In this document: positions 1 to 64,000 of the stretch, in pieces
How the letters are laid out: every line of letters starts with the position of its first letter
How positions within the stretch are numbered: position 1 is the first letter of the stretch
From: Pelodera strongyloides
Lineage: Eukaryota; Nematoda; Chromadorea; Rhabditida; Rhabditidae
DNA length: 64,000 nt
Direction: 5' to 3'
Assembly (NCBI GenBank): GCA_036852015.1
Contig: JAANDG010000370.1
Span: 79,745-143,744, forward strand
The notes under the pieces: model-generated
What the model was told of the DNA's origin: nothing
Database searches by the model: none
The model's input: the letters and a program-made list of their open reading frames with translations, nothing else
Program-made: the position numbers and the translations under genes

Positions 1-696
1 TTCTATGGTTCTATCATCGCGTATCTTTGAGATGTTATTATTATTATATCTGGTTGTGCGAATCCTTACCGCTTATTTTATAAGTACAATTCTTATTTTA
101 GGTTAATGGTAAGGAGTAAATCTCACATTTATCTTTTTCTATTATTCGCCGTCTATTTGGATGTTTTAAGCGAAACAAAAATATGGAAAAGTTCTCAAAA
201 TCACCCACGTTATCACCCGAGGTTTGAATTTGCTTTGTTATTTGACTATGAGAAGTGAAAGTATAATTACGGTCAAAAACTTTTTGTTTTTGTTTTGTAA
301 ACAATAATAACACACAAAAAAATGCACAAAAGTCGCACAAAGCATCGTTCAGAAAGCTGTATAGTGTGTTATATGGTTTTGTGCAAATACGCCAGCTAGA
401 CAACGGCATTTCCTTATATTATATAGTTTCTTTCTGGGCATTTGGCACAGAATGGAAGATCACTGCATACGTGTCATATTGCTTTAAATCGCATGTTTTA
501 AATAAAATTCTTCAGACGTATCTACCGTGTCCATTATGCATCAACTCCAGTCGAAGGAGCCAAAGTCTTCCTTCGTTCACAAAGAAATACAAAACAAGTC
601 GTTCTTTCAGGCAAGATTATTATTTATAAATAAATAAAAGTGTCATTACAGCTTTCGAAATTGCTTCTCCTATGAACGAATTATTCTTAATTTCAG
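1..696. other. AT-rich region, no supported gene
   Basis: I see short open frames on both strands but none has codon content or flanking splice signals that persuade me. The last bases (about 680-696) form a T-rich tract ending in CAG directly before the first coding exon. They could be an ordinary acceptor or a spliced-leader trans-splice acceptor. Confidence 0.4.
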
Positions 697-3600
697 ATGG
701 TCCAAGTTCACTCTCCCGCTCGTCGGGCAGATTTTACCGCAAGATCAACGCCGTTCCCACACACGAAATATCCACCGCGGCAACTCTTAAAAATAGTTTG
801 TCGATCTTTTTTATACCAACATTATTTATTATTTATTATTTAATTTTTCATTTCACTCGTGTTAGATCGATATTCATTCACAGTATCGGTTAAAATTTAA
901 AATGCAGTATATATTTGTGCCTCAATAATATACCAATCCATACTAAATTTGCTCTGAAATACCGTATTTGGAGCCTTTTTTTCTAGATTCTATTCTGAAT
1001 GGACCATCGCACTATAGTGAAGAACGACATCACAAGGTATTGTATAGAGAGTTGTTTTCACTTCTTAATGTACTACATATACAATATCGCTACACGACAG
1101 TATTGTAATGTACACAGTTGGATTCACGCTACATAGGTTATGGACTATGGAACAAAAAACAACGTAAGCTGTCTGTCTCTTACTGAAACACTAGCATCAC
1201 ACTGACTACAACTACTATAAATCTATCAGAGTCACTTATAATAATATTCAAGGATAAGCTAACTTTGGATGAGAAAGCGATGGCCGATGCAAATCTACTT
1301 GCGAAAGGAATGGCCAGGACCACTATGAGAGTCAAGGTAGGGTTTTCTCCCTTTCTCTCTCTCTCTCTTTCTCTCTCTCGCTCTGCTCCCTCTCTCCCTC
1401 TTGATCTCTCTCTCCATTCTCTCTCTCTCTCTCTTTCTCTCTAACTTGATCTCTCGCTCTTCTCTATATCTCCATTCTCTTTATCTCCTTGTCTTTCGCT
1501 TCCAGTAGAAAAATAGTCAAGAACAAATAGATCACCGATAAACAATATTCCATGAAACATTTTGTTTATCACCACTTCATATATCAGATGTTCACTGATA
1601 TCGATGCAACAACCACTCCTCTTCCACAGACGTCGACTACTGTCAAGACCACGACAACCGTACGTTTTTTAAATCAAATTAGTTTTTCTTTGCCGGTTAT
1701 CTATATTTATTACGAGAAATCCTACAATCAACATAATTGTTTTCCTTACTTATTGTTAGCAGTATATAGTTGCACTGGTTTGTTTCACTTTCCTTCAAAA
1801 AACCAAGATTCGAAATAATGAATACCATACATCCACGATTTTTTCCTCCACTCATATCTTAAATGCTAGTTTATTTCTATTCCAAAGATTGATTATATTG
1901 TATTTATGAGTTCCCCTAATTTTGTTTGTTTAGATTGCTGTGCAACAACAAGTTTCTGCTGCTTCGATGCTCCTCAGAGAACAGTTTGTGCATCAGCCCG
2001 CTGCGCCCATCAATATGCCAGTTGAGGTTAAATTTCATGTCTTTCTTACAAAATATAATGAACATTTTGCTTGCACATTGTTTTAATTGTATGCATGTTG
2101 AATATTCCAGGGAAGAGGGATATATTAACACATAAAATGTATATGTAGAACACCACAAAACGTCATAGATTGTATTTTGAACCGATTATACACTATTTGA
2201 ACAACGAAGCAAAATAATGCAATTTAGGGCCCGCGGACGAATCAATACCTGCCTCAAGAGAATGTCCAGCAACAGCAAATGCAGCAACGGCAGCAATTAA
2301 ATGCTTCTCCGCAGCAAGGACAAATTCACTTTAATTCACAATTTGCCGCACAAATCGGAAATGCAATGAATGCATTTGGACAGCAGCAGAACGCACAACA
2401 ACATCAGCTGCAGCAATTTCAACAGAGAAATGCCCAGGGTTCGCATATAACTCAACCGATTATTATTTTATTAGTGCACGCTGGAAATTTCTATTTTATG
2501 TTTTATTAAATTAGCACATCTACAGTACAAAAATGGTTAATTTTTTTATATTATTTATTTTTAAATCCAAATTTATTCAAATTCAGCTTATCTTGCCCTA
2601 GAGTTCACTACTCAAGTCGAAGACATCCGTACTTTGGGTTTCTCAGCTTTACTTGTAACATGTTCCCTTATTTATTTACTAGGTTTTCCCCAAGGCTTTC
2701 CACCACAGCAATTTCAACAACCAAATGGATTCAATCCGCAGCAACAATTTCAACAAGGTGTGCTACAATCTAGTTTCTTTTGTGGACTCAAGTTTATAGT
2801 TGAAGGGGTAGGGGTTTGGTCAGGACTAGGTATATGCTCGTAAACTGATTTCCTACATTAGACTGACTGATAGCAAGAGCTCCTTATATAAATCTTATGT
2901 TTTTCATTTCAGGCCTTCCCCCACAAACCCAGCAGGCCTTGTTCCCGCAGGCTCCCCCGCAACCCCCTCAGAACCAAGGGTTTCCACCACAAGGCCTGGC
3001 TGGTCCCCAGGGAGGACTGGGACTCCAACAAGGCATTCCCAATGCGCAGCAGGAACGATTTCCCGCTGGGAATCAAAATCTGGCTCCTCCTCAGCTTTTG
3101 GGCAGTCAACAACAGATCAATTTGAATCAGAATACTGGGAATCCAGATCAGGTCTGATTTTTGTTTTAAAAGCATAATTGATTAGTGTTCTAAACATGCT
3201 ATTGATATTTTTGATATATATACACACACAAACACTCACATACAACAACCACAGCAAAATCAACAGCGTCAGCAAGTTGGTGGTATGTGTGTTTGTGTGC
3301 ATGTGAGTGAGTGAGATTGTATGTTATTGGGGGCGAGCAGTCTTACTAAAACAACACAACAATACCAATAAATTGTTCGTGTTTTGTCAAACGATAATTT
3401 CTAAAGCGCGACGCTTCGCAAGAAAAATTGCCCGACCCATTCAATTCAATTATCCCTAACTTATTGTCCTCGTGTGTTTAGTCAGCTCTGGGAGGTGGAC
3501 TCCCGCTCGGAGGTCTGCCACCTCAATTCCCACAACTACCACAGCAACCGCCGCAGGTTTTCTTTACAGATGTATACACTTATTTAAAACAAGAAGGAAA

Positions 3601-5313
3601 TTTTACTACCCTAACACTGTCTCACACTAATTGTAAGCAGATTTTCCAGGTCGCACAACTTGCCCTCGGACAATTACCGAACGAGCACTTTGGAAATGCA
3701 ACACCACAGGTGAGTAAAAAGGTCTACTTGCCCAAATATTTGTTTTCACTATTCTCCATTTTCTGTCGACTATTGTTCAACCTTCAAACTATGAATTTGT
3801 CCTTCAGACGCCATATTCACCACTCCGATTCCCTCGGGGAAATATTCCCTAGGGACCGAAAATATCATTCTATGTAAAGTGAGACACGCAGAGAAAAAGA
3901 CGGGGAATTCCCCATGGGGAATTGAGTGGTGAATATGACCTCAGGACTATGGTAGACCATTATTGGTAGAATTCGGCTTTATTGTTTTTCTTTTCAGTTG
4001 ATGGGCGCCACAACTCTTCTCGGAACTGAGGGCGGACAGAGTGGTGGATCTTCCACTGGAATAGGTGGAATAGGTCCGTCTGGTGGACAACTGGGAGGAA
4101 CGGCCCTAGGGACGACACCCGCCCTCAACCTGCAAGGATTCCAACAAGGGTTCCATAACCAGCAGCAGCAGCAGCAGCCGCAACACCAACAACCACAGCA
4201 AAATCAACAGAATCGGCGGCAACAACTATCACAACGGCAGCAAACTCAGCAGCAAATAGCGCAGCAACTCCAACAACAACAATTGTTACAGCAACAAATA
4301 CCGCAGCAAAATCCACTCCAATCGCAGCAACAACAAATATCACAACAGCAGCAACAATTACTGCAACAGCAGCAGCAGCAACTACCACAACAACCACTTC
4401 CAGGTAAGAACACAAGAATCGCTGTCTAACAGTTTTGTTCTAGTCCTCTGCTAGTGGGGGGGGGGATGTAAGTAACGTGTCTTTCATGAATGATAACCTG
4501 TGTCTTCCCAAATTAAGAAAATCAGCAAATTCACCCAACCCAGAGTGGTTTTTCCAGTTCCGACAGTCCCTCCGGCAGACATGGCCGAAGTTCTGGACCT
4601 GGCTCCGCTCAGTTCACAGTCGGCCAATTCCTCTTTAGAAGTACTCGGCTGTGGATGGGATATCATTAGCAATTCATGCAAGGACGTATTCAATATCAAG
4701 TGAGTATCTTGTTAATTCGATCGAAAATAGTGCATATTTATTTGGCCAGTCCATTGTAATTGAAGAACCAAGATTGTTGATGGAAATCTCATTTATACAA
4801 TAGCAAACATTTGGTTGGTGAGAGATTGCTGCGCAGTAGGGTGGAAAAATTATATTAATATTTCCGAAACAGATTCACTGATTGACTGATTCTGGGCATG
4901 CAGGTATCGTCAAACATTTTTCACGTCGCGCATGTATTTCCTAACCATCCGCTTGTACACCACAGTTCAAGTTATGTACAATATGGTTTCCAAGTATGCT
5001 GAAAATTTACCGTATATTTTTTGTTCATATCATATATGCAAGTTTTGTGTAGAAATACGGTAGTATTGACAGATATTACACCGAATTTTTGGGATAATTG
5101 CAAACCCCATAAATGAGCAAGCAGTGTAAACATAATTTTAAATTCGTCATTATTTTCAGTTGGTGTTCTCACTGCCACGATTTTGGCAACGTTTTCCTGC
5201 ACGATTGTAAATGTGTAAATCCTAATTTTGGTGCGATTCCGCGTGCTGTTCTCAAGCAATTGGCCGAGGTTCGAGAGGGTGGAAATAAGACTAGACCACC
5301 CACTTTTATTTAA
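697..5313 (+). CDS. Gln/Pro-rich protein with Cys-rich C-terminus (12 exons)
   Basis: No family was recognised; by composition it resembles the loosely defined nematode prion-like Q/N-rich (pqn) proteins. Exons read as 697-795, 1253-1336, 1588-1659, 1934-2026, 2228-2438, 2683-2757, 2913-3151, 3482-3556, 3650-3709, 3998-4403, 4558-4699 and 5160-5313. All phases join and the total is 1710 nt, giving 569 residues plus stop. The start is the ATG immediately after an acceptor-like CAG, so SL trans-splicing is possible; an unseen upstream exon is the alternative. The N-terminal ~115 residues are mixed sequence. Exons 5-7 are rich in Q, P, F and G, exon 9 is short and mixed, and exon 10 encodes a Gly/Ser segment followed by a long near-pure Gln tract. 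The last ~75 residues differ: six cysteines with CGWDIISNSC, WCSHC and DCKC, then a basic tail. A possible microexon at 3255-3275 (QNQQRQQ) would keep frame but has a weak donor, so it is left out. Confidence 0.8.
1341..1490 (+). repeat. CT-rich microsatellite in intron 2
   Basis: This is an imperfect (CT)n pyrimidine tract directly downstream of the exon 2 donor. It is one-sided (pyrimidines on the + strand) and lies wholly within the intron. Confidence 0.8.
3809..3945. repeat. Short foldback element in intron 9
   Basis: The two ends are inverted copies: CATATTCACCACTC at the left matches GAGTGGTGAATATG at the right. The interior has further palindromic GGGGAATTCCCC-like sequence. It looks like a non-autonomous inverted-repeat element within the intron between exons 9 and 10 of the Gln-rich gene. 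Confidence 0.6.
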
Positions 5314-5338
5314 TATTGAAATACTCTTAATTATATAA

Positions 5339-5386
5339 GCCTAAGCCTAAGCCTAAGCCTAAGCCTAAGCCTAAGCCTAAGCCTAA
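5339..5386 (+). repeat. Interstitial telomere-like repeat (GCCTAA)8
   Basis: Eight uninterrupted GCCTAA units are present, equivalent to the nematode telomere repeat TTAGGC on the - strand. The run starts 25 bp past the stop codon of the Gln-rich gene, within its probable 3' UTR or just beyond. Sequence continues on both sides, so this is internal rather than a chromosome end. Confidence 0.9.
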
Positions 5387-6618
5387 GTATACATGAGCCT
5401 TCTTGCATCCAACACATTGTTTGTTGTCACTATAGCACTCGAACATTCGTTTTTATCTTAGCCTATTTACTTCGCCGTATACAAGTGTTTTTAGTTGTGC
5501 AGTTAACTTATTTCGCTTTATCATAATTTTCCGCAAATGTGATGGGATATACGGATCGTAAGTCTTTCATTATTTATTTTGTCCGGAGCACGACAAACAA
5601 CCGATTCAATCGTAGATTTGTTTGTGCTCTACAGTTTCCATGATCTCGGTCTTTTGATACTAAAATATATCGTCTTAATTTAATGAAATTTCATTTATTC
5701 ATTTTCATTCGGAATGAGAGTTTGTGGTTTATTAATAAACATTGAACAAAGTATGTAGTATCAAATGATATATTATCACTTTTCATCAAGTTGTTGGTTG
5801 TAGTTAACAAATTACAACTATCATCATAGGAAATGGGTGATCCCATTTCGTGACGGTTCACTGGTTTTTTTTCGTGGGTCAATCCATTTGATGACCACTT
5901 GGTAACCTTCGGAACCACCAAGTTTCATCGAAAACCGTCATCAACCGGTCAACAAATGGTCACGAACCAGTCATGAAACAGTCACCAGATGTTTTTTTCG
6001 GCAATAATTTCGTTTTCCTGTGCTAGATCACAACATAATAGCAATGTTTTGGATGGTACTTTCGCGGAGAATTCGCGCGAAAGTGTAACATAAATACTCT
6101 ATAAGTATGTATGCGTATTAAGATTGGGTTGTATTTCTGAGTCTTCATGTAGACAGAAAGATACCGTATCCTTTCAGGCAATTCCGGATTCCGGCATGAT
6201 CATAGCTGCTTCGAAAAATCAAGTCCTTGCAGCAGTCACGGCGTACCAAGTAATATGGCGTTTCGAACAGTTCACCGCAGCAAGATTAACCTATATCCTT
6301 TTTCAACAAACTTAAAGTGAATTTTCGTTGGGAAGAGGTACATTCGTATAAATATTTTCACTTTATTTCAGTATTTCTTTCTCAACGAACACATTAAATC
6401 ACATGTTAAGTTCAAAATATTGCGAAGGAAAGAATACGACTTGCTTAAGTATTTATTCAGGAGCAAACCAGAAATAACACATAATAACACACATGCAAAG
6501 AATATTCATGAAAGACTGAATATTTCACAAGAAAACAATAGTTAACGGTAAGCTATGATAATTCACAGAGTGGATGATTATTCACAAGGACAAGAAGTAC
6601 ATATTTTTTAGATTTAAC

Positions 6619-6983
6619 GCCCCTGGACACGCCAACTGACTACTGTAAGATGTTAATTATCTACTAAGGTAGGCAGAGAGTCCTTAGGGGTCCTATCACT
6701 AAATAACTTACCTCCAGGGCACAGTATGCCCGGCACCATACACACCCTCGCCCTGATGCATCCCACCAGTGCTGAGCACCAGACTCTGGTCCTCCCATCG
6801 CCGGTGCCAACTCGGTCCAGAACCGAGCCAGCACCGATCTTTCCTCCTGGGGAACGGTTCCCCCCTCCGACCTGTGGGTCCCCGAGGGAGGGCACCTCCC
6901 AGGGGAGATCCCGACCTCGGGGCAACTCCCCCGAGGTCTCGTGTTCACTAACCACCTGACCACAAAAAGTACCACCGTTACCA
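6619..6983 (+). repeat. Dispersed GC-rich repeat, copy A
   Basis: About 350 bp, much richer in G and C than its surroundings and clearly homologous in the same orientation to 42901-43240. Shared landmarks run from an ACTGTA(A/G)GATGT stretch at the left, through ATCGCCGGTGCC and GAGATCCCGACCTCGGGGCA, to CACAAAAAGTACCAC and GTTACCA at the right. It contains several short palindromes such as GGTCCAGAACC and CCTCGGGGCAACTCCCCCGA. The overlapping open frames seem to be a by-product of its composition. It is probably a structured non-autonomous mobile element, family unknown. Confidence 0.7.
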
Positions 6984-7724
6984 GAAACTTACCTGAGAAC
7001 TCACATTTCCTCCGATCGCTTCATTGAGTGCCCCCACAAAGCTTCAAGTTGTTGGGTTGGATTGGCCCATTTCGAATTTCGAATAATCACTTTATTTGCC
7101 CATTTGACTGAAATGTATAGTTGATGAATATGTGAAGCACAAACTTCTTCTTTTTCAACCAGCGGATTTAAATAGGGGTAATTTCAAAGGTATCCTTTCA
7201 ATATTATCAAACAGAGTGATTTAATAAAAATAAAAATAAAAATAAATGAATTAATGTAGAAAGATAAGACGTAAGACGTAAAAGAAAACACTTGTTGTGC
7301 ATGTGCATAAACCAAAACGCGCGAAAAAAGACGCATTAACACATGTGCATGTCACTTATTTTAATTTTCGCATGCTAATTTGGAAGCGTGCGACTCGAGA
7401 CGTTAGACAAAAATAAGGACTGTGGCCGAGAAGTGCATTTCATTATCCATACTTGTTAATCAATAACCAAATGGAATAAAAAAATGTGTTTATGACACAT
7501 ATTGTGATCCTGTACAATAGAATGGTTCATTTAGATTACAAGACTTGGCTTTTCTCTAGCTGTAATGAAGGGGGTTTTAATGTTATCTTTTATTTAACTG
7601 ATTAAATGTATATTTTATAAAGTGATTAATTTTACGCAAATAAATATAGCATAAGAATCTAAAATTCTCGATATACACAGTTAATTCCAGTGTTATTGCC
7701 CCACTCAGTAAATTGCAAAAAAAA

Positions 7725-7805
7725 CACACTAGAACTAGAGTATTCGAACTTCAGTGGTCCTGGCGGAAGAATTCCACACTATCCACTACGCCAAGGTGTC
7801 ACTTC
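7725..7805 (-). pseudogene. tRNA-like sequence (degenerate)
   Basis: Read on the - strand, the segment contains TGGCGTAGTGG, matching the internal A-box consensus TRGCNNAGYGG. About 35 bases later comes GTTCGAATACT, close to the B-box GGTTCGANTCC. I cannot fold convincing acceptor or T stems, so it is more likely a tRNA relic or the head of a tRNA-derived SINE than a working tRNA. Confidence 0.45.
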
Positions 7806-8792
7806 CACATGCGGCCAACAAATGCACAAAACAACTTTGAAAGTTTATGTGCCTGTAACCATCTTCAATGTTAGGGATAGTACTTCTCGGGACGACGATG
7901 ACATATTTCAATAAAATAAAATAGTATTTAAGGATCAAATGAAATATAGAAAGGAAAAGGTGAACATTTTACTCAATTGCTAGATCATACTAGAATGTTC
8001 AATTGCTAGAAATGCTAGAATTGTTTTTACTAAAGTGCTAAACAGGATAGTGGTATTCGTACTATTTTCATAAATCTTTGTTAATTTTGAAAATTTGAAA
8101 CATCCGTTCTCCTAGCCTGAAACGTATTCAGCAACTACTTTGGACATAAAACAATGAAGATTCCGATGCGCATTTCGTATGCTAATGAGAGATATGCAAA
8201 ATAAATTATGATAATTTAATATTGCAAAAAAATACATTTTATTAATTTGTCTTTTAATATCGATTACTTCTTTCTAAAGCCAAATGACTTGTGTTCTTTC
8301 TTTCTCATTTACATATACCGTTATATGAAGTTAATGAAAATATGCTTTCAGGGAAACTTCTACTTGGGAATTATATATATATAGCGAACTACTGAGATCC
8401 AAAATTGTCAAGTAAGTAATATTTTTGATTATTATTTTTAAGATATTGGTTATAATTGTACCCCTTCATTCTTCTGCTACGCTCTCAGAAGTAAGATCTC
8501 TGCAAATTTGAAGTAAGATCTCGAGAATGTCCGGCATTACTGGTTCGCACTTCTATTTATTCGTTCTTGAAAGTATATACTATTTTCATTCAAGCATATT
8601 CAAATCCTACACTGTCGTCGATTTATACTTGTTGGTTATTCACAGTATCGCATGTTTCTGTCTTTCTCTTTCTTAGCTTTCAGTCGGAGTCTTTTCTTAG
8701 CTTTCAGTGTGAGGGCTAAGCAGAGCACCTATGTATCTGATTCAAAAAGCCCAATTTTTCACTTGCAATCTAAATTCATCTACATGGCTGAC

Positions 8793-9035
8793 CTTTCGCT
8801 GGCGTGCGGTCATTTAAGTCAAAAAGCACGCGTGCAGTCCTCCATGCGGCACGCGTGCTTTTTTCGGTAGCGGACGGTCCACTGGGGAAACTCCGCGGCT
8901 GCGCGGCGGTACTATGGCGCAAAAATGTTGCGCGGCGGTCATATGGCGGTATCGCGGCGCAAATAGTCAGGATCCCGAAAACGGATCCGCGGCTGGTGCG
9001 CCCCAGGTGCGCCGTGGGTGCGCCAGATGTCAGTT
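8793..9035. repeat. GC-rich repeat with inverted partner at 13.9 kb
   Basis: The left part (about 8797-8870) contains CTGGCGTGCGGTCATTTAAG and two GCACGCGTGC palindromes. The reverse complement of this arrangement recurs at about 14001-14055. The right part has repeated GCGCGGCGGT and GCGCCGTGGGTGCGCC motifs of the kind seen in other GC-rich islets in the window. No coding potential is supported. Confidence 0.6.
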
Positions 9036-9527
9036 ATTAAAATGCACAGAAAGTACCGTACGCTAATGTCAACACTACACCCAACACCACACCCAACACC
9101 GTAATTAAACACAAAGTTTGCGAAAAGTTTTCGTCATTTTTTTTTTAACTTTTTTTTTCTGAAAAAAATATTTGTTATTGAATTATCGTTGTGTTGTTCC
9201 ATTACTCGTCATCTGACAGTTAGTGCATCGTTTGCTTTAGCACATTGAATGGATAAATCTCTAAAACAATACGTTTATATTCCTAGCATGCTAAGAAAAT
9301 ATGTATTGTTAGGATTTGTGCTGTGCTTTTTTAGAAAATTTTTTTATAAGTACCGTTCAATGAAGTACATAACACGGTTTGTTGCTATGTGTACTTGTTA
9401 TCAAAATATGTTGTACTTTGAACGTCATAATGATGTTTGTTGTGTTTCCTTTCTTTTCAGATTTTCAAGTTGCGATATTTGCGCTTGACGTGTGCGTGAT
9501 TGTCTTTTTTTACGTTTACGAGTCCAG

Positions 9528-9922
9528 TTCAAGGCTAGCCGTTTGTCGACTACATTAAAACGAGGGATGAAGTATTGGACGTGAGTTCTTCTTTTCTGTT
9601 ATCACATGCATTTGGCTTGTGTTAGCAATTTTTCATATTTTCATTCCTCTTATTCTTAGGCGAGAAAGCAATGAATCGCAGAGAATAAGAGGCGCGATTC
9701 GATCAATCCAGTGCCACCGTGTTTGCTGGATTTTTAGAAATGCCACGACCACCCGGTATGTTTTTTTAAATGTGATGTATTTACATGATTGGTCGAGATG
9801 CGAACTTGCGTTTACTTTGGAATAATGTAAATTCAACGTGTATTGTTTTCTTTAAAGTCCCTAACAGGGTCCGGCTTCTTTCCCCTTCCTATGTTGCGCT
9901 ATTACCGAATTTGTGTACTGAT
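9528..9922 (+). CDS. Exon cluster of an unidentified small gene (partial)
   Basis: Three exon-like segments join in phase: 9528-9580 (with an ATG at 9567), 9660-9755 and 9868-9922, each with reasonable CAG/TAG acceptors and GTGAGT or GTATGT donors. Reading from the ATG gives about 55 basic, Arg/Thr-rich residues including SQRIRGAIRSIQCHRVCWIF. The next clear acceptor, at about 10001, would stop after two codons, so the 3' end is unresolved. No domain is recognised. It could instead be noncoding transcript or chance. Confidence 0.35.
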
Positions 9923-10596
9923 GTATGTGCAGAACACTGGTCTATAATTTCGTATCCATTGCATATATGAGCGTGACAAGTAGATCTTGTTGGTAACTTC
10001 AGGTGTGGTGAATGGTGAATTGCGTTCTACGCTATTCCGGACGGAGATTGGAGGATCATATTTAAAAATAATGGGTTAGCGTGAATGAACCTGCCCCTTT
10101 AAATGTTCGATACTCTTATGTTACTCGAAGAAAAGAAGTAGACATTTGAGAGTAGCAGTGGTACTCATGCACTTTGTTGTTGTTCTATAGAGGATAAAAT
10201 AAGTTTTTTACAGTTTGCACACGCGCTGAACGACTGTGTTGAGGTGTAGACATCTGGGTGGACCGTGCCTACTCTTGAAAGCATAGACGTCGAAGATTGC
10301 CAGTGTATTTTAAGAGGTTCGTTGTTGCTAATTTTGTAGCTTTTTGCAGTTGTTGCGTATTTTTAGAATACGCATAAATCATGAATACTGCTTTCAGATT
10401 TTGACACGCGATGCTCTCGTTCCCGTTGTCTTGTCTCGCTACTCCGGATCGGATGTTTGTTGCTTCTGAACTGGGTCGCTTATGTGTATGTTACTTTTCT
10501 TATTGGTCATATCTCTTCCTAATTTAAATTTGTAGGCGGATTGATGTTGTTTTCAATTTGTGTTTCGTTTCGCGACTATTATTTTTCGCTTTTCAG

Positions 10597-10890
10597 GTTA
10601 CTGTTTGACACGCTCACTGTGTCTTCCGAGGATCACTCGCGCTATAATTTGCAGTTCAAGAATAGCTCCATTTACCCTACAATACCTGTGAGTTTCTTCT
10701 CTTATTTTTCTTATTTAAACCATTATGATTTCAAGCTTACTTTGTGCTTGTGCTCCTCCTATGGTATGTTCAATAATACTAATTCACCGTTTCATTTTCC
10801 ATTCAAGTTTGTTAAGTTTTTCAGGTGAATCCTACATGCACTACACAGTCGGTGGGGCAATCTTCTTCATTTCCAACGGGCACCTTTTGA
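10597..10890 (+). CDS. Two-exon 3' end of an unidentified gene
   Basis: Exon 10597-10687 follows a TTTTCAG acceptor, reads LLFDTLTVSSEDHSRYNLQF and continues to a GTGAGT donor. Exon 10825-10890 joins in phase 0 and reads VNPTCTTQSVGQSSSFPTGTF before a TGA. In another frame the last exon stays open to 10931 (GESYMHYTVGGAIFFISNGH onward), but that frame does not match the phase of the preceding exon. The upstream exon could not be fixed. The S/T-rich product matches nothing I know. A link with the 9.5-kb cluster is possible but not shown. Confidence 0.45.
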
Positions 10891-10996
10891 ACGAGGAAAT
10901 CTCAATTGGAACCATCACCACCCGATCTTAAACATTCGGTTGGTATTATACATTTGTGTGTTTTATATTTGCAGTTTACTCATTATGTGCTACCTG

Positions 10997-11151
10997 TTAA
11001 AGCGAATACCGGCCGGTTTTTGAATCTAGTGCACCATCATTCTTATGCAGCTTATGTAAAGGAGCATAGATTAGAATAAAAATTGAGCTAAATGAATAAT
11101 AATCCAGTTGCCCACGCTGCATTTCAAAAACCGGCCTGTTTTTGAATCTAG
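10997..11151. repeat. CCGGCCGG foldback element, degenerate copy
   Basis: The left end reads TTAAAGCGAATACCGGCCGG followed by TTTTTGAATCTAG. An inverted CAAAAACCGGCC lies about 115 bp downstream. It belongs to the same family as the element at 16106-16287, which has better-preserved ends. Confidence 0.6.
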
Positions 11152-11213
11152 TATTTTACATGTATTTTTATTTAATTACATTTATTGTTGGTTTCGTTTC
11201 TTCACTTTAATAT

Positions 11214-11527
11214 AGTATTTAACTGCTGTTTCGGAAACGCGAAACACCTCAAACAATCATTCAGGGCGTCTTTCACTTTCCATCTAGAAACTCATTGAGA
11301 AACTGGCTACACAGATTGAAGATCAGAGACAAATTTGAATTAGTACACGTAATAGTTGTTATTACCATACGTGCATGCGAAGATCTGTACTAATTCAAAT
11401 TGTCCCTGATCTTCAATTTTTGTAGCGAGTTTCAAATTGTGCTTATGTATGGAAAGTGGAAGCCGCACTGAATGATTTTTGGGCCAGATTCGCTCTGTTT
11501 CGGTCTCGCGAAACAGCAGTTAAATAC
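11214..11527. repeat. ~310-bp foldback element
   Basis: The ends GTATTTAACTGCTGTTTCGG and its inverted partner (CGAAACAGCAGTTAAATAC) flank arms that stay recognisably inverted for over 100 bp. The arms include ATTGAAGATCAG and GTACTAATTCAAATT, and meet near 11365. It has no coding capacity, as expected of a MITE-like element. Confidence 0.75.
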
Positions 11528-12059
11528 TCTATTACGTTTGCATTTCTGTAGGCAACTTCTAGATTTAAAGTGTTGCAACATTCGGCTTTGAAACGTATTT
11601 TGGATGACTCGGTTTCGGTTTCCAATATATGCTCTAGAATACTAGAATTGGATATAATACTTTCCCTCACCTATTTTTGTAGATTCTAGAATATTATATC
11701 TTCTTAGTAGGAGCATTTAAATACTGGACATTTGAAATAATCAAATAAAGTCCCGCCCCGTTAGTCGTTAGTTTTCTATTAATAGTCCTTTTGTCGTTTT
11801 CTATTTGTTGATCGCTGACAACTGATTTGTATTTTCAATGTATGCATTATTTAATTACCTTACAACCATAATTTAATTAGCATAACGATTTTTATTTATT
11901 GATTTTTGCCGCTGAATTTAATTCATAGAGTTTTTTCCAGTGTTGTTTATGCTATTGTGCTTAAATAAATATGTTTGTTGTTCTTGAAGTTTTGTTCTGG
12001 TTATGTACTGTACAGTAGTCGGATTGGTAAGGTGGTAGTACGGGGTACGGTATGCTCGA

Positions 12060-12255
12060 TTCACGCCCATTTCGCGCAATCGCCGCGCAACCCTCGCGCC
12101 ATCGCCGCGCAACCACCGCGGCATCGCCGCGGACCCCAGGCGGAATCGCCGCGCGCCTGTGGCGCAAAGTGCACGCGCCGCCCCGCTGTGGCGGAGCCTC
12201 TTTTTAACCGCGGCGATAGCGCCAATGTTGCGCGGCGATGGCGCGAAGTTTCACG
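12060..12255. repeat. GC-rich repeat with CGCCGCGCAA units
   Basis: A sharp GC islet in AT-rich surroundings. It is built from repeats of ATCGCCGCG and CGCCGCGCAACC on the left and inverted GTTGCGCGGCGATGGCGCG on the right, so the block could fold on itself. Relatives occur near 8.9, 22.0, 24.0, 27.5 and 37.9 kb. Confidence 0.65.
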
Positions 12256-12460
12256 TTGTCTGGTCACGCGTGCCGCATTTTCGCACTAACCGTGCATCTT
12301 GCACTTTTGGGAAAATGCACGCTTTCATTTTTTTAAGTTTTTTCTACGAAATGCTGTTTTCTTACATTTTTTTCCGTTTGCTGGTTTAATTTGCTTATTT
12401 ATTGTTGTACTAATGTTTTATGGAGCAGGTACGACGAATACAAGGTGCCAGCGAGCGGCA

Positions 12461-13609
12461 ATGGTGACAACAACGAAAAATGGACAGTGGAAGAAGAATG
12501 TAGCCGTAAGTGTCTTTTATTTACATTTTGCGAAGCTGATACTTGGTTTTTTGGGTGATTGCTGCTCTATTGCCCATGGCATTGAGTTATTTAGGTATGC
12601 ACGTACTGTTGCATTTTAGGTATGAACACGGCTCTTTAATTAGAACTACACTACCGGGTTTCAGCAATTTTTTTGGGCTGTTAAACGCCTCGGAACTTAA
12701 CTTCCTGATCTATTTGTGAGAATTATTGGATGTTCGTGATTCATAAGTTATTTTCTTGTTGGGGCTATGAAAATTTTGGTCAATTGAAATTGTTTAATAT
12801 GTGGATGTCGTATGACAGCCTGCTCATTTCTATTCATGTTAGTTAACCACCAAACCAAAGTAAGGTGCCTTTCTTGACAAAAACCAAACATTTTTTATAT
12901 TTTCCGTTTCAGAACTTCGACTTGATCCACTCGACTAGGTCCACTCCGATGTCCCGACTTTCCTCGTTCACTGCCAGGTACATCTTTTTTTATTTATTTT
13001 CCTCAATTGCAGTAGTGTGCAGTAATGTCCTTAATTGGCGTGAAAAGCCTCGCGTTTTGCAGCCGTAGGTATCGCTCTGTAATCGTGTCATATCGGTGTT
13101 TTACATTTTGTTTTAAATAAATTTATATTTAGTTCGCTCATGCTCATGTTCTTTTCTTCCGCTCTTCATCACATTACGAAACGAACGATGTTCTGCACTT
13201 GATTGCTGGGAAGCAGGATCCGGTGGATCAGATGTTATGGGTAAGAATATAAAAATTTTGTGGACTATTAAAGCAATACACCATTGTACACTGCACCGTA
13301 TAACCGTATAGCATTAGTGTGCATTAATGTGAAACTTGTGATAAATAATGTATTGTCTTGGTAGTAGCATACGAGCTTCCTCTATTTTATTTCGAAACAA
13401 AAACGGTCTTGGCCATAATGTGCGTTCAATACCAATGCTATGTGCTCTGTATAAATCAGGTAATAATAATTCACATGCACTTTATGGATTGAACTGAAAT
13501 GTGTAAATGTTATTTTCAGATGTGCGGAGACCATGGTGATTTCAGGACTATATCACAAAGTAATCCACAACCACAACCAGAAGAGAGGAAAATGTCGTCA
13601 TATGACTGA
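12461..13609 (+). CDS. Unidentified small multi-exon gene (joins uncertain)
   Basis: Good exon candidates are 12461-12505 (ATG start, phase 0 donor GTAAGT), 12913-12977, 13133-13240 and 13520-13609. The last two join in phase 0 and end at TGA. Exon 13133-13240 includes SHYETNDVLHLIAGKQDPVD, and the last exon includes SNPQPQPEERKMSSYD. Exon 12913-12977 ends in phase 2, which does not match the open frame of 13133-13240, so one splice site or frame is wrong. In another frame the first exon region also reads openly (YDEYKVPASGNGDNNEKWTV). I recognise no domain. Confidence 0.45.
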
Positions 13610-13934
13610 ATACATAACTCAATGTAATCACATGTTTATTTTTATTCCTTGCTTTCGTAGCTTCTTAGCCATAACTGTGCCTTATTGTTGTGTTATAGGA
13701 GTAGCACCCTTCCGAACTGATGAGTATATTAAGTTTCACAATTGACATTGTTTCTTGCTTTTTTGTATTTTTTTAAGTGTGCTCGAATAAATATATTGAT
13801 CATTTATTGTTGTATTGGTGTGTTTTGCGTTGTTTATTGTTGTAGTGCTTTATTTATTTTTATTTTTATATGTAGGAAGGGGGGAGGGGTCCTGTGCAAA
13901 CATTCATTTTCCGCACGTTTACGGCACTGTGCAT

Positions 13935-14062
13935 AAATGGCTGCCGCACGCGTGACCGGGACTGTCCTGGTCACGCATGCAGTCCGTCGGACTGCACGCC
14001 AGCGGATTGGATGCCGCACGCGTGCTTCATAAATGACCGCACGCCAGCGAAGCGTGACCTGA
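13935..14062. repeat. GC-rich palindromic repeat, inverted relative of 8.8 kb
   Basis: Contains nested inverted sequences: GTGACCGGGACTGTCCTGGTCAC is a near-perfect hairpin, followed by CAGTCCGTCGGACTG and paired GCACGCGTG motifs. The segment GCACGCGTGC with ATGACCGCACGCCAGCG is the reverse complement of part of 8793-8870. Confidence 0.65.
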
Positions 14063-14146
14063 GTATGTATAGTTCGTTCGTCACAATTTCAGTTCCTTAC
14101 GCGACAGTTGTCCTATTGCCTATTGCGTTCATCTTCCAGTTAGTGT

Positions 14147-15270
14147 GTTGCGATTGACCTGCACTCTATCCCGTTTCGTGTATTGCATAACCTTCCATTT
14201 TCGTGCGCGGCGATTGTTCTGCGCACCCTCCTTTATCCCGCGTTGCGTTCATCTTCCATTTACGTGTGCTGCGATTGACCTGCACACTCTCCCGTTTCCT
14301 GTATTGCATTACCATTTCATTTTCGTGCGCGGCGATTGATCTGCGCACCCTCCTTTATCCCGCATTGCGTTCATCTTCCATTTACGTGTGTGTCGATTGA
14401 CCTGCACTCTCTCCCGTTTCCTGTATTGCATAACCCTTCCATTTTCGTGCGCGGCGGTTGATCTGCGCACCATCCTTTATCCCCCGTTGCGTTCATCTTC
14501 CATTTACGTTTGTTGCGATTGACCTGCAATCTCTCCCGTTTCCTGTATTGCATTACCCTTCCATTTTCGTGCGCGGCGGTTGATCTGCGCACCCTCCTTT
14601 ATCCCGCGTTGCGTTCATCTTCCATTTACGTGTGTTGCGATTGACCTGCACTCTCTCCCGTTTCCTGTATTGCATAACCCTTCCATTTTCGTGCGCGGCG
14701 GTTGATCTGCGCACCCTCCTTTATCCCGCGTTGCGTTCATCTTCCATTTACGTTTGTTGCGATTGACCTGCAATATATTGCATAACCCTTCCATTTTCGT
14801 GCGCGGCGGTTGATCTGCGCACCCTCCTTTATCCCGCGTTGCGTTCATCTTCCATTTACGTGTGTGTCGATTGACCTGCACTCTCTCCCGTTTCCTGTAT
14901 TGCATAACCCTTCCATTTTCGTGCGCGGCGGTTGATCTGCGCACCATCCTTTATCCCGCGTTGCGTTCATCTTCCATTTACGTTTGTTGCGATTGACCTG
15001 CACTCTCCTCGGTTGATCTGCGCACCCTCCTTCATCACATATTGCGTCTTGTACATTACATATTGCGTACTACTCTCATTCACGTGTGCGGCGATTGAAC
15101 TGCACTCGCTCCCGTTTCATACAGTTTATCACACTCCATTGTCGTGCGCGGCGATTGAACTGCACTCGCTCCCGTTTCATACAGTTTATCACACTCCATT
15201 GTCGTTTCATCGGCGCACCCTCATGTATCCTATATTGAGTTCCATTATCGGGTGCGGCGATTGATCTGCA
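14147..15270 (+). repeat. Tandem array, ~61-bp monomer in ~122-bp dimers
   Basis: About eight dimers with starts near 14149, 14269, 14392, 14514, 14637, 14758, 14868 and 14988. Each dimer has a GCGATTGACCTGCACTCTC half and a GCGGTTGATCTGCGCACCCT half, which are themselves diverged copies. The final ~200 bp (from about 15088) switches to a 60-bp monomer repeated almost exactly (GCGATTGAACTGCACTCGCT), then degrades. The array ends about 170 bp upstream of the ATG of the 26-exon gene. Confidence 0.9.
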
Positions 15271-15440
15271 CGTCCTTCCACATCTTATATTGCGCTTAAC
15301 TGTCTGCTTTCTATGCCGTGTCTAAAAGGTGATGTTCGCTCATCGTTGCGGGTTCAACTAGTAAATGACTATGTATCGTGGCTGATTTCAATGTGGCGAA
15401 CAAATGGCTCAATACGTTCTTCCAGCAGCTGTCAATCAAT

Positions 15441-18400
15441 ATGAGCGGACCCGATGCTGCCCAGGGAAAAGGCCAAGGTGATGGAGGTCGTATGGGGTGT
15501 GGACCGCACTCACCCACCCAGATTTACGACGCTCCCACCGAGGCCGAGTACCAAATGGAGCACATCTCCACGGCCGCAATTAAAAACAAATTGGAGACGG
15601 CAAGTGTTTGCTTTTACATTTTTTATTTCCTTAGTTCTCTTAGTTTCCACTGAATTTAATTGAATGAATTCTTGTGGAAACAACCACCGCAAAAGTGTTG
15701 TTATGACCCAATTTAGCTGAACATTCTTTATAGATTAGACGATTGTAGTTCAAAATAAGAATGTGTATCAAAACCTTCGTCATGGTTTACTTGATTTCTT
15801 ATTGATAATATATCTATGCATTTTAGTATGAGCAGGATCATTACCTGGCTCGCGTCATCCAGGGCCGAGCGCTCAACGTGTTTAAGATGGAGATCACCTG
15901 CTACCTATTGGCTCGTCAAGTCTTCAAAGGAGAGAATGTGGTGGGCCTTCTAATCTACTACTCTACTATGACGATTATTTTTGCGCGATGCTCGCAAATA
16001 AAATGAAACCATTATTTTGACTCGGTTTTGCTCGTACTTAGTTAACTAATACGACATCCCGCAAGTACGGAAATTTGCTAGGAAACGCTATCTTAATTCT
16101 CTTTCAAAGCGAAATACCGGCCGGTTTTTGAAGCGCATCTCAAGTACTTACATTCCTATGCATTTATGCGAAGTGGGGGTCTAATTGGGATCTAGTTTTT
16201 ATTCTAATTTTTGCTCATTTTCATATGCTGCATAAGAAAGCAGGTGTACGTAATGCGTTTCGAAAACCGGCCGATATTTCGCTTTAATATTTTGTTTTAG
16301 GTGGAAGCCGTTGATTTGTTCGAGACGGTCTTCATGGAGGCGAAAGTTATGGCCAAATATCTGGATGTGCCCGATACGGGGAGGCTTTGGGCCAGTCTTC
16401 AATCAGCCATAACCAGAGTAAGTAACTCATGTTTGTTTTATGGTTCTTATTGTTAGTTTGTGTAAGTAAAAGTGATCTGACACTCAAAAGTGTCCTCCAA
16501 GTATTCCGTACAGAAAAATTGCGCTCCAAAAGAGTGAACTATTTTTAACAGTTATCTTTTAACAGAATAGCTTCAATACATTTGACTTGAAACTTGAAAC
16601 GTTGCGCAGTCGTAACAAAATGTAGTGCAAAGTCCTTGTTGGCGCTCTTGCAGCGTTAGTCTCCATGCGCGTCAACCGCCCGCCGCGCCAATCATTTGTT
16701 AGTAAGTGTCCTCTGAGTGAATTTTGCCAATAAGAAATATATTATAAATTGTTTCTATTTAGTTTCACAACAACGACTGGGACACGGTCACGGCCGTGTT
16801 CAACTTCAAGAGGGCGTTCGGGGCCGCGAACCTTGCCGTGACGATGTTTGAGCCTTTGATGGTTCACGCGAAGGAAGTTGATGCCCAGGCTGAGAGACTG
16901 GTACTAAGTTCTCACTATCTTTTAGCAGTTATTTGGTTGTCTGAGCATTGTCTTTACGGCTGAACTTGAGCAAGAATATGAGAGTGTTAGACCCCCTCCG
17001 GTCACCCACACGAAGCTAATTTTCTAATTTTCGAAGCTAAGTTATTTCAGTATTTAGTATTTGAGTTAGGTGTTTTGTTCTAAGAAGTTTTGTTGCATGA
17101 TAAATATATCATGTATAGTACTTTGAGGGAAGGCCTAGATTTGCAAGCTGTTCCACCAATCAAAAGTTTTTTTTCTTTTATGTTCTTCATTTTTAGTTCC
17201 AAGCAGTCTACATGGAATGTAAGCGGTTTCCCGAAGATTTCGAACTCGGAAAGAGGCCCAAGCGAGGTTAGTTTATAAATATAGAATGCTAGTTAACAAT
17301 CAATAATCGGTGGCGTTTGCAATTGCCTAACTGTAAGATGTAAAATATTTCTCAACTTCTTGCAACGTTTTAAATTTATAGTATAGAAGCCTAAATAAGT
17401 TTCTTCAAGTATAGCTGAAAACAAACATACGCTATTCAAATGACAGCAAACAGTTTGTTCCGCTACATATTCGCTCCACCGTTACTAACAATTTTGCTTT
17501 AGTCCCCAAGCCGAAAGATCTCACCATGTCGTCCGTTACAGGAGCTACAGGTGTGTACTGATTTTCTTTGCATGTATTGCTTGCAGAAATTCAGTTATTT
17601 GATACCAGACGGCTATCGCCGCTTGAGGCGACTTTCCAATGCTACACGGGCGATATTTATGTGTACTCACGAACGGGTATGCTTTCATGAAACAGAGCTG
17701 AAGCGCATCTTCCAAATTTGATGCGATAAGATTCGAGGGCCTTTATTGAAGAGTTGCGAAAAATATACGCTGCCGACATTGAAACCTTTCTCCTTTATAT
17801 AATAAGTCACTTTTCAAAAACCGGTCGTTGTGTCGCTTTAATAACAATTTGTGCTCTTTCAGATGAGTCGTGGTCATCTGACTCCTATGATAGCGACGGT
17901 GATGACGGGAGAGACGTGCCAGCAACCACCACACCAAACACTGATAACGGTAAGGGAACAGGAAAGGGCGCAGACAGCCAAACTTTTATTCGCTTATGAG
18001 AATTGTTCCGTAAATTATATGAAAATAAGAGAGTGTCTGTCGTGTGGGCCTCTATGTTTCCTTGTGTGTTCTAGTATGTACGAGTGAGTCTGTAATTTTG
18101 TGCGCGCGATCTGTCTGCGCATGTGTTCATGAGTTCGCCCTGGATGTGAGCGTTTGTGCGTGAGTGCACGTGAGTGATGCGCATGTGAGCGTGCGCGTGT
18201 AACTTTAAGGGCGTATACGGCTTGTGTGCTTATTTGCGCAATTGTGCGCGATGTGTGATATGCGTCGCGTGCGCGAGAGTGGGTGAGTAATTTTCTGGGC
18301 GCAATGTGTGTGCGTATGTGTGCACGAGCGCGCCCGGATGTGAGTGGGCGCGCATGATGTATGGCGCATGTGCCTTGCTTGGGGCGCATGGCCCTTGCGT

Positions 18401-21400
18401 GTGACCGCACATATGCAATTGTGTGCGCTATAATTGCGTGTGTGGAATGTGTGTCTGTGATCACAGTGTATGCACCCCAAGGCGCGAGGGCGCGCGAGCC
18501 ACGCTATGTGCTGATATGTGTGGGTTGCTTGAGTGAGGGAGATATGCGCTTGTCTTCAATGCAACGACTGGGCGACGATTACCAGTACACGGGTGTAGTT
18601 GGATAGAATTCAATAAATTACCCTTAACCGTGTTTTAATAGGTGGTCCGACTGAGGAAAAAAGAGGGGAGCGAAGTAATGGCCGCTCACCCTCTTGTGCC
18701 ACCGCCGTATCTCTCCACGACTCGAATCATCCAGCTGCTGATCCTGCTGTGGCTCCCGAAGACTTCTTGGACGTCTCGACCTTCCCAGCACCCGCACCTT
18801 CCATCGCGGATCCGCAACAACAACTTTCCGGTAAGTTTCGTTTGCGAATGTAGTTTTAATTAGTGAGAATGTCGCAAGAGCATGCAGTATAGGCCAAGAA
18901 GGATTGCAGTCTCTTCAAATTCGTTTTTTTTTTACTTCAATTATCCATACACATGAAAAAGCAAATAGAAAAATACCATTCCGGTGTCAATCTACTGAAA
19001 ATTTAACCAAGGGAAAGAAATCCCCTCGGTTGTGTTTTGATAAGGTACAGTATGACAAAGACAACAGACAGTAGAGCAGACACTTTCCCTCTTCCCCGGT
19101 TTTTCTTTGTATTGTCATGTTTTTCCCTGTGATAAATTTTCCGTAAATTGACATTGAAAAAGGTATTTTTCTAGGTATCTTTTTATATTTATTGATAAGT
19201 GAAGTAAAAAGACGATGATGAGGTGACCGCGATTCTTTAAGCGCAATTTGTTCCGATACCAGTGTTTATTTCTAATAATTTGTTATACCATGCAAACAAT
19301 GGGAAGATCAGTTGATAAATATGATAAACATGGTTCCAAAGCTCAATTGTTATTTGAAAGCGTTTATTGGGATGGGTGGAATAACTTGCAGAGAGTGTGC
19401 TGCTCTAAAAGATTATCTTTAGATTCGGTTAACCCTTACATCGTGGGTGGCGGCGAGGGGCTTCGACGTCTGCACCAACTTCTCGACCAGGACTTCAACA
19501 CCCAGCCGCCTGTACTCACTCCCGGTAAGAACTAGCGAATACTAGAAATTAGTTTTGTGTATTAAAGATAAAAAGATAAAGAGTACCGTGTTATAACAAC
19601 CTAATCCGCAGGTGCACCGGGGTCCGGCTCATTTCTGAAGCCAACGAACTGGCCTTTAAAGGGAATGTTGGGCTCAAAAAAAAAAAGCTTATGTTTTGAA
19701 GGTGAGGAAAGTGAAAATAAAAATAAACAAAACTTTCATGTAAGAAGAAAAACAATTTCAAACCGCGCCAAAAAACTCCTTCACTATGGGATTCGAGTCG
19801 TGCGGACAGAGCTAAGCCAAATCTCTGTCCACGGGACGTTTGAATTTACGAGGCTGTTAGACAGCGAAGAAAAAGAGGAGGGCGTAAGAGAAATTTTTGA
19901 AGTCAGCAAAGAAAAAGAGGAGGGCGCGAGAGAAATTGTTTAAACTACGGTATTTTGGACAGCGTGTTATAGAATATCTGTGAATCAGGCTTGACATTCG
20001 TTTTAAACTTCCCGGAGGCCAATCTTCTCGGGGTCGGGAAGCCGATTTTTCTCCGCCAGTTTTACCCAGCCACCAATTTTGACACCTTTGATGGTGTGGA
20101 GGGGTTCCGGGCCGGTATCGAACCAACGACCGGTGGCCTGGAGCAAGGCGCTTGCGCCACGCTTCCTCCGTTTGTGTATTGCATCGTATAAAAATAAACC
20201 AACGTCACAAATTGGCAATTGAACTATTTCGACAATCGAACGTACTTGTATGGACTAATATGTGCTTTTTTAATCTGTACAATAAGTTCATTACCTAATG
20301 TCCATCGTTTAGAATCGTCGATCTTGTCTGGGTGGTACGAGCCTCTAGCCAATCAGAATGCCCAAGATACTGCAAGGTCGATTGTAATTGACACTGGCTC
20401 GTTTACGTTCTCTTCGCTCAGGGTCCCGGGTCAGTAGTTTTTTTTTACATCTCGTTTTTTTTTGCTGAAAAAAAGATATTTTTCTCTGGACATATGTGCA
20501 TTTCGCAACCTTCATTCACCGTTTTTTATAAAGAAGAAACCGTGTTCTAGATTTGGACGGCCTTCTCGGTGTCGGTGACGAAGGAATGGACATCGTCCAG
20601 GATGTACAGGACCGTGAAGTCGACTTTGATAGAGGAGTTTTTGGTAACAGATACTTGTTTTGTGTTTCCAATTTAGACGATTTAGAACACCGTCTATAAA
20701 AGGCAGTTATTAAAGGGACAGGGCCACGGGAAAAATAATTCCTCAATTTGCTTGCACAGAATGTCCGGAATTTCAGAAATATTACTGTAAAAAATCGCGT
20801 TTCTTTGCGTCTAGTACTCGTAGAGTTATTTTTACGCCTTGTCATAATCGTAGTAATGATCTTCATTTGTTTAAACATTACTATGCAAAGAAAGATTGCA
20901 AATGGACGGATATAAACCGTAAAAATGTATTTTGACGTTGCTGACTACAGTAGCTGGCCGAACAGTACAAGTAAATAAATTGAGAAATATTTTTCGTCCC
21001 TTTAACTGGCCATGTAAAAAGCCATGTAAAAAGTGCAAAAATTTCTAAAAAGAAACAACTATATATGTCACTTGCATCCACATAGGACTAACTAATATGA
21101 CCAAGAAAGACAATTTAAGTATTTTAGCTTACATTTGATTGGTTGATGCTTTTCATTTTAGATGCCGAACCCTTGGATAATGGCTCGGCCGAGATGGATA
21201 TGGACGCAAGTGTATTGGATAGGAATGGGAATTGTACGTCACATATCAATACCAAGCTCTTATTAATTGACCTGTTATTTCTTGTAAACTATATAAAAAA
21301 CGTATTTCATTTCAGACACCCGCATGGACGATATTCTGATGGGCGAAAGCAGTGAAGAGTTCCTGGATAGGATTGCTAGAGAAGGAAACCGGAAGAGTAA

Positions 21401-21408
21401 GAATTCTA

Positions 21409-21467
<59 letters not shown>

Positions 21468-24400
21468 ATATATATATATATATATATAATATATATATAT
21501 ATATCATGGAAAACGAAAAACCCCGATTTCGCAGCGATCAAGTGCCTTAAAAAATCGGGCATTGATCCGGGCGAAATCGGGGTTTTTGGAGAAAAATCGG
21601 GGCGAAATCGGGGTTTTCTGAAAGAATCGGGGTTTTTCGGAAAATAACCTGGGGTTTCACTTTCCTGTGACTTTACTTTGTACTTACCTACTTTGATGCT
21701 GACTAACAGTTCCAATGGATTCACTAATTATTCTGCAAAGAATAACATTTAGGATCCCTGGAGATGCACCCGCTGGATGACTTGTTTGTGGAAGGTCGCT
21801 CCCGTGTCAAGAGAAGATGCGCTCAAGAGCGTACAGCGGATTATCTGGGTATGAAGTTTTAATTTATCACCAGCGGACATAGACCCTAGGGCAATTGTAT
21901 ATAGACCAATTGCATTCTTGGCCGAGGTTGTGTTGCGCGGTTGAATTCCCCAAGCAAGGCACCGCGCAGGTTACCAACCACGCCATTGGGTCCACCCCCT
22001 CTGCCGCAGTACTCGTCTGACTACGCCCGCACTCCCAACGGCGCGGCTTGCTTTGCGCGCACTCCAATTTGCGCGCATGGTGCTCGGTGCGCTGCGCATC
22101 CGGGAACGTAGTTTTTTCAGTTCTTTGCATCTCATTTATGACCGGGAGCTGGAAATACGTTACAATTTGTTTTCAACGAACCAGTTTTTATGCGTTGTAG
22201 TCGGAATTCAAATTTATATAATTAAGGTCTGGACGAGGAGCGCGTGGAAGGAAGCCGATCAACTCACTCCGGTAGAGTTATTTTTTCCTTAGCACCTTTG
22301 TATTTGATCTAAAGTTGTTTTTTCGAAGTCTGCAGATTCGGAAAGCCTAGTTTGCTAAAAAGGAAAAGCCTGTCAGATTATCTTTTTAGGCTGCATATTC
22401 AATCATTCATTTGATTATTATTAATTCAGACACCGATTTCGACGTGAATGGACAGGAGAGCAACCACGTGCAATTGGGTGAGTAAATTGTAGACTAGATG
22501 GATAGTGAAAGTCAAGGAAATGGAACACGAAAATGTTGACATTTTCTCAGAATATGAACTAATTCCACCTGAATATAACCATCGTTTTGCATCCTACGGC
22601 CTTTTCACTTGCTTAGTCAGGTTTCTTGCTTTATTAGGCGATGGGGCTACGCTGTGCAAAATCGTATTCCTTGAGTACAATTGCATTACCCGGTGGCTTG
22701 CGATATTCAACACCGTAATTATGGAAGCTTAGAGAAAAATGGCTCTAGTTTATCAGCAAAAGCAAATGTTTCCATTTTATTTCGAGATTTGGTATCACAT
22801 TTAGATTCTTCAGTCGAAAAGAAAAAGAAAAAGAAGGGAATCTGGAGTCGAGTGAAGTCGATCTTTAAGAGGAAAAAGGGTAGGAAAACTTCGGCGTTAT
22901 GTAGAAGGAAATGTACTACACTGTATGAATATAATCATAGACAATATAAAAGTAATATGACATAATTTTATCAATAGTCTTGTGGCAAACAGTGACCGGA
23001 ATAGTAAATAGTACAGCGTTTTTCTAGTGACGTAAACAGATTCAAACTGTGTGAAATGAAAAGAATTGTATAAGAGTGTCTGCTTTCATAGTAAACGGAA
23101 AGAGTGTTACCACTTACGTATAGGTGACTCCATTGGTGCACCACATTTCTAATTGTAATTATATATTTTCAGCTCCCAAGAGTGATGTTTCTTCGGGCAA
23201 GAAGGCTGCTCCAAAAACAAGACCTGAGAGTGGTTCGTTTCAGAGAAATACGCGTTATTCTTCCGAAATTTGTGTAGTGTTATAGAAATGAGCATTTTGA
23301 CTTCAAATAGTCAAGATTTCTTGTTCGGCTCGATTAGTTAATCACCAAACGACACTTGCAACGAAAAAAAAATACTTACGATGAAACAAAATTGCGCTCA
23401 TTGTCCTACTTCTAACAGTTTGTTTTCTATTTCAGTTGTAGCAGAAGAGACTACTGCCGCCGGTCGTAAGGCACACAAGAGAAGTAAGAAATTTCATTTA
23501 TTTAAGTTGAGCCACAGCTTTAGAGCGAAATACGCGAGAGACCCAGATACAGTTATAATTGCATTTTTTTGAATTTGGACTGAGTCAATCGAGTAAAGGT
23601 AAATATATTTTAGGCTTGACACTCGACATAGAAGACGTCGTTCCAGTGAGCCCGACAAAGAGATCCAGAGGAGAAGACGACCATTCAGTCTCCGGTTTAG
23701 GTAAGCAGAAACTAGCATAAATTCCTGTAAATCAGCTTCCAAATCAATAGTCACTCGATTGCAAACTGGATTACTGATTAATATATTAGTTCACGGAGCG
23801 ATTTTCTGGTTTTCCAAAAAAAAACCAGTTCCTAAACAAATTTGTGGGAAATGAGGGATCAGGCAAAACAAAATTCAAAATAAAATCACATTTAGCGAGT
23901 GAATAGGTGTCAAGTGTAGAGTGTAGTTCCGCGTCATCGCCGCGCACAAAAAGAGGGGTTTTTGCGGTGCGCAGCAGGTGCGCCAGAACATTGGGCGCTC
24001 ACGTGGATCACTTGGGGCGCCCCTCTCGCGCGCGCTGCGCATCAACTGGAAGGAGGTTCGCTTTTGGGCCAAATGGAGCTGCTCGCTTGTACGCTCTGGC
24101 GGACCCGCATTTTGTTCGCGGCGATAGTGTTGTGTTTCAATTTCTTTCAGATAATGTTCATTATTTAGAAGCAGAGCTCCCTTATGAATTCGACACTATG
24201 ATTGTGCGAGGCTACATGCACGGCGCGGATCACTACTGTATGTATTTCGTTTTCCTATTTGCTTAAAAGAAAACAAAAAGCTGCTATTCTTTTCTAAAAC
24301 GAAATAATATGAATTGTCGTGTGCAGGCAATAGTAGCCCCCAACTAAAAAGAGAAAGACATTACAAAATTTTTAAATATTGTTTTTAATTCTACGCGGAT

Positions 24401-24739
24401 TTTCTTTCGGCTATTTCATATCTTTGTGTTTCAATACACAATCAGCTCAGCACTATTGCATTCAGTTCATTGTTTTAAATGACTTCAGTTTCCGACCTTC
24501 CCACCTCCGATGCCCGCAACGTTGGACCTGGTAAGCAAACATTTGTTATTATCTTTCATCTATCTTTTTGCTTATTTTTCGGTGAATGGTATTGTATGGG
24601 CTTAAATTACGAATGCTTTGTAATTTAGCGGAGTCCACACCTGTCCAAAGTGAAGCCGCCTGCTCCTTCGTAACCGACTGTGAGTTTTTGAATGAAATTA
24701 AGTTATCTGTCTCTGGCCGCTCTCTCTGTGTTCCCCCCT

Positions 24740-24792
<53 letters not shown>

Positions 24793-25927
24793 GAATAGAC
24801 GACTCTCTCTCTGTCTCTGTCTCGCTTTCCCCTACACACGACTGGTTCTCTCAGGCGTGACTCTCTCTCTCTCTCTCTCCCTCTTCTCTTCATCACAATT
24901 ATCTTGAAAGTTGTCCAATCAGATCATGCATTTTTCCTTTTCAGCTGATTGTGCATCGCCTCGAACTATCGTCAGGGATGTCACACTCACTGGTTTGTTA
25001 TCATTTTTCTAATTTTCATTGACTAATGACATTGACGGTAAAGTTTTTCAAAGCGTAACAAGACAAAGTGACATTTTTACCGGTGCATTCTGAGTAGGTG
25101 CATACCCACCTGCCTAGGTGCGTGAAGCTGGACCTTGACTTGTGATTTTACCTTTATGTAATTTATTTTCTGTATTTCTTAGAGTCCATCGAGGAGTCCA
25201 TCGACAGAGTGCATGGAGTCGTGGACACAGTCGAGCAACTGATCGCCACAGTTGCCAACGCACTCGAAGGTTTTCACTAAAAAAATTTTTTTAAAAATTT
25301 GTTTTACGCTTCAATAGCGTGCACCTTAATTCAAGGGAGTTCAAAGTACAATTTCAAGGTTTGCTTATGACATGTTCCGCAGAGGTCCTGAGCAGTAGGC
25401 GAATCGATTCACTTAATATTACTCGAATATTTTGAATATCTTACTCGAATATTTTTGGTACAGCACTATGCGGTGCACCCTGTATCACCCTGTATCTAAC
25501 GTATAGTAATGGTGCAAAAATTTTTAGGACCTCCTGAAGCCGAGCCGAGCGACTCTGCTGTAGAATTTATGAGACATGGTTTGTTTTGTAACTCAATTTC
25601 TTAGCTAACAATATTGGCCATCTTAACTGTTTCTAGTGTTCTTGTTGCTTATTAGTTGTTGAATTCCGGTGGAAAAGTATGCATTCAATGGGCTAAAAGT
25701 GCGGAGAAATTAAACAGCCCGAATCTATTTTCCTTGTGTACCAGATACCAATCCTATACCTATAGATTGCCGAAGTTTCATTTTATTTGCTAGTTTCTTG
25801 TTTTAGTTGCATATACTGTAATCTTTCAGTGAGTCAATTGTTGGGCATCAACTTGGACCTGGACCGATCTGATCCCTTCGACTTCATCGGGGACGGAAGG
25901 GCTTCGGAACTGCCAAAAGAGGATTGA
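15441..25927 (+). CDS. 26-exon protein, helical N-terminus and acidic disordered remainder
   Basis: I recognise no family. Exons: 15441-15599, 15827-15940, 16301-16417, 16763-16900, 17197-17266, 17503-17550, 17863-17949, 18642-18830, 19423-19524, 20313-20429, 20551-20643, 21162-21233, 21316-21396, 21753-21848, 22430-22477, 22814-22879, 23173-23232, 23436-23483, 23614-23700, 24151-24237, 24489-24530, 24629-24679, 24945-24992, 25183-25269, 25528-25578 and 25830-25927. They total 2256 nt (751 residues plus stop) with every phase matching. The first ATG follows a CCAG acceptor-like site. Residues ~50-200 look alpha-helical (for example EMEITCYLLARQVF-type amphipathic stretches, written here approximately). 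The rest is short, mostly acidic or Ser/Pro-rich exons. The exception is exon 16, a Lys-rich segment (EKKKKKKGIWSRVKSIFKRK) that could be nuclear-targeting or membrane/nucleic-acid binding. Exon 24 (SIEESIDRVHGVVDTVEQLI) is predicted helical. No signal peptide or membrane segment is seen. Introns 1-4 are phase 0 and introns 5-25 phase 1. The first intron appears to use a GC donor. Confidence 0.85.
16106..16287. repeat. CCGGCCGG foldback element in intron 2, next to the exon 3 acceptor
   Basis: The left end AAAGCGAAATACCGGCCGGT is matched by the inverted right end ACCGGCCGATATTTCGCTTT. The element ends 13 bp before exon 3 (16301), so host sequence between them is little more than the acceptor tract. 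It shares its AAAGCGAAAT terminus with the longer foldback family at 40.0, 51.2 and 63.6 kb. Confidence 0.8.
17550..17862. repeat. Intron 6 with a possible partial CCGGCCGG-family end
   Basis: Near the 3' end of the intron, AAAAACCGGTCGTTGTGTCGCTTTAAT resembles the right terminus of the 16.1-kb foldback element. I did not find a matching left end, so it may be a decayed or truncated copy. As at exon 3, it lies close to a splice acceptor (exon 7 at 17863). Confidence 0.35.
18040..18500 (+). repeat. GT/GC-rich alternating purine-pyrimidine tract in intron 7
   Basis: Roughly 450 bp of degenerate GTGTGCGCG-like sequence. Long open frames on the - strand here (His/Thr/Arg repeats) are a by-product of this composition. 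Alternating purine-pyrimidine DNA of this kind can adopt Z-form. Confidence 0.65.
20005..20175 (-). pseudogene. tRNA-derived SINE-like element in intron 9
   Basis: On the - strand the segment 20098-20170 reads like a tRNA. It starts with GGAGG, has GTGGCGCAAGCGCC in the D-arm position and GGTTCGATACC as a B-box near the 3' end, and ends with CCTCC complementary to the start. A ~90-bp non-tRNA stretch follows (down to about 20005 on the + strand). That layout fits a SINE head and body, though a single copy in this window does not prove it. Confidence 0.5.
20709..21006. repeat. AAAGGGA-ended foldback element, decayed copy
   Basis: The left end TTAAAGGGACAGGGCCACGG and interior TTGCACAGAATGTCCGGAATTTCAGAAATnTTAC match the element at 41141-41552. 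The right end TCGTCCCTTTAA is the inverted terminus. It lies within intron 11 of the 26-exon gene. Confidence 0.7.
21414..21503. repeat. TA dinucleotide microsatellite
   Basis: A near-pure (TA)n run in intron 13. It is followed (21515-21645) by several copies of AATCGGGGTTTTT and its inverse, which can form short hairpins. Confidence 0.9.
21905..22100. repeat. GC-rich islet in intron 14
   Basis: Contains GTTGCGCGGTTGAA, GCACCGCGCAGG and repeated TTTGCGCGCACTCC / TTGCGCGCATGG motifs, resembling the GC-rich family at 12.1, 24.0 and 27.5 kb. It is embedded in an intron and has no coding support. Confidence 0.5.
23928..24125. repeat. GC-rich islet in intron 19
   Basis: Begins CATCGCCGCGCACAAAAAGA and ends TTCGCGGCGATAG, so the termini are inverted ATCGCCGCG copies as in the 12.1-kb and 27.5-kb relatives. 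It ends about 25 bp before exon 20. Confidence 0.6.
24725..24890 (+). repeat. CT-rich microsatellite in intron 22
   Basis: Two (CT)n blocks separated by mixed pyrimidine-rich sequence. Like the tract in the Gln-rich gene, the pyrimidines are on the coding strand. Confidence 0.85.
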
Positions 25928-26719
25928 AATGTGACGAGGGTCCTTGGGCAATGTGAGTTTATTTTCTTTTTTTGGTGATTTTGATTAACTAAAAATTAGT
26001 TTTAATAAGACAATACTTCGTTCTCACGGTTCGACGCATTGTACTAGGCATATTAAGGTGTTCATGGGCTAGTGGCGACATGGCAGCTTTTCAGAGGCTT
26101 AGAGTAGAATAAAGGACAAAAACATCTACTTTGGATTATTTTCAGATTGTGGTGTGCTCGTTATCCACCGTGAAGCTTTCGTCGTTGCTTTTATGATATT
26201 ATGTAGTATATGGATGTGAGTTTGCTTAAACAACGTACTTATGCTCCACGGACGAAAGTTGGTGTGCAAGCGGCAACCTTTCGGCGTGCAAAATCCATCT
26301 GGCAACGTGACCGCGTGCAAAAATGCACGAGGGATGGAAATGGAGTACAACTTGCCCGCCATTATCACGCCGTAAGGGTGCCGCTTACACGCCGTAAGGG
26401 TGCCATTAGCACGCCGATTTTTATGTTGTTAAGTATCCGAAACTAATCTCACGTGTTCCTGATGGCATATTTGAATTGGTTTCACTCACATGGATGTGGC
26501 ACCGATAATGGGGAAGCTCGGACGGTGCGCAGCGTGGGTGCCATTCATGGGCCCGCCCGTTTTTTCGTAGGCAAAGTTTACCGTGATATAGCCAATATGA
26601 AACGACTATTTGTGTTTTCAGGAGTCGTGAATTTCTTTCAACGAGCGACTGTTTTTATGTACATATTTTGGGTATGTGGGCTTAATCAAAAAAAAAAAGA
26701 AAAAAAAAGAAAAAAAAGA

Positions 26720-26751
<32 letters not shown>

Positions 26752-27038
26752 AAAAAAAAAGCAAAAAAAGAAGCTTTATAACGTAATACTGCCACTCCCA
26801 ATGTACATTGATCACCTTTCTCTCAGTGGATGTCGTATTTTATTGATGTTTCGTTTTTTTTAATCGCCCGGATTGGATGTAAGGTAAGATTTTTGCTTAT
26901 ACTTTATTTTTATTGTGTGGATTAAATTATACGCTAAACGGCTTTTAGGTGAAATCTTCATAATTATTACCTTTCAGGAGGTTCCGATGTTCTTTGTTAT
27001 TTTCGACTGTTGATGGACGTCTTGCTCTTTTTTTGCAG
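25928..27038. other. 3' flank of the 26-exon gene, no supported gene
   Basis: A GTGAGT donor-like site 21 bp past the stop and a TTTTCAG at about 26146 could mark a 3' UTR intron. 26283-26425 contains a short direct repeat, ACGCCGTAAGGGTGCC, twice in tandem. 26689-26770 is an A-rich purine tract with scattered G. Confidence 0.45.
26689..26770 (+). repeat. A/G homopurine tract
   Basis: About 80 bases of A with isolated G. It could be a microsatellite or the poly-A remnant of a retroposed sequence; no target-site duplication was identified. Confidence 0.75.
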
Positions 27039-27944
27039 TTATGAGCAAGGTAAGCATGAATACATGATATGAGTACTAATAATAAGCTATTGAAAATGCT
27101 AATGATCATTTAGAGATTTGGAGTTCCAATCAAGGTCAGAAATGGCAGTTTTCAATCATGGGTCCACATGTACTTGATGTACATTGTGACATCGGCCTAA
27201 AACAATGGTAAGTGGTCAGTGTGGTTCGATCCTTTGGTATTGCTATTCTTTGAACGAATCAATTTCAGTGATGTGATAGTGTGTTTTATCGTCGGAGTGG
27301 GAAAGGAAACTACAAGGAAGTTTTTGATGTTTTTCTCCATGTGTTTCGCGAATATTTTGTGTGGTAAGTCTCATTTTTCCATCAATTTATGAAGATAAAA
27401 ACAATGAAGTGATGGGTTCATTTTGGGGCCTAAAGTCTAGCATTCTATTTTTGTTGCGCGGTTGAAAAATTTGCAGTTAGTATTTAGCCAGACAAGCGTC
27501 CAAACACCTATGCACCTCTGCTCGCCGCGCAGAAAAAGAGTGAAAATAGTAATAACACGGCGGTGCGCGCGATTGTGCCGCGCTTTTTTGCGCGGCGATG
27601 GGGATGGGCTTCGCAGTGCTAGAAACATATACTGCATGTTTGTGAAATTTGTGGAGAACGTGTTTGCCATATGATGTCTCGAGATATATCGCTAAATACA
27701 TTTTCTTTGCAGTTTCTATGCCTGGTTGTCTTGTGGTTTGCTCACCCAAGGCAATACCGAGTCAGTGCTTGTCAATGCCGTCAACGTCATCAATACGTCA
27801 ACGATTTATTTTGTACAAAAGGTAACCCTCTTGTTCTTTCTCAGTGAACTGCCAATAAAGAATGGTGTATTAAAGGACCCCTACAATCCTATGCTCATGG
27901 TTCAACGCACCGTAGGGGTGAAACGGGTAATGCCGGCGAAATGA
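27039..27944 (+). CDS. Unidentified short protein, five exons, 5' end uncertain
   Basis: Exons 27039-27049, 27114-27207, 27269-27363, 27713-27821 and 27845-27944 join with consistent phases from exon 2 to a TGA, giving about 135 residues. The sequence includes QKWQFSIMGPHVLDVHCDIG, a hydrophobic DVIVCFIVGVG segment and FLMFFSMCFANILC, then a Ser/Pro-rich part. The product could be membrane-associated. The 11-base first exon (ATGAGCAAG after a TTTTGCAG site) would start a different frame that ends after about 31 residues, so either the start lies further upstream or that short peptide is the real product. The stop is 55 bases before the first ATG of the RTE element, so the last exon may include element-derived sequence. 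Confidence 0.5.
27448..27610. repeat. GC-rich islet with inverted ends
   Basis: Starts TTGCGCGGTTGAA, contains CGCCGCGCAGAAAAAGAGTG, and ends TTTGCGCGGCGATGG. It lies in the intron between the third and fourth exons of the preceding short gene and belongs to the same loose GC-rich family as 12.1 and 24.0 kb. Confidence 0.55.
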
Positions 27945-30900
27945 GCGGGCGTCCTGCGAGAAGATTGGCACCCGCAGGACGTATTGCCAAAACCAACTAT
28001 GTCAAAGTCAAATCAGCAAAGACCCCGAGTTCCGTGCGCCGCAAGGCAGGGGTGCTATAGCAATCTCACGGCCGTAGGGAACCATAATTTTTCCTATTTT
28101 CATATATCTACGTTTAACGCCCGGACGCTGCACAAGGACGCTGATGTCGATCAGTTGATCGGCGAGCTCGATAATGTGAACGCTGGCACCGTTGCTATCC
28201 AAGAGACGCGGTCCAAGGAGAGCAAGTGCAAGACCTGGCACAGTGGCCATCGTGTACTCATTGGAGCCAGAGAGGAGAGGTCGAGGTCTGGCGGTGTGGG
28301 CTTCATAGTCCCCCCAGAATACCTGCCATATGTCAGCGATATGAGAGCAGTCAGCCCGCGTGTGGCGGTCCTTCATGGCGAAGTGAAACGTGTGACATTC
28401 ACCGTTGTTAACGTGTACGCTCCCACCAGCGAGTATGACGACGAGGTCGTGGAGGAGCTTTATGACGACATTGAGCGAGAACTGACGAACAGTCGTGCAC
28501 ATGTCAAGCTTGTCGTCGGTGACTTCAACGCGTCCATCGGTCCCAGGGACGATGGGGAGACGTACGTTGGGCACTACGCTGCAGACACCCGTAATGACCG
28601 TGGTCAACGGCTAGCAGATTTTGCGGAAAGTCAGTGCATGTACGTGTTGAACACCATGTTCCAACAACGAAAGCGTAGACTTTGGACGTGGCAGAGCCCG
28701 CAAGGTGCAAAGAAACAGCTGGACTATGTCCTTTGCAACGACGCCCATCGGGTCGTTGACTGTAAGATCGTCGGTAGAAGCTGGTGCGGCTCAAGTTCAG
28801 ATCACCGCTTGGTCAAGTCCATCATCAACTTTGGTTCTGTTAAGTTCAGAAGGCGCACCTCCAGGCGTGGAGACGTTGATCCGGGTCTAGCCCGTGCTAT
28901 AATGAACCAAGTGGACTGGTCGAGGTACGGTTCACCTCAGTCGTACTCCGAACTGAGCCGGGAATTGGCGAGGGCATCAGCTGAGGCAAGGCCGGTCATT
29001 CATGCTCATCCTAGAGAAAGACTGACGTCAAAGACCATTGAATTGATCCGTGAGAGACGAAAAAGGCTACATCAGGGTCAAAACGTACAGAGCCTCAGTC
29101 GCGACCTACGAAAGATGGTTGAAGCAGACTATAAGAGCTTTAACGAGGTTAAAGCTCTCGAAGCGGCCGAGCGTCTTATGTCCATAAAGAAAGTACGCCA
29201 ACGCTATTCCTTGCATAAGGAGGCAACTGTGGCCATGATGGACAAAGACGGTACTTTGAAGACCAAGATCCAGGATATTGCCGATATCATCAAAGATTTC
29301 TATGGGGATCTCTTTGCTTCGAAGAAGCGTGTTCCGAAATCAGGCATTGAAGTGAATGAGGACGTGCCGGAGTTCTTGGAGAGCGAGGTTGAACATGCTT
29401 TGAAGAGAATGCCTAATAACAGGGCTCCTGGCAATGATGGCATTTCCATTGATCTCCTCAAGTACGCTCCAAAGTCCGCTCTATCCGCGGTTTGCAGGTT
29501 GTTCAACAATATCCTCTCAATGAAAATCGTCCCTGAGAACTGGAAAGGTAGTAACACCATCCTGATCCACAAGAAGGGAAGCAAAGAGGACATAAACAAC
29601 TATCGTCCAATTGCGTTGATGTCACAGCTGTCAAAGCTGTTTTCTCGCGTCATCTTGAACCGAATCAGCAAGTGGCTGGAAGAAGGCAATAGAAGAGAGC
29701 AGGCAGGCTTTCGAGGCGGGTACTCGACTATTGACCACATTCACACTGTGTGTCAAGTTATCGAGCGGTCTAGGGAGTACAAGATACCCCTCTGTATGTT
29801 GTTTGTCGACTTCAAGAAGGCGTTTGATTCGGTTGAGAAGCAGGCGGTCCTCAATGCTCTGAAACATCACGCAGTGCCAGAGAGATACGTGTCTATGATA
29901 GACGAGCTGTATACCCAGTGTGCCACGGACATCCAACTCCTTCATACACCAGTTACGGTGCCCGTTGAGCGCGGAGTCAAACAAGGGGATGTCATTTCAC
30001 CCACTCTGTTTTCTGCTTCTCTGGAATGTGCTTTGAGAGACGCCAACATGTCCGGTGGTTATGACATTGACGGCGAAACACTACAGTTCTTACTGTTTGC
30101 CGACGATGTGGTTCTTATAGCCAAAGACCCATGTACACTGCAGAAAAACCTAGACGAACTAATTCGAGTAACGTCGCTAATCGGTCTTGAGGCCCACCCA
30201 GGCAAGACGCAGTGGATGGCTAACGATTATTGTCCAAACGGCGGTGCAGATATACGCATTGGCAACAGCACGCTCGAAAAGGTCGGGAAGTATGTCTACC
30301 TTGGACGCGAGGTTAACCCCAGCAACAGCCTCACCGCCGAACTCTCTCGGCGTAAACAGTCTGGGTGGAAGGCTTTCTGGAAGCTACGAGATGTACTCAC
30401 CAATGTGAAGCTGTCAAAAGAAGTGAAAGCCAAGGTGTTTAACACGCATGTGCTGCCAGCAATGACCTATGCTTCCGAAACTTGGTGCACGACAAAGAAA
30501 GACGAAGAATCCTTACTTGTCACCCAGAGAGCCATGGAGCGTAAGATGGTAGGCACGCGTCTCCGGGATCGTATGTCAAACGTCACACTTCGAGAAAAGT
30601 CCGGCGTAGATGATATAATTGATAGGATATACAGCTCGAAACATCGATGGGCTGGTCATGTCATTCGTAGAAATGACAATCGATGGACCACTCGGGTCAC
30701 AGAATGGCGTCCCCGCGATTACAAGCGTCCTCAAGGGCGACCGCCAACGAGATGGGCAGACCCGATGGTTAAATCATTTGGACGTGCATGGAATCGCATC
30801 GCAAGATGCAGGTCTTCATGGCGTAGTTGCGACCTGCGCTGTTGGCGAGCCAACAGCTGATATAACGGTCTTCAAGGTATTCAAGGTAAGGTATTAAAGG
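27945..30900 (+). mobile_element. RTE-clade non-LTR retrotransposon
   Basis: Defined by the intact ORF 27999-30860. The 5' boundary is uncertain and may include GC-rich sequence before the ATG. After the stop there is a short run of GGTATTCAAGGTAAGGTATT, which may be the simple 3' tail typical of RTE elements. I could not identify target-site duplications. Confidence 0.8.
27999..30860 (+). CDS. RTE-type retrotransposon ORF: AP-like endonuclease plus reverse transcriptase
   Basis: A 953-residue uninterrupted protein from the first ATG. The N-terminal ~270 residues are an exonuclease-endonuclease-phosphatase domain: STFNARTL near residue 40, IQETRS, NVYAPTSEYD, GDFNAS near 175 and SSDHRLV near 265, matching the Asn, Glu, Asp and His positions of the family. 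The reverse transcriptase follows, with RAPGNDGIS, NNYRPIALMSQLSKLFSRVI, QAGFRGGYSTIDHI, FVDFKKAFDSV near 602, GVKQGDVISPTLF and LLFADDVVLIA near 697 (the catalytic Asp pair). The C-terminus has HRWAGHVIRRNDNRW and RPQGRPPTRWADPM, common to RTE proteins. These elements copy by target-primed reverse transcription, the endonuclease nicking and the RT priming from the nick. Length, domain order and lack of gag-like ORF1 all fit RTE. No disabling mutation is visible. Confidence 0.95.
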   Translation: MSKSNQQRPRVPCAARQGCYSNLTAVGNHNFSYFHISTFNARTLHKDADVDQLIGELDNVNAGTVAIQETRSKESKCKTWHSGHRVLIGAREERSRSGGVGFIVPPEYLPYVSDMRAVSPRVAVLHGEVKRVTFTVVNVYAPTSEYDDEVVEELYDDIERELTNSRAHVKLVVGDFNASIGPRDDGETYVGHYAADTRNDRGQRLADFAESQCMYVLNTMFQQRKRRLWTWQSPQGAKKQLDYVLCNDAHRVVDCKIVGRSWCGSSSDHRLVKSIINFGSVKFRRRTSRRGDVDPGLARAIMNQVDWSRYGSPQSYSELSRELARASAEARPVIHAHPRERLTSKTIELIRERRKRLHQGQNVQSLSRDLRKMVEADYKSFNEVKALEAAERLMSIKKVRQRYSLHKEATVAMMDKDGTLKTKIQDIADIIKDFYGDLFASKKRVPKSGIEVNEDVPEFLESEVEHALKRMPNNRAPGNDGISIDLLKYAPKSALSAVCRLFNNILSMKIVPENWKGSNTILIHKKGSKEDINNYRPIALMSQLSKLFSRVILNRISKWLEEGNRREQAGFRGGYSTIDHIHTVCQVIERSREYKIPLCMLFVDFKKAFDSVEKQAVLNALKHHAVPERYVSMIDELYTQCATDIQLLHTPVTVPVERGVKQGDVISPTLFSASLECALRDANMSGGYDIDGETLQFLLFADDVVLIAKDPCTLQKNLDELIRVTSLIGLEAHPGKTQWMANDYCPNGGADIRIGNSTLEKVGKYVYLGREVNPSNSLTAELSRRKQSGWKAFWKLRDVLTNVKLSKEVKAKVFNTHVLPAMTYASETWCTTKKDEESLLVTQRAMERKMVGTRLRDRMSNVTLREKSGVDDIIDRIYSSKHRWAGHVIRRNDNRWTTRVTEWRPRDYKRPQGRPPTRWADPMVKSFGRAWNRIARCRSSWRSCDLRCWRANS

Positions 30901-31447
30901 AAATAACATTACAAAATTATACATGAACTGAAAGTCAAGATAAAGATGAGACCCATAAATGAATATGGGACCCCGTTTCGACCCCTGTCGTATACGAGGA
31001 CTTTTACTATGGTGGGGTCTCGTCAGTACGACGGCCATAGCTTCAGAGATAAAGGAGGAATAGAGGATGGCGAAGAGTGATGATAAGGACGGAAATAATA
31101 TTGTAATATAATATAATAGTACTAATATATAATATAGTGGTTATAAAAGAAAATGTAAGAAACGCTTACCTGCAATCCTGGAACTGATCTTGCCTGAAAC
31201 CTAGTAGAGGCTGTATTATAAATGTATAAAAGAATTTAGAAAATATAACGATATTACCTACCTTATAATTGTTAATACAGGGCGGGAATAATGAGAATAT
31301 CAGAGTTGCATGGCCAGTCGACGATGTCCATACTGGAGAAGTGGCTAGTAAACCGCCTCGCAGTGTAAAATTATGTAGAGCGCGCGTTGCGGTGTAACTA
31401 CTACGGTACTAGGTGTGAAGAATAGGCAGAGGAAAAGAGAAAGGTGC
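30861..31447. other. Intergenic between two retroelements
   Basis: AT-rich sequence with no supported gene. It may contain the 3' end of the RTE element and the downstream remnant of the Penelope-like element, but neither boundary is visible. Confidence 0.4.
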
Positions 31448-32566
31448 TCAGATCATGTGGGTGTCTACCCAAGCGCAGAGATATTTAGTACTGATACCAT
31501 ATTTATGTGTGATTATAGGGTATTTGTGGAAAGCTTTTTTGAATGTTGACGTAATAACTAGAACTGGGTACGCATTACTTAGTAGTTTTTTGTAAAATTC
31601 TTGTATTTTAGTTTTAAAGTTAATAAGAGATGAAGTACATCTATGTATTCTTATGAGTTCACCTTGTATACAGTTTATTTTGATGCGGTTGCAGATGGAA
31701 CTATCAAACATTGGAAAGCGTATAACTTCAAACGTGTAATCGTCTGTTTTGTTATACAGATTAACCGACCATCTCTCTATGGATCTGGTGAGAAAAAGGT
31801 CAAGGAAAGCGGCTGAATGGTCGTTAGTATTAGCCGGTTCCAAACTAAGGGCATCAGGATACATGTTGATAAATCGGGTAGCTAATGTGTCGTCATTATA
31901 GAAGATTGCTATGTCATCCATATATCTGTGTATAGACAAATGATAGCTGAGAGCGTTATTAGGAGATTGTTTGAAAAAATTGAATTTGATCATGGCTAGT
32001 GAAAGGTCAGCCAAAAGCGGGGATGCGTTACCCCCTTGTGGGACCCCTATAACTTGATGGAATAATATGTCTTGAAAGATAAGGTAACTATTTTTAACTA
32101 TATATTTAGTTATATGTTTTACTTCATTTCTAGAATAGCAACTGTCGGAGAGAATGTCCGTATAGTATGTATTTTTAAAACCAACATTAATAAAGCTCTT
32201 AACCGAGTTATTAAAACAGAGATCTATTAAAGCAAAAATGTTATCTATAATACAAGCATGAGGAAGGCTGGTGAATAGACTGCTAAAGTCGACTACCTTT
32301 ATCTTTTTAAATCTATGGATTCTTGTGGAATTGGTGAGAGACAAGGAGTTATCTATAGAGATAAAGTTAAATTTTTGTGTATTCCAGTTATTACTAGCAT
32401 TACAGTAGTTTCTAAACTGGTTACGGAAATGCTTCAAGATCTTTTGCAAAAGTATAGCAGGATTTTTCAAGGAACTATGTTTCGCCGCAGTGATGAATCG
32501 CATTTTAGCTGTCTTTTTATGAAGCTTAGGAACTCCGTAAATATTGGGGAGTTTTCTGTTGAATGT
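31448..32566 (-). CDS. Penelope-like reverse transcriptase, 5'-truncated
   Basis: The frame is open from an in-frame TGA at 32567-32569 to the stop at 31448-31450, about 372 residues; the first Met is at 32503. Just upstream of that Met the frame reads YGVPKLHKKTAK, then RFITAA, the motif preceding the RT core in Penelope-like and related metazoan reverse transcriptases. Core motifs are VVDFSSLFTSLPH (residues ~70-82 from the Met), GVPQGGNASPLLADLSL (~153-169) and RYMDDIAIF (~193-201). The C-terminus HKYPIITHKYGISTKYLCAW fits the end of this RT group. The N-terminal third expected in such proteins is missing, and I see no GIY-YIG endonuclease downstream, so it is a fragment or an endonuclease-less form. 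The adjacent RTE lies on the opposite strand and is unrelated. Confidence 0.8.
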   Translation of the reverse strand, partial: TFNRKLPNIYGVPKLHKKTAKMRFITAAKHSSLKNPAILLQKILKHFRNQFRNYCNASNNWNTQKFNFISIDNSLSLTNSTRIHRFKKIKVVDFSSLFTSLPHACIIDNIFALIDLCFNNSVKSFINVGFKNTYYTDILSDSCYSRNEVKHITKYIVKNSYLIFQDILFHQVIGVPQGGNASPLLADLSLAMIKFNFFKQSPNNALSYHLSIHRYMDDIAIFYNDDTLATRFINMYPDALSLEPANTNDHSAAFLDLFLTRSIERWSVNLYNKTDDYTFEVIRFPMFDSSICNRIKINCIQGELIRIHRCTSSLINFKTKIQEFYKKLLSNAYPVLVITSTFKKAFHKYPIITHKYGISTKYLCAWVDTHMI

Positions 32567-33098
32567 TCAATGTAAACTCCTGTAAATTTTGTTAGCTTGT
32601 GCCTTGACTTTGAGGCGACCGGTTATACCATTTGCTACTTTTCAATCTTTTCATGCTAATTAACTTCAATCGGTTATAGGATCCATCTCGAATCTACCCG
32701 TCTCTGAGATACCCTTTGTATGCTGTATGGTCCCTGAATATGTTCCTGGTGTGGAGCTGTCAATCAACTTTGGTCTGATCGTCTGATACCTTCCCTGCTT
32801 CCCATTGACTTCGTGCGAAAACTGGAATTTGAGGTAGCCATCATTAAAATTGAATCTATATTATCACTTATTGTCTCTTGTTTATTTACTGGAATATTCT
32901 TCTCACGATTTGCCACTTTTTATGTAGAATGTAGGAATTATGAAAAGTCTGAATGAGGCACTTTTATGCGTGGAATTATTCAAATTAGAAACTCTACGGT
33001 CCAATTTAAGGTTTTGAAAACCAGATCCCCAAGTGTTGCCGTCAGAATGTGGAGAATACCCGAATATTGCAATGGCGCTTTCGTGGAATAGTTACAGT
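32567..33098. other. No gene seen
   Basis: AT-rich sequence between the truncated reverse transcriptase and the next exon-like segments. I see neither the missing N-terminal part of the reverse transcriptase nor a convincing exon. Confidence 0.4.
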
Positions 33099-34015
33099 AT
33101 GCCGATAACTGTACTTGCTGAAGGCTCTGGTTTCATTGTGAGTTTCTATTGCCAAATGACACTCTGAAAAGGTCTATATAGGAATATAGTGATCAGCTTA
33201 CGTACTTCACAAAATCATAATGTAGTAAACGAAGCATTAAATGTGACTGATTTAGAAATTGGCCCGGTTTTGATTGGAGAACCGTGAATGTTGGAGTCTT
33301 GTGTCTGACGCTGACGAGATGGGACTCGTGTCCTGCTGCGATTTTGATATTGAGCTATTTTGACGAGCCGGAACCACGCTTGTAAGTAGCTCTCAGTTAC
33401 AGTCCTATGATTACAAACAAATGCAATGTTACCGTTGCCACTTTTATAGTTTATGATTAGAGAATTGATTACTAATAAGTAACATGAACGATGAACCTAA
33501 AAGCACGATTTTTGTGCTATACGGCTATACTCTTCATTGAATGTCCTATGCGCATTTTATTTTTAGGGTGTCTGTATATTCTGAACCTGACCTGTCTGTT
33601 CTCTGTAGTGTCTGGTGATTGGTCGGATACTGTAACACATTCTGGAACCCGTTGGATGTATCGGTCAGTATTCCAAGAAGTTTTGTTATTTGGTCGTTTC
33701 CTTCTCTTCACTTATTTCCCTGCACTGGGACCGGAAAACAAAATTAGTTTGCTGATGTTACCAGTCGTGGACATTTGCAGAAAACATATACCAAAGTTTT
33801 CGGCAAACTTATGTAAAACACATTCAAACCCCAGCTTCGTTAAATTAATAATTGAAAAATAATCATTTAGGAGTTTTTCCATTGGAGGGCTTCAGTACGA
33901 AATGAATACAGTAATCGATGCTTTTCTTGGAAACTGCTCGATTTATGATTATGATCTAATGCCGAAGAGTGTAGACATGGCACTTATTGTCAGAAGAAAT
34001 TGAAAGAAAACACTT
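33099..34015 (+). CDS. Exon-like segments of an unidentified, possibly decaying gene
   Basis: 33099-33137 starts with ATG (MPITVLAEGSGFI) and ends at a GTGAGT donor. 33256-33381 runs from a TTTAG acceptor to a GTAAGT donor and includes NWPGFDWRTVNVGVLCLTLT and SYFDEPEPR. 33491-33862 is an open frame of 123 codons with a hydrophobic start and GDWSDTVTHSGTRWMYRS. 33872-34015 reads SFSIGGLQYEMNTVIDAF and SIYDYDLMPKSVDMALIVRR, then TGA only 12 bases before a GTAAGC donor. Phases do not all agree, so I do not offer one model. The NWP motif in the second segment recurs in the segment at 35626-35731, suggesting paralogous pieces. Confidence 0.4.
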
Positions 34016-34099
34016 GTAAGCATTAGTTTAAATAAATAATCAAATGCATCATAAATTAAGTATTATAACAGTGAACTCTCAGCTTATATGCGAAATCTC

Positions 34100-35492
34100 G
34101 GCACTTTCTCTGAACAGAACCAATTATGTGATTGAAGTGAAACCTTTTATTGGTTGGTTTTCTTTTTCAGGGCCTACGAACTTCGCTGATACAAATTGAT
34201 GTCACGGATATGTGTATCTTGATCGTGTCTGGCCCTGGCCCCTAAATTAGCATAAACTTTCACATGTAAATTTGCAGCCAGACATGCTAATATTTCAATT
34301 TTCTAAATTTTTGCTGCCTTGCTGAACGATATTCTTCAGATGAAGTGTCCGAATGTTTTGGAATGCGTTTCGAAAACGCTGGAAAAGGTTTATACTTTAT
34401 ATAATAATAATTATGATATTTTCTTGATCGTTCCCCGAAAGTGGCCCTGGAAATTTTGAGCGTGCGCTCATAGTGCAGTGGTAGAGCGCGCGGACAGGAG
34501 AAATATATCGCGCGTTCGAGTCTGACAACTGGAGCATTCTTTTATTTATTTGCGCAAAACTGCATACGTAGAGTTAAATATTTTAGATACATTCTTTTAT
34601 GCGTTTTGCAACAAAAATTCCACTGGAACATTAGTGTGCTTTAGAGATAATAATATTTGTTATTTAGAATTCAACCTCCACAGCTCCACACCCACATCTG
34701 CTTTTGTTCTTACGTGCGAAACCGTTTATTAAATGCACAGAATGGAACTGGAAAATTGCTGCAATGTGAGTATGAAAATCTTATCTTTGAGTATTTAAAA
34801 TATAAATTACAACTCGCGAATTAAAACCAGAAAATAGCATGGAATTGTGCATAATGCTACTCATCTTTTGATAAACCTTCACATGAACATGATGTTTAAA
34901 ATTGTTCGATGAATAGTTATATATCTATCAATCAATTGTTTCTAATAGAAATAAGATAACCTTGGAAAAGTTAGAGAATGGTTCTCTATATCTGTTCGTA
35001 TTACATCGCTCTGAAAAGTACTCCGTTCTTTCTACTCTCTGCGTCTCTGCCCGTGTCTGGCCTATGCCCCGGCCCCTAAATTAGCATAAACTTTCACATG
35101 CAAATTTGCAGCCAGACATTCTAATATTTCAATTTTCGAAATTTTTGGTTTCATATCGATTTATATAGATTGGATATATTTCATCAATTTATCATCAATA
35201 TGTAATTAACAAATGTTATGATTCCTGTTCTTGTTTTTTCTTTAATATTTGAACACGCGACTGCTTTCTTTGTTTTCTTCTCCATGTGAACCTAATTAGA
35301 TTGATTGACGTACCTAAAACATCATTGTATTTACTTATAACCTAATTTCAGTGTTTCACGCATCTACTTGGATAATGGAAATGTCCTATTGAAGGAATGA
35401 GCTTCTGAGAAAATCGTCTCGGAGGAAGATTTGTGCCGTTCCGCTCGATTACTGGGAGAATGCTTGAAATGAAACTGGACCGCTGGATTTAA
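34100..35492 (+). pseudogene. Block A of a ~1.4-kb duplicated exon block, broken copy
   Basis: Homologous in order to 36305-37692. It contains an exon-like segment at about 34172-34388, the tRNA-like sequence, an ATGGAACTGGAAAATTGCTG segment, and a terminal exon at 35352-35492. The terminal exon begins VSRIYLDNGNVLLKE but meets TGA where block B has GGA, and a 1-base length difference shifts the frame. It regains MLEMKLDRWI and a stop matching block B's MLDMQLNRWI. Block A is therefore probably non-functional at this exon. Function unknown. Confidence 0.55.
34462..34535 (+). pseudogene. tRNA-like sequence, copy A
   Basis: Contains TAGTGCAGTGGTAGAGCG in the D-arm/A-box position and CGTTCGAGTCT in the B-box position. 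The T and acceptor stems pair poorly, so it is probably a tRNA pseudogene or tRNA-derived element rather than a functional tRNA. It was duplicated together with its surrounding block. Confidence 0.5.
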
Positions 35493-35625
35493 GGTGTGTT
35501 TGACATAGTATCTTATGACAATTTTTATTATTTTATGTTTAATCGTCATAGCTAGAGGCCTAGAGGAATCCTCGTTATAAAAAGTTCTTCAACGCTGTCA
35601 TTAATTTATCGGTCTACTTTTCCAG

Positions 35626-35731
35626 TCCCCAGCTGCGTGATCCGAACCCGACCGACTACATGTCGATCGACCCTTTATATGGATTTGGATCTGTGGCAGT
35701 GAATAGTGGGAATTGGCCCCCACTATTCAAT
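35626..35731 (+). CDS. Single exon-like segment, unidentified
   Basis: Follows a TTTTCCAG acceptor and reads PQLRDPNPTDYMSIDPLYGF then GSVAVNSGNWPPLFN before a GTTAGT donor. The composition is convincingly protein-like. The reading phase (2) would join the donor at 33381, so it may be a later exon of that gene with block A lying in between. Confidence 0.4.
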
Positions 35732-36304
35732 GTTAGTACAACATATACTTCTCTCGGTCAGTCTGAAATTCAGTACACATTTCCATACTTGTGCAATTCT
35801 AGTTGGCACACATATGTAAAGATGCGCAGGCGTTGAACACACATGCGCACACAAATGCATTACATGTGCGCCACAAGAGCGCCATTGATGTGCTAACAAA
35901 AAATTGGGCTAATTTTGGTAACAAATAACAGTTGAGAATGCTCCATTGCTTATATTAAATCCCACTTTTTAGTGTGATAAATTCCTCGAGTGGAAATGAG
36001 GGTGCAATTTTACCGCTATGGTGCGAAGAAGGTAGAAATTATTCAATCGCCGACTTTGAGCTGCGGTCACAATAGGTAAGTACATTTCTCTATTTTACAC
36101 ATCATCTCCTACATATTATCGTATGTTGTCGATAAATACAATCGATAATCTTGGTACTAACTTTCTGTCATAATTTTCTATTTTCTTGCATAATTTCGCG
36201 TAACTCAAGAACCACATGGTGGACTATTCTAGTATTCTCGCTTATAGTACATCATAACGTAAATGTTATAATTTAACAGCTTGAAATAAGATAATTTCGA
36301 AAAA

Positions 36305-37692
36305 TGGACACTTTCTCTGAACAGAACAAATTATGTGATTGAAGTGAAATACATGTATTGATTAGTTTTATTTTTTTCAGGGCTGGCGACCTTGCCTGAC
36401 AAATTGTTGTCACGGATGTATGTGGATTGGTCATGCCGATGTTCTTCAGATGAAGTGTCCGAATAATCTGTTTCGAAAATGCTGAAAAGGTCAGAATTAA
36501 GCTAACACCTTATATAGTAATAATATGCAGGTACCTTGGCGTGCAAATACTGTATCTGATATTTCCTTGATCGTTAACAGAAAGTGACACCTAAGGGATC
36601 CCGGAAATCTTTACCGTGCGCTCATAGCTCAGTGGTAAAGCGCACTGGCAGGAGTAAAGTATCGTGGGTTCGAGTCTGACCACTGGAGTGTTGTTTTGTT
36701 TATTTGCTCAAAACTGTATGCGTATGATTAAACATTTTCCGGACATTCTTTTATGAGTTTTGCAACAAAAATTCCACTAGAAAATTGGTGTGTTTTAGAG
36801 ATAAATATATTTGTTATTTAGAATTCAACCTCCATACGGTGTTTTTGTCGATCCGAGTGATATTTCTTTCGTGATCATTTATTAAATACACAGAATGGAA
36901 CTGGAAAATTGCTGCAATGTGAGTATGAAAATCTTACCTTTGAGTATTTAAAATATAAATTACAACTCGCGAATTAAAACCAGAAAATAGCATGGAATTG
37001 TGCATACTAGCATACTTTTATTATGTACGTTACTCGTCTTTTAATAAACCTTCATATGATATTTCCTAATTGTTCGATGAATGAGTAGTTAGTATATTTA
37101 TCAATAAATTGTTTCTAATACAAATAAGATAACTTTGGAAAAGTTAGATAACGGGCCCTATCTATGCGAATTGTATCGCTTTGAAAAGTACTCCGACTAC
37201 CTACTCTCTGCGTGTCTGCCAGTCTGCCCGTGTCTGCCCTATGACCCGACCCCTAAATTAGCATAAACGTTCACATGTAAATTTGCAGACAGACATGCTA
37301 ATATTTCAATTTTCGAAATTTTTTCTGTTTCACATCGATTTATCTTGATTAGGTACATTTCACTAAAGACACCAACAATATGTTTAACTAGGTTAATGCT
37401 TATTATTATAATCGTTGTTTTCACACATATTTAGACAATTCTGGCTCTGAACACGAAACTTCGTTTATTGTTTCTCATTTGTCTAAATGAACTTGTCATT
37501 GTAATTCAGACTTATTTTTTTATTCACTTATAATCTAATTTAAGTGTTTCACACATCTACTTGGACAATGGATTTATCGTGTGCATTATGAAGGACGGAA
37601 CTTCCGCAAAGCTAGTCTTGGGAGAAAATTTCTATCGTTCCGCTCGTCTTTCTGAGGGAATGTTGGATATGCAGTTGAATCGCTGGATTTGA
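36305..37692 (+). CDS. Block B of the duplicated exon block, better-preserved copy
   Basis: Parallels block A at an offset of about 2.15-2.2 kb. One exon (about 36381-36488) reads GWRPCLTNCCHGCMWIGHAD and VLQMKCPNN, then hits TGA 4 bases before a donor. The terminal exon 37544-37692 is intact: VSHIYLDNGFIVCIMKDGTS, then GENFYRSARLSEGMLDMQLN and RWI before TGA. Between block copies the terminal-exon differences are mostly conservative (D/E, Q/K, N/D), which suggests past selection on the protein. I recognise no domain and cannot join the exons fully. Confidence 0.4.
36616..36690 (+). pseudogene. tRNA-like sequence, copy B
   Basis: TAGCTCAGTGG is a perfect A-box and GGTTCGAGTCT is one base from a B-box. 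Only three or four of the five T-stem pairs form, and the acceptor ends do not pair. It is the counterpart of 34462-34535, with a better A-box. Confidence 0.5.
37235..37325 (+). repeat. Short repeat present three times (34.24, 35.08, 37.24 kb)
   Basis: CCCCTAAATTAGCATAAACTT-like sequence followed by CACATGTAAATTTGCAG and AGACATGCTAATATTTCAATTTT occurs near 34237-34315, 35078-35150 and here. The copies at 35.08 and 37.24 kb fall at equivalent places in blocks A and B. The 34.24-kb copy has no counterpart in block B. Confidence 0.65.
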
Positions 37693-37834
37693 GGTGTGTT
37701 TGGGAATATTACCTTATGATAATCTTTTTTTTTCTTGTTTAATCGGTGGAAATCTCAGTTTAGTTTCTCGCATTATTTGGGTTAATCTTACGGCGAGTTG
37801 TAAAGACTTCTTCAGAGATATCACTGAGAGCCGA

Positions 37835-38095
37835 TGAGTTGCGCGCCGCACCATTTCGGGAAACAAAATGCGCGCCGCAAAGGAATGGGAAACAAAATGC
37901 GCGCGGAATATAAATGGCGCGCAAAGTGTTTCCCGAAAAGGTGCGGAAACGGTGCGGAAATGGTGCTTGTTGCGCCCCGCACCATTTCCGCACCCTTTCG
38001 GCAACGTTTTGGGGGTGTTTCCCGCAACAGTTTGGGGGTGTTTCCCGCACCAAAATGCATTACGTGTGCGCCACGAGAGCGCCATTTGCGCGCTA
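37835..38095. repeat. GC-rich islet with internal repeats
   Basis: Built of repeats such as CGCGCCGCA, ACAAAATGCGCGC, GGTGCGGAAA and inverted TTTCCGCACC, plus two copies of TTTGGGGGTGTTTCCCGCA. Overlapping open frames on both strands here reflect composition only. It has the same character as the other GC-rich islets, but the motif set is its own. Confidence 0.6.
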
Positions 38096-38257
38096 ATTGA
38101 ATGAAATTTAGGCTAATTTTAGGTCGGTCAGTGCATTTCCCTATTTTACACAAAATCTCTTTCTATTATCGTATGGTGTACCTGCAATCGATATATGTAT
38201 TTGCGACTAAATGCATAATGTTCTGATTTTTTGGATAATTCTTGTTATTCTCAACAG

Positions 38258-38342
38258 GATAATGAAACGCGATTGTGCCGCAGTCTTTTGCAACGACAGG
38301 ACAGAAACTTCCGAGCAGTTCGCCAATTGTTCGCAAGAATGA
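38258..38342 (+). CDS. Short Cys-containing terminal exon candidate
   Basis: After a TCAACAG acceptor the frame reads MKRDCAAVFCNDRTETSEQF then ANCSQE before TGA. The spacing of three cysteines is protein-like. No partner exon was identified. Confidence 0.35.
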
Positions 38343-38691
38343 GCCATTTCCTCTGATTGTGGACTGGAACTTTGAATCGTCATGCTGTCATGCATTCTGA
38401 GGTATGTTTCGACGATTGCGAAGATTTAGAAAAAGTGGGAATATTTTTCTCAGATATTTGCACAAATAGGAGAAAGTCAGGTTTGTACCATGAAAAATGC
38501 ATTACTGACACTCATAGCTGGCAGGGGCGCGTCTTTCCCACTATGTGTTGGAGTGTTTCAGGATCCCTAATAATGATCGAACTTCCCGGTATCATGCTGA
38601 CAATTAAAAGTAAAATTGTTTTTTATTTCACTTTGTTTTGCGATGACTAATCGATGACTTAACGATCGATGACTTATAGTTTTTTTTTCAG

Positions 38692-41052
38692 AAGGATTGT
38701 CAATCTCCGCTGCCCGAAGTTTGTGGCGGCTCTGGCTGATGTCAATTACCCCAATTCGGACTCGGACAATTAGTTCACGATTGTGAACGCCGCCCTCCCA
38801 CGGATGTTGATGGTAGGTTATTTATTGTGTTTTTTTCTTTGCTTGCTTTCTTTTGGATTAGACAATATGCAAGGTTAAGCTGCCGCTTTCATATCATATC
38901 AAAAACATAAACTTTATGCATTTTTAGCCGTTCTCGTTCAGGGCCCTGCCGGTCGCATCGTGCCAGCCTCCAGTTTGGCGGTCTGGACTGTGGGAATGGT
39001 CTAGGTCGTTCCGTGCAACAACTTTACTTCTACTACTACAAGTTGTGCGCGGACGACCGCCAAGTGAGGATCCTAATGAGACGTAAGTCTTTGCGTGTTG
39101 ATGCTATGAACTCAATAGTTATTAGTTGGATTCTTTTTTATGTCGACAATTTTGATTTTTATGTCGAATCATTTTTATTACAGCATTACATGTTTAATAT
39201 CATTATGTAGTCTAGTGCTTTTTTCAGGAACATTGTTTCATCTTCGCTCGGATTCGTTTCTCCATGTTCGAGACTCAAAGCGGACAAGGAAAGAAGATAG
39301 TCCTACAGTTTTGGACGCCGCCCTCCCACTGATGTTTATGGTCAGTTATTTAAATTGCTTCGGTTTTTCTTGTTTTTGGGGCGGCATATGAGACAGGATG
39401 ACTGCAAAAGGTGAAGCATAGTCAGTCTGCTAGTTTGCTTGATATACGTTTTAGAAATAGTTTCTATCGCTTTTGTAAACGTTCCTGTTTAGTGTGCGAA
39501 CCCGGAACACCGTGTGCCAGCTTCCATGTTGGCGGTCTGGACTGTGGGAATGGTCTAGGTCGTTCCGTGCAACAACTTTTCTGTTTCTGTCAAGTTGCGC
39601 GCCGACGACCGCCGAGTGAGCATCCTAGTGAAATGTAAGTCCTTGCATGTTGATGTTATGAACTGAATTGTTCTGCATATCGGGTTGTTTTGCCTTTGCA
39701 CTGAGTTGCATTTTCTCTGATTGTCATGTATTTTAGTTTTATTTTCAGAAGGATTGTCAATCTCCGTTGCCCGAAGTTTGTGGCTGCTCTGACTGTGGTC
39801 AGCTACTTCAATTCGGACTCGGACAAGCTAGTTCACGAATGTGAACGCCGTCCTCCCACGGATGTTGATGGTAGGTTATTTATAAAGTTCGTTTCTTTAT
39901 ATGCTTTCCTTTTACGCATCGTGTCTAACATGCTGTATTAGGTTAAGCTGCTGCTTTCTCATATCATAAACACAAACATTTTAAAATATAACAATTTTAA
40001 AGCGAAATGCTAGCCTCTTTGAAAAATTTGCATATGATAAGCAAATCCTATGTATCCTATGCTAATTGTGAACGATTGCAGTGGACGATCGTACAAATTT
40101 AGCATAGGATACATAGGATTTGCTTATCATATACAAATTTTCCAAAGGGGCTAGCATTTCGCTTTAACCGTTCTCGTTCAGGGTGCATGCCGATCACATC
40201 GTGCCAGCTTCCATTTTGGCGGTCTGGACTGTGGGAATGGTCTAGGTCGTGTCGAGCATCAACTTTACTTCTTTTACTTTCTACTACACGTTGTGCGCGG
40301 ACGACCGCCGAGTGAGAATTCTAGTGAGATGTAGGTCTTTCATGCTAATATTATGAATTCATTTCTTCTTTTTATGAGTGTTTTGCATTTTCTCACGCTA
40401 CATAACTTGGTAAATAATGTTATGCATTTTAGTTCTTTTTTTCAGGAACATTGTTTCGTCATCATTCGGATTCGGATTCGTTTCCATTTTCGCCTCAATA
40501 CGACAAGGAGACGAGGTACTCGGATAGTCCTGTAACGGACGCTGACCTCCCACTGATGTTTATGGTCAGTTATTTATATTGTTTTTGTTTGCTTGTTTTG
40601 GGTTTAGCAGGCTGCATCAGCAAAATTTGAAGTTTGAGAAACCAGGATAGTTTCTTATCATAATCTCGCAGTTGTAAACGTTCCTGTTTAGGGTGCGAGC
40701 CCGGAGCATCGTGTACCAGCTTCCAAGTTTGGCGGTCTGGACTGTGGGAATGGGCTAGTTCGTTCGGTGCTGCAACTTTACTTCTTCTACTCCAAGTTGT
40801 ACGCGGACGACCGCCGAGTGAGAAACCGATCGAGATGTAAGTTGCTTGTTGCTGTTATTAATTGGGTTCTTTTTTATTTCGACAATTTCGACTGTTTTGC
40901 ATTTTCCATTACTACATTACAGATTACATGATCGTTATGTATTTTATTGTTTTTTTCTTTCAGGAACATTGTTTCGTCCTCGTTCGGATTCATCGAGCAT
41001 GCGACCGACATCTGGCACCGGAGCCGACCAGAGTGCTGGCGGCGACTTGTAA
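38692..41052 (+). CDS. Modular exon array Y-X-Z-X-Y-X-Z-X-Z of one unidentified gene
   Basis: Nine exon-like segments in three types. Y: 38692-38812, 39749-39870. X: 38942-39082, 39493-39634, 40182-40330, 40692-40836. Z: 39228-39340, 40446-40564, 40964-41052. X encodes FGGLDCGNGLGRSVQQLYFY then KLCADDRQVRILMR. Y encodes RIVNLRCPKFVAALTVVSYF. Z encodes GTLFRPRSDSSSMRPTSGTG, and the last Z ends in an in-frame TAA. Y and Z share a similar 3' tail and each precedes an X, so the gene seems to have grown by tandem duplication of ~0.5-kb two-exon modules. X1, X4, Y2 and all Z copies read openly. Y1 lacks one base, and X2 and X3 carry small frame-changing differences, so the array is partly decayed or those exons are skipped. 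Function unknown; no known domain. Confidence 0.6.
39997..40167. repeat. ~165-bp TTAA-flanked foldback element, copy 1
   Basis: Near-perfect inverted repeat: AGCGAAATGCTAGCCTCTTT at the left is matched by CAAAGGGGCTAGCATTTCGCT at the right, with arms of about 75 bp (TTTGCATATGATAAGCAAAT and onward) around a short centre. TTAA is present at both ends. It is inserted in the intron between Y2 and X3 of the modular array. Confidence 0.9.
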
Positions 41053-41140
41053 GGTATGTTGAAACTAAACACCAAAGTAATTTAGTAATCCAAATGCGGA
41101 ATGGAATAGTGAACAAAATAATCAATCGGCGCAATATTGA

Positions 41141-41552
41141 TTTAAAGGGAGAGGCCCACGAGAAAAAAGCTTTCCTCAATATATTTGCACAGAATGTCCG
41201 GAATTTCAGAAATGTTACACTGTGAAAACCGCATTTCTTTGCACCTAGAACCAGAGTTGTTATCCCGCAAACAGTTCGGCCAGGTACCGTAGACAGCCAT
41301 TTCAAAATAAGCTTTACGGTTGATATCCTTCCATTAGCATTCTTTCTCTACATAGTAATTGTTAAACGAATGAAGAACATTCCTACGAAATTGATTCTGA
41401 CTACGGTACCTGGACAAACTGTTTGCCGGGGAATAACTCTGTGAGTTCTAGGTGCAAGGAAATGTGGTTTTTACAGTAATATTTCTAAAATTCCGGACAT
41501 TCTGTGCAAGTAAATTGGGGTAAACAGTTTCCTCATTGGCCTCTCCCTTTAA
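41141..41552. repeat. ~410-bp AAAGGGA-ended foldback element
   Basis: The ends TTTAAAGGGAGAGGCC and GGCCTCTCCCTTTAA are inverted copies. The inner arms carry TTGCACAGAATGTCCGGAAT and its inverse, then CGGTACCTGG-type sequence near the centre. It starts about 90 bp downstream of the stop of the modular gene. A decayed copy lies at 20709-21006. Confidence 0.85.
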
Positions 41553-42900
41553 CAAATTTGTATTCAGATCGCTGTCGCAATCGGAAAGCAGAGACCACAC
41601 ACAGTCCTCTACATCCTCGTGGGTGGTCTTGCCGGCAAGCTCGTGAATAGGAGCGGTGCGGGCCATGAGAGAAAGGAGAAAGTCTAGGTATGTTTTTTTC
41701 TCAAGTGTCTTCGTAACATTTATATCAATTCCAACCATATTTCAGCGAAAAGTTTACTGTGCAATTTACAATCCATAATCATATTTATTTTCTTTTAGAC
41801 AACTCTCAACCGTGTTGCTGACGTCTGCGAACTCTGAGGGCTAACCGTTTGATAATACTCTGTTGAGGTGAGAACCAGTTTCAAGTGAATATACCGTTTA
41901 GTGTTTCTTAGGCCATGTTCAAACTTAGCACCTTAGCTAAATAAGCATAACTGAATCTAAAATATAGTTTGTTTCTCAGATAAGTCATCCGAACGAATGA
42001 AGAACAAGAAATTCTTCCGTGAAACTGTACTTCAGTTGCAGTTTGTGTCAGCATTGCTTGATTTGCTCAGCAAGGAAGGGTGGGGGGGCTGACCAGAGTG
42101 CCACACTACACCAATACACTCAAAAACAACGTCGTAAGATATCTTCTATTATTGTTTAGTAATATTAGGATAGTTTTTAGTATTTTACTTTGAGCGGATG
42201 GGAAATGCTAGATTAATTGATATATTTTTACTTTGATATACACTTTTCATTTTTACATTTTGGGACATTTTTTACTTTGTTATACACTCTACTGCCATAT
42301 TTTTTCACTTTGCTTTACTTTCTATTCATTAATGAGGGAGGGAGGGTGGGTGGCCCTCTAGTTCGATACTTTGATTAATCTTGACACAAACACTGAGTCT
42401 GATAATCTGCAATACCTATTTTCGTATTTTGTCACACCCTTAAATTTACCTTGACACATACTCTAAGTCTGATACTTTGCAATACTTATTTATCATCTTT
42501 TGTCACAACTTTGACACATACTCTTATTGTTAGTCTAATAACTTTGCAATACCTTTTTGTTTGTCATATTTTGTCATATTGTTTGATAACTTTACCTTGA
42601 CACATACCCTTAGTGAGATACTTTGCAATACTTATTTTCATATTTTGCCATACCCTTTGAATTTGTTTGATATTCTGTGACATACTTGTCATATACCCTC
42701 TAGGTTTCTAAGTTGCTTTACCATTGTTATATTTTCTCATATTGATAGAGTACTTTACCTTTTTAGTAGTCCTCTAAGTTGCTTTACATTTGCCCACTTT
42801 GCTTTACATTCTTATCTTGTCATACGTGTCATCTTGCTTTATTCTTGCTATATTGTACATTTCTTAGTTTTAGCACCTTTGGGCATCCAATAATTCCTGA
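41553..42900. other. T-rich region with degenerate tandem phrases
   Basis: From about 42180 to 42780, phrases such as TTTGACACATAC, GATACTTTGCAATACTTATTT and ATATTTTGTCAT recur irregularly, like a decayed tandem array. 41560-41700 has an exon-like open stretch with no clear donor. No gene is supported. Confidence 0.45.
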
Positions 42901-43240
42901 TGCCCCTGCTGGTTACTGTAGGATGTACAGTAGTCGGAGGGTTCTGAAGGATACTATCACTAAATACGCTTCAGGGTTCATCTTCTCGGTTCCCATACGC
43001 ATCGTCGTCTTGGTGTATCTCACCAGTGTTGGGCGCCAGGCTCTGGTTCTCTCATCGCCGGTGCCGACTCGGTTCAGAACCGGGTCAGTGCCGGTCTTTC
43101 CCCCTGGGGGGCGGTTCCCCTCTCCGGCCTGTGGGTCCCTGGGGGAGGACACCTCCCAGGGGAGATCCCGACCTCGGGGCAACTCTCCCGAGGTCTCGTG
43201 TTCACTAATCACTTGACCACAAAAAGTACCACTGTTACCA
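42901..43240 (+). repeat. Dispersed GC-rich repeat, copy B
   Basis: Same orientation and layout as 6619-6983, with many substitutions but the palindromic blocks kept: GGTTCAGAACC here against GGTCCAGAACC there, and CTCGGGGCAACTCTCCCGAG against CTCGGGGCAACTCCCCCGAG. The paired changes within these palindromes hint that folding, not coding, is what is conserved. Confidence 0.7.
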
Positions 43241-43384
43241 CTTTTATTTTATTTTATTCTTTATTTCAGGTTATCTACATTTTCAGCGTAATCTTAATTT
43301 TCAGCGTAATCTACATTTTTCAGCGTAATATACATCTCTTTTCAGCGTTTTCTCTCTTTACTATATTGCTTACAATCAGGTTAT

Positions 43385-45388
43385 TCTACAGTTCAAGCAG
43401 CACTAGTGTGGCGTCCGGGGACTCGCTGATGCTCAATGGTGGATTGATCAGAAGAGCAGATGAAGCGGTGCTGGAGCGGATGTTGCGGATGCGGAGGACT
43501 CGTTCTTCATTATCAAGTGTTTGGTAAGCATTTTGCCGCAAGGGATTCTATTTAGCAAAGCCCAACAATATCCAATTCTTGAGCTCAAAATAGTCATAAG
43601 AGTTCGATGTCGGTAACCCCAGTTTATCAGCTAACGAGAATGATGAATTTCTCTCAACGGCAAACCGTTTGCTTACAATTAGTTCCAAAATCGCATTTAT
43701 CGTAGGGCAAAAATATTCAAACTAATAATTTTTCAATTTGATACTTATTGTTAACTTTCTATATATTTAAACGTCTGATCAAATCACGTAATTCGTTTTT
43801 GCGCGAAGAAATTGGAAATTCACCAAATTGTTGCCGTATTGCGCAACCAAAAGTTTAATACTGATTTGATTTTTATGTACACACATAAATATTAACTATG
43901 TGGTTTTAGTTTAGTCTTCTGCATTCCGGGGTCTCATCTACAGCCAGGACAAGGGACGCGCGATTGACACTGGAATAATGGAATACCTTATCCGAAAGAA
44001 GAATTTGTTGGAATTTGGAATCAAAGGGCCGATCAAGGAGTTCATACGAAGGTTGGATCAGTGTCTTGTCTTAGTGTTACTTTAGGACCATTTCATATTT
44101 GCTCACCAAGAGTTTGTTGAGTATTAGAGGAGTTATAGAGGATGTATGTTATAAACGAGTATGAGCACATGTGAATATTACGACTAGTAGTAATTCTAAT
44201 TTCGAGTAAATACTAATAGTTGCAATACACTTATTCGGAGTTTTCAGTCGTTGACGACTACTGCGTTGAAGATCGCCTCTACCGAACATGGAATGTCAGC
44301 TCTCCGGAGTGGTTGCTTATGAGAGGAGAAACAGGAGAATATGGAACATATCGGGATCATGTAGGAAATCCCCAGAGGATCACGAGAATGATGTAAGTTA
44401 GATATAATGAATGTAGCAAGTGGATAGCGTTTGAATGTTAGACACTCTTCGAAAGTGTGTACATCGGAAATGATAAAATAACAATTGCTGTCCTCAAGCC
44501 AGTAACAGTGATAAAACAATTCGCCATTGCCGCGCACACGTTGGAGGCCCGCCAAAGCTACGCGGCATTCATGCGCTACTTCTATTAACTGTTTATTGGA
44601 AATTATTTAGGCTTTCTTGAACATTACCAGGTCCCTGGAGTTCCCTTCATCGTTGTGTCACTCCTGGAAGACACCGATTTATTTGTCTACACGAGGAGGA
44701 GTGCGGGCCGCAGATCGGGAGCCTCGACGACTCGACGTCGGAATCCTCAGGGGAGCACGGGAAGATGTGAGTTTGAGTGAGAGTGTTATATGGTCTGCAT
44801 TCGGCATTGGCTTACAATTAGATAAAACATAGTTTTGGATCAGTTTTTGACACAGACTGGCACGGTCGTCGTTGCCACAGAAGCATACACATAATTGCAG
44901 TCGCACAACCAACCCTAAAATAAACTTGTTTGAGGCTTTCCGGATCGGGCGTCGTCTCCCTTCTTCAATGATTGACACACGATAGCCAACGCGCATGCGG
45001 AACTGATCATCCAGCGATGAAAAGTTGGATTCTGAGGGCTGGGCTAATTATGAAGCGATATGTTAGTTGGAACGTGTTCGCATACCTTTCGCATCTGGGG
45101 TTGCCTCCCTTCACAGTGTTTTATCATAGGACTCCAGCTTATTCCATAGCCACTTAGTTATTTGGTGCCAAAGTATAAAAACTAAATACAATGACACGGA
45201 GCAGTCTTTTCAAATCTAATTTATATTTGACCGTTATGATACACCGTTAACACAGCCAACTTACCCATGAGTCCGGTTTTCAGGCACTGCTACAGGCCAA
45301 GAAAGGTGATTTCAATACCGAACTCGTGATTTTACCAGCTAGAAGAGAAAGAACGTGGAACGGAAGAGGACAGAACAAGGAGGATTGA
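43385..45388 (+). CDS. Unidentified multi-exon gene, 3' end clear
   Basis: Exon candidates: ~43385-43523 (GDSLMLNGGLIRRADEAVLE and onward), 43915-44051 (FRGLIYSQDKGRAIDTGIME then YLIRKKNLLEFGIKGPIKEF), 44248-44392 (VDDYCVEDRLYRTWNVSSPE then WLLMRGETGEYGTYRDHVGN), 44631-44766, and 45284-45388 (ALLQAKKGDFNTELVILPAR, ending KED and TGA). Joins 44392 to 44631 and 44766 to 45284 fit by phase. Those between the first three exons need a weak donor. In exon 44631-44766 a second frame (VPGVPFIVVSLLEDTDLFVY) looks more protein-like than the phase-matched one, so a local splice error is possible. No domain recognised. Confidence 0.5.
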
Positions 45389-45654
45389 AATAGGCAATTC
45401 AACTTCTTGTGACAAACTTGTTCTATAAAATCAGCAATGCCACTAAGTAGATAAGGGCGCGATTAAAAATAGAAATTCAGACAGGTATTTAGTTAATATA
45501 TATCTCAAAATCAATACTATCATTAGACATTGCATGAAGTTACCGTAGTGAAAGTTTTCGTAGTTTAAATTTTAAACTGCAGTTATCTTGTTCATACCAT
45601 TATCAATTCTTTGAGTCAAAAATACTGTTAACTATTCATTAACACACTCTTCAG

Positions 45655-46145
45655 ACAGACACCTTTGCCTTTGATGTTGGCTTCTTCCAGTATGAGATTT
45701 TCAGGACTCTTGACGTGAAAACTCGGAAATGCGTCTGAAAAGGTATGTATGCACACGCTCAACGTGACTGGAGGCATATCCTGCCCAAGGTTTGTCATTA
45801 TGTGCTAATAAATAAGTATAGTTTGCATCGTTTATCACGAGAATACCATCGAATTCACGCTCCAGATCTCTTTCAATTTAGTTGTCACATCTTTATTTGC
45901 ATATGTTTGTTAGCCAACATTCAGCATTTTGTTTAGTTTCACTTGCCCGTACCGACACCATAGAGCTCGCTATGGACTCTGGTATCTATCACAGAGCGGA
46001 AGTACGCTCGGAGAAAAAATTGGAGGCCAAATATTGCTCAAGGTTTGTCTCTACGCACTATGTAGTTTTTTTTAGTCTTTCGGAAGTTTCATCTCGTTTC
46101 ACCTCTTATAAGATAAGAGATACACGTTTCAGAAAGCATAAGTAA
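45655..46145 (+). CDS. Exon-like segments, unidentified
   Basis: 45655-45742 reads TDTFAFDVGFFQYEIFRTLD then VKTRKCV and TGA, 4 bases before a GTATGT donor. 45937-46042 reads RTDTIELAMDSGIYHRAEVR then SEKKLEAKYCS to a GTTTGT donor, and joins 46133-46145 to end in TAA. A diverged copy of the second segment's start (GTACCGACATCGCGGATCTC near 46180) suggests a local duplication. No function can be given. Confidence 0.4.
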
Positions 46146-46235
46146 TTAGTGAAAACTGAAAGCATTTTTTGGAGGTTTCCTTGTGAAGTACCGACATCGC
46201 GGATCTCGTTATGGACTCTGATACAATAACGAATA

Positions 46236-46237
<2 letters not shown>

Positions 46238-46271
<34 letters not shown>

Positions 46272-46425
46272 TCTCACACGCACGGACACACACACACACT
46301 TCACTCAGGCACACGCACACACTCACATACATGCACATACACATGCACGCATACAGACGAGCACACTCAAACATCCGAACACAAACACACGCACAGAAAC
46401 ACACACGCACACTATCACTTAACAT
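46238..46425. repeat. TA then CA microsatellite
   Basis: A pure (TA)n run is followed by about 150 bases of imperfect (CA)n with interspersed G. Open frames across it on both strands are artefacts of the repeat. Confidence 0.9.
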
Positions 46426-46429
46426 TTAG

Positions 46430-46906
46430 GCGTTTTTGATTGCATCGACTTTCTGAGCGCTTGTCCTGAAGCTGTACAAAACACGGAAATACGTATCAGG
46501 ATGAAAGAATGTAACTTGGAGAAAACAAAAAGACGGACCAGAAGGTTCGTGATTTTATAAATGTATACTTCGGGATGTTTTTGTGAGATGAAACCTTTTT
46601 AGTACAAAACATGGACGTGTTTTTGCCACACACTTAGAATACCCAAAATGGTCATGTTTTAGTTTTCCGTCATTTAGTAAGGCGAGTAATTTGTGGTGTT
46701 AGCTTAGCAGCGGAGAACGATATAGGAATTGAATCGAGATGATATCTCCTTCCGGGATTCCTTTCCAGCTTTTGAGTTTAGTTATGCTATTTATTTTGAT
46801 TGACTATGCTCATCTTTAGATTCCCTTGAGCTCTGCCTACATCATGAAGCACGCTGTTGGACACGCGAAGGATGTCTACGTCGGAAGTGGAACGAATGCG
46901 TGTTGA
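46430..46906 (+). CDS. Two exon-like segments, unidentified
   Basis: 46430-46544 reads VFDCIDFLSACPEAVQNTEI then RIRMKECNLEKTKRRTRR to a donor. 46820-46906 reads IPLSSAYIMKHAVGHAKDVY then VGSGTNAC and TGA. Both look like protein, but their phases do not join directly. An exon may be missing, or the gene is broken. Confidence 0.35.
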
Positions 46907-46964
46907 GGTTGGCTCACTAGTAATACACAAACACCCATAAATACTAAACGTACACAAACACGCA

Positions 46965-46965
46965 C

Positions 46966-47029
<64 letters not shown>

Positions 47030-47290
47030 GCCGCGCGCACACACATAAACATACTTACTCAAACTTGCACGCACACACACACGCAGACACTAGAACGCAC
47101 GTGCGCACAAACTTGCACGCACACACACACGCAGACACTAGAACGCACGTGCGCACAAATTAACCCACACCTATACCACACCTATACACACGCACACACT
47201 GCCTCACGCCAACACATACAGCTCACGCAAGCTCACCCACAACTCTCTCACACACACACACACACACGCACGCACACACACACACATAAT
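46965..47290. repeat. CA-rich microsatellite with an internal duplication
   Basis: (CA)n of about 55 bases, then CA-rich sequence in which a ~55-bp segment (ACTTGCACGCACACACACAC onward to CACGTGCGCACAAA) occurs twice in tandem between 47060 and 47158. Confidence 0.9.
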
Positions 47291-47345
47291 GGTGCTCACT
47301 AGTAATTCCCTTCCCCGGCCTATTGGAATTGAACATTTTTGAGGT

Positions 47346-47802
47346 AATTAAAGGGATGGGTTCACTACAAAATCACCTTGTTTTTATGCTTTAGTTTGAT
47401 TGTACAAAGGAAAACTTAAACAAAGAGCATAAAAAATATTCCTTGAATTATTCCCTAGGGCAGATATTAGGTAAAAAAGGTGAGTATTGATCGATCTTCC
47501 GATAAAGTTGTACTGCAAGATAAACTAAGGAAGCTAAGATATATTGCTAAAACACAAACGATGAAGACTACAGTTTATTTTGCTCAAAACAGTGTGTTTC
47601 AGCCATATCTCTTAGCTTCCTTAGTTTATCTTGCAGTACAACTTTATCGGAAGGTCGATCAATACTCACCTTTTTTTACCTAATATCTTCCCTAGGGAAT
47701 AATTCAAGGAATATTTGTATGCTCTTTGTTTAAGTTTTCCTTTGTACAAGACTAAAGCATAAAAGCAAGGTGATTTTGTAGTGAACCCATCCCTTTATTA
47801 AT
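47346..47802. repeat. ~455-bp long inverted repeat (foldback element)
   Basis: AAAGGGATGGGTTCACTACA at the left is inverted at the right end (TGTAGTGAACCCATCCCTTT). The arms of nearly 200 bp match closely through TTCCGATAAAGTTGTACTGC and CTTCCTTAGTTTATCTTGCA, around a centre of roughly 50-60 bp. TTAAT-like sequence flanks both ends. No coding capacity; a non-autonomous DNA element is the likely identity. Confidence 0.88.
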
Positions 47803-49196
47803 TAATGGGACTGCGCACGTTCCACATAAGAAAACGGATGCTTGTTGTCGCTGAACCCCGCATTTTTCATTCTGGGTGATATTAAGTCGAATGGTGAACC
47901 ATGAACTTTACGTCACTTACTTTATAGAATGTGCAACCATAGCGTTGACAACTTATTAATCACAATTATTAACCCATTTCTTTATTCCGTGCGGGACTTG
48001 GCCTGCGACCAGCTAAATTTTAAGGCATATAATGGTTGGCTGATAGATTCCAATTCGATTTTCGTTGGTGATAATCTCTGGGTTTAGGTTTCCTGTGCTG
48101 AATAACTCGTATCGGTGACATCTCTGACAAACCCCACAAAAAAATCGGATGAGATGAAGTCCCACTGAATTCGTAGTCTGATCTCCGAATGTACACAGGA
48201 GCTGGGGAAAGAGCGCCACAAAGAGCGTAAAGGTGATAGGTTGGTATTTTTTTCGTCTTTTTTTTTTTCGCTTTTTTTGCTTATACGAAACAAATAAACT
48301 TACTAGTAGATGGTGTAGATACTACGATTGTTTCTTCATAAACACACTATTTTATTTGTTACTGCTATTCATAATTTGGAGAAATTGCACTGCATTTTCT
48401 AGTACATGCCGGAGCAAGTGGAGAATAAGTGACTACACTTCTGATGCTGCGAGCACGAACCTGGTGAGAACCTGACCTGGTGCGACGTCTGGACGAACAT
48501 ATGAAAATCTCGGTACGAGACAGGTGAGCTGCGAATTCGCCCAACTACACATGATTCGCGGGAAAGAATACTAGTTGGACTCTTCAAGCATTACAAGAGA
48601 CTTTTGACTAATGAGCGATGTGCTCGATGAGCGGTTGGAGCGCCGCTCACAATCAACTTTCACGCTGTCTGTGGGAAAATAACTTGAAAATAACTTGCCA
48701 CGTAGTTGTTTCGCATTCGGCTATTCTGTATGTAAGGAAGCGCATGGTACCTGATAAACAATCTACCATAGAATCTGTCATTCTCTAGGTAGACTTTTCG
48801 CCGCCAGATAAAATATATTGTGGAGTTTCGAACCCCGGGAGCCACACAAAATGTCAATAAATCATTGGGGACTGGCAGACTCAAGAAGGTAATGGTGAAC
48901 ATTATTCTCACAATAATAGGCAGTCAATGCATTTTCACACACAATCAACTGACGCCAAAGTTTGAATTGTCATCCTAGTTTACGAAAACTTACCTCGAAC
49001 ACTTCCACAGATTCAGTAGCGCTGATTATAAGATTGAAACGATATGCAGCAAATTGTTTTGTTTTTTTTTGTATCGGTTATTACGTTTTCGAACACAGTC
49101 ATAATAAGGGTTTTTATCCTACGACTGTCTTTTCTACAACGATGACATTTTCTGATATATTTGTTCCATGTTTTATTAGCACTTTTTTACGTTTAG
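47803..49196. other. Largely non-coding, one weak exon
   Basis: A segment after the TTTTCTAG near 48405 reads MPEQVENK then TGA. In another frame, 48430-48523 is open apart from one TGA and ends at a GTGAGC donor (VRRLDEHMKISVRDR). Both are too weak to call a gene. Confidence 0.3.
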
Positions 49197-49571
49197 GCTC
49201 CCTGAAATGAGGGCGCCCTTCCATAATCCATACATCGACACATTCGGCATAGACGTCTAAAGAAGCATGTCCTGTGATAGGAAGCTGCAGAAGACAAGGA
49301 TCGACAAAGAGTCGAGAAAAGGTTTGACTCTGTTATTCTGTTATTCATATGTTTTTCTTGTATATATCTATTGAAGCTAACTTGAGCGCTTGAATGAATC
49401 TCAATTCAGAGTTCAAAAATTCAATCATAGCAGAGAAATGTAAAATTTTTGAAATACTTATGAGAAATTTTACTTTTAGACGACTGTCGCAAAAAGTTGC
49501 ACATGATTGAACTCGAAACCGGACCGGGCCGCATAATTCTTTTGGCATGTCGTCCAACCACGTACCTCTGA
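49197..49571 (+). CDS. Two short exon-like segments, unidentified
   Basis: 49197-49321 reads LPEMRAPFHNPYIDTFGIDV, then TAA, and stays open after the stop (RSMSCDRKLQKTRIDKESRK) to a GTTTGA donor. 49480-49571 reads DCRKKLHMIELETGPGRIIL then LACRPTTYL and TGA. The in-frame stop with coding-like sequence on both sides suggests a broken gene or a stop near an exon end. Confidence 0.35.
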
Positions 49572-49858
49572 ACCTGAACTTGAAGATCATCTGAGACGCG
49601 AGTAAGCTAGACTTATCACCAACTTTCTGCGCTTTTTTACACTTAAATTGTGTTGACTTAACTATTATTTGGTCTTTCGTAGAGTAAGCAACTAGAACTT
49701 TACATGCACAAGTTCGGGTTTTTATGGTATTTAATGTGGCGCGATTTTACTTCATATTAGAAAATACTGATAACACAGAATGTGTGATACGACTACCTAA
49801 TGAGCTTAAAAGAATTGATGTTTCAGAGTTATATCGGTTCTTATATAGTTGTTTTTAG

Positions 49859-50229
49859 GGTTCAAACCTCTTCTTGGGGAGAAGTCTCATAGTGACTGTG
49901 GAACTTCAACGGTTGTTCAGAATTGATAATCTAACTGGAGACTGGAGAGATCTGTTCAGTGGAGAAAAGGTTACACTTATGATCTTGAAAAACAATGTTA
50001 GCAAGAAAAGACACCGGACCGCTCCTGCACTCTGGCAGACGTACACCTTTAGGAAAAATTACAATGAGAAGTGTTTATGAACACTGATGCCTATTTATTA
50101 GTACTTGGGCATCGCAACTATCATAAACCCATTATTTTTAGACTAGCGCGCAAAGTTTATACATACGTTGGACGGTCTCGCGTCGGGAACAGCTGGGCCT
50201 TGACGTCGTATTCTCCATTCTTGAACTAA
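49859..50229 (+). CDS. Unidentified small gene fragment
   Basis: Exon 49859-50080 follows a TTTTTAG acceptor and encodes about 73 residues, including GRSLIVTVELQRLFRIDNLT and KKRHRTAPALWQTYTFRKNY, ending KCL and TGA. A second segment at 50142-50229 reads LARKVYTYVGRSRVGNSWAL then TSYSPFLN and TAA. Each ends in its own stop, so they may be separate 3' ends or remnants of one gene. Confidence 0.45.
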
Positions 50230-50723
50230 GCACGAAGAGTTGTGAGTAGTTTTCTCTAACCTAATTTTCTGTTTGTTTTGGCTGCCATAGAGCTAGTGGT
50301 TTTAACCTGAGTGACATTGAGGCGGAGTTACGTTCTGCTCAAAACTGTCTATTTTCTTTTCCAGGGGGTTAACTTTTTTTGAAATTCACCTGATGCCTTA
50401 AATTTGCTCTTTGATATCGGTAATTTAATTTGAGTTTAGTTTTCAATGACCGAAGTTCATCTGTTGACTGATTGCTGACAATTAGTCCTATGGATTCACT
50501 AAGAAGGTTGGTTAATTAATTACTCTCGCTGATATTGACTAGACTTCTCGAAACTCATACATAAACCCTTCACTTCGTACTTCGTACGCACACTAGTGAC
50601 TGGACATGAACATTAACGTTTGCATACTATATTTGAGTTCGGTTATTTTGTTGCCGTTTTGAACTATCTGTGGTAGAGCTTGAGACTTGAGACATAAAAA
50701 ACACATAATGTCACTCCTTTTAG

Positions 50724-51806
50724 GTTGAGAGTGATGTACGACGATGTGCACCCCAAGGACTTCTCTTCTATGCTCTGTGGATATCGAAACAAAAATATTC
50801 ACCAAATCATCGCAACTGCTCCGTACTACCGAAGGAATAAATGGCTAATGGCAACAACAGAAGATGGAGGTAGGAATTTATATTTTCGGTCTCTCAGAAT
50901 ACATGTGAAACTAGGGTCACACGTAACTTTTATCCAAAAACGATTTATATTATCGGCTCATGTAACAAGGTTAGTCAGTTAACGCACTCACTGGTAGTGA
51001 CTAGTCATCTTGAAACGGACATGTAGCAAAAAAAAACAGGTCTACATGTTCTCTCTCAAAAAGTCGATGATATGATTATTTATGAAGATTTACGGAATCG
51101 TTCGTATCAACTCAGTCGTAGACGATGCATGAAACGCCTGCTCAACATTCGTCTTCTTAAAGCGAAATGTCAGCTCCTTTGGAAAATTTGCATATGATAA
51201 GCAAATCCTATGTATCCTATGCTAATTTTGCGCGATCGTCCACGGCTATCGCGCAAAATTAGCATAGGATACATAGGATTTGCTTATCATATGCAAATTC
51301 TCCAAAGGAGCTGGCATTTCGTTTTAAAATTCATAAGCTGTGGGAACGTCAAGTCTCTATAGAATCCGTTGTTAGAAGGCCCTTTATGACCGAGCATATG
51401 GGATTTTCATTCGGCTTCAGAAATGAACCGGTCCCCCGTTTCTGCGGATTCGGTTGATAACCCGGTACTCTTTATCTTTATCTTTTACATGGACGTATGC
51501 TACTCTCTGTATGATACCAAATAGCGCGTGCTCGTCGAATGACATAGTTGCGTGGTAGAGTTTATTGCGTTGTAATGAACTATCAGAAAACTGTGAGGGG
51601 GGGGGGGGGGGTACCTAAAAACGGAGTTGGCGCGAAAACGCATTTTTATTGCGAAAGTCTTTTTTGTTGTTTAGTCTTCTTGCTTCAAATTGTATGAAAT
51701 TTAAATAAATTATTTTTTAGAAGCAGGAACAACTTCGCAGGAATATGTGAAGGAACGTCTATCGAAAATTCAAGAAATACTTGACAAGCGCCGGTGGAAT
51801 ATCTAA
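50724..51806 (+). CDS. Unidentified gene, two 3' exons
   Basis: Exon 50724-50869 follows a TTTTAG acceptor and reads LRVMYDDVHPKDFSSMLCGY, NKNIHQIIATAPYYRRNKWL and onward to a GTAGGA donor. Exon 51721-51806 joins in phase 1 and reads EAGTTSQEYVKERLSKIQEI then LDKRRWNI and TAA. The last exon is likely helical. The intron between them carries a complete foldback element at 51157-51327. Upstream exons were not fixed; no domain recognised. Confidence 0.6.
51157..51327. repeat. ~165-bp TTAA-flanked foldback element, copy 2
   Basis: Same family as 39997-40167, with arms through TTTGCATATGATAAGCAAAT and TGTATCCTATGCTAATTTTG and a centre of GCGATCGTCCACGGCTATCGC. TTAA lies at both ends. It is intronic, between the two exons at 50724-51806. 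Confidence 0.9.
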
Positions 51807-52130
51807 TTCCGTTTGATTGAATCCGAAGCCTGTTGTGATTTTGTTGGATTTTGTTGGTTGTTTCTGTCAGAAAAAGAGCCTTGATGTGAAAGAAAGCCTT
51901 CCCATTTTGTGTTTTATTTCATTTGTGTATATGTTATCGATTGTGTGTTATTAACTTTCATGCGTTGATCGAGAAGGAGCGAAGACTCAACCGATACTTA
52001 AAGGAGGAAAGAAGCTGGAGGATACAGGACAAGAAGATTAAAGGTGCGATATTATTATAAATATGCATAACTTGACAACAATAAAGACTAAAAAGGAACG
52101 CTAAATTCGCGGTACTGTAGCACCATTCAA

Positions 52131-55100
52131 AAGTTTACATATACAAGTTTAAATCCGACTATCTATACAAATACGATATTCACATTAAACTTCATTTTAA
52201 ATGCCGGTTGTTCTGCAACATCGATGTGCAGCATTCCGTTGTGGGTCGCGCCTGCAACAGACTGCTGCACAACGATTTACAGATACAACTTAAATCCGAC
52301 AAGAAAACTTACGTCGGGTTTAATTTTAAATGTCGGTTGTTCTGCAACATCGATGTGCAGCATTCCGTTGTGTGTCGCGCCTGCAACAGACTGCTGCACA
52401 ACGATTTACAGATACAACTTAAATCCGACAAGAAAACTTACGTCGGGTTTAATTTTAAATGTCGGTTGTTCTGCAACATCGATGTGCAGCATTCCGTTGT
52501 GGGTCGCGCCTGCAACAGACTGCTGCACAACGATTTACAGATACAACTTAAATCCGACAAGAAAACTTACGTCGGGTTTAATTTTAAATGTCGGTTGTTC
52601 TGCAACATCGATGTGCAGCATTCCGTTGTGGGTCGCGCCTGCAACAGACTGCTGCAAAACGATTTACAGATACGCCTCAAATTCTACAAGCTTATCTATA
52701 CAAACATTTTGAAGATAAGCTTACGTCGGGTTTAATTTTAAATGCCGGTTGTTCTGCAACATCGATGTGCAGCTGTCCGTTGTGGGTCGCTCCTGCAGCA
52801 GACTGTTGCACAACGATTTACAGTACAACTTAAATCCGACAAGAAAACTTACGTCGGGTTAATTTTAAATGCCGGTTGTTCTGCAACATCGATGCGCAGC
52901 ATTCCGTTGTGGGTCGCTCCTGCAACAGACTGCTGCAAAACGATTTACAGATACGCCTTAAATTCGACAAGCTTATCTATACAAACATTTTGAAGATAAG
53001 CTTACGTCGGGTTTAATTTTAAATGTCGGTAGTACTGCAACATGATGTGCAGCATTCCGTTGTGGGTCGCGCCTGCAACAGACTGCTGCACAACGATTCA
53101 CAGATACAACTTAAATCCGACAAGAAAACTTACGTCGGGTTTAATGTTAAATGTCGGTTGTACTGCAACATCGATGTGCAGCATTCCGTTGTGGGTCGCG
53201 ACTGCAACAGACTGCTGCACAACGATTCACAGATACAACTTAAATTCGACAAGGCTTTAATTTTAAATGTCGGTTGTTCTGCAACATCGATGTGCAGCAT
53301 TCCGTTGTGGGTCGCGCCTGCAACAGACTGCTGCACAACGATTCACAGATACAACTTAAATTCGACAAGGCTTTAATTTTAAATGTCGGTTGTTCTGCAC
53401 AAATAAATTTTGCAAAGATAAGCTTACGTCGGGTTTAACTTTAAATGTTGATTATGCTGGAACATCGATGTGAAGCAGTCCGTTGTGGGTCGCTCCTGCA
53501 CGGACTGCTGCACAACGATTTACAGATACAACTTAAATCCTACAAGCTTATCTATGCAAATAGATTTTGCAAAGATATACTTACGTCGGGTGTAATTTTA
53601 AATGCCGGTTGTTCTGCAACTTCGATGTGCAGCAGTCCGTTGTGGGTTTAACTTTAAATGTTGATTATGCTGGAACATCGATGTGAAGCAGTCCGTTGTG
53701 GGTCGCTCCTTCACGGACTGCTGCACAACGATTTACAGATACAACTTAAATCCTACAAGCTTATCTATGCAAATAGATTTTGCAAAGATAAACTTACGTC
53801 GGGCGTAATTTTAAATGCCGGTTCTTCTGCAACTTCGATGTGCAGCAGTCGGTTGTGGGTCGCGCCTGCAACAGACTGCTGCACAACGATTTACAGATAC
53901 ACCTTAAATCCGACAAGCTTATCTATGCAAATAGATTTTGCAAAGATAAACTTACGTCGGGTTTAATTTTAAATGCCGGTTGTTCTGCAACATCGATGTG
54001 CAGTAGTTGTGGGTCGCTCCTGCAACAGATTGCTGCACAACGATTTACAGATACACCTTAAATCCGACAAGCTTATCTATGCAAATAGATTTTGCAAAGA
54101 TAAACTTACGTCGGGTTTAATTTCAAATGCCGGTTGTTCTGCAACATCGATGTGAAGCACTCCGTTGTGGGTCGCTCCTGCACGGACTGCTGCACAAAGA
54201 TTTACAGATACAACTTAAATCCGACAAGCTTATCTATGCAAATAGATTTTGCAAAGATAAACTTACGTCGGGTTTAATTTTAAATGCCGGGTGTTCCGCA
54301 ACATCGATGTGCAGCAGTCCGTTGTGGGTCGCTCCTGCAACAGACTGCTGCACAACGATTTACAGATACAACTTAAATCCGACAAGCTTATCTTTGCAAA
54401 TAGATTTTGCAAAGATAAGCTTACGTCGGGTTTAATTTTAAATGCCGGTTGTTCTGCAACATCGATGTGCAGCTGTCCGTTGTGGGTCGCTCCTGCAGCA
54501 GACTGTTGCACAACGATTTACAGTACAACTTAAATCCGACAAGAAAACTTACGTCGGGTTTAATTTTAAATGTCGGTTGTTCTGCAACATCGATGTGCAG
54601 CAGCCTGTTGTGGTTCGCACCTGCAACAGACTGCTGCACAACGATTTACAGATACAACTTAAATCCGACAAGAAAACTTACGTCGGGTTTAATTTTAAAT
54701 GTCGGTTGTTCTGCAACATCGATGTGCAGCATTCCGTTGTGGGTCGCGCCTGCAACAGACTGCTGCACAAAGATTTACAGATACAACTTAAATCCGACAA
54801 GCTTGTCTATGCAAATCGATTTTGCAAAGATAAACTTACGTCGGGTTTAATTTTAAATGCCGGTTGTTCTGCAACATCGATGTGCAGTAGTCCGTTGTGG
54901 GTCGCTCCTGCAACAGATTGCTGCACAACGATTTACAGATACACCTTAAATCCGACAAGCTTATCTATGCAAATAGATTTTGCAAAGATAAACTTACGTC
55001 GGGTTTAATTTCAAATGCCGGTTGTTCTGCAACATCGATGTGCAGCAGTCCGTTGTGGGTCGCTCCTGCAACAGACTGCTGCACAAAGATTTACAGATAC

Positions 55101-58100
55101 AACTTAAATCCGACAAGCTTATCTATGCAAATAGATTTTGCAAAGATAAACTTACGTCGGGTTTAATTTTAAATGCCGGTTGTTCTGCAACATCGATGTG
55201 CAGCAGTCCGTTGTGGGTCGCTCCTGCAACAGACTGCTGCACAAAGATTTACAGATACAACTTAAATCCGACAAGCTTATCTATGCAAATAGATTTTGCA
55301 AAGATAAACTTACGTCGGGTTTAATTTTAAATGCCGGTTGTTCCGCAACATCGATGTGCAGCAGTCCGTTGTGGGTCGCTCCTGCAACAGACTGCTGCAC
55401 AACGATTTACAGATACAACTTAAATCCGACAAGCTTATCTATGCAAATAGATTTTGCAAAGATAAGCTTACGTCGGGTTTAATTTTAAATGCCGGTTGTT
55501 CTGCAACATCGATGTGCAGCTGTCCGTTGTGGGTCGCTCCTGCAGCAGACTGTTGCACAACGATTTACAGTACAACTTAAATCCGACAAGAAAACTTACG
55601 TCGGGTTTAATTTTAAATGCCGGTTGTTCTGCAACATCGATGTGCAGCATTCCGTTGTGGGTCGCGCCTGCAACAGACAGCTACACAACGATCCACATAC
55701 ACAACTTAAATCCGACAAGAAAACTTACGTCGGGTTTAATTTTAAATGTCGGTTGTTCTGCAACATCGATGTGCAGCAGCCTGTTGTGGTTCGCACCAGC
55801 AACAGACTGCTGCACAACGATTTACAGATACAACTTAAATCCGACAAGAAAACTTACGTCGGGTTTAATTTTAAATGTCGGTTGTTCTGCAACATCGATG
55901 TGCAGCATTCCGTTGTGGGCCGCGCCTGCAACAGACTGCTGCACAACGATTCACAGATACAACTTAAATTCGACAAGGCTTTAATTTTAAATGCCGGTTG
56001 TTCTGCACAAATAAATTTTGCAAAGATAAGCTTACGTCGGGTTTAACTTTAAATGTTGATTATGCTGCAACATCGATGTGAAGCAGTCCGTTGTGGGTCG
56101 CTCCTGCACGGACTGCTGCACAACGATTTACAGATACAACTTAAATCCTACAAGCTTATCTATGCAAATAGATTTTGCAAAGATATACTTACGTCGGGTT
56201 TAATGTTAAATGCCGGTTGTTCTGCAACATCGATGTGCAGCAGTCCGTTGTGGGTCGCGCCTGCAACAGATTGCTGCACAACGGTTTACGGATACAACTT
56301 AAATCCGACAAGCTTATCTATACAAACATGTTGTAAAGATAAACTTACGTCGGGTTTAATTTTAAATGCCGGTTGTTCTGCAACATCGATGTGCAGCAGT
56401 CCGTTGTGGGTTTAACTTTAAATGTTGATTATGCTGCAACATCGATGTGAAGCAGTCCGTTGTGGTTCGCTCCTGCACGGACTGCTGCACAACGATTTAC
56501 AGATACAACTTAAATTCGACAAGGCTTTAATTTTAAATGCCGGTTGTTCTGCACAAATAAATTTTGCAAAGATAAGCTTACGTCGGGTTTAACTTTAAAT
56601 GTTGATTATGCTGCAACATCGATGTGAAGCAGTCCGTTGTGGGTCGCTCCTGCACGGACTGCTGCACAACGATTTACAGATACAACTTAAATCCTACAAG
56701 CTTATCTATGCAAATAGATTTTGCAAAGATATACTTACGTCGGGTTTAATTTTAAAGGCCGGTTGTTCTGCAACATCGATGTGCAGCAGTCCGTTGTGGG
56801 TCGCGCCTGCAACAGATTGCTGCACAACGGTTTACGGATACAACTTAAATCCGACAAGCTTATCTATACAAACATGTTGTAAAGATAAACTTACGTCGGG
56901 TTTAATTTTAAATGCCGGTTGTTCTGCAACATCGATGTGCAGCAGTCCGTTGTGGGTTTAACTTTAAATGTTGATTATGCTGCAACATCGATGTGAAGCA
57001 GTCCGTTGTGGTTCGCTCCTGCACGGACTGCTGCACAACGATTTACAGATACAACTTAAATTCGACAAGGCTTTAATTTTAAATGCCGGTTGTTCTGCAC
57101 AAATAAATTTTGCAAAGATAAGCTTACGTCGGGTTTAACTTTAAATGTTGATTATGCTGCAACATCGATGTGAAGCAGTCCGTTGTGGGTCGCTCCTGCA
57201 CGGACTGCTGCACAACGATTCACAGATACAACTTAAATTCGACAAGGCTTTAATTTTAAATGCCGGTTGTTCTGCACAAATAAATTTTGCAAAGATAAGC
57301 TTACGTCGGGTTTAACTTTAAATGTTGATTATGCTGCAACATCGATGTGAAGCAGTCCGTTGTGGGTCGCTCCTGCACGGACTGCTGCACAACGATTTAC
57401 AGATACAACTTAAATCCGACAAGCTTATCTATGCAAATAGATTTTGCAAAGATAAACTTACATCGGGTTTAATTTCAAATGCCGGTTGTTCTGCAACATC
57501 GATGTGCAGCAGTCCGTTGTGGGTCGCTCCTGCAACAGACTGCTGCACAAAGATTTACAGATACATCTTAAATCCGACAAGCTTATGTATGCAAATAGAT
57601 TTTACAAAGATAAACTAACGTCGGGTTTAATTTCAAATGCCGGTTGTTCTGCAACATCGATGTGAAGCAGTCCGTTGTGGGTCGCGCCTGCAACAGACTG
57701 CTGCACAACGATTTACAGATACAACTTAAATCCGACAAGCTTATCTATCCAAATAGATTTTGCAAAGATAAGCTTACGTCGGGTTTAATTTTAAATGCCG
57801 GTTGTTCTGCAACATCGATGTGCAGCTGTCCGTTGTGGGTCGCTCCTGCAGCAGACTGTTGCACAACGATTTACAGTACAACTTAAATCCGACAAGAAAA
57901 CTTACGTCGGGTTTAATTTTAAATGCCGGTTGTTCTGCAACATCGATGTGCAGCATTCTGTTGTGGGTCGCGCCTGCAACAGACAGCTACACAACGATCC
58001 ACATATACAACTTAAATCCGACAAGAAAACTTACGTCGGGTTTAATTTTAAATGTCGGTTGTTCTGCAACATCGATGTGCAGCATTCCGTTGTGGGTCGC

Positions 58101-61100
58101 GCCTGCAACAGACTGCTGCACAAAGATTTACAGATACAACTTAAATCCGACAAGCTTGTCTATGCAAATCGATTTTGCAAAGATAAACTTACGTCGGGTT
58201 TAATTTTAAATGCCGGTTGTTCTGCAACATCGATGTGCAGCAGTCCGTTGTGGGTCGCTCCTGCAACAGATTGCTGCACAACGATTTACAGATACACCTT
58301 AAATCCGACAAGCTTATCTATGCAAATAGATTTTGCAAAGATAAACTTACGTCGGGTTTAATTTCAAATGCCGGTTGTTCTGCAACATCGATGTGCAGCA
58401 GTCCGTTGTGGGTCGCTCCTGCAACAGACTGCTGCACAAAGATTTACAGATACAACTTAAATCCGACAAGCTTATCTATGCAAATAGATTTTGCAAAGAT
58501 AAACTTACGTCGGGTTTAATTTTAAATGCCGGTTGTTCTGCAACATCGATGTGCAGCAGTCCGTTGTGGGTCGCTCCTGCAACAGACTGCTGCACAAAGA
58601 TTTACAGATACAACTTAAATCCGACAAGCTTATCTATGCAAATAGATTTTGCAAAGATAAACTTACGTCGGGTTTAATTTTAAATGCCGGTTGTTCTGCA
58701 ACATCGTTGTGCAGCAGTCCGTTGTGGGTCGCTCCTGCAACAGACTGCTGCACAACGATTTACAGATACAACTTAAATCCGACAAGCTTATCTATGCAAA
58801 TAGATTTTGCAAAGATAAGCTTACGTCGGGTTTAATTTTAAATGCCGGTTGTTCTGCAACATCGATGTGCAGCATGTCCGTTGTGGGTCGCTCCTGCAGC
58901 AGACTGTTGCACAACGATTTACAGTACAACTTAAATCCGACAAGAAAACTTACGTCGGGTTTAATTTTAAATGCCGGTTGTTCTGCAACATCGATGTGCA
59001 GCATTCCGTTGTGGGTCGCGCCTGCAACAGACAGCTACACAACGATCCACATACACAACTTAAATCCGACAAGAAAACTTACGTCGGGTTTAATTTTAAA
59101 TGTCGGTTGTTCTGCAACATCGATGTGCAGCAGCCTGTTGTGGTTCGCACCAGCAACAGACTGCTGCACAACGATTTACAGATACAACTTAAATCCGACA
59201 AGAAAACTTACGTCGGGTTTAATTTTAAATGTCGGTTGTTCTGCAACATCGATGTGCAGCATTCCGTTGTGGGCCGCGCCTGCAACAGACTGCTGCACAA
59301 CGATTCACAGATACAACTTAAATTCGACAAGGCTTTAATTTTAAATGCCGGTTGTTCTGCACAAATAAATTTTGCAAAGATAAGCTTACGTCGGGTTTAA
59401 CTTTAAATGTTGATTATGCTGCAACATCGATGTGAAGCAGTCCGTTGTGGGTCGCTCCTGCACGGACTGCTGCACAACGATTTACAGATACAACTTAAAT
59501 CCTACAAGCTTATCTATGCAAATAATTTGCAAAGATATACTTACGTCGGGTTTAATGTTAAATGCCGGTTGTTCTGCAACATCGATGTGCAGCAGTCCGT
59601 TGTGGGTCGCGCTCCTGCAACAGATTGCTGCACAACGATTTACAGATACAACTTAAATCCGACAAGCTTATCCTATACAAACATGTTTTGTAAAGATAAA
59701 CTTACGTCGGGTTTAATTTTAAATGCCGGTTGTTCTGCAACATCGATGTGCAGCAGTCCGTTGTGGGTTTAACTTTAAATGTTGATTATGCTGCAACATC
59801 GATGTGAAGCAGTCCGTTGTGGTTCGCTCCTGCACGGACTGCTGCACAACGATTTACAGATACAACTTAAATTCGACAAGGCTTTAATTTTAAATGTCCG
59901 GTTGTTCTGCACAAATAAATTTTGCAAAGATAAGCTTACGTCGGGTTTAACTTTAAATGTTGATTATGCTGCAACATCGATGTGAAGCAGTCCGTTGTGG
60001 GTCGCTCCTGCAACGGACTGCTGCACAACGATTTACAGATACAACTTAAATCCGACAAGCTTATCTATGCAAATAGATTTTGCAAAGATATACTTACGTC
60101 GGGTTTAATTTTAAAGGCCGGTTGTTCTGCAACATCGATGTGCAGCAGTTCCGTTGTGGGTCGCGCCTGCAACAGATTGCTGCACAACGATTTACGGATA
60201 CAACTTAAATCCGACAAGCTTATCTATACAAACATGTTGTAAAGATAAACTTACGTCGGGTTTAATTTTAAATGCCGGTTGTTCTGCAACATCGATGTGC
60301 AGCAGTCCGTTGTGGGTTTAACTTTAAATGTTGATTATGCTGCAACATCGATGTGAAGCAGTCCGTTGTGGTTCGCTCCTGCACGGACTGCTGCACAACG
60401 ATTTACAGATACAACTTAAATTCGACAAGGCTTTAATTTTAAATGCCGGTTTTTTCTGCACCAAATAAATTTTGCAAAGATAAGCTTACGTCGGGTTTAA
60501 CTTTAAATGTTGATTATGCTGCAACATCGATGTGAAGCAGTCCGTTGTGGGTCGCTCCTGCACGGACTGCTGCACAACGATTTACAGATACAACTTAAAT
60601 CCTACAAGCTTATCTATGCAAATAGATTTTGCAAAGATATACTTACGTCGGGTTTAATTTTAAAGGCCGGTTGTTCTGCAACATCGATGTGCAGCAGTCC
60701 GTTGTGGGTTTAACTTTAAATGTTGATTATGCTGCAACATCGATGTGAAGCAGTCCGTTGTGGGTCGCTCCTGCACGGACTGCTGCACAACGATTTACAG
60801 ATACAACTTAAATCCGACAAGCTTATCTATGCAAATCGATTTTGCAAAGATAAACGTACGTCGGGTTTAATTTTAAATGCCGGTTGTTCTGCAACATCGA
60901 TGTGCAGCAGCCCGTTGTGGGTTGCGCCTGCAACAGATTTCTGCACAACGATTTACAGATACAACTTAAATCCGACAAGCTTATCTATGCAAATAGATTT
61001 TGCAAAGATATACTTACGTCGGGTTTAATTTTAAATGCCGGTTGTTCTGCAACATCGATGTGCAGCAGTCCGTTGTGTGTTTAACTTTAAATGTTGATTA

Positions 61101-64000
61101 TGCTGCAACATCGATGTGAAGCAGTCCGTTGTGGTTCGCTCCTGCACGGACTGCTGCACAACGATTTACAGATACAACTTAAATCCTACAAGCTTATCTA
61201 TGCAAATAGATTTTGCAAAGATAAACTTACGTCGGGTGTAATTTTAAATGCCGGTTCTTCTGCAACTTCGATGTGTAGCAGTCGGTTGTGGGTCGCGCCT
61301 GCAACAGACTGCTGCACAACGATTTACAGATACACCTTAAATCCGACAAGCTTATCTATGCAAATAGACTTTGCAAAGATAAACTTACGTCGGGTTTAAT
61401 TTTAAATGCCGGTTGTTCTGCAACATCGATGTGCAGCAGTCCGTTGTGGGTCGCTCCTGCAACAGATTGCTGCACAACGATTTACAGATACACCTTAAAT
61501 CCGACAAGCTTATGTATGCAAATAGATTTTGCAAAGATAAGCTTACGTCGGGTTTAATTTTAAATGCCGGTTGTTCTGCAACATCGATGTGCAGCAGTCC
61601 GTTGTGGGTCGCTCCTGCAACAGACTGCTGCACAACGATTTACAGATACAACTTAAATCCGACAAGCTTATCTATGCAAATAGATTTTGCAAAGATAAAC
61701 TTACATCGGGTTTAATTTCAAATGCCGGTTGTTCTGCAACATCGATGTGCAGCAGTCCGTTGTGGGTCGCTCCTGCAACAGACTGCTGCACAAAGATTTA
61801 CAGATACATCTTAAATCCGACAAGCTTATGTATGCAAATAGATTTTACAAAGATAAACTAACGTCGGGTTTAATTTCAAATGCCGGTTGTTCTGCAACAT
61901 CGATGTGAAGCAGTCCGTTGTGGGTCGCGCCTGCAACAGACTGCTGCACAACGATTTACAGATACAACTTAAATCCGACAAGCTTATCTATCCAAATAGA
62001 TTTTGCAAAGATAAGCTTACGTCGGGTTTAATTTTAAATGCCGGTTGTTCTGCAACATCGATGTGCAGCTGTCCGTTGTGGGTCGCTCCTGCAGCAGACT
62101 GTTGCACAACGATTTACAGTACAACTTAAATCCGACAAGAAAACTTACGTCGGGTTTAATTTTAAATGCGGTTGTTCTGCAACATCGATGTGCAGCATTC
62201 TGTTGTGGGTCGCGCCTGCAACAGACAGCTACACAACGATCCACATATACAACTTAAATCCGACAAGAAAACTTACGTCGGGTGTAATTTTAAATGCCGG
62301 TTCTTTTGCAACTTCGATGTGCAGCAGTCGGTTGTGGGTCGCGCCTGCAACAGACTGCTGCACAACGATTTACAGATACACCTTAAATCCGACAAGCTTA
62401 TCTATACAAACATGTTGTAAAGATAAACTTACGTCGGGTTTATTTTTAAGTGCCGGTTGTTCTGCAACATCGATGTGCAGCTGTGCAGCAGTCCGTTGTG
62501 GGTCGCTCCTGCAACAGACTGCTGCACAACGATTTACAGATATAACTTAAATCCGACAAGAAAAAAGATTACGTCGGGTTTAATTTTAAATGCCGGTTGT
62601 TCTGCATCGATTGCAGCAGTCGGTTGCAACATCGATGTGCAGCAGTCGGTTGTGGGCCGCGCCTGCAACAGATTGCTGCACAACGATTCACAGATACACC
62701 TTAAATCCGACAAGCTTACCTATACAAATAAATTTTGCAAAGATAAGCTTGCGTCGGGTTTAATTTTAAATGCCGGTTGTTCTGCAACAGCTGTGCAGCA
62801 GTCGGTTGTGGGACGCGCCTGCAACAGGCTGCTGCACAACGATTTACAGATACACCTTAAATCCGACAAGCTTATCTATACAAACATGTTGTAAAGATAA
62901 ACTTACGTCGGGTTTAATTTTAAATGCCGGTTGTTCTGCAACATCGATGTGCAGCAGTCCGTTGTGGGTCGCTCCTGCAACAGATTGCTGCACAACGATT
63001 TACAGATACACCTTAAATCCGACAAGCTTATCTATGCAAATAGATTTTGCAAAGATAAACTTACGTCGGGTTTAATTTTAAATGCCGGTTGTTCTGCAAC
63101 ATCGATGTGCAGCAGTCGGTTGTGGGCCGCGCCTGCAACAGATTGCTGCACAACGATTTACAGATACAACTTAAATCCGACAAGTTTATCTACGCAAATA
63201 GATTTTGCAAAGATAAACTTACGTCGGGTGTAATTTTAAATGCCGGTTCTTCTGCAACTTCGATGTGCAGCAGTCGGTTGTGGGTCGCGCCTGCAACAGA
63301 CTGCTGCACAACGATTTACAGATACACCTTAAATCCGACAAGCTTATCTATGCAAATCGATTTTGCAAAGATAAACTTACGTCGGGTTTAATTTTACTGC
63401 TGCACAACGATTTATATATACAACTTAAATTCGACAAGCTTATCTATACAAATAAATTTTGCAAAGATAAGCTTACGTCGGGTTTAATTTTAAATGCCGG
63501 TTGTTCTGCAACATCGATGTGCAGCAGTGCAGCAGACTGCTGCACAACGCTTTACATATACAACTTACAGCGAAATGCTAGCCTCTTTGAAAAATTTGCA
63601 TATGATAAGCAAATCCTATGTATCCTATGCTAATTTTGTACGATTGCCGTGGACGATCGTACAAAATTAGCATAGGATACATGGGATTTGCTTATCATAT
63701 GCAAATTTTCCAAAGGGGCTAGCATTTCGCTTTAAATTCGACGATTTACATATACAACTTAAATACTATACAAATAAATTTGGCAAAGTTAAGCTTACGT
63801 CGGGTTTAACTTTAAATGTTGATTATGCTGCAACATCGATGTGCAGCAGTCCGTTGTGGGTCGCTCCTGCAATAGACTGCTGCACAACTATTTACAGATA
63901 CTACTTAAATCCGACAGGCTTACCTATGCAAATAGATTTTGCAAAGATAAACTTACATCGGGTTTAATTTTAAATGCCGGTTGTTCTGCAACATCGATGT
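52131..64000 (+). repeat. Satellite array, 158-bp and 129-bp monomers
   Basis: About 11.9 kb of head-to-tail monomers, continuing past the window end. The core of each unit includes GCCGGTTGTTCTGCAACATC, GATGTGCAGCAGTCCGTTGT, GGGTCGCTCCTGCAACAGAC and GATTTACAGATACAACTTAA. Long units (158 bp, for example starting at 55022, 55180 and 55338) carry CTTATCTATGCAAATAGATT TTGCAAAGATAA between AAATCCGACAAG and CTTACGTCGGG. Short units (129 bp, spacing 52202, 52331, 52460, 52589) carry GAAAA there instead. Other variants are truncated (ending GACAAGGCTTTAATTTTAAA) or contain TTTAACTTTAAATGTTGATT. Higher-order repeats are present. The many open frames are a consequence of the repeat and are not annotated as genes. 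Confidence 0.97.
63565..63735. repeat. ~165-bp foldback element, copy 3, inside the satellite
   Basis: Arms as in the other two copies, with centre TACGATTGCCGTGGACGATCGTA. The right end keeps TTAA (63732-63735), while the left reads TTAC. Satellite-like sequence flanks both sides, so it inserted after the array formed. Confidence 0.9.

Follow-up and report, generated by a model that had tools for sequence, protein, structure and literature searches.

The window analysed here, a stretch of 64,000 nucleotides from Pelodera strongyloides contig JAANDG010000370.1, carries on its plus strand a gene that runs from an ATG at 15441 to a stop codon ending at 25927 and is modeled with 27 exons encoding 768 amino acids. 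Introns 1 to 4 are in phase 0 and introns 5 to 26, 22 in succession, are in phase 1, with 21 internal tail exons of class 1-1 between them (42 to 189 nt, mean 77 nt, all lengths divisible by 3). The run of phase-1 introns and 1-1 exons described in the first-pass annotation is present where that annotation placed it, and only its counts, 21 introns and 20 internal exons, need correction. The 751-residue, 26-exon model given there is the same gene, 17 residues short and lacking one conserved 51-nt exon, which by arithmetic is either 24629-24679 or 25528-25578. As both exons are conserved in two paralogous loci, C795 and C309, with amino acid identities of 62% and 57% for the former and 88% and 53% for the latter, the higher counts follow.

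A leader at 15426..15440 lies between an acceptor, TTCCAG, ending at 15425 and the ATG, and this acceptor is, from its sequence, probably an SL trans-splice site. An acceptor-like AG precedes the ATG by 15, 11, 9, and 7 nt in the window, C795, C309, and C153 copies, respectively, and because these distances differ modulo 3, a coding exon further upstream is unlikely. A nematode origin is supported by 460 matches to SL1 with at most one mismatch, against none for the reversed control pattern. Exons 1 to 5 (15441-15599, 15827-15937, 16301-16417, 16763-16900, and 17197-17266) encode an N-terminal domain of about 198 residues that is conserved in the paralogs, the window copy being 77% identical to C795, 42% to C309, and 46% to C153. 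Intron 1 has a GC donor, and the donor of exon 2 has a score of just 0.1.

The tail begins with exons 6 (17503-17550) and 7 (17863-17949), the latter acidic and rich in serine, both of which have counterparts in C795, C309, and C153, followed by exons 8 (18642-18830) and 9 (19423-19524), with exon 9 in C309 found by hand. Exons 11 to 14 (20313-20429, 20551-20643, 21162-21233, and 21316-21396) include exon 12, which is present fivefold in C795, and exon 13, which was found in the window copy only. Among exons 15 to 17 (21753-21848, 22227-22271, and 22430-22477), exon 17 recurs in C309 and C187. Exon 18 (22805-22879), with counterparts in C795, C309, and C187, encodes a strongly basic, NLS-like module. 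Exons 19 to 25 (23173-23232, 23436-23483, 23614-23700, 24151-24237, 24489-24530, 24629-24679, and 24945-24992) come next; the possible counterpart of exon 19 in C795 is no more than weak, and exon 20 is 36% identical there. Exons 26 (25183-25269) and 27 (25528-25578) show 53 to 88% identity in C795 and C309, and the last exon, 28 (25830-25927), which carries the stop codon, is among the most conserved pieces. Splice sites in the tail score well for the most part, the low values being the exon 8 acceptor (3.4) and the exon 16 and 26 donors (2.7).

The numbering reaches 28 because a rejected candidate, exon 10 (19612-19701, with a weak acceptor scoring 0.7), keeps its number. This candidate was in frame in the first model and was dropped as repeat derived: its first two thirds (19600-19660) resemble an interspersed repeat with at least 41 matches, including the window itself (40 of 307 candidates scored), 19665-19846 has a 92% match elsewhere, and tblastn found no counterpart in C795, nor one in gene order in C309. 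Matches at C8 and C1159 carry the same repeat and were not accepted as family members.

Four paralogous loci were found in the same nematode genome, giving a family of at least five loci with the window gene. Two of them, C795 and C309, are near complete; C153 yielded only exons 1 to 9, 11, and 12 (the last two weak) and C187 only exons 17, 18, 21, and 22, even with added flanks. Exon borders and phases are common to the paralogs. In curated models the phases read 0, 0, 0, 0 followed by consecutive 1s, 22 in the window gene, 23 in C795, and 20 in C309. As the curation partly used a phase-1 filter, alignments with phase left free are the fairer test. In these, all 24 tail introns of C795 are in phase 1, some of them around tiny forced exons, and 18 of the 20 C309 introns within three residues of a window boundary are in phase 1, with four phase-0 and two phase-2 introns also present among the 28 in that alignment. 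Length differences between shared exons, compared for 23 exons in C795, 23 in C309, and 11 in C153, are all multiples of 3, a result to which the same filter caveat applies.

A change in exon content is seen in C795, where exon 12 occurs in five tandem copies together with its flanking intron, with self-matches of 74 to 85% DNA identity over 300 bases; duplication of symmetric exons therefore does occur in this family. Exons 13 and 17 were not found in that paralog, and for exon 13 the donor-side flank alone aligns there, at three places. A translated similarity plot was dominated by satellites and simple repeats, and a portion of it was used. The earlier proposal that 1-1 exons could be removed or copied without a frameshift is thus borne out, as all 21 internal tail exons are frame neutral and both duplication and loss are seen in C795. 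Within the window gene itself, 3 of 253 exon pairs reach P ≤ 0.005, where 1.3 would be expected, and the rejected exon 10 is a member of one of the three. Internal exon ancestry thus gives no clear signal beyond chance, and duplication is demonstrated for one exon of one paralog.

As the gene was initially spotted by eye from sequence alone, it could be asked whether it is a chance chain of splice-like sites with no gene behind it. In counts of non-overlapping open class 1-1 exons with strong sites, the gene's plus strand has 21.0 per 10 kb. All but one of 17 control rows lie between 1.0 and 7.4, and the exception, the L060 plus strand (13.3 per 10 kb), seems to hold another exon-rich gene. 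The paralog tails reach 19.9 and 15.4 per 10 kb and their antisense strands 1.0 and 3.9. Against this contrast, the gene strand likewise has an elevated class 0-0 density of 10.5 per 10 kb (13.9 in C795), since a number of the short exons can be read through in two or more frames, and the site matrix was derived from the window gene itself. Taken with exon-by-exon conservation in paralogs, frame-preserving length changes, and the purifying selection described below, the low control densities refute a chance chain for practical purposes, and the exons are coding. In the available part of a study of Caenorhabditis orthologs, phase 0 accounts for more than half of introns (PMC11230420), which leaves less than 0.5 for phase 1; if introns were independent, a run of 22 would then have a probability below 3e-7. 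Exon duplication breaks this independence, so that the bound serves as a description rather than a P value.

The character of the protein does not support the rapidly evolving, effector-type reading suggested at first. Between paralogs rather than orthologs, dN/dS against C795 is 0.24 for the N-terminal domain and 0.27 for the tail (bootstrap, 0.21 to 0.35; none of 1,000 replicates reaches 1), which indicates purifying selection. Resolved exon by exon, as had been proposed, the ratio is low for exon 28 (0.06 and 0.07 at identities of 87% to C795 and 77% to C309) and otherwise noisy, with dS saturated in several exons and two values above 1. The first 35 residues are hydrophilic (highest 19-residue hydropathy mean, 1.13), with no sign of a signal peptide as judged by hydropathy only, and basic NLS-like clusters, identified as patterns only, occur in three copies. 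On the charge-hydropathy index the tail lies at -0.04 and the N-terminal core at 0.15; the tail is probably floppy, with a disorder index near the boundary and several exons scoring as ordered.

A secreted micro-exon effector comparable to schistosome MEGs or aphid bicycle genes would account for small same-phase exons such as those of the bicycle genes (PMC9168663, in the portion available) and for the lack of relatives outside the source genome in the searches made. We nevertheless regard it as very unlikely, given the hydrophilic start, the start-codon context common to four copies, the constrained tail, the NLS-like clusters, a family of at least five loci, and the absence from three models of Cys-Tyr-Cys with 2- to 15-residue spacers, a loose pattern of our own and not the published motif. 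The mitochondrial gene order here, ND4-COX1-COX2, also speaks against it; this order is the usual one in chromadoreans and differs from that known for cyst and root-knot nematodes. Alternatively, the gene might generate isoforms, with many 1-1 exons skipped in combinations to give a large protein repertoire. The frame neutrality of all internal tail exons and the few low-scoring sites would suit such a role, which we consider improbable from the sequence features at hand, as most tail sites score well and the whole tail is under purifying selection.

Database searches gave no family for the window protein in Pfam at E ≤ 1; for the N-terminal part the best values were E = 0.15 in Pfam, in one of four members, and E = 0.45 against PDB, and the profile gave no match. 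The protein database returned no match at E ≤ 10, a weak negative for intron-rich genes: a neighbouring LINE open reading frame, used as a control, matched nine proteins at E ≤ 1e-10, seven of them from ENA contigs, so that spliced nematode genes may be missing from it. The lineage specificity suggested earlier is not contradicted by these searches, in a database poor in spliced genes, which found no relatives outside the P. strongyloides genome.

How the run arose could be explained by intron insertion, in which an ancestral long tail-coding stretch was cut by many insertions that happened to prefer phase 1, at proto-splice sites within a coding sequence of biased composition, an argument discussed in the available text of PMC8001218, with the exon 12 copies late and separate. 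The indistinct exon similarity within the window gene would agree with this, as would the 17 of 22 split codons that begin with G, the base favoured before a donor. The proto-splice argument, however, predicts glycine, which is encoded by only 3 of the 22; Caenorhabditis introns are most often in phase 0 (PMC11230420, as available); and the multiplied exon 12 shows that 1-1 duplication occurs. We consider intron insertion rather unlikely.

The reading we favour, at a probability of roughly 0.55, is that the gene encodes an intracellular protein, probably located in the nucleus, in which a modular tail of 1-1 exons lies between a conserved N-terminal domain and a C-terminal segment that is very conserved. 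The tail would comprise about 570 residues from the 21 class 1-1 exons, with the last exon supplying the C-terminal segment, and would alter as 1-1 exons bounded by introns are duplicated or lost. As only exons with the same phase at both ends keep the frame, once the tail introns were in phase 1 every later duplicate would be too, and older tail exons may likewise stem from duplication, as demonstrated for exon 12 of C795 alone. Each exon may contribute a small module, charged or resembling a motif (acidic, or basic and NLS-like), to a flexible scaffold with both ends fixed; the nuclear location and the scaffold role are inferred, and the N-terminal domain may be helical. It could further be speculated, doubtful as this is, that a nematode independently evolved a bicycle- or MEG-like exon-cassette family whose product is intracellular and nuclear and serves as a combinatorial scaffold, with duplication, and possibly alternative splicing, shuffling frame-neutral exons into many tail compositions between fixed ends.

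Same-phase small-exon architectures have been discussed mostly for secreted effectors and for shuffled extracellular domains. If our favoured reading is correct, a gene family that combines 22 consecutive phase-1 introns with purifying selection, and that shows no sign of being secreted, would make this architecture unreliable as a mark of effectors, would imply that growth by symmetric exons can build the tails of internal proteins too, and would advise caution in calling effectors from gene structure alone.

Long flexible regions built from many same-phase symmetric exons are familiar from tropoelastin and the PEVK region of titin, which are alike in exon architecture and look different in composition. 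The architecture itself already has precedents in bicycle genes, schistosome MEGs, and VAL-6. The available text of PMC9168663 describes bicycle genes as putative effectors of gall formation that carry CYC motifs and number about 121 homologs in the pea aphid. Their internal exons are small and many, and almost every one begins at codon position 2, after a phase-1 intron. The analogy drawn in the first-pass annotation is sound in that the phase is the same, with the first four introns here in phase 0; the hydrophilic start, lack of Cys-Tyr-Cys by our loose pattern, family of at least five loci, and purifying selection set the window gene apart. Schistosome MEGs, as presented in the excerpted text of PMC4350168, have coding regions largely of very small symmetrical exons, a signal peptide on all products, high dN/dS, and an apparent restriction to platyhelminths; the window gene has 21 symmetrical internal tail exons that, at 42 to 189 nt, are not very small, and it shows neither a signal peptide (by hydropathy only) nor elevated dN/dS, and comes from a nematode. 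The pea aphid KQY/KHI cassette effectors likewise have many miniature exons, with alternative isoforms and a conserved signal peptide followed by divergent sequence (PMC7495047, in the part available), whereas the conserved N-terminal part here does not look secretory. VAL-6, in the same available text of PMC4350168, is a composite schistosome gene that joins a conserved domain to very small symmetrical exons and is among the VALs without a signal peptide; while the lack of a Pfam match means that no SCP domain is recognised in the window protein, the two genes are alike in pairing a conserved domain with a symmetrical-exon portion.

Rebuilt from sequence, the coding model of the plus-strand gene runs from an ATG at 15441 to 25927 and comprises 27 exons encoding 768 amino acids, with intron phases 0,0,0,0 followed by twenty-two 1s. 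Exon numbers follow the first model, of 28 exons, from which exon 10 (19612-19701) was dropped because it is mostly interspersed repeat, has a poor acceptor and finds no match in the closest paralog. The repeat at 19600-19660 has 41 matches including the window itself (best 40 of 307 candidates scored), and a second repeat piece begins at 19665, inside the rejected exon. The first-pass annotation had described 751 residues and 21 consecutive phase-1 introns; the phase-1 run holds, but the product was 17 amino acids short, equivalent to one 51-nt exon, and the gene contains two exons of that length, both conserved. This is a real, conserved and unusual gene structure.

Searching the genome assembly (159.9 Mb, 1171 contigs), using the proteins of the window, C309 and C153 as queries, identified at least four further family loci on other contigs, C795, C309, C153 and C187, a lower bound because only the best candidates were scored. 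Matches on C8 and C1159 were repeat matches and are not counted; contig C641 gave a single weak match (E 0.14). The window protein aligns with 70% identity to C795 and 43% to C309. C153 holds exons 1-9 plus weak matches to exons 11 and 12, C187 holds exons 17, 18, 21 and 22, and adding flanks left the content of both the same. The last exon is 77-87% identical between copies.

Intron phases in the paralogs were read with a spliced aligner whose splice-site matrix was taken from the window gene and in which phase was left free. Every one of the 24 C795 introns downstream of exon 5 is phase 1, some of them flanking forced exons of 3, 9 and 12 nt. The 28 introns of C309 from the end of exon 5 onward divide into 22 of phase 1, four of phase 0 and two of phase 2; among those within three residues of a query exon boundary, 18/20 are phase 1. 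One of the two departures adjoins a forced 1-nt exon; the other directly follows exon 9, and there a GT donor lying 4 nt further 5' would give phase 1. Up to residue 420, C153 has five tail introns that fall on exon boundaries of the window gene, all of phase 1, and the remaining alignment is noise. The curated paralog exon lists are not independent phase evidence, since they were partly picked with a phase-1 filter and contain uncertain C309 exons (7b and 14?); under the same caveat, exon length differences are all multiples of three across 23, 23 and 11 exons shared with C795, C309 and C153, respectively.

As a control for chance, we counted non-overlapping chains of open class 1-1 exons (phase-1 introns on both sides) with strong sites. 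Their density is 21.0 per 10 kb on the plus strand of the window gene (18 in 8,564 bases), and 19.9 and 15.4 in the tails of C795 and C309. Sixteen of 17 control rows fall at 1.0-7.4, and one, the plus strand directly 5' of the window (C370:70000-79744), reaches 13.3. That stretch looks like a different exon-rich gene, with class 1-1 exon candidates rich in Gly, Met, Pro and Gln, and it possibly extends into window 1-5000. The gene strands show a raised density of class 0-0 exons too (window 10.5, C795 13.9, C309 5.1), since several of the short exons can be read through in two or more frames.

Exon multiplication within the family is demonstrated in one case, C795, in which exon 12 is present in five copies (four of 93 nt and one of 75 nt), each preceded by TTATAG and followed by GTAAGA. 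Self-matches of over 300 bases, counting introns, show 74-85% identity, and pooled dN/dS among the copies is 0.50. No counterpart of exon 13 or exon 17 was found in C795, and for exon 19 there is only a weak possible one. Likeness between exons inside the window gene is not clear: 3/253 pairs reach p<=0.005 with 1.3 expected, and one of the three involves the rejected exon 10.

Fast, effector-like evolution had been expected and overall is not borne out. By a counting method with Jukes-Cantor correction, dN/dS against C795 is 0.24 for exons 1-5 (bootstrap 0.15-0.38) and 0.27 for the tail (0.21-0.35), with 0/1000 replicates reaching 1 in either part. Against C309 the values are 0.38 and 0.16, with dS saturated and tail dS set at the ceiling of 3.0. 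Exon-by-exon values, proposed earlier as a check, are noisy, and two lie above 1 (exon 12 against copy 12a, 1.14; exon 23 against C309, 1.26). Selection on single exons may be compatible with the low overall dN/dS, the comparison being between paralogs.

Tandem repeats of 61/122 bp and 60 bp occupy 14122-15205, ending about 235 bp 5' of the ATG, and the C795 copy also has related repeats upstream. At 16100-16292 and in a C795 intron lies a short element, probably a MITE, whose inverted ends are of the CCGGCCGGTTTT type; it is intronic in both paralogs and 87% identical to one C795 copy. For a repeat in intron 6 (17590-17765), about 40 copies at other genomic sites were scored. Downstream, an open LINE-type ORF of 958 codons (27984-30857) encodes endonuclease and reverse transcriptase domains, its product being 99% identical to a protein predicted from an ENA contig. 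A minus-strand ORF at 31451-32503 has a reverse-transcriptase match (E 1.1e-5) below Pfam's cut-off, and about 11 kb (52194-63492) consists of nested satellite repeats, whose periods include 56, 129 and 158 bp. Across the assembly, SL1 has 460 matches at one mismatch or fewer, against 0 for a reversed control, which marks the genome as that of a nematode; among those listed, 19 form a tandem array on contig C26 (1276-12412), mostly about 600 bp apart. On one strand of a mitochondrial stretch, ORFs resembling ND4, COX1 and COX2 follow one another in this order, COX1 being the one named by Pfam; this is the canonical chromadorean order. Three COX1 matches, in both orientations, lie on the single contig C892, which could be read as a concatemer or an assembly artefact.

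The whole window protein matches no Pfam family at E<=1, and its N-terminal part gives nothing significant against Pfam or PDB. A protein-database search returned no relative at E<=10, a weak negative because the control, the neighbouring LINE ORF, matched mostly nameless ENA contig ORFs. By hydropathy the N-terminus of the protein is hydrophilic, and nothing resembling a transmembrane stretch is seen. An acceptor lies 7-15 nt 5' of the ATG in four copies, and basic clusters recur among copies. Composition suggests a nuclear location, a disordered tail and a helical N-terminal domain. The best reading is that the product is a predicted intracellular modular scaffold; an effector interpretation is not supported.

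Literature was sought for a nematode precedent and none was recognised as this gene family, which does not prove absence. Nearly all internal exons of bicycle genes are in the same phase as here, a feature common to them and the window gene (PMC9168663), and MEGs are genes of small symmetric exons with signal peptides and high dN/dS, VAL-6 joining a domain to a portion of small symmetric exons (PMC4350168). In the KQY/KHI aphid cassettes, miniature exons are described downstream of a conserved signal peptide (PMC7495047), and an excess of class 1-1 modules, with a proto-splice explanation, is treated in PMC8001218. The window gene resembles cassette genes of bicycle/MEG type by architecture, yet by the features tested is a member of neither.
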